A stretch of 64,000 nt of DNA from Mesostigma viride (taxonomy: Eukaryota > Streptophyta > Mesostigmatophyceae > Mesostigmatales > Mesostigmataceae): NCBI GenBank assembly GCA_009746045.1, contig RPFO01000078.1, positions 1,900,222-1,964,221 on the forward strand, given 5' to 3'. Numbering within the stretch: the first letter of the stretch is position 1; each line of letters opens with the position of its first letter. The translations under genes and the position numbers were made by a program. Of the stretch, positions 1 to 64,000 are shown one piece after another. The notes below the pieces were generated by a model, which saw only the letters and a program-made list of their open reading frames with translations, was not told the DNA's origin and did no database searches.

Positions 1-9
1 CCCTCATCT

Positions 10-528
10 GTGGACATATATGGGGCATTCAGGTGGGTAGAGGAATACAGGGTCACATCAGTGGACTATGTGGCTGAGACAAAGAAATATGAGCTAGCCA
101 TCAAAGCACGTCCTGATGTCCAGCAGCTAGATCACAAGTTCTTGCTGCGTTCCTTCCTTGAGAAACTCAAACTTGACAAAAACACCTACGCTATGCTTGC
201 AACAGGAATGGCAAAGTACTGGGAGGACATGAAGGAGGCATTGGATTATATCAAGCTGGCCTTGGCTCCCCTTAGCCAGGGGGCCATGGGCACCTCTGTA
301 AAGAGGGTCAGGGGGGAGAGAGGGAGGAGGAGGATAGGGAGAGGGAAGACAGGAGCAAGAGACCTGTCCATGGCAGAAGTGAAGTCCCTGCTGGGACAAA
401 TGTTTAAGGGCAAGGGCAAGGGCAAGGGCAAGGGCAAGGGCAAGGGCAGGGGCTGGGGCAAGGGCAAGGGTAAGGGGCAGTCTCCCTCCAAGGGGGGCAG
501 CTCCAGCAACAACAACAACAACAGCAAC

Positions 529-592
<64 letters not shown>

Positions 593-790
593 GCAGGACA
601 AGGAGGACAAGTCTTCTCAGCGGTGCACCCGCTGTGGCATGAAGTACCACCTGCGGCCCACCTGCCGCAAGAACGTGGACGAGCTGGGGCATTTGGACGT
701 CCTGTGCCACAAGTGCCACGGGCCGCCCCACGGTGACCCCAAGGACTGCAAGCGGCCTCCTTACGGCAAGAAGTGTGAGTCTCCCTCTCA
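10..790 (+). pseudogene. LTR-retrotransposon Gag remnant with CCHC zinc knuckles
   Basis: This is a Gag-like fragment with no start visible inside the window. The N-terminal part reads open from position 10 and includes a helical Gag-like stretch and a Lys-Gly repeat (GKGKGK, about 408-475). It then enters an ACA/CAA trinucleotide run at about 519-592. Past that run the meaningful frame changes: in the third frame, upstream of the ATG at 639, the sequence reads CTRCGMKYHLRPTC, a canonical CX2CX4HX4C nucleocapsid knuckle. A second near-knuckle follows (CHKCHGPPHGDPKDC, CX2CX4HX5C). The frame change sits in or just after the slippage-prone repeat, so this is either a decayed frame or a repeat-length error. 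The ATG at 639 is therefore not a true start. Family assignment is by motif only. Confidence 0.6.
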
Positions 791-1900
791 TGCTGGCTTG
801 AGTGTGCCTGCTTCACCTCTTTCATCTGCATGCCCCACTGTCAGAGCAGTGAGCAGTTCTGGAAAGGTGCTACAGCTGGTTTCAGAAGATTATGTCTCTA
901 AACCAACCTTCACATCTATGGTTCCCAAGGTGTGCAGAGTGTCCCCAGCAGAGGATGCTCAGATCAGTTTTCAGGAGCTTGCTTTGCAGTTGCATTTCCT
1001 TTATGGGCATGAAGTGAGTGCAGAGGTGGTGGCAGCAGCAATAGGGGGGGCAGCACTCAGACGTGCATGCCAGGTGGTCAGATCCCACTGCCAGCATTGT
1101 CAGTTCAATGCACCCAAACCCCCTAAGTGGCATGTAGCTACCCCACCTAAGTGCAAGGGCAGGGTGGTAGGAGATGTCTTTCATATCAAAGGACAATCTT
1201 ACTTGGCACTTAAAGATGCATGGTCAAGGTACACAACCATTGAACCATTACCTGGAATGGACAAGACACAGTTGCTCAGGGCTCTCTTGATTGCTCAGGC
1301 CAGGTACTACCCTGTGGAGGCATTGTTACTGGATCAGCAGTTCACGTGTCTTGCCAATGAACCAGGGTGTGAGGCTATTGATCTGGCTGGGCTAGAAGAT
1401 CATGAGAGGCAAGGCATTATTGAAAGGGCCATCAGGTCCATTAAAACCCTTGTAGCCAAGAAGATGGCAATCTGCTGGCTGACAGTGGGTCATATGCTGA
1501 CAGAGCTCTGTGGTCCACCAGGTTGTGCCAAGTCCTCAACAGGAGGCCACTCATGAAAACCCCACAAGGGGTGATCATTACACCAGATGGATTGCATGCA
1601 GGCATTTATCCACCTGAGGTACTAGCCCTCTACAACGCACAGCGAGCACAGACAGCTAGCAGGTTAGCTGTCAAGGATGCAAAGCATCCACGTCCCACCT
1701 TCAGAGAAGGGGATCAGGTCCTATTCTACAAGGAGTCGGGACTAGGCAAGGTGGGTACCTGGCATGGGCCAGCCACCATCCTAAATTTAACACCACTGGC
1801 AGGACAGTGTTAGTTAAACACAATGACACGGGAAAGATTCACAGGTGTTCACCTCACAGGATGAAATTGTATTTTCCAACTGTGTCAGACGTGGCAGAGG
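791..1900 (+). pseudogene. Retroelement integrase remnant
   Basis: This continues the Gag frame. An HHCC zinc-binding segment is visible (LHFLYGHEV, then CQVVRSHCQHC near 1060-1110). An integrase-like core follows with Asp in VVGDVF, Asp in LLLDQQF and Glu in GIIERAIRSIK. The second Asp-Glu spacing is 29 residues rather than the usual 35. The frame breaks near 1,470-1,525 and resumes with a C-terminal integrase segment (FREGDQVLFYKE, then WHGPATIL). It breaks again near 1,805 before VLVKHNDTGKIHRCSPHR. At least two frameshifts make it non-functional as read. It could be one pol polyprotein with the Gag upstream and the protease downstream. Confidence 0.55.
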
Positions 1901-2120
1901 AGGAAGAGCTGTTGGCCGACAGCCCTGTACAGTTGCCTGGCATCCCAGCGTTGCCCAGTGAGTGGTTGTTTGGAACACCCACTGGTGAGTGTGAGAGCCA
2001 CACCCACTGTGACACCCAGGTCACCCTTGATGATTGTAGGCAGTCACTGCAGGCTTGGCCCCCTGCAGCAGAGGGTCACATTGGCAAAACAGGTGATCAG
2101 CAACCTATCACCTCTCAAGT

Positions 2121-2770
2121 GTGAACATAGCTCAGCCACTAGCTGCACCTTCCAAACGCAGCCTAGCAGACGCTGTTCGCATTTTACAAGCAGCTCATAG
2201 AGCTAAAGCTCAAACTGCTGCAGGATCAGCTAAGGTGGGGAAGGTTGGGCAGCATGACAATAGCCCATTTATGGTTGCAGTGGACACACAAGCCCAGGTC
2301 AGCATTATCAGTGCCCTGGCTGTGCCCCATATGCCTTTGGAACCTTCACCCTGGCACCATGTGGCTGATTTCTCAGGGCAGTCATCCCTCAAGGTACTAG
2401 GTCAGGTCATGTTGACTATACTCGGTATCCCCACTCCTTTTCAGGTATTGGAAGGTTATAAAGGGAATGCTTTGTTGGGGGATCCTTTTCTCTGTTACCC
2501 TGGTGTCATTATCTCCAGTGATAGACTATCCATCCAGGACCTGGGTGGTGTTGATCTGAATCATTTCAAAATTTCTCTTGAAAAACTTCTTAAAACCAAC
2601 ATTGCCTCTGTAAAATTTGCTACACCCAAGTATGCCCCAGGGCAAGAACCCTGTGTGGCAGACTTGGTTCACAATCAAAAACTTCATCCCACCTCTTTTG
2701 GATTGGGCAAGCATGATGTGGCTAAAATGTCTCCTCTTTCACTGACGGAGCTGTTGAAGAAAGGTGCAGT
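2121..2770 (+). pseudogene. Retroviral-type aspartic protease-like fragment
   Basis: The segment reads FMVAVDTQAQVSIIS, where DTQAQ is close to the DT/SGA catalytic loop of retropepsins. After a gap comes NALLGDPFL, resembling the conserved hydrophobic-Gly 'ILG.DFL' strand. The order seen here, zinc knuckle then integrase then protease, is not the usual Ty1/copia (PR-IN-RT) or Ty3/gypsy (PR-RT-IN) order. The frame runs to LTELLKKGAVWG, where a reverse transcriptase might be expected to begin, and then joins gypsy RNase H linker sequence. No RT YxDD motif is present. The protease assignment is moderate because the Gly of the catalytic triad is replaced by Gln. Confidence 0.45.
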
Positions 2771-3385
2771 CTGGGGCATGGGGTCCGGCGCAGCAACGCG
2801 CCATTGAGACCATCAAGGCAGAGCTCACCTCAGCGCCGATACTCCGTCAGCCCGACTATGCCCAGCCATTTGTGCTGATACACGGATTGGTCCAGGGTTG
2901 GACTTGGTGCTGTGTTGGCACAGAAGGACGTGCATGGCAAGGAACATGTGGTGGCGTATGCCAGCAGGAGCAACAACACGGCTGAGGCCAAGTACTCATC
3001 GTATGAGGGCGAGGCTCTGGCCGTGGTGTGGGCCATCAAACATTTTCGGCCATACTTGTTTGGGCGTCAGTTCACGCTGGTCACCGACCATCAGCCACTG
3101 CAGTGGTTGATGACAAGTGCTAATCTGACAGGCAAGCTGGCGCGCTGGGCCATGATTATTCAAGAATATAACATTACCATTGTACACCGCGCTGGGGTGG
3201 ACCATTCCAATGCCGATGTCTTATCACGCTATGCTTTGGCAACGTCAGAGGACCGGACGGGGGCGCGAGCGCAGGGCGCGGAGGGACCACAGGGCTCAGT
3301 CGTCTTTGTCAACGCAGCCGGGCCATGCGATTCCGAGTCGCGATGGCTTTCCTGCAGTGATGCCGTGGCGGAGTTTGCGTGCTAG
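2770..3385 (+). pseudogene. Ty3/gypsy RT-RNase H linker and RNase H domain
   Basis: The start reads AWGPAQQRAIETIKAEL then APILRQPDYAQPFVL, the standard Ty3/gypsy connection between RT and RNase H. A one-base shift near 2,881 is needed to continue into TDWSRVGLGAVLAQKD. After it the domain is intact: first Asp in TDWS, Glu in SYEGEALAVVWAIKHF, Asp in LVTDHQPLQWL, and Asp in HSNADVLSRYA. All four catalytic acidic positions are therefore present apart from the frameshift. The RT palm that should precede it is missing. Position 2,770 is therefore the probable deletion or recombination breakpoint with the Gag-IN-PR fragment upstream. Confidence 0.8.
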
Positions 3386-4820
3386 TACGCCAATCCCGTA
3401 CGGCCAGCGGCTTTCACGCCATCCCAGGGCGTGATATTTCTTCCTTTGGCTGAAGACACGCTTGCGCAGCCGGTGGATCCGGCGAGCATAGGCTGTGCGG
3501 TGCTGCATGCTGCCGCTAGTTACGCCATTGCGGTGGAGTGCTGCGCTGGGGACGTGTGGCTGGATGGGAGGGTTCTCGAGCGGGTGCAGGGTTTGCCTGC
3601 CTCTCCAGCCCCTGCTGACTGGACGCCGACGCAGAGGCAAGCCGAGCAAGAGCGCGTGGAGCGCCGGGCTGTGAATTATACCTGGGAGGGCAACCAGGTC
3701 TACAAGCTTGTGGGGCGCCGCAAGCTGGTCGTGCCGCCCCGGCCCTGACAAGCGTCAGTGCTGCCCTCGTTGCACATTACCATGAGCGGTTCGGGCACAT
3801 GGGTGCAAACGTCCGCACAGGTGCCATGGTGCGTGGGGTCTATTGGTGGGCGGGCATGAAGCATGCCATAGCACGGCAGGTAGCCAGTTGCGCTGAGTGT
3901 GCTCGCGCGAAAGCGCGTTTCAACCTGGACCATCATCATGACAAGGAGCTCATGAGCTTGCCCATCCGGGGCTTGTTCTACCGGTGGCACGTCGACTTGT
4001 GTGGGCCCTTTGAGCTCAGCACTTCCGGCAACCGTTACGTCCTGGTGTGTGTGGAATCGTTCAGCAAGTGGCTGGAACTGATTCCCCTACCCGACAAGCA
4101 CGCCGCCACCACAGCCACCTACTTCCTGGATGTTATTGCTCGGTATGGGGCACCGGCGGAGGTGGTTTCAGACCAAGGCGGGGAATTTCGTGGGGAATTC
4201 CAAGAGCTATTGGATTCCTGCTCCATCGATCATCGGCACACGTCGCGGGAGCACCCTCAGGCCAATGGACTGGCTGAGCGTTTGGTTCAGACAGTCAAAC
4301 AGGCGCTGCGCAAATGGGCGTTGCAAGCAGCACGTGTGGCCACCTGGGATAGGGAACTCCCCTGGATCGCCATGGGCTACCGGATGAGCCCACAAGAATC
4401 CCTTGCCCAGTTCTCCCCCTATTTTCTGCTCTTTGGTCGGGCACCATTGTTGCCCTCTGAGGTGCAGGAAGCTCACCCCCAGCCGATTCAATGGGATGAC
4501 GCCAATGAGTGGCTGCGGGAGGTTGTGGCGCGCGCCGCCACATTTAAGAAGGTGATGCCCATCGCGATGAACAATCTGTTGATCGCGCAGCACCGCGACA
4601 CACTGCGGTACGCCCAGCGACGGGGTGGCAAGTATATGGCCAGGCGGCTGCAGTTCCACCCCGGTCCCCGGCTAGTATGTGTTTCTGCGGACTCAACCCC
4701 AACACATGCTGGACGTCACGGCCGGGCCCACCATCCTTCGCATTGTGGAGATTAAGCCTTCGGGGTTGGCCGTCCTCGAAGGTGCGGATGGTAGTAAGAC
4801 CACTGACAATGTGTCGAACC
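3386..4820 (+). pseudogene. Ty3/gypsy integrase
   Basis: A spacer (WEGNQVYKLVGRRKLVVPPRP, 3,680-3,745) leads into the HHCC zinc module, AHYHERFGHMG then CAECARAK. The catalytic core follows: Asp in WHVDLCGPF, Asp in VVSDQGGEF and Glu in ANGLAERLVQTVK, the DDE set of a Ty3/gypsy integrase. The open frame 3,799-4,755 holds the core. Near 4,670 the frame shifts and the C-terminal part continues as TQPQHMLDVTAGPTILRIVE and NVSNPCLLAPCP. Stops and shifts around 3,748 and 4,670 mean it cannot be read as one polyprotein here. It belongs with the RNase H upstream and the PHD finger downstream. Confidence 0.8.
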
Positions 4821-5157
4821 CGTGTCTCCTTGCTCCATGCCCCACCTGGCACGGAGCATCCAGCCGCACACCGCTAGGCGCATCCGCGATGCGCAGTGTC
4901 AAATTTGTCACCGGGTCGACCAGCCTGAGGTCATGTTGCTGTGTGATCACTGCAACTGCGGCTGGCATCTTCACTGCCTTCAACCCCCTCTGTCTCAGGT
5001 ACCTGAGGGTTCCTGGTTTTGCCCTGTGTGCATTGCTGCGGGGTTCGCCACCCGGCCATGCGATTCAAGCAGCTACTGCCACTTTGTTGCTCGCTACCCA
5101 GCAAAGGACTTGGTAGCGAGGGGGGGGACGGAAAAGTGGGCAGCACTAGTGGGGTAA
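4821..5157 (+). pseudogene. PHD finger at the C-terminus of the gypsy polyprotein
   Basis: After another frame change the sequence reads CQICHRVDQPEVMLLCDHC, then GWHLHCLQPPL, then GSWFCPVCI. This is a complete PHD zinc finger (C4-H-C3 pattern). It sits directly after the integrase C-terminal segment, where chromoviruses carry a chromodomain. PHD fingers read histone H3 tails, so the likely job was targeting integration to chromatin; that is inference. The frame ends at 5,157, inside a 30-bp segment that is repeated at 6,400. Confidence 0.8.
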
Positions 5158-5160
5158 GGC
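5131..5160 (+). repeat. 30-bp direct repeat, copy 1
   Basis: This is identical over 30 bases to 6,400-6,429 (starts GAAAAGTGGGCAG, ends GGGGTAAGGC). It lies right after a polypurine stretch at the end of the gypsy coding region. Confidence 0.9.
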
Positions 5161-6399
5161 TAGCATGTGGCCCATCGATCACCGATGCAGCCATACCTTA
5201 TGAGGGCCAACGAGGTCGTGGGCTACTGTCAGTGCAGGGAGTTTGGCACGAGTATGCGACAGCTGTCGCGCGCCGTTCCGATTCGCACGAGTATTGGCTT
5301 TACGCGGGGCCGCCACGCGGCCGGCCCGGGGGACGAGGCGAGGCAGCTAGGCATTGCGCGTGTGCGAGTTGTTACGCCGTTGGCATTAATTGGGCCTTAC
5401 GGGAGCAACGCATGCGCCGTAGCGCGACGCGCAGCACTGGGAGTTGACAGCGGCACTGACATGCGTCACCAGGAGGTCAGTGCCAACGCTGGCAAGCAGC
5501 ACGCACTGGCTGCTGGACTACAACACGGACCAAGCTAGGCTGCCAGCCTGGCAATTATGCGGATTGTGCAGGCTGAACATGCACGTGCACGCAAGCTGGC
5601 GCGTTATTGATCTCGAGAACTGTCCGCTGCAGGTAGATAATGTCGTGCAATATTGGCATTGATATTCGGCAGGCTGGCAAGCCGCTTTTGTGAATGCGAC
5701 GAGGCAGCTTTTCTCGTCAGGGCCAGCTAGTTGTCGTACATGCTTGGTTGGTGATATAGTTGTTTGGCAAGCTCAGGGGTCGGCAAGTCGACACTGGCCG
5801 GAGTACTCTGCGACAACTAGGGCATTTCGTCGTCTGGGATTTCTGGCCTACCCAGGTTGTCTAGTTGATTTTGTCGTCTAAAGAGAAAGTGCTAGATGAT
5901 ATGTTTCATATGCGGAACAGGGAGTCGTTGCAGACAACGACTTAGGATTTTGTGTACTTTTAGGTCTTGGTGCTGACCAAAGCCGAGTGCCACGGAGTAG
6001 CTTTGGTGTAATTGAAGCAGTATGGACGACAAAGCGGTTGTCGTCAGGATCAGATACTGAGCGTGGCTACGAGGTAAGGCTGACGCAAGATATTGCGTAA
6101 GTGTGAGGCATTCATTGGGATAGGTGTGTGTTTCCACCAGGGCGTTGGATGTAGCTCTGTGTGGATCTTTGAACTCTGTCTTGGTCATGGTGGTGCGTGG
6201 CAAGTGTGGCCAGCCCTCCTTTCTTTCATCGAGCCCAGCTATTGCTGAAACAGAGCTGCCAAGTTAGGTAGAGTATTGGTAATAAAAACGTTCATTTCAT
6301 TTGCAACAAAGAACCCAGTGTGAAGCCTAACCTAGCCATACCTCACTCTCAGGTCTCACCTTTTTGAGAAGTGCAGTTGGCACTGGCTTCTCGTCTTAA

Positions 6400-6429
6400 G
6401 AAAAGTGGGCAGCACTAGTGGGGTAAGGC
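6400..6429 (+). repeat. 30-bp direct repeat, copy 2
   Basis: This is identical to 5,131-5,160. After its last base the sequence turns abruptly into CAGTGTACAATT, the kind of terminus hAT elements carry. The repeat may have been interrupted by the hAT insertion. Confidence 0.9.
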
Positions 6430-6590
6430 CAGTGTACAATTATGCGCCGTATTATACAGTATTATACGGTATAATACTTCATGCGCTGGATTTAGCGCAT
6501 AATTTTTTATACTTATGCGTTTGAGCGTATTACGACGCATAATGACGCATAATCACGTATAATGCCGTATTTTCCGCGGTTTTTTTAGGT
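6430..6590. repeat. AT-rich cluster of short palindromic motifs
   Basis: The motifs CGTATTATAC, CGTATAAT and GCATAAT recur about ten times in both orientations. Similar motif clusters serve as subterminal transposase-binding sites in hAT elements, and this one lies 260 bases upstream of the hAT start codon. A related cluster is at 12,290-12,385. Confidence 0.55.
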
Positions 6591-6853
6591 TTTGCGCGGC
6601 TAGGATGCCAGAACGACAGGGCAACGATTTGAAGCCACAGATTTCGTATCTCTACTAAGTACTGACCCGTCTGAACTTTCACAATTCGACGCGATCTTAT
6701 TTTGAAATTTCAGTCGGGTACGTACTGCCCACTTCCCGGCCCCTTTTTTGGGCGGGAATCTGAAGAAATGCAAGGCTTAAGAACTGCGAGCTTTGTTGGC
6801 AAAGGCAGAATTGTCACCCGGCCGCAGGCCGCACGTGAGAATTGCGAGCAAAA

Positions 6854-9407
6854 ATGTCAATGTCTGACGAGGATCGTGCAATGTCTGACCAGGATGGCGA
6901 AGACGTCGACTTGTCAAGAACAACGGTGTGGACGTACATCACCAAGCACAGAATTGCCAAGGGCAACAAGCTGACCAACAACTACGAAATGACCTGCAGC
7001 CGATGTTACCATGCTTGGAGTGGCAGCACGAGCAGGGCAACTGCGCATTTTCTTGGAGGGGACTTTGCCCACTCGGCTGGAGTCAGTCCCTGCTCGAAGC
7101 CGCCCACCGAGCTGCGGCCACGCCTGCTCCAGGCGAAGCTGCTAACCACCAGGAGGAAGGCGGTTCGTGCCCGCCGTGAGCAGGAGTGCGTCGCAGAAGA
7201 GAGGCACATGGCTCGCGCCGATGATGACAACGACAACGGCCTCATCGGAGATGAAGAGGACATCGACGTCGACGAGAACGGCGAACAGCTGCCGACCTTC
7301 CTGCGAGGTGCCGCCGGGCCCGCATCTGCACTTGGCAAACGCAGGTCGTCCGCCTCCGGCTGCAGGGGCTCCGGTTCGACCGGACGTGCAACTGCTGACG
7401 TCGTCGAGATCAAGTCATCTCAGCCGGCACTGCGCCAGCAGACCATGGCCGCGGCTGTCGGGCTGGGAAAGCCCGCCATCGACAAGCTGCTTTGCAAGGG
7501 GTTTATGTCGGCCGGTATCCCATTCAACGTTGTGAATAACGCGCATTTCAAAGCTGCTCTGTCCGCCATCAGCCGAGGAGGGGTGCAGTACCTGGCGCCA
7601 AGCTCTCAGACCATGCGGACCCGGGACGCACCCCTCGTTGCCAAGGACTTGGAGAGGGACGTCAAGGAGAAGACCCAGCTGGCCACAGGCACGGGAGGGA
7701 CGTTCATCACGGATGGCTGGAAAGACTGCAGTCGCGAATCTCACATCATGAACGTCTTCCATCTGCCCACCTTTACATACTTCATCGGATCCGACAACGT
7801 GATGGGGCAGGTGAAGTCTGCTGAATTCATGGCAGACCTGGCAGAGCCTCACATCTTGGCCGTCGGCGCAGCGAACGTCGTGCAGGTGATTACGGACACC
7901 ACAACATCCATGGAGAACATGAAGAAACTCCTCGAGGCATCATTCCCGCACATCATCATCTCCAGGTGCTGTGCCCACTCGCTGGACCTGTGTTTCGAGG
8001 ACATCGGCAAGGAGCCAGCGGTGGACAGGGTCCTGACACAAGTGAACACGGTGGTGGTATTCGTGCTGGGGCACGAGAAGATCAACAGTTTTTTCATGGG
8101 CCTGGACAAGAGCGCCAAGACTCTCAAGAAGTACGCCGACACCCGCTTTGGCACCAGGTATATCGCTGTGATTTCATGAGTTATATCCACAATTTGCTAC
8201 GCCCTCTTTTTTCTCATCATCTTCGCTTAATTCTGCTAGTTTATCATTGCTTTAATTGAGACACAATCATACTGTTGTTGGCGTGTTACTAATTCCATTT
8301 TCACAGTTGTGACGATGGCATCATTTTTTTCATGGCATTGCTGCTTCAGGTTTTACTCGGCGGAGAGCGTTCACGACGCCAAGACCCGGCTCATGGTCAC
8401 CTTCGAGGACGAAGAGTTGGTGAAGTATGCCGAGGCGCAGCGGTGGTGGCCCGCGTTCAAGCAGGTCCAGGATATTGTGGGCAGCCCGCAGTTCTGGTCC
8501 GGCGTGCGCATGCTCGTTGACATTTTCAAGCCCATGAAGCTCGTGCTCAAGATTTTCGACAGCGACAAGCCAGCAACAGGCGAGCTGTACTACATGATGT
8601 ACGAGCTCCTCAAGGCTGTGCAAGACATTCGCGGGCTGCACAAAGACCTGTCCAAGCAGCTGCAGGTCCTCGTGCGCAGGCGCTGGGATTACATGCATTC
8701 CATCATCCACGCCGCTGGCTACGCGCTCAATCCCAAGTACTGGGGCCCTGACCACGCACAATATACCATCAAGGAAGTGAGTAAATGGCTAAGTAATTCT
8801 TATTTTTCTTCATGGCATGCACGCTATTTGTTATTAGTCCATGGCTAATTTTGGCTTTTGAGCAATGTGTGGGAAATTGGTATTGAAGGGCTGAAGCCTT
8901 CGTTGTCAGTTCCTGAATAGACGTCCTCTAACCTCTTTCCAATCCTTAATTGCACTGCCACTATTTCCCCCATCGTACTATCCCTCTCCTGCTCAGGTGA
9001 CAGATGGCCTCCACGCGTGCATTGACAAGATTCATCTGGGCGACAAGGCAGCCTTCGACCTGGCCATCAAGCAGTACGAGCAATACACCGACCAGCAGGG
9101 TGCATTTGCACAGAGCGACTGCAAGAGGCAGGCACAGGCGCCGGGCATGGTGCCGTACCAGTGGTGGCGCACCTGGGGCGGCTCCACGCCCGAGCTGCAG
9201 GAGGTGGCGATCAAGGTGCTGGCCCAGCCGGTCTCCTCGGGCTCTGTCGAGCGTGTCAACAGCGAAGCCGGCTGGATCAAGTCGCTCAAGCGAAACCGCC
9301 TGACGCATGTCAACCACAACCGCCTCATCTACGTGCACCACAACCTCCGCGCGATTGACGCCATCAAGGATTACGACGATCAGAACACGGTTATTCCATG
9401 GGAGTAA
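6854..9407 (+). CDS. hAT-superfamily transposase (three exons)
   Basis: Cut-and-paste DNA transposase. Exons are 6854-8157, 8350-8776 and 8997-9407. The introns start with GTATAT and GTGAGT and end in TTCAG and CTCAG, and phases match, giving 713 codons and a TAA stop. The first ATG is used; a TTG 12 bases upstream is in frame. A BED-type zinc finger lies at residues 48-73 (CSRC then H65 and H73). A DUF659-like/RNase-H-fold region follows with TDGW (Asp about 287) and ITDTT (Asp about 348), then CCAHSLDL. Exon 3 holds the hAT C-terminal dimerisation region: WWRTWG, PELQEVAIKVLAQPVSS, ERVNSEAG and RNRLTHVNHNRLIYVHHNLR. No stop or shift interrupts it, so it may be recently active. Terminal inverted repeats were not proven. 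Confidence 0.88.
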
Positions 9408-9775
9408 AGCTTTAATGTGAGCTCGCACCTAAAGGATTGATGCCGACTCACTGAGTGGGGTAGAGGCCGTAGAGCCCTGCTAGCTCCTGGTCATGGCTAT
9501 CCATTTGCTGGGTGGCCACTGGCCATAATATGCCAGGGCTGCTTGACCTCAGGCGACCGGGAGTTGGTGGATGGTGGGAGGTCTCATCTGCACACCGCTT
9601 GAGGCTCAATAGCAATGCTTTGATGCATGGCTTCTACACTATAGCGCACACATTTATCAAGACTGATTGTCTGTGACTAGTGAGGTGTTGTTTATGAGCC
9701 TGCAGAAAACAGTTGCACCATGGCAAGGGCAGCATGCAATAGTCAACTACCACATGTGTGGTATTTGAATTGATG
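9408..9775. other. Non-coding sequence downstream of the hAT transposase
   Basis: I see no gene here. It probably includes the 3' untranslated part of the transposon. A CACTG near 9,448-9,452 followed by AGTGGGGTA is a possible right end but does not pair convincingly with the left end. Confidence 0.5.
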
Positions 9776-10140
9776 ATGTGTTTAATATGTTGGCCCTATG
9801 CTGGCCCACTGCATGGTCCCCTAGTTAGTGCTGGCCATGTTTAACATGTTGGCCCCTTGCTGGCCCACTGCACGGTCCCCTAGTTATTGCTGGCCTTTTT
9901 ACCATGTTGCCCCATGCTGGCCCACTGCATGCACGGTCCCCTAGTTAGTGCTGGCCTTTTTAAAAACATGTTGGCCCCATGCTGGGCGCTGGCCCACTGC
10001 TGCATGCATGGTCCCCTAGTTAGCGCTGGCCATGTTTAACATGTTGGCCCCATGCTGGCCCACTGCACGGTCCCCTAGTTATTGCTGGCCTTTTTTAACA
10101 TGTTGGCCCCATGCTGGCCCACTGCACGGTCCCGACAAAT
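9776..10140 (+). repeat. Minisatellite, ~60-bp unit, about six copies
   Basis: The unit contains ATGTTGGCCC, TGCTGGCCCACTG and GGTCCCCTAGTTA, repeated about six times with small indels. No coding sense. Confidence 0.9.
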
Positions 10141-10254
10141 TTCAGTTATTAAGTGAGACAACTATTCCTGGAAATATACACAATTGTGAATACAGTACTA
10201 TGCACACTTGCAGATGCACACATTATGCACACCATGCACATGCACTATCTTAGT

Positions 10255-10345
10255 TGGGGACTTCAGTGCCGTCCGTGGTCCCCCAACGGGGACACGAGAT
10301 TAATTAATATTAATTAATTAATTCAGTTAATTAATAAATTGATGC
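10255..10345. repeat. AT-rich palindromic stretch
   Basis: A run of overlapping TTAATTAA palindromes at about 10,300-10,336 follows a GC-rich segment. No gene is visible. Confidence 0.6.
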
Positions 10346-10479
10346 ACACCACGAGTCACACACCTGTAGTCACATGCAGCTCAGTATATTCACATAGCAT
10401 CGCACCATGCAAACATACTACATGCATTAATTGTATACTACTGTAGTATTTGCGTGCATGCACAGCCACATATATACAC

Positions 10480-11873
10480 GCACTGAGGTACTGCCCTTGA
10501 TTGCGCGCCTTCATGATTCGCAGACCAAGGGTCTGCTTCTGTGGTTTTGCGCTCACCCTCGCGTCGTTCACTGGCTCCGGGGCGCTCTTCCGTCTCAGGT
10601 CCGGCTGGCCGCCGAGGGCCACGACGAACGCATCCAGTCGGCCTTGGCGCAGCTGGTCCCGGGCCCCGACCTCCCGCCACATGCTATTCGCATTGCCTCC
10701 CTGCCTGCACGGATGGGTGGCTGCGGTCTGACTCGTGCCGCCCGGCTGGCCCCAGCAGCCTTTTTGGGCTCCGTCGCTCAGTCGTGGGCGGAAAGCTGCC
10801 GGCTCCTGCCCCTTTTGGCAACGGCAGCGCCTGACCTCCTGGACCCCAGCAGCCCTTTGCCCTTCGTCACCGCCATCCAGGAGGCCTATGCTGAGATCCA
10901 GCAGGCCTGTTCTCCCGTCCGTGCCGCTCAGGCGGTACAGCGCCACCTCCCTCGCGGCACTCCCTCGGTCGCCTCCGTTCAATCTCCCGCCGCATTCCCT
11001 GCTCGCGTCATCGATAAACACCAGAAAACCTACGCGGGTATTCTGCACACGGCTGATTGGATTGCTCTTTTCGCGGACCTCAACGCCCAGGGACGTGCGT
11101 GGCTGTTCTCGCTTTCCTTGCGGAGTGTGGGCTCGGCGTACCTTCGTGCTCTTCCCATGGCCCCCCCATTCGCCTTGGCTCCCAGCCACTACTCGGTGGC
11201 GCTCCGGCACCAGCTATTTGCCCCGCAGCCTCTTGTTCCGGCCGGGCGGCCTTGTGGTAGCTGTGGGCAGCCGCTGGATCCCACGGGGACTCACTACCTT
11301 GCCTGCATGGGGGGCCAACAGAATCAGAATTGGTATTTGTATTTGCACACTGTCCTCCTGACGGTGGTGCTCGCCATGATTCGGTCGGTTTTCCCCCACG
11401 CGAACATCCGGTCCGAGGATGCGGATGGGGCTGCCTTCTATTCCCCCAACCACCGGCCTGACATCGTGGTGCTGGACTTTGAGGGGGGTGGCCGGCATCT
11501 GCTTATTGACGTTTCGGTGGCGCGGCCCTTGGCTCTTAGCCACGTGGCTGGGGCCTCCCTCACGGCAGGTTACACGGCGGACCGGGCGGAGCGGGCCAAG
11601 CTCCTGGCCTACGGCGACGTCGGGCACCATCGTGTGGTGCCCTTTGTCCTGGAGGAGTTTGGGGCCATGGGGCCCCTGACCTCCGCCTTCTTCAAGGAGT
11701 GTTGCCGGCTCCGGGAGGACCGGCTGGACCTGGAGGGCCAGCGGGCCCCATGGTCGGCGCGGACCTGGACGTCATATTGGCGTCAGCGCTTGTCGGTGGC
11801 GCTGACTCGGGCCATGGCTGACATCATGCTCCGCCGTACGCGGGCTGATTTTGCGGTGCAGCAGGGCTATTAG
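10480..11873 (+). pseudogene. C-terminal part of an endonuclease-bearing retrotransposon ORF
   Basis: The open frame runs from 10,431, but recognisable sequence begins about 10,480; the first ~16 codons look like flanking DNA. The order is: an RT-thumb-like segment with PARMGGCGLTRAARLAPAAF; an alanine-rich helical region; a zinc knuckle CGSCGQPLDPTGTHYLAC (CX2CX9HX3C); then NHRPDIVVLDFEG followed by LLIDVSVARP, resembling a PD-(D/E)XK restriction-like endonuclease core; then VVPFVLEEFGAMG. A CCHC knuckle before a restriction-like endonuclease is the arrangement of R2/CRE/Dualen-type non-LTR retrotransposons. The RT palm is absent upstream, as expected for a 5'-truncated copy. A tyrosine-recombinase-type retroelement C-terminus is a less likely alternative. 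Confidence 0.5.
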
Positions 11874-12289
11874 GTTCCTCCCGTTAGGCGTTTCCATTGG
11901 TCTTATCGTAGTATAGAGCTTTGACATGGCTCTGTATATAGGTTTATAGCTGGGCGTTTGCTTTGGTTTGAGTGATTTCACTCTGCTGTAAGTAATTATA
12001 TTTTTATAATATATATTAAAAATATAATTACTTGCATCAAAGTGAAGGCACCCAAGTAAACATAACCAATATAAAGCCACATATATACACACATACACAC
12101 AATTATGCATGCGCACGTTTACATTCTCAGTATTACATGCAATACATCGATCGTGTCCACAATGTCCACCGTATAGAGTATAGCCGAGGGTAGGGCAACC
12201 TTGGATTATGTCCAAAACAGTGTTAAAAACATGTGGATTGATGGTGGGTGTCTTAAAATGTGTAAAATCAGAGTATTCTGAGTGTGTCC

Positions 12290-12385
12290 GTACGATAACG
12301 TATAATATCGTATTATACCGTATTATACCGTATTATACATTATATACTCCACCGTGACCGCATAACGCGTATAACGTACGATTTT
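12290..12385. repeat. AT-rich palindromic motif cluster, second copy
   Basis: Repeated CGTATTATAC and CGTATAA motifs resemble those at 6,430-6,590. It may be the other end of a mobile element or a separate miniature element. Confidence 0.5.
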
Positions 12386-12410
12386 ACATGTACATTTACG
12401 TGTTCGACAC

Positions 12411-12600
12411 GCGGACAAGATAACGGCAGGCTCGAGCTACCATGGTCCGGATTCTCCCGATTTCTGGCCTGCGCTGGTTGTCTCCTTGATACAAGTGCTA
12501 TAGAGCGTGGCATCTCGGCAGAGAGCAGCTCTCTGCATGGCCACAGCATAACTTGATTTAAAAAAAAATTAAAATTAAATTATAACATGCCTCCGTTGGG
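12411..12600 (+). repeat. Dispersed repeat, copy 1
   Basis: AAGATAACGGCAGGCTCGAG, a following stretch with ATGGTCCGGATTCTCCCG and GGTTGTCTCCTTGATA, and a TAAAATTAAATT tail with CGTTGGGAG are shared with 22,570-22,710 in rearranged form. Confidence 0.8.
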
Positions 12601-13085
12601 AGATCATGTAGCACATATTCCTTGATGGGTGGTGGAGTGGAGAGAGCCGCGTAATCGGACTAACCTAACGCTAATCTAGCTAGTCTAGAAAAATCCTAAC
12701 TACCCTACTCATCAAAAAGCCTCCTCCTCTTGGGGGGAGGTGGCTTGCCCACAGGGTCGGGCGAGTGAGCCTCAAGTGACAATCTTCTTCCACCGCGTCT
12801 TGCCTCTGCATGGCAGTCCAAAGAACGGAGAGCGAGTGGATGCGGTATTCAAACTGGGCTGGGACCAGTAGGTCATCCAGCAACATCTGATAACTTAGCA
12901 TCTGATAAAGAATCTGATAAAGCATCTGATAAGCAACAACTTGATAAAGCTAGGCATAATCTGGAGTGTGGCACATCATAGGCACACATGTACATGGCTA
13001 AATGAGACGCGTGAGTCAGCTGGTATAGAGCCTGTAGGAGGGAGGCTTACATGTACATGGCCACCGTCGGTCTATCTATTCTACA
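12601..13085. other. No gene seen
   Basis: Non-coding sequence with a short run of CTGATAAAG/CTGATAAG variants at about 12,890-12,950. No feature supported. Confidence 0.5.
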
Positions 13086-13290
13086 CTACTACTGCTGTAT
13101 TCCCCCAAGCTGGGGCGTCTGGAGTCGTTGGGGCCGCGGGGGTCGCCTGCCAGGGCTTGTGGCCGACGTAGATGGCCGCCCCAGTTCCAGTACACCGGCT
13201 GCCCCGCCGCTTGGTCTGCGGGAGCTGGAGGTAGATCGACCTGTCGGCCATAGCTCCCGTCGCCGTTGCTGCGCCAGGGTCAAGTCGTCC

Positions 13291-14532
13291 TCAAGGGTGA
13301 AGTGAGTCTTCTCGAGCCGCTTGCGGCGTACGTCTGAGGAAAGAAATCTTGTCCGCCGGGTTCTGAAAGGTGAGAAGGAGCGGGGGCGCCCGTGCCTTAC
13401 CCCGCGCGCGGGGAAGGAGGCGGGCGACCAGCTCGATCTCACCATTAAGGCCCATGCGACCAAGGATTTCTCTCTCAAACGCACGCGTAATAAGCTTCTC
13501 GGAATTCTCACCTTCCTCCTTGTGGAAGTTCCTGACAATGACGTTTAGGCTGCGCTTGGCGAGCTCGGCCTCCTCGCGGAGGTCAAGCGTCTGCCGCTGG
13601 AGCTGGGCTGCGATGGCGGCCGGAGGTGGTGGAGGTGGTGTGCTGCTGATGTCCGCCCAGGTCGTGATGGGAGGAGCATCGCCGGCCAGGCCCGGCAGGG
13701 TCTGGCTTGGCGGCAATATCCTTCACCGCCTGGGCGGTGAGGCCTGCGGTGTTCTGCAGGACCTCGATAGCGATGGCAGTGTGTGTGGCTGGTCGATGTC
13801 GCGGAGCTGGGCGGTGACGGGAGTCGGTGGAGGCGGAGGGGGGGGGGGGTGGAGGCGAGGAGGGTGGCGGTGGCGGTGGGGATGGTGGGGAGCTCAGCAG
13901 CCAGCGTGCGACCCAAAGCTGCCACATCTGCAGCAATGGGCGTCACGTGCTGTGAGAGGGCGGCGTGGAGGTGGTGGACGAAGGTGGATTCGGTAATGGG
14001 GGCGGGGTGCAGAAGGTCCTCGGCCGAGCGCTTAACAAGGGTAAAGAGAGCTGCGAGCTGAAGGCGGGGGCGAGACCAGCCGGCCAGGTTGGTCGGAGAA
14101 GGGTCGTCAGATACGCGATGGGAAAGCCGGCCGTCAGCTCCGTTGCGGAAAAAGTGGGTGTTGAGTTGGAGATGCTGGCACAGGGCCAGCAGTGAGGCGT
14201 GTGACCCGTAAAACACGAGCTCCAGTATCTTGATGGGTGGCATGTCGAAAAAGGCAGGCCTGTTGACGTCGAAGGTGGTAACTTTAGAGCCTGAGTAACG
14301 TCAAAATCACGCTCAGACCAGCCAGGTTCGCCTGGGCGACTGCGCTTTGGGTCAGGCGATGCAGAGGGCGAGGAAAGCCCGGGAGGGTTTGGGGCGAGCA
14401 CCAGTGCGCGACTCTAGTGTCACCACTGCCTTCCAGCCCTGATGGCGAAGCTGCAGCCGGAGCTGCAGACGTATTTTCATTGCCGAGCGCAGCCGCCAGG
14501 CTGCGTTGCCTCGAGGAGCGTTTGCTCGTCAT
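13291..14532 (-). pseudogene. LINE ORF1-like / Gag-like protein, broken
   Basis: The minus-strand reading starts at ATG 14,532 (MTSKRSSRQRSLAAALGNEN). It breaks frame near 14,410 and again near 14,280. It continues as PPIKILELVFYGSHASLLAL to about 13,720, then shifts into KRSLNVIVRNFHKEEGENSE, LITRAFEREILGRMGL, VARLLPRARG and PPLLLTFQNPADKISFLRR (13,300-13,580). The last part matches the pattern of the L1 ORF1/Transposase_22-type RNA-binding domain (N-[VI]-I-[VI]-R ... arginine-rich ... LL.F). A proline-rich low-complexity stretch separates the halves. Three frame changes suggest decay. No reverse transcriptase follows on the same strand. Confidence 0.45.
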
Positions 14533-14745
14533 ATATAGCGTAATAGCTTTGGAAAATTATATCAGCATCAGTGTGCGTTGTAGAAAGACGCGTCGATTGT
14601 GATATTCACGGCTCAATTCGGTGCTCAAACGTGAAAGTTATGAGCTCCGCCGTCAGCCATGGCTACCGGCTCGTGGCTCGTGGCCCTATAGCCATTGCCT
14701 TAAGGGCTCATAATAATCTTCCACCCCATGCCAGGTCTTAATTTA

Positions 14746-15445
14746 TGTAACAACCAAATGTTACATCCAAAGTTTCCCTACTGTTGATCTTATTATGAGT
14801 TCTTGGGGACAATTATTTGGAAAGTTAGGAGGCTTCGACGTAGGATTGATATTGGGCCTGCTGAGATCTGTCGAATTATTGTTCTACCCTCATTGGTCGT
14901 GGCCTGATCCACGTGGGGTACTTTGCATGGTTTAGTTCAGCCAGTCATAGATTCTCTTTAAGACTGTTGTACCTGGGGGATCTGGTTCCAGGTCACGGAG
15001 ATTCTGTAGTGCTGGCCTTGTGTTGTGTCGTGGATTCTGAGGACAGGATCTTACCTTGAGTGATCCTCACATTTGATTGGTCCTTTCGGGTTAGGATTGA
15101 GCCGACTCTGCATGCACGATGACTTTTATCCTGTTTGTGGAGGTCGTGGAAGAGTGCGTACGTGAGAACTAAATCTATGGTGTAATTCAAGGATTTCCTT
15201 GTTTCATCAAGCAAACAACCCTTGCCAAAAGTCAACTATAACTTCAACAGATAGTCGACTTGGATATAACTTGTCTGTTGTGCCTAACAAGGGTGGGGAC
15301 TCAATCCCTTAACTGTTGAAGATCCATCTTCATTGCTTCTCTGGACGTGAAGTTATCTGTCGAGACTCCAACCCAGGTATAAAGATCTTTTCACACCAAT
15401 GTTGATACTGAGGCTGTTGCAAACACAACATTTTTAGTCGTTACA
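14746..15445 (+). repeat. 5' LTR
   Basis: 700 bp, TG...CA ends, near-identical to 21,405-22,100. Confidence 0.93.
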
Positions 15446-15460
15446 TTGGCATCGGAGGTT
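15446..15460 (+). promoter_or_regulatory. Primer-binding-site candidate
   Basis: TTGGCATCGGAGG starts directly after the LTR. It resembles the TGGTATCAGAGC site used by initiator-Met tRNA in plant elements, with mismatches, so the tRNA identity is inferred. Confidence 0.5.
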
Positions 15461-18400
15461 TCTACCTAGGTGTTGGTGATCTTGATAGTATTAGTTCACG
15501 GTTAACAATGAAAGTCATGCCCGACCCAGAGAGGGTACGTAATGCTGTGCGCTCGGACAGTTTTTAGAGTGTGACTCATCCTTATGTGACAGTCTTGCTC
15601 TGAGAGCTGCCTTGAGCTCATAAGTTTTTTACGTCTCCCCAGTCCGGCATGCGCGACCCATGGAGTGATGAGTAACCCGGAGACACAACCACCGGAATCA
15701 AGTGAGAGAGTTGAAGATGATACCACATCTTTAGCAGCTCCGCAGCGACCTACCGGTGATGAAAGGGTTTTTTCATCTACTCCCAGACGTCAACTATTTG
15801 GATTCGTGCAATATTTCATAGACAAGCGTCCTTATTTACGGCCTTTCGGCTGGCTGGCCGCATCGTGCTGAAGTCCGACCACCGCCCTGTCTGTCGTGGC
15901 TGCTGACGCCGCAGTCTCCGCCTAGCTCCAAACATCTTTATATATTAGCATTACGCAAGTGTTGCTACGTTTCGAGCAGGGCAATGCGGAGTGTTGGTCC
16001 AGTAGCTCAGCAGGTCCGGCTCCAGAATCCTGCTAGGAGCTGTTTTTTTTTCCTGCAGGCTCTGTTTTCGGCCAGGCTGACATGGCGCTACTGGTTATGG
16101 CTGAGCCGACGCACTGTTGCTGCCGACGGCACCTATCACCCGGCTTCCGGGTTGCGGCTGCACGCACGACCACCACCGCGACCGCCTGACGACGTCGCTG
16201 TCTCAGGTTGTTTTTTTCCCGGTGCTGCTTTACTTTGACGACATTGTTACGGTGTGGCTCAGGTTACACCTCGTGTCTTTTGAGGGTGGCTCCGGATGAG
16301 CGGACAGTAGGGATTCATTGCTGCCTTTTTCACGCAAGGTTCCTTTTGCACTCACTTGACAATCTTTCAGGATCCTTTTCTTCCGTGCATGGGCAGCCTA
16401 CCCTTGCTGTTTAAGGACTGTGGCACGTTCTTAATTCACGCGTCGCCAAACATTTGTTTCAGTTGTGGGGGAAACTCTTCCTTTTCTTGTTGAGCATCAT
16501 GACAGTGGAGGCGTTCTAGGTTGAGCTTTGGTTCCTCCCACGTGGATGGTGGTTTGGTTTTGGTGGGGAGGAGAACAACGGCATCTGAGTTGTTCCCACT
16601 ATCAACATGGTACTATGGATAGGGCGAGCTCCCTAGGAGTTGTCCAGAGTTGTCCAGATTGGTGGCAGCTACGTCTGGTTACCCTGAGCAATTTTTTGCG
16701 GGGGAGTGGACATCCTGGATGTCTGCAATGTAATTTCCAGACGGCATCACACATGCCAGGGCAGAACAACAGCATGTACGGGGTTTCCACTACTATCATA
16801 CTTGGACAGCTGTGTCTAGTTACCCTGAGAAAATTTCTGCGGGGGAGTGGATATCCCAGGTCTGCCAAAGGGTTGCCAGATGCTATCATGGAGGCACATG
16901 GCATGGTAGATGCCACCACATCAGGGGACATCGGGATACCTGCAGTGGGTTGTCCCCTAAAGGGTATCACATGAGTTGCCAGGGGTCTCTTGCATGGGTT
17001 GCCCACTTGCCAGACGGTGTCCTTTGACACATGTTCCCAGAGGGGGTAGACCACTTGCTTGACAACGTCCCTTTACAAGTGGGGTGTGGGTCACTTGCCA
17101 GTTGGGGCCCTTACCTGCGCCAGACCATTGTGACCACACATTTACTTCTCCGAGGACATGATGGTTACCACCGTTTGTTGGCAGATGGCCCCTGTGGGCC
17201 TAGGAGGTGCACTAGGACAGCAAGTATGGACACCAGGGCTGCTGTCATAGTTCTTATCTGTGAATATATCTGATATAGTTCTCAGATCAGAATTTTTGAC
17301 ACTGGTCAAGGCGCTTTTAGGCCCATTCTCTTGACTTTTGGGCAGTTGTGCTGGCTGTTGGACCACCTCAGGCCCTTGTCACTCCTTAGGCTTAGGAGTT
17401 CTGGCTACCTGGCACTTGGTAGTAGCCATGTTAGAGTCTGCTGCCTTGACAGGTTGGCCTACTAGGCAGTCTTTCTGAGTGCCATAGTGAAGGTTGCTGG
17501 CTCCTTCTTGCAGCTGATTGACGTTCAGTCCGGGAAGTTGACAGCATGTGGTCATTCTTCCAAGCAGCTTCTGGAGCCAGGCTCATTGGTGTCCGTTCCA
17601 GGCCTCCTTAAAGCAGCTTAGTCACTTCCCCATCGCGTGACCGGCGCAAGCAGCTAGTCTTGGTTGTCCAGTCAGGCAACCGCTGTGTTGACTACCCACA
17701 TGTGGGGGTGGTCCAACGCTGATTGGGCGTGGTGGCAGTAGCCTATTGGGGACTTGAGGCCAGTGGGGATTGGTAACTTGTCAATGGCGGACATGGTGCA
17801 TGGAGGCGACGCTGGAGAGTATCCTGGTGGTGACTAGTGCTGTTGGTGGTGACTGCAAGCACTCAATGGTGGAGACTTCATCAAGCACTGCATGGTGGCC
17901 GCTGGGACTCTGGTGACTTGGGGACGCCCAAGTGACGCGTATCTGTAATGCTGGTGCCTGCTCCTGACGCTGTGTTGGGTCCTGCCTGCTGGTGGACATC
18001 AAGCCAGCCGTGTGCAGATGAGTAACCTCCTACCCTTGCTTTGCCCTGCTATGGACTTATCCTTGCTTGCATGGTGCCAGGATGGCTTGTTGTCTTGATA
18101 GTACACCATCCGCCCTTGAGCTGATTGCTTGCACAGCATGATGGTTGTATGAATAGGACTGCTTGCACGGGGGGTCTGGCATCATGTTTGCATGGGTAGG
18201 ATGTCCTTGTGGGTTGGATGATGGGCGGGATCAACGGAGCTACAACTGTGGGGCCGGCTGGAATCTTTGGCATGACAGTGATGACAATGGTGCCCACTCC
18301 GTTGACTCTTAATTGAGGAGTTGGACTACTGGGTGCTGGGCGGGGGCTCACATGAGCTTAGAGGTGTGGGTTTGTTGAGGGACCCATTCAGCCCTTTACC

Positions 18401-21390
18401 ACCCTTACAACCTGCCTCATATGCATCAGTATCCGTGGTACACTGACATTAATACCATTTGGCAGTCTACGTGGTTCACGACATGGATACTACCTTCCAT
18501 GCTTTGACTAGGGGGACATTGTTCAGTCTACTTGCTAGGGCCCTGCCAAGCTGAGGGTGTATCTGTTTGATGACTGATGGCCTCATCCAGCATACCCTTA
18601 TGCTGCCCTACTTGTGCAACCTTGTCTTGGGCTCCTTCGATCCTAATGCCCACATTACCTTGCATGGTAGTGCCACCTGGATGGTTGCGGGGAGTGATGT
18701 TGTTGCTGGGGGCCCTGCCAAGCTTGAGCACATCAGTTGCCTGATTGGTGATTGCTTTCAGTTTGCTCTCAAGCTGCCCTGTATGCAACTCCGTCTTGGA
18801 CACTTTGCTGTAGTGCCCATCCCATCTTTAGTCATGAGGTGCATAGGACGCCGTTATAGAGAGACCCTGCAGGCCACCAGTGGGTCAGTGGGCTGAGAGA
18901 CAGGCCTCCCCCACCCTTCTCTGGTTGGCTGGGCCTCTGTCCTTATGCGTATTCCATGGCGTTTGTTCCTGCTAGGTTATGCTGTCAATCTTGGGAAGCT
19001 GATACCAGGATTATTACAGCTTATTCTACGCAGAAGGGTGGAATTACTAGGCATGCTGGTAGTCTCCAGTTTACCAGTTATGCTGAGGGGGATTTGTGTG
19101 GGGAGCAGGGCGTGCAGGGGATTGGGCTGCATCTAACCTTGCATGGGGTAGCGTGTGCTACGCTTTACCAGTTGGGGCATACCGTTCATAATGCTGGTGA
19201 GGCATTACTGATCTTCTGCTATCCCTATCAAGGCTGTGGATGGTTTCCCAGGCATCTTATGGAGAAATAGTGTGCCTTGGATCATAAAAAGCCACTGGCT
19301 ATGGGTTGAGAGTACTAGCTACTAAGGAGATGTGGCTTTACCTCACTCTCACTCCTGTGGGTGCGACTGGAGGGGGGGAAATTTTGTTCTGGTGGGGAGG
19401 AGATCTATGAGGATCATAGCGTGGAGACACCTTGGGATTTCAGTTCATCTTTTCTGGGTCTCCTCATAGATCCCTGACTAGATGGTATCCTGGTTTCGCT
19501 GGCCATCGGTGGGCTATTTTGGCTGTGCTTTGTTGCATCTCCCCAACCTGCTGACGGGTACCCACTGGAGACAACCCTGTCCACGGCCTCTCTTCATCAT
19601 GGGCGTACTTCTGAGATAACCTTGCTCTTCATGAGGCGACCCTGTTGGCGACGTCTTCCTGCTGGATTGCTCCTGTCTCTTGGTGACTGCACTTCCACCT
19701 GGGGCGCTGTTGACGTTTCCTCGTTCCAGTTTGCGTGGACTGCCGGGTGTCAGCGGGCCTTGGACTTGCTGCAGCAGAAGCTCATGCCAGCCCTGTGTTA
19801 GGATTGAGCATTCTTGGCATCCATCCAGCCTGCTATGACCTGATGAGCCTTGGACCCTGGCAGCCCAGTTAATTATGGGGGGTTGGCTGTATAGAGGGTT
19901 AGCCTTGCTACATGACACTATGCTTCCTGCCCTGATCAAGCAGTGAGAGCTGTCAGTATTCATGGCATGGATCCCTGTGGATGACCCGTTATCCCTGGGA
20001 ATGTCAGGCTTGTCTTCACCCGTGGACTCTAGCTGAGGGAGGGTGGTGTCCCAGAACCTCCAGGGAGTGGCCTCACCTTGTTTGGCTTAGGTGCCTTGAT
20101 CCTGTTTACTCCTTCCTGGATTCATGTGGACTCATCGAATCCGACTGGGATCTGAGTTGAGTGGGATGGACTCTGGTGGGAGTTTGGTTACTAAGCTGAG
20201 ATGACATCCAGATTTTGGTGACCAGCTTCTGAGGATGGTTGAGGGGATCTGAGCCTGGATGGCACATGGAGAGTGACTTCTGTGTTGTACCCCGACATAT
20301 GGAGTTGTTCACCTAGGGCTTGATGCCTGGTATGATTAAGACACGTGGTTCATGTATGCACACCAGCCTGTATGAGAGTGGCTCCCCTTTTTGTGGCTCA
20401 TCTGCTGCATAGGATGTATGCATTGTCACCAGGACCTGAGATTGACATGAGGCCTACTGAGGGGCAGGACATGCTAGCAGCCTTACCTGAGGCCTTGAAG
20501 GAGGCATTTACTCAGTTGCAGCCAGTGAGTATGGGAGAGGCTTCCTACAGGGAGCTGTTGGAGTTTCAGTTCAGAAGGGTGACTTTGATTTGGTTCCTTC
20601 TTTCTCCAGCTCAGCCAGAAGGTGTTTTCCTTTGGAGACTTCTACCTCTTTTGCAATCCCGGGTTGCCCAAGTACACTGTGGAACTTAGGGTCCGTCTGA
20701 TGCCACTACGGGTGCTGGTGCCCTGATAGGTGCTAAGTGGTCTGTGGTCAAGACCTTTCTGCAGTTCTGGTGAGCGTACAGATCAGGGGTGAGCAGGCAC
20801 AAGACGTCCTCTACTTGGGTGATGGACCCGGCGAGTCAGTCTGTGGTGCTCCTCTCCTGGGGCATGCTTTCGCTATGCTGTCCAGATGGTGGCAGGGGCT
20901 ACTGAGACTTGCATGGTGCTGCAGGTCAGCAGGAACTGGCCAGAGTTGGCCCACGTGGTGGAGCAGTTTCCCATGTGTGGACCCAATGGCAAGGTGGCCT
21001 GAATGGGGATTGGTATAGCCTGTGAGGAACAGGGCTGAGAAGGAAAGGGGGCTTTGGATTGTGGTGTGAGGGGGGGGATTCCAGGATGGATGATGGGGGG
21101 GCTCCATTCCAGTTCTGATGTTCCAGTCCAGAGTTCCAGAATTCCAGAATGATGACGGGATGACTTCCCGTATTGCTGTGATTATCTGGGCTTGTAGTGG
21201 ATAAGGATGTGACTTGTCTTCTTTAAGCACCTGTGACTAGATGTTTATGAGATAGGAGGCCCTGGCTTCAGGGATGTAAAAACCCATCTGCTTGTCCCAA
21301 GAGATGGTGGACTTCCTGTTTATTGTTGTGTTGTTCTTGTGTAGGTTGTTGTTTATTCTTCTTGGCTTCTAGGAACTGGGAGTTCCTGTC
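15461..21390 (+). other. Interior of the LTR element, non-coding
   Basis: About 5.9 kb of T- and G-rich sequence with many stops in all frames. A local direct duplication is visible (about 16,665-16,735 and 16,803-16,865, sharing GTTACCCTGAG and TGCGGGGGAGTGGA). ORFs of at most ~150 codons, for example 16,528-16,974 and 18,956-19,270, show no known domain. Confidence 0.7.
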
Positions 21391-21392
21391 TT

Positions 21393-21404
21393 GAGGGGGA
21401 GATA
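21393..21404 (+). promoter_or_regulatory. Polypurine tract of the LTR element
   Basis: GAGGGGGAGATA abuts the right LTR and primes plus-strand synthesis in LTR elements. Confidence 0.8.
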
Positions 21405-22100
21405 TGTAACAACCAAATGTTACATCCAAAGTTTTCCTACTGGTGACCTTATTATGAGTTCTTGGGGACAATTATTTGGATAGTTAGGAGGCTTCGACGT
21501 ATGATTGATATTGGGCCTGCTGAGATCTGTCGAATTATTGTTCTACCCTCATTGGTCGTGGCCTGATCCACGTGGGGTACTTTGCATGGTTTAGTTCAGC
21601 CAGTCATAGATTCTCTTTAAGACTGTCGTACCTGGTGGATCTGGTTCCAGGTCACGGAGATTCTGTAGTGCTGGCCTTGTGTGTGTTGTGGATTCTGAGG
21701 ACAGGATCTTACCTTGAGTGATCCTCACTTTTGATTGGTTCTTTCGGGTTAGGGTTGAGCCGACTCTGCGTGCACGATGACTTTTATACTGTTTGTGGCG
21801 GCCGTGCATGTGTGCGTGAGAAGCTAAAGCTATGGTGTAATTCAAGGGTTTCCTTGTTTCATCAATCAAACAACCCTTGCCAAAAGTCAACTATAACTTC
21901 AACAGATAGTCGACTTGGATATAACTTGTCTGTTGTGTCTAACAAGGGTGGGGACTCAATCCCTTAACTGTTGAAGATCCATCTTCATTGCTTCTCTGGA
22001 CGTGAAGTTATCTGTCGAGACTCCAACCCAGGTATAAAGATCTTTTCACACCAATGTTGATACTGAGGCTGTTGCAAACACAACATTTTTAGTCGTTACA
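21405..22100 (+). repeat. 3' LTR
   Basis: 696 bp, followed by the ATTTA target duplication at 22,101-22,105. Confidence 0.93.
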
Positions 22101-23041
22101 ATTTAGGATTGATACATCATGGTCGGTGCAGGTGCACCTTGTGCACCCAGAGTAGGTGGCGGTTTACATCCCCCCACCTGCAGGCAGTCTTTTAATTAAT
22201 TAATAATTAACCTGCAGGCAGGTTGTAGCTCAAAATGTATTGCCAAGCATATGCCCCCTCTCATGGCTATGTGTTACATAAGCTCCCAACCCGTGGACTT
22301 ACATGTTCTTAACTAATTCATTAATTCATTCAGTGGTTTTCCATTTGCGGGTATTTCCTCGTAAATGGTGGGAGAGCGATCGCAGCAATGGTGCTCACCA
22401 CTAGACAATCCCGGCCAGTTAGGCTCGAAACACACGCCCTGATTGAGCAAGCTGTTTCCGGCCCCACCGTCTAGGTCATCTAGTCGCTCTTCACGTAAGC
22501 CAGCCATAATTTCAATGAACAAGGCTACACATTTCCATCTCCATTCATATTCATCATCCTGAACGACTCGACAACGCGGAGAAGATAACGGCAGGCTCGA
22601 GCTACCATTAAAATTAAATTAAATTGGAACATATCTCTGTTGGGAGTACCAGCTACCATGGTCCGGATTCTCCCGATTTCCGGCCTGCTCTGGTTGTCTC
22701 CTTGATAAGGTGGCGGTCGCTCCCCCCCATTCTGGTTGTGCATTCATCAGGGATTCAATGTACCTTCTTGAAAACAGTTTGTACCCTGTGCAGAGTCTCC
22801 CAATAGAGCCACGTGAATGCATGGATCACTGAACGCAGTGCATGGGTGGAGGCAGGGGCATACATGCACGGGGTAAATTTTTTTTCTGCAATGCGGATAT
22901 CATCAATTGAGACAACCAGCGCAAGTGCCATAAACCTGGTGAGTCCAGACCATCCATGGTAGCTCGAGCATGCTGTTGTCTTATCGGAGATATGCGCCCC
23001 TTGGCTGGGAAGACATGCAGCATGTGGATATCCTAACATTT
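22101..23041. other. Region between the LTR element and the SET gene
   Basis: Holds AT-rich palindromes (TTAATTAATTAATAATTAA) and two CCTGCAGGCAG blocks at about 22,178-22,222, and a dispersed repeat at 22,570-22,710. No gene seen. It contains the 3' end of the SET gene transcript, but I see no clear polyadenylation signal. Confidence 0.6.
22570..22710 (+). repeat. Dispersed repeat, copy 2, with small insertion
   Basis: This is the same sequence as 12,411-12,600. Here a ~43-bp AT-rich segment (22,609-22,651) is flanked by the octamer GCTACCAT on both sides (22,601-22,608 and 22,652-22,659). Confidence 0.75.
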
Positions 23042-38562
<15,521 letters not shown>

Positions 38563-40559
38563 TTGGCGATTGAGGAAATGGGAACGTCTGCCTGGTGCAT
38601 TATGAGCCCATGTGCAACTTTGATTCGTAGTCAGCATGATACTTTACGAGTGAGCATTGCATACACACGTCACATCGTACTTGTAATTAGCGCATACATT
38701 GCCGTTGTGGAATAGGATTAGCGAAGGAAAAGCGCGAATCACCATCGTGCGAGCCAGCACATCCACCGGGCATGCGATGCTCCGCATGCACTAGTGACGA
38801 ACATGTGCACACTGATGGCTGCGCTATGCTCCAAGCAGCAGGAGTGACACTGGAACACCGTTTTGGCAGTTGCCCACTATACTCTGTAGCCGGAACAACC
38901 TGAAGTGCCCGGCAAGACTGTTATCGTCGCACATGCTGAAACCCAAAAAAATACCACATTGTTGCATGCAATCACACACAGCACGGCCAACCACCTGCAG
39001 CGCTCAGAGGGTACACATTAAGAATGGCACTGCTCTGGTGCAACTTTGACATTGCAGTATGGCACTACAGCCGGCGCAGATGACAATCGGCACATACAGG
39101 GAAGCATTCGATACCGTCAAAGATGTCGTGCGCAGGTTTGCAGGCTCCGTTTTGTAAGCCGTTCTATAAATATTTATAGTATGCCATGCCATGCTGGCCC
39201 GTTTGCCTTCACCGCTTACCCATGACAGAATGGACTGGAGGAAGCCTAGCAGTCTCGTTTACCGTTCACGGCTGAGCGTACCTGGGCGACAGACCGCGAC
39301 CGGTTATCTTGCGCTTGGGCCCGTGTGGGTGGGAGGCCTGGACGCCGTGTCCTAGCGTTGGAGATCTTAGGGCGAGCGTTTACGGTTACAGGTAAACCTG
39401 ACCTACTGCCTGCTTTCCGTGTGATATTCTGGACTGGAAGACGCAAAGGAGAAATAAGGGACTGCCGGTGTAGGCCAGCTTGGCAGCAACTTGCATGCAA
39501 CCGGGAGGTGCTAGCCATGGTCGATGGAGAGAAAGGAAAAGCCGTATTGCTGGTGGCAGCTGCTTACTCAACGGTGCCCGCCGTCATCCAGCAACTGATA
39601 TTGTCCGACTTCGGGTATTATTGTAACATTTTTGGGTTGGTAGACCTGCCACGAACTGAAAGCAGAAATGCCAGGGAAGCCTGCGGTGCACGTCGGATCT
39701 GGGTTAACGTTTCCACGTAAGACACGAAAAATGAGGGAAGCGCGGGCTTGCGACAGGATGAAGGATCAGGGAAGGATATTGTGCCCGGGAATGCAACTCG
39801 CGGGTTGGTGTGCGCAGATATTTTGCCGCGAAAAATCATATCTTTGGTGACTCGGCGCGAGATCATCATGCGTGGCATTGTTGCATTGCAAGCCGAGAGA
39901 TCGACTTGGCAGTTGGCAGCTACCCATTGGGCGCAGAGTACACGTAAGATATCGGAGGTTCCCTGTCCGGCGGCTAAATATGGCGCACGCATGGGCTCTG
40001 ATAGATGGCGCCCTGCGACCAGCATGCGGCATCGGGTTCGGGGCGACACAGGAGCAGCGACGCCGGACAAACAGGAGGAGGCGAGTCTGTAGAACGCGCC
40101 AAGTGTTAGGCCAGAAATCGCCACCAAGTAGCCCCAGCCATTACAGGCCGTTATCGTTCGAGTCAATCCGAGCTCGTCGCAAGTAGCAACTGTGCAAGTC
40201 GCAACTTGTTCTTCTGTGCTGACTGTAGTATCCTTGGTCGAGTTGCCAGTAGGAAGGTGCCAGGCTCCGTGCGGGTGGAAGGTGCCAGTTCTCGACGACT
40301 TCTCGTTGCTGTCTTCTCCAATTTCTCAAAAAAATATATGGCGTGGTCCTCGCCAGTTTATCGACATCATCAAGCGCACGCTGGGCTTAGATGCTGCTGC
40401 TATAAGTGAGCATCAGGAAGTGTTTCCAGTTTTCACATCGGGCAGCGCCAAAAAACCGACAATGAGCATAGTACACTAGGCTGCACTCTGGCTTGCATCA
40501 CCAGGAGCTCGTTGACAGAATTTCCCCCCGAGAACTGGGTTTTGTGCGACCGGGCCAGG
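38563..40559. other. Shared 5' region between two divergent genes
   Basis: About 2 kb separate the start codons of the SET gene (minus) and the PF16-like gene (plus). ORFs here (for example 39,618-40,166 minus) match nothing I know. Promoters of both genes must lie here or in untranslated exons; I see no defining element. Confidence 0.6.
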
Positions 40560-43500
40560 ATGGCAACTAACAGAAACGCAAACGCGTTCAAGCCTGCCGC
40601 GGCAGTGGTGAAAGCGTTCCAGGCTTACCAAACAGCGCGTATCCAATTCGTCGAAAGTCTTGCCACATTTTTAACCAAGGTGGGTTGTAGTGGTTGCTAC
40701 CCAGGATGGCTCGCTGTTTGCATCACCCTTTTACATTTCTTGTACGTGGGTACGCTTATTCCCCTGCGCTATGGGCGGATTGTCTAGGAGATGTCACGCT
40801 CTGTGCGCTCGTCAATTAAGGATCATATTCCCGGCAGGTGTGTTAATGGTCACATTAGTTCACAAACTCGATCCGTCCGCGTCTCTGGTAAAATTGGTTG
40901 AACCATTCTGGCAGATTCTTGCAACTATTACATTGGACCGCTTCTCTTCCCATTAGGTATCTGATCTTATCAGATGCATATGCTATCAGCATACTCGTGG
41001 GTCGTCTAAACACTACGTGACCGACCTCCCAGGGCTGCAGCTGCCTCCGTTCGCTTACGACATGCTTTTCTATACCGGACAGGCTTGTTTTTTTTATCCC
41101 CTGTAAGTCCTTGTCTTTCATGCTATAGGCTTGTGATGATTTTCCCGTGTAAAATCGTTGTGTCTAGCACAAGTGACGACTGTACAAGTCTCTATCGTTT
41201 CCTGGCGCGGCTAGTGCCAGAACGTGTACCTTCCGAGTATGGATGCTGCCACCACCGACGAGTGCCGTGAAGGCTTCTCCTTTCAAGAAAGTTGTATTCT
41301 GTACTGAAAATTTTGGCGTGAAACGGTTTCTCTACATGCCCACCTGCAAATGTGTCAAGATTTAATTCTTCCTCCTTTCCCCCCCTTCCTTCTCCCCCCC
41401 TTCCCCGCTCTTACGGCTTAAGGTTATGTGCTACTAAGGTACATTTATCTCCTACCACAGTACGGGGAGCCACATGCTAGCACGGTGTCCACAACAATTG
41501 TGTCATCGTAGCTAGCACAGCCTCGCAGCCACGCTGCCCAACATGGCCACTAGCGTGTGAGTGTCTGTCTGTGTGTGTGTGTGTGTGCGCGCGCCCCATG
41601 AATTACCCCCACCCACCCACCCACCCACCCACCCACCCACCCACCCACCCACCCACCCACCCACCCACCCACCCACCCACCCACCCACCCACCCACCCAC
41701 CCACCCACCCACCCACCCACCCACCCACCCACCCACCCACCCACCCACCCACCCACCCACCCACCCACCCACCCACCCACCCACCCACCCACCCACCCAC
41801 CCCATCCTTTTTCCAGCGTTGCTCCACCCACCCACCCTTGTGTTCCCGACCACCACCCACCCGCCCTCTTCTTGAGGGAGGAGGTAATCTTTAATATATT
41901 CTTATAATATAGTATATCCTTATCCACCCGTTTGTTCATGCGTACGACGAGCGCGATGGAGGATTCATCGCCCATGCCACGGTTCCCCTGTGGGTGGCGG
42001 CGCCCATGCCGTGAACCAGTGGGACATATATCCGGACAGCTCCCTAGTATGAGAGGGCTGGGCGCGTGCGGGAGGATAGTTGCTAGTGCATTTGGTAAAC
42101 GGTGGCAATCAACAATGACACTGTGCCTAGGATGACTCACGCACACACATGGCCTTGTACGTTGCCACGTGCCATCGGTTCGGTGACGTTGGTTGGTTTA
42201 ATAATTTGCATTGCCACCCTAGCAACCACCTTCGTACTTGTCATCGTTGCGAGCTTCTCATCGTTGCGTGCTGCCAGCTATGGATCGCCTCGGGGCATGA
42301 TGACTGATGACCAGCCAAAGGGCAGCCCGATACCATTGGAATGAACTTCAAAAGTCTTGCCTTGCTTCTTGCTGGTGGCTGGCCTTTGCCTTGTGCCCAT
42401 ATGCAGGATGATCCGGCCCTGCTGGACTCGTTGCTTCACCTGGACATCCCTTCGCTGCTGTGCTGCCCGCTGATCCAAGACCCGGTGCCCGGGGTACAGG
42501 TGCCCAGCATTAATTGCCTCAAGTGAGTGCGTATGCCAGTGCCCCACATCACGCATCCACTGCCTCAAGCGAGTGCATGTGCCAGTGCCCAGCACTAGCT
42601 GCCTCAAGTGAACTCTGGGAAGTATGGAGTTTGGCCCCTTCAACGCGGGGTGTCCCTCCCAAAGCCTAGCGTGTGCGTGCGTGCCCATGTGTCCAACGTG
42701 ATTGTGTCTGCAAACGCCCATCACGCTGTGCTTGTTCTCACTAACGCATCGGGTCCATTAGCTATATAATGGCGAATGTCTATCAGCTACTATGGCAAAT
42801 GTACATCAGCTACTGTGACAAATGTCCGTTAGCTGCTGTATGGCAAATGTCTATCAGCTACTATGGCAAATGCGTAGTGTACAACAGCTACTGTGACAAA
42901 TGTCGGTTAGCTATCATGACAAATGTCCGTTAGCTGCTGTATGGCAAAGGTCGCTGTGTGGCCATGTCCAGCCATGAGGTAGCGTAGTGTCCTGTGTAGG
43001 GATGCATCCAAGGCAGTGTGTGGGGTTTGTACAGGGCCAAGTATTTGGCGATCGTGTGCATGGTGGGGGATGACAGCAGCAGCAGCAGGCGTGCAGGGGC
43101 TGGGGGGGACAGGGGGAGGGATTGGACGATGTGTTGTAGCACGCAATACACCGGAGTATTAGCGTGTAGTGCTTTAGATGGTCAATGCAGAGGAGCTGCA
43201 TCAGAACGTGCCATGGGCTATTGAGCTATGAGGCTACCGTGGGGTCGCGATGCATACTTGATCTCGCAATACCATGTCACGCAAGACTTGCATACCATGT
43301 CGCGATCCATCCTTGCTTGCCGATGCATGCGCCATCATCCCCCTGGTCCTTAGTAGTTCTGCGCTTCTCTTCCCTAGAACTGTGGGCTACTGGTTCCAAG
43401 ACTTGTTGCGCTTCGAACTCCCTTCAACTCGTCAGCGGGCCACTAGCACAGCTGACCGCAGACCAAATTTCTTGAATGCTGGTCGCTCCCTGCACCGCTC

Positions 43501-46500
43501 TTCGCCACGTCGTGGGTTGCATTGTGTACCATTGTGTGCCTCATGATTGTTCTGTGTGCTATCGTGGGCGTTGGCACGATAGCATCTTCGCACGCTAGCA
43601 TAACTGCTGCATCTCATGCCTGTCCTATGGGATATCGTCGGTGTTTGTGCCGTCAGCCACCTGCTGGGCCGTGTGGAAGGATTAGCGGACAACATCGCCG
43701 GGTCAGGCGTGCTGGACATCCTGGTGGGCAACCAGAGCCACACGACGCCCCAAGTGCGGCGCGCTGCACACCATTCCATCCACGTAGGTCCCTGGGGTGG
43801 TGGCAGTGGGGTGGTGGCTGTGGGGTGGTGGCAGTGGGGTGGTGGCAGTGGGGTGGTGGCAGTGGGGTGGTGGCAGTGGGGTGGTGGCTGTGGGGTGGTG
43901 GCTGTGGGGTGATGGCAGTGGGGTGGTGGCAGTGGGGTGATGGCAGTGGGGTGGTGGCAGTGGGGTGATGGCAGTGGGGTGATGGCACTAGTTGTTGAAA
44001 AATGGTGCAGACATCCTGGCTGAGTTCACGAAGCACATTCCTCTGGCTGCTGGCGCCGCAACATCCGCCCGGTTCTTTGCGCATGCCACCAATAATGGGC
44101 ACGAAGCAATGCCCTCTGCGCAACCTGCAAGCATGATTTCTGCACGCCTTGCAAGCAGCGTTGGGATGGTGGGCATGCCTCCTTCCAGTGTCGGTGGTGA
44201 CATGCAGGCTGAAGAAGAAATGCTCCGTCGAAAGCATTTTGCGGCATGTTCTTGGACTTCCTGTCATCCTTCACGTCCATTTCTCCTTCATCGCCCTGGA
44301 AGCCCTCTTCACTCAAACGTGTGTTCCACTCAGGTTGTCATACACACAGCCACATGTGCTGCGCTGTTTTGCACAATTTTCGTCTCCTCTCCCGTCACTG
44401 AAGCTCCTTGAACCCATCACCCACTCCCCCCATATATTGCAGTCAATGGCCGCACATTCCCCCAAGCTGGCCCTGTCAGTGCTCAAGGCGGGGGCCCTTC
44501 CTGCGATGGCGCGAGAGCTGGAGGTGGGTCTTGTGGACGCTGGGTCGCTGATTGCTCAGGGGTCTAGACCCGTTTGTGTCACTAGTGCTGGTGCTCAACG
44601 GTGCGCAAACTGGTGGTGGGGCTTGGGGTGCTGCTATTGGCGTGTCTAGTGGCTTCAGAACTTGTTTGGGTCGCTAGGAGCCTTGTTTGAGGGCGCGGGA
44701 TGGAGATACGTTTTGGATCGCGTGGACAAGGATAGCATGCACGTCAGTATGGGTGATGTTGGGAAAGAGCATGAGAATCGCGCGCCATCCCTCATCATTC
44801 ATTATTTGCTATCTACTATCCAGCTCAACAGCACAATAATGACGCAGTGAACATTCGTTTCTGATTTCGGACCCTCCGGCACCGGGGCTGCCCCTCGCCT
44901 GCATGCGCTGGCCTCGGCACCCTGCCTCGTCTTCACCCTGTGGATGTCTGCCAGGGCGTGGACGACTGGGACGTGAAGGAGTCGGCCGTGCTGGCACTGG
45001 ACGCGATGGCGCAGAGCGGGGAAGGTGAGGACCTGTGTGGCACGATGGGAAGCGAGCGGGGAACGTGGGGAACGCGCGATCCAGTGCTTGGGTGTCGGGT
45101 ACCCCACAAGACTCACGCGATCGATTACATAGCGGGGAACGCGCGCACCTGTGGCTGCTGGAATCTTATAACTTCCTGTCTCCCTTTTTTGCATTGCACG
45201 CCGTGCAGAGTCGACGTGGGCCCTCTTCGAGGACGATGCGGTGATTCGCATGGTCATCAGCTGCCTGGAGGACAGCCGCGCGTCGGTGCGTGGGGGGGGA
45301 TGAACGCACGCATGGTGGCAGACCATGGGTTGATGGGTGGGGGGTGATGAACACACGCATGGTGGCAGACCATGGGTTGGTGCGTGGGGGGTGATGAACA
45401 CACGCATGGTGGCAGACCATGGGTTGGCGGGTGGGGGGTGATGAACAATCGCATGGTGGCAGACCATGGGTTGGTGGGTCGGGGAGTGTCGAAATGAGCT
45501 CATGGAATTGTGTGTGCGCTGTGGGTTTTGAAGGCATTAGAGAATGAGAGGAACCGCATGCCTCCTTGTCGCTCGAATATCCTTGTTGGATGCGAGTCCC
45601 ATCTTTCTGGGCAACATCCATGTTGATGTCGGTACTTGCCTGGGGTCCACGATCAGTCAAGTCTCCCCCCCCCCCTCTACACACCCATCCTGTTTTCATG
45701 CTACTGTGCAGCGGGCTTTGCTTTCTGCGCTGGCACCAGAACGCTGCCTTGTTCTCCTGGCTCCCCCTTGAAAGCATCGCCCATTGATGCGCGCATCCTT
45801 TACAGCATCGCCCATCATCGCCCATTGATGTGCGTATCCTTTACAGCATCGCCCATCATTGCCCATTGATGTGCGCATCCTTTACAGCATCGCCCATCAT
45901 TACCCATGGATGTGCATCCTTTACAGCATCGCCCATCATCGCCCAGTGATGTGCGCATCCTTTACAGCATCGCCCATCATTACCCATTGATGTGCGCATC
46001 CTTTACAGCATCGCCCATCATTACCCATGGATGTGCATCCTTTACAGCATCGCCCATCATCGCCCAGTGATGTGCGCATCCTTTACAGCATCGCCCATCA
46101 TTACCCATTGATGCGCATCGTTTAAAGCATCAACAGCAACCGTTTGCTCCTCCCAAAGCTCTCCTCATGCTCCAGTTTTTTGGCTCTCTGCCCATTCTCC
46201 AACGGCGTGTGGCTGATTCTGGCGGCCGTGTCGCGGCCCGCAGGCTGGGTTCAGCAACGCGGTCCTCCAATTCCTCACGACAAGTGCATCTCATAGGTGA
46301 GCCATGTAAGGGTGAAGTAAGGCCAAGCTAAACTGGGCATGTAAAGTGGCTGACATGTGGTAGACAAGCGCATCTCATAGGTGAGCCGTGTAAGGGTGAA
46401 GTAAGGCCAAGCTAAACTGGTCATGTAAAGTGGCTGACATGTGGTAGACAAGCGCATCTCATAGGTGAGCCGTGGAAGGGTGAAGTAAGGCCAAGCTGAA

Positions 46501-47745
46501 CTGGGCATGTAAAGTGGCTGACATGTGGTAGACAAGCGCATCCTGCAGGTGGGTGCCAGGGATGCGCAAGGCAAACCCCTGATGGTGCTCAGGCAAGGGG
46601 AACACGCGCCAGACAATGGGCAGGCTGAGTGGCAGAATCGAAGGGGCCAGCACAATAGGGGGCAGTGCAACAGCGGCTGTGTGGCAGCTAGTTCCCGCTG
46701 TTTAGTATAAATAGGGTGCGCACTGGCAACGGAAGAGATGCGACGTGTATCGATGAGGCGGTTTAGTACCTGAAAGAGCACGTTCGTTAGGACCACGTCT
46801 GGCAACTAAAGAAATTCGAGGTTTATGGAGACTTCTTTTGCTGAGCAAGGCCCAGCCTAGTGTGGACAATTCATGACAACATAGAATCTATTTCGAAGGT
46901 AAATAACAGTTGTTAATCCTATACTATCGCAAAATCATAGACCTGGTCTCTTATTGTGATTGCAATCTTGGCTTTTTTCTTGGTCGGCAGTTTGAAAAAA
47001 ACCTAGTGTTGTTTGTCATTGCTTCCAATGGAACAGGTTATTTACGGCGTGCAGTAGAGCGCAGCGCGTGGCGCGTAGTTGTTCCGATGTCCCTTTGCTC
47101 GCCGGTGTCCGTACCCACCTCTACATCACAGCCTGCTGCGTGGTTCCCCCGCCCTATTCTCATGGCCGCAAGCCAAACCAGGGGGGGCTTTGCAAAGCCC
47201 TAGTCCCTTCCCCCTCGGGTCACCTCGTGGTTTTTGCCTGTACCGCCATGGTCATGGCTGGGTATGCTTTTCCACGCACCCACCTCCCTGGCCCCCTCAC
47301 ATGTCATCTCCTTCCGATGGATAACATGTCCCAAGGCCCCAGCCTACGGCTATGCGCACAATAATGGTTGCAGAGCAATGTCCCTGTCTATGTTTTTTAT
47401 CATATGACAAGCATACAAGAACAATGTCCCTGTCTATGTTTTTTATCATATGACAAGCATACATATGACAAGCATACAAGAACAATGTCCCTGTCTGTGT
47501 TTTACATATGACAAGCATAGATTACATTGCTGCACTATCTGCAGGTGTGGTAATGTGCACTGTACATGCGTGCTGACAGTGTTGCATATGGCACATGATT
47601 GCTTGCGTCCACCCTGCCCCCCCTCGCATGTGCATGCGCTTGTCCCCTTGCGTGAATGCAGTGAGGACTTGGCCATTCGTCTTGTGGCATTTGATGCGCT
47701 GCCCGCGCTGGAGTCCGTGCTCAGCAGCCCCAAAACTGCGATCCG
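40560..47745 (+). CDS. Armadillo-repeat protein, PF16/SPAG6-like, 3' end beyond window
   Basis: Divergent relative of the flagellar central-apparatus protein PF16/SPAG6. Exons: 40560-40679, 42407-42522, 43657-43783, 44443-44523, 44955-45024, 45209-45285, probably 45712-45768, 46244-46296, and 47662-47745. Splice sites and phases fit through 45285. VVKAFQAYQTARIQFVESLA matches the PF16 N-terminus (VLQVFEQYQKAR.QFVQ). Then come ARM repeats: VQVPSINCLNHLLGR, EGLADNIAGSGVLDILV, AAHSPKLALSVLKAGALP, DWDVKESAVLALDAMAQ, VIRMVISCLED, AGFSNAVLQFL and EDLAIRLVAFDALPALESVL, at the spacing of the SPAG6 repeats. Two gaps remain: the 45712-45768 exon is followed by TGA with no GT donor, and an exon between 46297 and 47661 was not found. 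PF16 is normally very conserved, so this is a paralogue or a decaying copy. Confidence 0.75.
41607..41803 (+). repeat. CCCA tetranucleotide run in intron 1 of the PF16-like gene
   Basis: About 49 perfect ACCC/CCCA units, preceded by a TG run (41,560-41,590). The opposite strand is (TGGG)n and could form G-quadruplexes. Thr-His-Pro and Gly-Trp-Val ORFs across it are artefacts. Confidence 0.97.
42500..42615 (+). repeat. Tandem copies of exon 2 end plus donor
   Basis: The exon end GTGCCCAGCATTAATTGCC with CTCAA/GTGAGTGC (donor at 42,523) is followed by diverged copies: TGCCTCAAGCGAGTGC at 42,561-42,576, and GTGCCCAGCACTAGCTGCC with CTCAAGTGAAC at 42,585-42,613. Confidence 0.8.
42765..42955 (+). 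repeat. ~27-bp minisatellite in intron 2 of the PF16-like gene
   Basis: Seven or so variants of GGCAAATGTCTATCAGCTAC / GACAAATGTCCGTTAGCTG. Confidence 0.85.
43790..43984 (+). repeat. G-rich 15-bp minisatellite at the start of intron 3
   Basis: Units of GGGGTGGTGGCAGTG / GGGGTGATGGCAGTG start eight bases after the donor at 43,784. On the sense strand this is G-quadruplex-prone RNA. Confidence 0.92.
45012..45150 (+). repeat. Diverged copies of an exon end plus donor
   Basis: The exon end AGAGCGGGGAAG/GTGAGG (donor 45,025) is echoed at 45,052-45,078 (GCGAGCGGGGAACGTGGGG) and 45,131-45,146 (AGCGGGGAACGCGCGC). Confidence 0.6.
45286..45485 (+). repeat. 47-bp minisatellite beginning at a splice donor
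   Basis: Four units start at the donor itself: TCG/GTGCGTGGGGGG, then GATGAACACACGCATGG and CAGACCATGGGTTG. Later units restart with GGTGCGTGGGGGG or GGGTGGGGGG, so donor-like sequence recurs every 47 bases. Confidence 0.93.
45772..46130 (+). repeat. 42-bp minisatellite with acceptor-like CTTTACAG
   Basis: About eight to nine units of CAGCATCGCCCATCATNNCC followed by CATTGATGTGCGCATCCTTTA. Each unit carries TTTACAG, an acceptor-like sequence. Confidence 0.92.
46244..46560 (+). repeat. 84-bp tandem repeat spanning an exon end and its donor
   Basis: The exon end GCATCTCATAG/GTGAGCC (46,296/46,297) is repeated with a perfect 84-base period at 46,380/46,381 and 46,464/46,465. A fourth, altered junction lies at 46,548/46,549 (CATCCTGCAG/GTGGGT). 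Each unit holds an intact donor. Confidence 0.95.
47368..47520 (+). repeat. ~54-bp direct repeat, about three copies
   Basis: CAATGTCCCTGTCTATG, a T run and ATATGACAAGCATACA are repeated with one partial duplication. The repeat lies in the intron before the last visible exon. Confidence 0.9.
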
Positions 47746-50700
47746 GTACGCCCTAGCACCACCTGCTTGATCCGGTACGGCCTAGCACCACCTGCTTGAT
47801 CCGGTACGCCCTAGCACCACCTGCTTGATCCGGTACGCCCTAGCACCACCTGCTTGATCCGGTACGACCTAGCACCACCTGCTTGATCCGGTACGGCCTA
47901 GCACCACCTGCTTGATCCGGTACGGCCCTAGCACCACCTGCTTGATCCGGTACGGCCTAGCACCACCTGCTTGATCCGGTACGCCCTAGCACCACCTGCT
48001 TGATCCGGTACGGCCTAGCACCACCTGCTTGATCCGGTACGGCCCTAGCACCACCTGCTTGATCCGGTACGGCCTAGCACCACCTGCTTGATCCGGTACG
48101 GCCTAGCACCACCTGCTTGATCCGGTACGGCCTAGCACCACCTGCTTGATCCGGTACGGCCTAGCACCACCTGCTTGATCTGGTACGCCCTAGCACCACC
48201 TGCTTGATCCGGTACGCCCTAGCACCACCTGCTTGATCCGGTACGGCCTAGCACCACCTGCTTGATCCGGTACGGCCTAGCACCACCTGCTTGATCCGGT
48301 ACGGCCCTAGCACCACCTGCTTGATCCGGTACGCCCTAGCACCACCTGCTTGATCCGGTACGGCCTAGCACCACCTGCTTGATCCGGTACGCCCTAGCAC
48401 CACCTGCTTGATCCGGTACGGCCTAGCACCACCTGCTTGATCCGGTACGCCCTAGCACCACCTGCTTGATCCGGTACGGCCTAGCACCACCTGCTTGATC
48501 CGGTACGGCCTAGCACCACCTGCTTGATCCGGTACGCCCTAGCACCACCTGCTTGATCCGGTACGCCCTAGCACCACCTGCTTGATCCGGTACGGCCTAG
48601 CACCACCTGCTTGATCCGGTACGGCCCTAGCACCACCTGCTTGATCCGGTACGCCCTAGCACCACCTGCTTGATCCGGTACGCCTAGCACCACCTGCTTG
48701 ATCCGGTACGGCCTAGCACCACCTGCTTGATCCGGTACGGCCCTAGCACCACCTGCTTGATCCGGTACGGCCTAGCACCACCTGCTTGATCCGGTACGGC
48801 CTAGCACCACCTGCTTGATCCGGTACGCCCTAGCACCACCTGCTTGATCCGGTACGGCCTAGCACCACCTGCTTGATCCGGTACGGCCTAGCACCACCTG
48901 CTTGATCCGGTACGGCCTAGCACCACCTGCTTGATCCGGTACGCCCTAGCACCACCTGCTTGATCCGGTACGGCCTAGCACCACCTGCTTGATCCGGTAC
49001 GCCCTAGCACCACCTGCTTGATCCGGTACGCCCTAGCACCACCTGCTTGATCCGGTACGCCCTAGCACCACCTGCTTGATCCGGTACGGCCTAGCACCAC
49101 CTGCTTGATCCGGTACGCCCTAGCACCACCTGCTTGATCCGGTACGCCCTAGCACCACCTGCTTGATCCGGTACGCCTAGCACCACCTGCTTGATCCGGT
49201 ACGGCCTAGCACCACCTGCTTGATCCGGTACGGCCCTAGCACCACCTGCTTGATCCGGTACGGCCTAGCACCACCTGCTTGATCCGGTACGCCCTAGCAC
49301 CACCTGCTTGATCCGGTACGGCCTAGCACCACCTGCTTGATCCGGTACGGCCCTAGCACCACCTGCTTGATCCGGTACGGCCTAGCACCACCTGCTTGAT
49401 CCGGTACGCCCTAGCACCACCTGCTTGATCCGGTACGCCTAGCACCACCTGCTTGATCCGGTACGGCCTAGCACCACCTGCTTGATCCGGTACGGCCCTA
49501 GCACCACCTGCTTGATCCGGTACGGCCTAGCACCACCTGCTTGATCCGGTACGCCCTAGCACCACCTGCTTGATCCGGTACGGCCTAGCACCACCTGCTT
49601 GATCCGGTACGGCCCTAGCACCACCTGCTTGATCCGGTACGGCCTAGCACCACCTGCTTGATCCGGTACGGCCTAGCACCACCTGCTTGATCCGGTACGG
49701 CCTAGCACCACCTGCTTGATCCGGTACGCCCTAGCACCACCTGCTTGATCCGGTACGCCCTAGCACCACCTGCTTGATCCGGTACGGCCTAGCACCACCT
49801 GCTTGATCCGGTACGCCCTAGCACCACCTGCTTGATCCGGTACGCCCTAGCACCACCTGCTTGATCCGGTACGCCCTAGCACCACCTGCTTGATCCGGTA
49901 CGGCCTAGCACCACCTGCTTGATCCGGTACGCCCTAGCACCACCTGCTTGATCCGGTACGGCCTAGCACCACCTGCTTGATCCGGTACGGCCTAGCACCA
50001 CCTGCTTGATCCGGTACGCCCTAGCACCACCTGCTTGATCCGGTACGGCCCTAGCACCACCTGCTTGATCCGGTACGCCCTAGCACCACCTGCTTGATCC
50101 GGTACGGCCTAGCACCACCTGCTTGATCCGGTACGGCCTAGCACCACCTGCTTGATCCGGTACGGCCTAGCACCACCTGCTTGATCCGGTACGGCCTAGC
50201 ACCACCTGCTTGATCCGGTACGCCCTAGCACCACCTGCTTGATCCGGTACGCCCTAGCACCACCTGCTTGATCCGGTACGCCCTAGCACCACCTGCTTGA
50301 TCCGGTACGCCCTAGCACCACCTGCTTGATCCGGTACGGCCCTAGCACCACCTGCTTGATCCGGTACGCCCTAGCACCACCTGCTTGATCCGGTACGGCC
50401 TAGCACCACCTGCTTGATCCGGTACGGCCTAGCACCACCTGCTTGATCCGGTACGCCCTAGCACCACCTGCTTGATCCGGTACGGCCTAGCACCACCTGC
50501 TTGATCCGGTACGCCCTAGCACCACCTGCTTGATCCGGTACGGCCTAGCACCACCTGCTTGATCCGGTACGGCCTAGCACCACCTGCTTGATCCGGTACG
50601 CCCTAGCACCACCTGCTTGATCCGGTACGCCCTAGCACCACCTGCTTGATCCGGTACGGCCTAGCACCACCTGCTTGATCCGGTACGGCCCTAGCACCAC

Positions 50701-53700
50701 CTGCTTGATCCGGTACGCCTAGCACCACCTGCTTGATCCGGTACGGCCTAGCACCACCTGCTTGATCCGGTACGGCCCTAGCACCACCTGCTTGATCCGG
50801 TACGGCCTAGCACCACCTGCTTGATCCGGTACGGCCTAGCACCACCTGCTTGATCCGGTACGCCCTAGCACCACCTGCTTGATCCGGTACGGCCTAGCAC
50901 CACCTGCTTGATCCGGTACGGCCTAGCACCACCTGCTTGATCCGGTACGGCCTAGCACCACCTGCTTGATCCGGTACGCCCTAGCACCACCTGCTTGATC
51001 CGGTACGCCCTAGCACCACCTGCTTGATCCGGTACGCCTAGCACCACCTGCTTGATCCGGTACGGCCTAGCACCACCTGCTTGATCCGGTACGGCCCTAG
51101 CACCACCTGCTTGATCCGGTACGGCCTAGCACCACCTGCTTGATCCGGTACGCCCTAGCACCACCTGCTTGATCCGGTACGGCCTAGCACCACCTGCTTG
51201 ATCCGGTACGGCCCTAGCACCACCTGCTTGATCCGGTACGGCCTAGCACCACCTGCTTGATCCGGTACGCCCTAGCACCACCTGCTTGATCCGGTACGCC
51301 TAGCACCACCTGCTTGATCCGGTACGGCCTAGCACCACCTGCTTGATCCGGTACGGCCCTAGCACCACCTGCTTGATCCGGTACGGCCTAGCACCACCTG
51401 CTTGATCCGGTACGCCCTAGCACCACCTGCTTGATCCGGTACGGCCTAGCACCACCTGCTTGATCCGGTACGGCCCTAGCACCACCTGCTTGATCCGGTA
51501 CGGCCTAGCACCACCTGCTTGATCCGGTACGGCCTAGCACCACCTGCTTGATCCGGTACGGCCTAGCACCACCTGCTTGATCCGGTACGCCCTAGCACCA
51601 CCTGCTTGATCCGGTACGCCCTAGCACCACCTGCTTGATCCGGTACGGCCTAGCACCACCTGCTTGATCCGGTACGCCCTAGCACCACCTGCTTGATCCG
51701 GTACGCCCTAGCACCACCTGCTTGATCCGGTACGCCCTAGCACCACCTGCTTGATCCGGTACGGCCTAGCACCACCTGCTTGATCCGGTACGCCCTAGCA
51801 CCACCTGCTTGATCCGGTACGGCCTAGCACCACCTGCTTGATCCGGTACGCCCTAGCACCACCTGCTTGATCCGGTACGCCCTAGCACCACCTGCTTGAT
51901 CCGGTACGCCCTAGCACCACCTGCTTGATCCGGTACGCCCTAGCACCACCTGCTTGATCCGGTACGGCCTAGCACCACCTGCTTGATCCGGTACGGCCCT
52001 AGCACCACCTGCTTGATCCGGTACGGCCTAGCACCACCTGCTTGATCCGGTACGGCCTAGCACCACCTGCTTGATCCGGTACGGCCTAGCACCACCTGCT
52101 TGATCCGGTACGGCCTAGCACCACCTGCTTGATCCGGTACGCCCTAGCACCACCTGCTTGATCCGGTACGCCCTAGCACCACCTGCTTGATCCGGTACGC
52201 CCTAGCACCACCTGCTTGATCCGGTACGGCCTAGCACCACCTGCTTGATCCGGTACGCCCTAGCACCACCTGCTTGATCCGGTACGCCCTAGCACCACCT
52301 GCTTGATCCGGTACGGCCTAGCACCACCTGCTTGATCCGGTACGCCCTAGCACCACCTGCTTGATCCGGTACGGCCTAGCACCACCTGCTTGATCCGGTA
52401 CGGCCTAGCACCACCTGCTTGATCCGGTACGGCCTAGCACCACCTGCTTGATCCGGTACGGCCTAGCACCACCTGCTTGATCCGGTACGGCCTAGCACCA
52501 CCTGCTTGATCCGGTACGCCCTAGCACCACCTGCTTGATCCGGTACGCCCTAGCACCACCTGCTTGATCCGGTACGCCCTAGCACCACCTGCTTGATCCG
52601 GTACGGCCCTAGCACCACCTGCTTGATCCGGTACGGCCTAGCACCACCTGCTTGATCCGGTACGGCCTAGCACCACCTGCTTGATCCGGTACGCCCTAGC
52701 ACCACCTGCTTGATCCGGTACGCCCTAGCACCACCTGCTTGATCCGGTACGGCCTAGCACCACCTGCTTGATCCGGTACGCCCTAGCACCACCTGCTTGA
52801 TCCGGTACGGCCTAGCACCACCTGCTTGATCCGGTACGGCCTAGCACCACCTGCTTGATCCGGTACGCCCTAGCACCACCTGCTTGATCCGGTACGGCCT
52901 AGCACCACCTGCTTGATCCGGTACGGCCTAGCACCACCTGCTTGATCCGGTACGCCCTAGCACCACCTGCTTGATCCGGTACGCCCTAGCACCACCTGCT
53001 TGATCCGGTACGCCCTAGCACCACCTGCTTGATCCGGTACGGCCTAGCACCACCTGCTTGATCCGGTACGCCCTAGCACCACCTGCTTGATCCGGTACGC
53101 CCTAGCACCACCTGCTTGATCCGGTACGGCCTAGCACCACCTGCTTGATCCGGTACGGCCCTAGCACCACCTGCTTGATCCGGTACGCCCTAGCACCACC
53201 TGCTTGATCCGGTACGCCCTAGCACCACCTGCTTGATCCGGTACGGCCTAGCACCACCTGCTTGATCCGGTACGCCCTAGCACCACCTGCTTGATCCGGT
53301 ACGGCCTAGCACCACCTGCTTGATCCGGTACGGCCCTAGCACCACCTGCTTGATCCGGTACGCCCTAGCACCACCTGCTTGATCCGGTACGGCCTAGCAC
53401 CACCTGCTTGATCCGGTACGGCCTAGCACCACCTGCTTGATCCGGTACGGCCTAGCACCACCTGCTTGATCCGGTACGGCCTAGCACCACCTGCTTGATC
53501 CGGTACGGCCTAGCACCACCTGCTTGATCCGGTACGCCCTAGCACCACCTGCTTGATCCGGTACGCCCTAGCACCACCTGCTTGATCCGGTACGCCCTAG
53601 CACCACCTGCTTGATCCGGTACGCCCTAGCACCACCTGCTTGATCCGGTACGGCCTAGCACCACCTGCTTGATCCGGTACGCCCTAGCACCACCTGCTTG

Positions 53701-56700
53701 ATCCGGTACGCCCTAGCACCACCTGCTTGATCCGGTACGGCCTAGCACCACCTGCTTGATCCGGTACGCCCTAGCACCACCTGCTTGATCCGGTACGCCC
53801 TAGCACCACCTGCTTGATCCGGTACGGCCTAGCACCACCTGCTTGATCCGGTACGGCCCTAGCACCACCTGCTTGATCCGGTACGGCCTAGCACCACCTG
53901 CTTGATCCGGTACGCCCTAGCACCACCTGCTTGATCCGGTACGCCCTAGCACCACCTGCTTGATCCGGTACGCCCTAGCACCACCTGCTTGATCCGGTAC
54001 GCCCTAGCACCACCTGCTTGATCCGGTACGGCCCTAGCACCACCTGCTTGATCCGGTACGGCCCTAGCACCACCTGCTTGATCCGGTACGCCCTAGCACC
54101 ACCTGCTTGATCCGGTACGCCCTAGCACCACCTGCTTGATCCGGTACGGCCTAGCACCACCTGCTTGATCCGGTACGGCCCTAGCACCACCTGCTTGATC
54201 CGGTACGGCCTAGCACCACCTGCTTGATCCGGTACGCCCTAGCACCACCTGCTTGATCCGGTACGGCCCTAGCACCACCTGCTTGATCCGGTACGGCCCT
54301 AGCACCACCTGCTTGATCCGGTACGGCCCTAGCACCACCTGCTTGATCCGGTACGGCCTAGCACCACCTGCTTGATCCGGTACGCCCTAGCACCACCTGC
54401 TTGATCCGGTACGGCCCTAGCACCACCTGCTTGATCCGGTACGGCCCTAGCACCACCTGCTTGATCCGGTACGGCCTAGCACCACCTGCTTGATCCGGTA
54501 CGGCCCTAGCACCACCTGCTTGATCCGGTACGGCCCTAGCACCACCTGCTTGATCCGGTACGGCCCTAGCACCACCTGCTTGATCCGGTACGGCCTAGCA
54601 CCACCTGCTTGATCCGGTACGGCCCTAGCACCACCTGCTTGATCCGGTACGGCCCTAGCACCACCTGCTTGATCCGGTACGGCCCTAGCACCACCTGCTT
54701 GATCCGGTACGGCCTAGCACCACCTGCTTGATCCGGTACGGCCCTAGCACCACCTGCTTGATCCGGTACGGCCCTAGCACCACCTGCTTGATCCGGTACG
54801 GCCTAGCACCACCTGCTTGATCCGGTACGGCCTAGCACCACCTGCTTGATCCGGTACGGCCTAGCACCACCTGCTTGATCCGGTACGGCCCTAGCACCAC
54901 CTGCTTGATCCGGTACGCCCTAGCACCACCTGCTTGATCCGGTACGCCCTAGCACCACCTGCTTGATCCGGTACGGCCTAGCACCACCTGCTTGATCCGG
55001 TACGCCCTAGCACCACCTGCTTGATCCGGTACGGCCTAGCACCACCTGCTTGATCCGGTACGCCCTAGCACCACCTGCTTGATCCGGTACGGCCTAGCAC
55101 CACCTGCTTGATCCGGTACGCCCTAGCACCACCTGCTTGATCCGGTACGGCCTAGCACCACCTGCTTGATCCGGTACGCCCTAGCACCACCTGCTTGATC
55201 CGGTACGGCCTAGCACCACCTGCTTGATCCGGTACGCCCTAGCACCACCTGCTTGATCCGGTACGGCCTAGCACCACCTGCTTGATCCGGTACGGCCTAG
55301 CACCACCTGCTTGATCCGGTACGCCCTAGCACCACCTGCTTGATCCGGTACGGCCTAGCACCACCTGCTTGATCCGGTACGGCCTAGCACCACCTGCTTG
55401 ATCCGGTACGCCCTAGCACCACCTGCTTGATCCGGTACGGCCTAGCACCACCTGCTTGATCCGGTACGGCCCTAGCACCACCTGCTTGATCCGGTACGCC
55501 CTAGCACCACCTGCTTGATCCGGTACGGCCTAGCACCACCTGCTTGATCCGGTACGGCCCTAGCACCACCTGCTTGATCCGGTACGCCCTAGCACCACCT
55601 GCTTGATCCGGTACGGCCTAGCACCACCTGCTTGATCCGGTACGCCTAGCACCACCTGCTTGATCCGGTACGGCCTAGCACCACCTGCTTGATCCGGTAC
55701 GGCCCTAGCACCACCTGCTTGATCCGGTACGCCCTAGCACCACCTGCTTGATCCGGTACGGCCTAGCACCACCTGCTTGATCCGGTACGCCCTAGCACCA
55801 CCTGCTTGATCCGGTACGGCCTAGCACCACCTGCTTGATCCGGTACGGCCTAGCACCACCTGCTTGATCCGGTACGCCCTAGCACCACCTGCTTGATCCG
55901 GTACGGCCTAGCACCACCTGCTTGATCCGGTACGGCCTAGCACCACCTGCTTGATCCGGTACGCCCTAGCACCACCTGCTTGATCCGGTACGGCCTAGCA
56001 CCACCTGCTTGATCCGGTACGGCCTAGCACCACCTGCTTGATCCGGTACGCCCTAGCACCACCTGCTTGATCCGGTACGGCCTAGCACCACCTGCTTGAT
56101 CCGGTACGCCCTAGCACCACCTGCTTGATCCGGTACGCCCTAGCACCACCTGCTTGATCCGGTACGGCCTAGCACCACCTGCTTGATCCGGTACGGCCTA
56201 GCACCACCTGCTTGATCCGGTACGGCCTAGCACCACCTGCTTGATCCGGTACGGCCTAGCACCACCTGCTTGATCCGGTACGGCCTAGCACCACCTGCTT
56301 GATCCGGTACGCCCTAGCACCACCTGCTTGATCCGGTACGCCCTAGCACCACCTGCTTGATCCGGTACGGCCTAGCACCACCTGCTTGATCCGGTACGCC
56401 CTAGCACCACCTGCTTGATCCGGTACGCCCTAGCACCACCTGCTTGATCCGGTACGGCCCTAGCACCACCTGCTTGATCCGGTACGCCCTAGCACCACCT
56501 GCTTGATCCGGTACGCCCTAGCACCACCTGCTTGATCCGGTACGCCCTAGCACCACCTGCTTGATCCGGTACGGCCTAGCACCACCTGCTTGATCCGGTA
56601 CGGCCCTAGCACCACCTGCTTGATCCGGTACGGCCTAGCACCACCTGCTTGATCCGGTACGCCTAGCACCACCTGCTTGATCCGGTACGCCCTAGCACCA

Positions 56701-59700
56701 CCTGCTTGATCCGGTACGCCCTAGCACCACCTGCTTGATCCGGTACGCCCTAGCACCACCTGCTTGATCCGGTACGGCCCTAGCACCACCTGCTTGATCC
56801 GGTACGGCCCTAGCACCACCTGCTTGATCCGGTACGGCCCTAGCACCACCTGCTTGATCCGGTACGGCCCTAGCACCACCTGCTTGATCCGGTACGGCCT
56901 AGCACCACCTGCTTGATCCGGTACGCCCTAGCACCACCTGCTTGATCCGGTACGGCCTAGCACCACCTGCTTGATCCGGTACGGCCCTAGCACCACCTGC
57001 TTGATCCGGTACGGCCCTAGCACCACCTGCTTGATCCGGTACGGCCCTAGCACCACCTGCTTGATCCGGTACGGCCTAGCACCACCTGCTTGATCCGGTA
57101 CGGCCTAGCACCACCTGCTTGATCCGGTACGGCCTAGCACCACCTGCTTGATCCGGTACGCCTAGCACCACCTGCTTGATCCGGTACGGCCTAGCACCAC
57201 CTGCTTGATCCGGTACGGCCCTAGCACCACCTGCTTGATCCGGTACGGCCTAGCACCACCTGCTTGATCCGGTACGCCCTAGCACCACCTGCTTGATCCG
57301 GTACGGCCTAGCACCACCTGCTTGATCCGGTACGGCCTAGCACCACCTGCTTGATCCGGTACGGCCCTAGCACCACCTGCTTGATCCGGTACGGCCCTAG
57401 CACCACCTGCTTGATCCGGTACGCCCTAGCACCACCTGCTTGATCCGGTACGGCCTAGCACCACCTGCTTGATCCGGTACGGCCCTAGCACCACCTGCTT
57501 GATCCGGTACGGCCTAGCACCACCTGCTTGATCCGGTACGGCCTAGCACCACCTGCTTGATCCGGTACGGCCTAGCACCACCTGCTTGATCCGGTACGCC
57601 CTAGCACCACCTGCTTGATCCGGTACGCCCTAGCACCACCTGCTTGATCCGGTACGGCCTAGCACCACCTGCTTGATCCGGTACGCCCTAGCACCACCTG
57701 CTTGATCCGGTACGCCCTAGCACCACCTGCTTGATCCGGTACGCCCTAGCACCACCTGCTTGATCCGGTACGGCCTAGCACCACCTGCTTGATCCGGTAC
57801 GGCCTAGCACCACCTGCTTGATCCGGTACGGCCTAGCACCACCTGCTTGATCCGGTACGGCCTAGCACCACCTGCTTGATCCGGTACGGCCTAGCACCAC
57901 CTGCTTGATCCGGTACGGCCCTAGCACCACCTGCTTGATCCGGTACGCCCTAGCACCACCTGCTTGATCCGGTACGGCCTAGCACCACCTGCTTGATCCG
58001 GTACGGCCTAGCACCACCTGCTTGATCCGGTACGGCCTAGCACCACCTGCTTGATCCGGTACGGCCTAGCACCACCTGCTTGATCCGGTACGGCCCTAGC
58101 ACCACCTGCTTGATCCGGTACGCCCTAGCACCACCTGCTTGATCCGGTACGCCCTAGCACCACCTGCTTGATCCGGTACGGCCTAGCACCACCTGCTTGA
58201 TCCGGTACGGCCTAGCACCACCTGCTTGATCCGGTACGGCCTAGCACCACCTGCTTGATCCGGTACGGCCTAGCACCACCTGCTTGATCCGGTACGGCCT
58301 AGCACCACCTGCTTGATCCGGTACGGCCTAGCACCACCTGCTTGATCCGGTACGCCTAGCACCACCTGCTTGATCCGGTACGCCCTAGCACCACCTGCTT
58401 GATCCGGTACGCCCTAGCACCACCTGCTTGATCCGGTACGGCCTAGCACCACCTGCTTGATCCGGTACGGCCTAGCACCACCTGCTTGATCCGGTACGCC
58501 CTAGCACCACCTGCTTGATCCGGTACGGCCTAGCACCACCTGCTTGATCCGGTACGGCCTAGCACCACCTGCTTGATCCGGTACGCCCTAGCACCACCTG
58601 CTTGATCCGGTACGGCCTAGCACCACCTGCTTGATCCGGTACGCCCTAGCACCACCTGCTTGATCCGGTACGCCCTAGCACCACCTGCTTGATCCGGTAC
58701 GGCCCTAGCACCACCTGCTTGATCCGGTACGCCCTAGCACCACCTGCTTGATCCGGTACGCCCTAGCACCACCTGCTTGATCCGGTACGGCCTAGCACCA
58801 CCTGCTTGATCCGGTACGGCCCTAGCACCACCTGCTTGATCCGGTACGGCCTAGCACCACCTGCTTGATCCGGTACGCCCTAGCACCACCTGCTTGATCC
58901 GGTACGCCCTAGCACCACCTGCTTGATCCGGTACGGCCCTAGCACCACCTGCTTGATCCGGTACGGCCTAGCACCACCTGCTTGATCCGGTACGGCCTAG
59001 CACCACCTGCTTGATCCGGTACGGCCTAGCACCACCTGCTTGATCCGGTACGGCCCTAGCACCACCTGCTTGATCCGGTACGGCCTAGCACCACCTGCTT
59101 GATCCGGTACGCCCTAGCACCACCTGCTTGATCCGGTACGGCCTAGCACCACCTGCTTGATCCGGTACGCCCTAGCACCACCTGCTTGATCCGGTACGGC
59201 CCTAGCACCACCTGCTTGATCCGGTACGCCCTAGCACCACCTGCTTGATCCGGTACGGCCTAGCACCACCTGCTTGATCCGGTACGGCCCTAGCACCACC
59301 TGCTTGATCCGGTACGGCCTAGCACCACCTGCTTGATCCGGTACGCCCTAGCACCACCTGCTTGATCCGGTACGCCTAGCACCACCTGCTTGATCCGGTA
59401 CGCCCTAGCACCACCTGCTTGATCCGGTACGCCCTAGCACCACCTGCTTGATCCGGTACGGCCCTAGCACCACCTGCTTGATCCGGTACGGCCCTAGCAC
59501 CACCTGCTTGATCCGGTACGCCCTAGCACCACCTGCTTGATCCGGTACGGCCTAGCACCACCTGCTTGATCCGGTACGGCCTAGCACCACCTGCTTGATC
59601 CGGTACGGCCCTAGCACCACCTGCTTGATCCGGTACGCCCTAGCACCACCTGCTTGATCCGGTACGGCCCTAGCACCACCTGCTTGATCCGGTACGCCCT

Positions 59701-62700
59701 AGCACCACCTGCTTGATCCGGTACGGCCCTAGCACCACCTGCTTGATCCGGTACGGCCCTAGCACCACCTGCTTGATCCGGTACGGCCTAGCACCACCTG
59801 CTTGATCCGGTACGGCCCTAGCACCACCTGCTTGATCCGGTACGGCCCTAGCACCACCTGCTTGATCCGGTACGGCCCTAGCACCACCTGCTTGATCCGG
59901 TACGGCCTAGCACCACCTGCTTGATCCGGTACGGCCCTAGCACCACCTGCTTGATCCGGTACGCCCTAGCACCACCTGCTTGATCCGGTACGGCCTAGCA
60001 CCACCTGCTTGATCCGGTACGGCCTAGCACCACCTGCTTGATCCGGTACGGCCCTAGCACCACCTGCTTGATCCGGTACGGCCTAGCACCACCTGCTTGA
60101 TCCGGTACGCCCTAGCACCACCTGCTTGATCCGGTACGGCCCTAGCACCACCTGCTTGATCCGGTACGGCCCTAGCACCACCTGCTTGATCCGGTACGGC
60201 CTAGCACCACCTGCTTGATCCGGTACGGCCTAGCACCACCTGCTTGATCCGGTACGGCCCTAGCACCACCTGCTTGATCCGGTACGGCCTAGCACCACCT
60301 GCTTGATCCGGTACGCCCTAGCACCACCTGCTTGATCCGGTACGGCCCTAGCACCACCTGCTTGATCCGGTACGCCCTAGCACCACCTGCTTGATCCGGT
60401 ACGGCCTAGCACCACCTGCTTGATCCGGTACGGCCTAGCACCACCTGCTTGATCCGGTACGCCTAGCACCACCTGCTTGATCCGGTACGCCCTAGCACCA
60501 CCTGCTTGATCCGGTACGGCCTAGCACCACCTGCTTGATCCGGTACGCCTAGCACCACCTGCTTGATCCGGTACGGCCTAGCACCACCTGCTTGATCCGG
60601 TACGCCCTAGCACCACCTGCTTGATCCGGTACGGCCTAGCACCACCTGCTTGATCCGGTACGGCCTAGCACCACCTGCTTGATCCGGTACGCCCTAGCAC
60701 CACCTGCTTGATCCGGTACGGCCTAGCACCACCTGCTTGATCCGGTACGGCCCTAGCACCACCTGCTTGATCCGGTACGCCTAGCACCACCTGCTTGATC
60801 CGGTACGGCCCTAGCACCACCTGCTTGATCCGGTACGGCCTAGCACCACCTGCTTGATCCGGTACGGCCCTAGCACCACCTGCTTGATCCGGTACGGCCT
60901 AGCACCACCTGCTTGATCCGGTACGCCTAGCACCACCTGCTTGATCCGGTACGGCCTAGCACCACCTGCTTGATCCGGTACGGCCTAGCACCACCTGCTT
61001 GATCCGGTACGGCCTAGCACCACCTGCTTGATCCGGTACGGCCTAGCACCACCTGCTTGATCCGGTACGCCCTAGCACCACCTGCTTGATCCGGTACGGC
61101 CTAGCACCACCTGCTTGATCCGGTACGGCCTAGCACCACCTGCTTGATCCGGTACGGCCCTAGCACCACCTGCTTGATCCGGTACGCCCTAGCACCACCT
61201 GCTTGATCCGGTACGGCCTAGCACCACCTGCTTGATCCGGTACGGCCTAGCACCACCTGCTTGATCCGGTACGCCCTAGCACCACCTGCTTGATCCGGTA
61301 CGGCCTAGCACCACCTGCTTGATCCGGTACGGCCCTAGCACCACCTGCTTGATCCGGTACGGCCTAGCACCACCTGCTTGATCCGGTACGGCCTAGCACC
61401 ACCTGCTTGATCCGGTACGGCCTAGCACCACCTGCTTGATCCGGTACGCCCTAGCACCACCTGCTTGATCCGGTACGGCCTAGCACCACCTGCTTGATCC
61501 GGTACGCCCTAGCACCACCTGCTTGATCCGGTACGCCTAGCACCACCTGCTTGATCCGGTACGGCCTAGCACCACCTGCTTGATCCGGTACGGCCTAGCA
61601 CCACCTGCTTGATCCGGTACGCCCTAGCACCACCTGCTTGATCCGGTACGCCCTAGCACCACCTGCTTGATCCGGTACGCCCTAGCACCACCTGCTTGAT
61701 CCGGTACGGCCTAGCACCTGCTTGATCCGGTACGCCTAGCACCACTGCTTGATCCGGTACGCCTAGCACCACCTGCTTGATCCGGTACGGCCCTAGCACC
61801 ACCTGCTTGATCCGGTACGCCCTAGCACCACCTGCTTGATCCGGTACGCCTAGCACCACCTGCTTGATCCGGTACGGCCTAGCACCACCTGCTTGATCCG
61901 GTACGGCCCTAGCACCACCTGCTTGATCCGGTACGGCCTAGCACCACCTGCTTGATCCGGTACGCCCTAGCACCACCTGCTTGATCCGGTACGCCCTAGC
62001 ACCACCTGCTGATCCGGTACGGCCCTAGCACCCTGCTTGATCCGGTACGCCCTAGCACCACCTGCTTGATCCGGTACGGCCCTAGCACCACCTGCTTGAT
62101 CCGGTACGGCCTAGCACCACCTGCTTGATCCGGTACGCCCTAGCACCACCTGCTTGATCCGGTACGGCCTAGCACCACCTGCTTGATCCGGTACGGCCCT
62201 AGCACCACCTGCTTGATCCGGTACGCCTAGCACCACCTGCTTGATCCGGTACGCCCTAGCACCACCTGCTTGATCCGGTACGGCCTAGCACCACCTGCTT
62301 GATCCGGTACGCCCTAGCACCACCTGCTTGATCCGGTACGGCCCTAGCACCACCTGCTTGATCCGGTACGGCCTAGCACCACCTGCTTGATCCGGTACGC
62401 CCTAGCACCACCTGCTTGATCCGGTACGCCCTAGCACCACCTGCTTGATCCGGTACGGCCTAGCACCACCTGCTTGATCCGGTACGCCCTAGCACCACCT
62501 GCTTGATCCGGTACGGCCTAGCACCACCTGCTTGATCCGGTAACGCCCTAGCACCACCTGCTTGATCCGGTACGGCCTAGCACCACCTGCTTGATCCGGT
62601 ACGGCCTAGCACCACCTGCTTGATCCGGTACGGCCTAGCACTACCTGCTTGATCCGGTACGCCTAGCACCACCTGCTTGATCCGGTACGCCTAGCACCAC

Positions 62701-64000
62701 CTGCTTGATCCGGTACGCCTAGCACCACCTGCTTGATCCGGTACGGCCCTAGCACCACCTGCTTGATCCGGTACGCCCTAGCACCACCTGCTTGATCCGG
62801 TACGCCCTAGCACCACCCTGCTTGATCCGGTACGGCCCTAGCACCACCTGCTTGATCCGGTACGGCCCCTAGCACCACCTGCTTGATCCGGTACGGCCCT
62901 AGCACCACCTGCTTGATCCGGTACGCCGCCTAGCACCACCTGCTTGATCCGTACGGCCCTAGCACCACCTGCTTGATCCGGTACGGCCTAGCACACCTGC
63001 TTGATCCGGTACGCCCTAGCACCACCTGCTTGATCCGGTACGGCCCTAGCACCACCTGCTTGATCCGGTACGGGCCCTAGCACCACCTGCTTGATCCGGT
63101 ACGGCCTAGCACCAGCCTGCTTGATCCCGGTAACGGCCCTAGCACCACCTGCTTGATCCGGACGCCCTAGCACCACCTGCTTGATCCGGTACGGCCCTAG
63201 CACCACCTGCTTGATCCGGTACGGCCCTACACCACCTGCTGATCCGGTACGGCCCTAGCACCACCTGCTTGATCCGTACGGCCCTAGCACCACCTGCTGA
63301 TCCGGTACGGCCCTAGCACTACCTGCTTGATCCGGTACGGCCTAGCACCACCTGCTTGATCCGGTACGGCCCTAGCACCAACCTGCTTGATCCGGTACGG
63401 CCTAAGCGTACCTGCTTGAATCGGTACGCTAGCACCACCTGCTTGATCCGGTACGCCCTAGCACCACCTGCTTGATCCGGTACGGCCTAGCCCACCTGCT
63501 TGATCGGTACGGCCTAGCACCAACCTGCTTGATCGGTACGCGCTAGCACCACCTGCTTGATCCGGTATGGCCCTAGCACCACCATGCTTGATCTGGTACG
63601 CCTAGCACACCTGCTTGATCCGGTACGCCCTAGCACCACCTGCTTGATCCGGTACGGCCTAGCACTCACCTGCTTGATCCGGTACGCCCTAGCACCACCT
63701 GCTTGATTCCGGGTAGCGGCTACACCACCTGCTTGTCCGGTACGGCCCTAGCACCCCTGCTTGATCCGGTACGGCCTAGCACCACCTGCTTGATCCGGTA
63801 CGGCTAGCACACCTGCTTGATCCGGTACGCCTAGCACCACCTGCTTGACCGGTACGCCTAGCACCACCTGCTTGATCCGGTACGGCCCTAGCACCACCTG
63901 CTTGATCCGGTACGCCCTAGCACCACTGCTTGATCCGGTCGGCTAGCACCACCTGCTTGATCCGGTACGGGCCCTAGCACAACCATGCTTGATCCGGGTA
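47740..64000 (+). repeat. 16.2-kb tandem array of 28-30-bp units, each with the upstream exon's donor
   Basis: Unit GATCCG/GTACGNCCTAG plus CACCACCTGCTT. The four common forms are GTACGGCCTAG and GTACGCCCTAG (29 bp), GTACGGCCCTAG (30 bp) and GTACGCCTAG (28 bp). There are roughly 550 units by length, running off the window end. The array starts exactly at the exon end 47,745: the exon's final GATCCG and the donor GTACGCC are the first repeat copy. From about 61,700, and strongly from 62,900, units show many random one-base indels and substitutions. There are no spacers, so this is not a CRISPR array. Confidence 0.97.

Follow-up and report, generated by a model that had tools for sequence, protein, structure and literature searches.

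A 16-kb intronic array of 29-bp units carrying the 5′ splice site of the adjoining exon in a FAP194-like gene of Mesostigma viride

A splice-donor minisatellite was reportedly described by Turri, Cuin and Porter in 1995 (NAR 23:1854) in the human gene IFI6 (6-16, G1P3), with a 12-nt unit present in 26 copies. The work is cited by title in PMC4526556 and PMC2572611, and the excerpted text of PMC4526556 states that two downstream repeat units act as donors and give rise to three mRNA species. As far as these partial accounts go, the array analysed here is alike in that a tandem array adjoins an exon, its unit contains a 5′ splice site and many donors stand in a row. It differs from IFI6 in its size (at least some 558 units, each of 29 bp) and in its location in a cilium gene; moreover, use of a downstream donor would here truncate the protein, and small repeats also occur at other donors. 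The IFI6 minisatellite is the nearest known case, the same kind of object in a small and single form.

The genes kl-3 and kl-5 are, like the gene described here, axonemal genes. Both contain giant satellite introns on the Drosophila Y chromosome (PMC6508621, PMC11207136), and there, as at the present locus, satellite arrays lie within introns. Those introns are megabase-scale, and a donor-containing unit is not mentioned in the excerpts; of the array described here 16 kb fall within the window, and its unit is the donor. Introns gained through tandem genomic duplication, as in potato RdRp (PMC4974935), are comparable in that a duplication including a splice signal alters intron structure; according to the abstract-level account the duplicated piece makes a new intron, whereas here an existing junction would have been duplicated and the intron lengthened. 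Judged as a case of intron gain, a donor is provided by the present array unit, the acceptor is situated outside the analysed sequence and a single genome is represented. Conspicuously long introns are reported for core-Reinhardtinia (PMC8226300), and those of a snow alga average 788 bp in a merged annotation (PMC11228838); donor-spanning arrays are not mentioned in the excerpts of either paper. Among the titles and abstract openings of the literature matches listed, there was no donor-spanning array in algae, no donor-spanning repeat recurring at several introns and no single array of this size.

The window, a stretch of 64,000 nucleotides from Mesostigma viride, contains on its forward strand a FAP194-like axonemal armadillo gene. 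A reading-frame check gave eight exons with consistent phases, GT-AG at all internal boundaries and no internal stops. Exon 1 (40560..40679, with the start codon at 40560 assumed) ends in the donor CCAAG|GTGGGT, and is followed by exon 2 (42407..42522; CTCAA|GTGAGT), exon 3 (43657..43783; ATCCAC|GTAGGT), exon 4 (44443..44523; CTGGAG|GTGGGT), exon 5 (44955..45024; GGGAAG|GTGAGG), exon 6 (45209..45285; GCGTCG|GTGCGT), exon 7 (46244..46296; CATAG|GTGAGC) and the 84-nt exon 8 (47662..47745), which ends GCGATCCG|GTACGC. An earlier protein model containing the residues RALLSALA near 45712 was replaced by the exon at 46244-46296, which suits both FAP194 and the phases. The 243-residue product matched FAP194 best (PDB 7n6g_1D, E=1.8e-35, FAP194 residues 21-239), with weaker matches to SPAG6 (1.9e-21) and PF16 (6.9e-19) and a Pfam HEAT match (3.3e-08). 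On this homology the host is a cilium gene nearest to the green-alga protein FAP194, a PF16/SPAG6 relative, and the PF16 label given in the original prediction is replaced by FAP194; as a FAP194 protein, the product would be expected in the ciliary central apparatus. A separate search for homologous proteins, with the earlier and partly wrong protein model as query, returned none among 7999 scored candidates at E<=0.001.

FAP194 is 571 aa long, and the window encodes the N-terminal 243 residues before it ends inside the array. This shortfall is what would be seen if the gene were dead or truncated, with exons 9 onward lost and the array lying unconstrained outside any productive transcript. 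We think this unlikely: phases are intact throughout the eight exons, their ends are GT-AG, no stop interrupts them, and the window simply stops inside the array.

Directly after exon 8, the right quarter of the window is occupied by 16.26 kb of tandem repeat. Tandem Repeats Finder reported a single array at 47740-63997, with a period of 29, 558.2 copies and 96% matches; on the forward strand it is annotated as 47740..64000, open at the window end, with the typical unit GATCCG|GTACG(G/C)(C)CCTAGCACCACCTGCTT. Exact copies of GATCCGGTACG numbered 543, and the 542 intervals between them were mostly 29 bp (403), 30 bp (97) or 28 bp (26), in line with the predicted count of roughly 550 units of 28-30 bp. 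Four unit types cover 517 of 542 units (223, 178, 94 and 22). The main variable spot lies immediately after the donor, where GTACG is followed by G or C and then by one further C or none. With one N allowed in the unit, no exact match was found in viral_contigs or genome_contigs, collections of viruses and prokaryotes from which the alga's own genome is possibly absent. The array was rejected as protein-coding sequence owing to an in-frame stop after seven residues.

The exon at 47662-47745 and its junction ACTGCGATCCG|GTACGCCCTAG, that is GATCCG|GTACGC, are present in the sequence. When the end of exon 8 (ACTGC--GATCCG) was compared with array units (CCTGCTTGATCCG), six bases were shared exactly, or ten if a 2-nt gap was allowed. 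The exon-8 junction scored 37 against its own intron, a value equalled in none of 200 windows from elsewhere and in none of 400 dinucleotide shuffles. The likeness between the exon end and the array thus exceeds chance. The proposal that a 16-kb array copies the exon's own 5′ splice site is borne out, the unit combining the donor with the final six bases of the exon, and so is its position on the intron side of a good coding exon. The array has the features of a splice-donor minisatellite: its tandem units are of minisatellite length, each contains a match to the 5′ splice site and, by the gene model, it abuts a coding exon whose donor is provided by the first unit.

Support for the end of exon 8 comes first from the reading frame and less firmly from homology. 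The direct alignment to FAP194 ends at position 234 of the 243-residue query, 9 residues before exon 8 is complete, and alignments to designed armadillo proteins extend to residue 240. With a chimeric query, in which window exons 7-8 precede FAP194 residues, the end of exon 8 was crossed ungapped in one designed armadillo protein (10.8-12.6 bits per repeat/domain); the FAP194 stretch 208-285 spans the same point with two residues more than the chimeric query (76 vs 78). Because the frame agrees with an armadillo repeat as far as this point and, in the chimeric query, beyond it, the end of exon 8 is probably an old coding end that predates the array. The array starts within the last six exon bases.

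Smaller and more diverged copies of exon-intron junctions were found at further donors, both in this gene and in its neighbour, which widens a prediction that had been confined to the exon-8 array. Junction windows with at most 30 exon nt and 12 intron nt were tested for matches in the adjoining intron, over a length of up to 600 nt, and evaluated against 400 dinucleotide shuffles. In the alignments that locate the copies, rows placing exon-relative positions 12..25 at offsets +12..+25 are self-matches and were left out. On the forward strand of the FAP194-like gene, the end of exon 2 and its donor region recur as two degenerate copies at 42553..42611, each with 16-17 exon nt (scores 46 and 27; p=0.0025). 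The exon-4 junction has a weak copy at 44610-44628 (p=0.015), and the exon-5 junction has degenerate copies at 45043-45071 and 45128-45153 (p=0.005). At the exon-6 donor starts an array of 4.3 copies of 47 bp (45285..45484), and its unit can be aligned with the donor and the 23 exon nt before it (p=0.0025). At exon 7, an array of 3.1 copies of 84 bp (46279..46542) has a first unit that opens with the last 18 exon-7 nt plus the donor (scores 76 and 71; p=0.0025). No donor copy was found for exon 1. A 14-bp array in intron 3 (43793-43987) starts 9 nt into the intron and contains no exon bases, and the junction there gave p=0.87.

The neighbouring gene, on the opposite strand, encodes a SET domain (Pfam SET, 1.5e-09), and eight exons with agreeing phases were found. 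Its first identified exon, S1 (38296..38469; donor GTGCCG|GTACGT), is preceded by an acceptor, so earlier exons may exist. S2 (37181..37278; GAGAG|GTGCGT) follows, and S3-S8 (35936-35852, 34491-34368, 33479-33331, 24812-24653, 24012-23957 and 23602-23042) occupy the region 23042..35936. The S1 junction has a degenerate copy at 38039-38073 and the end of S2 has one at 36819-36854, both on the minus strand and both at p=0.0025. No significant copy was found for the five S3-S7 donors; intron 6 reached a score of 22 in a wider comparison window, yet gave p=0.14 in the 600-nt shuffle test. Large simple arrays occupy intron 5 of this gene, and the introns of the two genes are tandem-repeat-rich in any case.

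Across the two genes, copies of the junction further down the same intron were significant for 7 of 15 donors at p<0.01 (FAP194 E2, E5, E6, E7 and E8; SET E1 and E2) and for 8 of 15 at p<0.05; the seven donors that failed at 0.05 belong to FAP194 introns 1 and 3 and SET introns 3-7. The exon portion of the copies ranged from 6 to 35 nt. Acceptors behaved differently, with 0/14 at 0.01 and 1/14 at 0.05, the one being a weak signal at FAP194 intron 4 (p=0.035). The acceptor of FAP194 intron 3 had a score of 18 that was reached by 0/100 simple shuffles, but its p-value was 0.28 with dinucleotide shuffles. At p<0.01 the difference between donors and acceptors gave a Fisher p of 0.0063; this test, like the other p-values, is post hoc, the pattern having been noticed in the same sequences before testing. 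A fixed score cut of 22 gave 8/15 donors and 0/14 acceptors. Comparisons in the reverse sense were negative, with exon 3′ ends against the upstream intron giving 0/14, and exon 5′ ends against the downstream intron 0/15, at both 0.01 and 0.05. Random intron positions predict copies at 4.9 of 15 donors as against the 8 seen, which gives P=0.039 for the donor excess alone. In the SET gene by itself the counts were 2/7 donors and 0/7 acceptors, and a small control, a hAT-like transposase gene evaluated with simple shuffles, had copies at 0/2 donors.

These comparisons bear on the alternative that intron 8 received, or was the site of expansion of, an unrelated satellite that abuts the exon by chance, the shared GATCCG|GTACG being coincidental. 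Such an origin would accommodate the exact sharing of only 6 nt with the exon, the intron-3 array that adjoins a donor without exon bases, the simple arrays filling SET intron 5 and the position of the last 9 residues outside the direct FAP194 alignment. We nevertheless consider it quite unlikely, as the frame of exon 8 fits an armadillo repeat up to, and with the chimeric query across, an end that is probably older than the array, and six further donors have junction copies at p<0.01 with a different unit each time. An introner-like element would be one sequence family at many introns; in the two genes of this window the copies differ between donors.

The reading we favour, and judge fairly probable, is that the array is a donor-spanning intronic minisatellite, arisen by duplication across the exon-8/intron-8 junction and then amplified, and that a similar process has recurred in these genes. 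The copies at the other junctions suggest such recurrence and, being smaller and more diverged, they are probably older. The internal order of the array is also informative. When the first 476 units were written as variant letters, a 31-unit string occurred twice, 64 units apart, compared with a maximum of 13 in 100 shuffles. Of the two predicted routes of growth, unequal exchange or slippage, this repeated block fits unequal exchange; as it would be a trace of such exchange rather than of read errors, the array itself is probably real. Lag autocorrelation of the variants showed no excess, reaching 0.446 at lag 95, while the highest shuffle value was also 0.446.

The length or homogeneity of the array could in principle stem from long reads that were misassembled or polished. 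Between 48740 and 60739, units outside the four types numbered 0 of ~34 in every one of twelve 1-kb bins, and such an absence of private variants over 12 kb would suit an artefact; so would the burst of errors in the last ~1.3 kb, where deviant units climb to 17/25 in 62740-63739 and the sequence looks like a poorly supported contig end. However, the order of the four variants holds the repeated 31-unit block, even though lag autocorrelation is not above shuffles, and the smaller arrays, which lie in unique sequence, share the same anatomy. An artefact is accordingly the least probable of the explanations considered here, and highly improbable. As the array leaves the window and its terminal part is error-rich, 16 kb is a minimum length.

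The donors of the array are alike in predicted strength. Pairing with the 5′ end of U1 is equal for the real donor CCGGTACGC and for the array types, at -4.3 to -4.5 kcal/mol. Among the 15 donors in the two genes the exon-8 donor has the weakest U1 pairing, and values for the remainder extend from -4.5 to -10.5 kcal/mol. The tandem 5′ splice sites had been predicted to be equivalent, and this equivalence holds for their sequence only. The predicted outcome of using a downstream copy, the addition of multiples of 28-30 nt to the mRNA, was understated. The initial 60 CCGGTACG sites include the real donor, and each of the other 59 brings an in-frame stop after seven extra residues. With all 59 tested downstream donors leading to a premature stop, expression of the gene from this allele would require that the first donor mostly wins. 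In classic experiments with duplicated 5′ splice sites, the intron-proximal copy was often favoured, which is the opposite of first-donor use. The excerpted part of PMC1877881 deals with how competing splice sites are regulated and not with equal donors in tandem. The pattern reported for IFI6, with two downstream units used and three mRNA species, would be nearer to what is expected here.

A function for the donors themselves was also considered, in which they would serve as U1 snRNP sites against premature polyadenylation (telescripting), or promote nuclear retention, or tune expression through decoy splicing. TGTAA is the green-algal poly(A) signal. Positions 47746-62700 contain 513 GTACG motifs with neither TGTAA nor AATAAA, and the preceding 9245 nt contain 10 TGTAA and no AATAAA. 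U1 protection of transcripts is described for human, mouse and Drosophila (PMC5499120), and the array donors equal the real donor in U1 pairing. On the other hand, the absence of poly(A) signals is a trivial result of the 29-bp unit, and among 11 scored copies at other donors U1 pairing is weaker than that of the respective real donor in 7 but not in the remaining 4 (two in intron 6 and two in intron 7), indicating that decay is common, not general. We hold a functional donor array to be very unlikely.

The donor-spanning duplication that we favour could proceed as follows. A short tandem duplication would first arise over the exon-8/intron-8 junction, and unequal exchange or replication slippage would amplify it to at least ~558 copies of 29 bp, nearly every one keeping a full 5′ splice site. 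A duplication over a donor would leave the exon and its first donor intact, the extra copy becoming additional intron. The first, exon-attached donor would be used, through exon definition on the 84-nt exon and as the earliest transcribed site, and later copies would sit silent in the intron, leave with it at splicing and may amplify or decay. A duplication over an acceptor would instead give an earlier AG and an altered mRNA, and acceptor duplications may be missing for that reason. Transcription of the array, first-donor use and selection as the cause of the asymmetry are what we infer; granted the two first-site rules, at donor and acceptor, which are part of that inference, the asymmetry would be explained without a special mutation mechanism.

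More tentatively, and as a reading less likely than not, this model may be extended to the whole genome. Introns would lengthen by recurrent donor duplications, which would become fixed as co-transcriptional splicing keeps the first donor, while acceptor duplications would be purged, as there too the first site would win and the mRNA would be altered, and the exon-derived copies would decay into ordinary intron. The 16-kb array would then be a runaway instance of intron growth that is directional and operates across the genome. If general, such a process would provide a simple, testable route for intron lengthening and would explain decayed exon-end copies in new intron DNA. The array also amounts to a natural competition experiment on a scale that would be hard to build, in which a single intron offers near-identical 5′ splice sites by the hundred and downstream choices are punished by a stop codon; it bears directly on spliceosomal choice between donors that are equal.

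The main array, in which 29-bp units within intron 8 of the FAP194-like axonemal armadillo gene each repeat the end of exon 8 and its donor, is uniform over most of its length. Across 48740-60739, approximately 410 units contain zero changes outside the variable spot, the position just behind the donor. This uniformity reflects either homogenisation that was very recent or very efficient, or polishing of the sequence.

Two further arrays are found in introns of the same gene. A 14-bp array (43793-43987) starts 9 nt into intron 3 and lacks exon bases; it may be a product of the same proposed process, tandem duplication across 5′ splice sites, with the exon part lost, or it may be unrelated. Intron 6 contains a 41-bp array (45775-46131) in which TTTACAG, resembling the end of an acceptor, recurs with the unit; the true acceptor, at 46244, is more than 100 nt away.

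Outside this gene, a reading frame that we take to encode a hAT-like transposase (6854-9407) has two apparent introns, and neither of their two donors is copied, together with the exon end, further down the intron. Direct repeats of ~700 bp that are 96% identical (14744-15445 and 21403-22100) flank a 6-kb interior and look like the LTRs of an element. By eye, positions 1-5150 presumably represent pol sequence of an LTR-retrotransposon-like element, containing a KGKGKG run, a (CAA)n tract and, near 4870-5060, a reading frame taken to be PHD-finger-like.

Within the neighbouring SET-domain gene, most of the 8.5-kb intron 5 (arrays at 26356-33146, and at 25564-26355) is made up of (ACACAA)n (1131.8 copies; Tandem Repeats Finder), adjoined by blocks of ACGCTC, ACGCGA and, as read by eye, ACACCG. 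The gene next to the FAP194-like gene carries a second giant-array intron.
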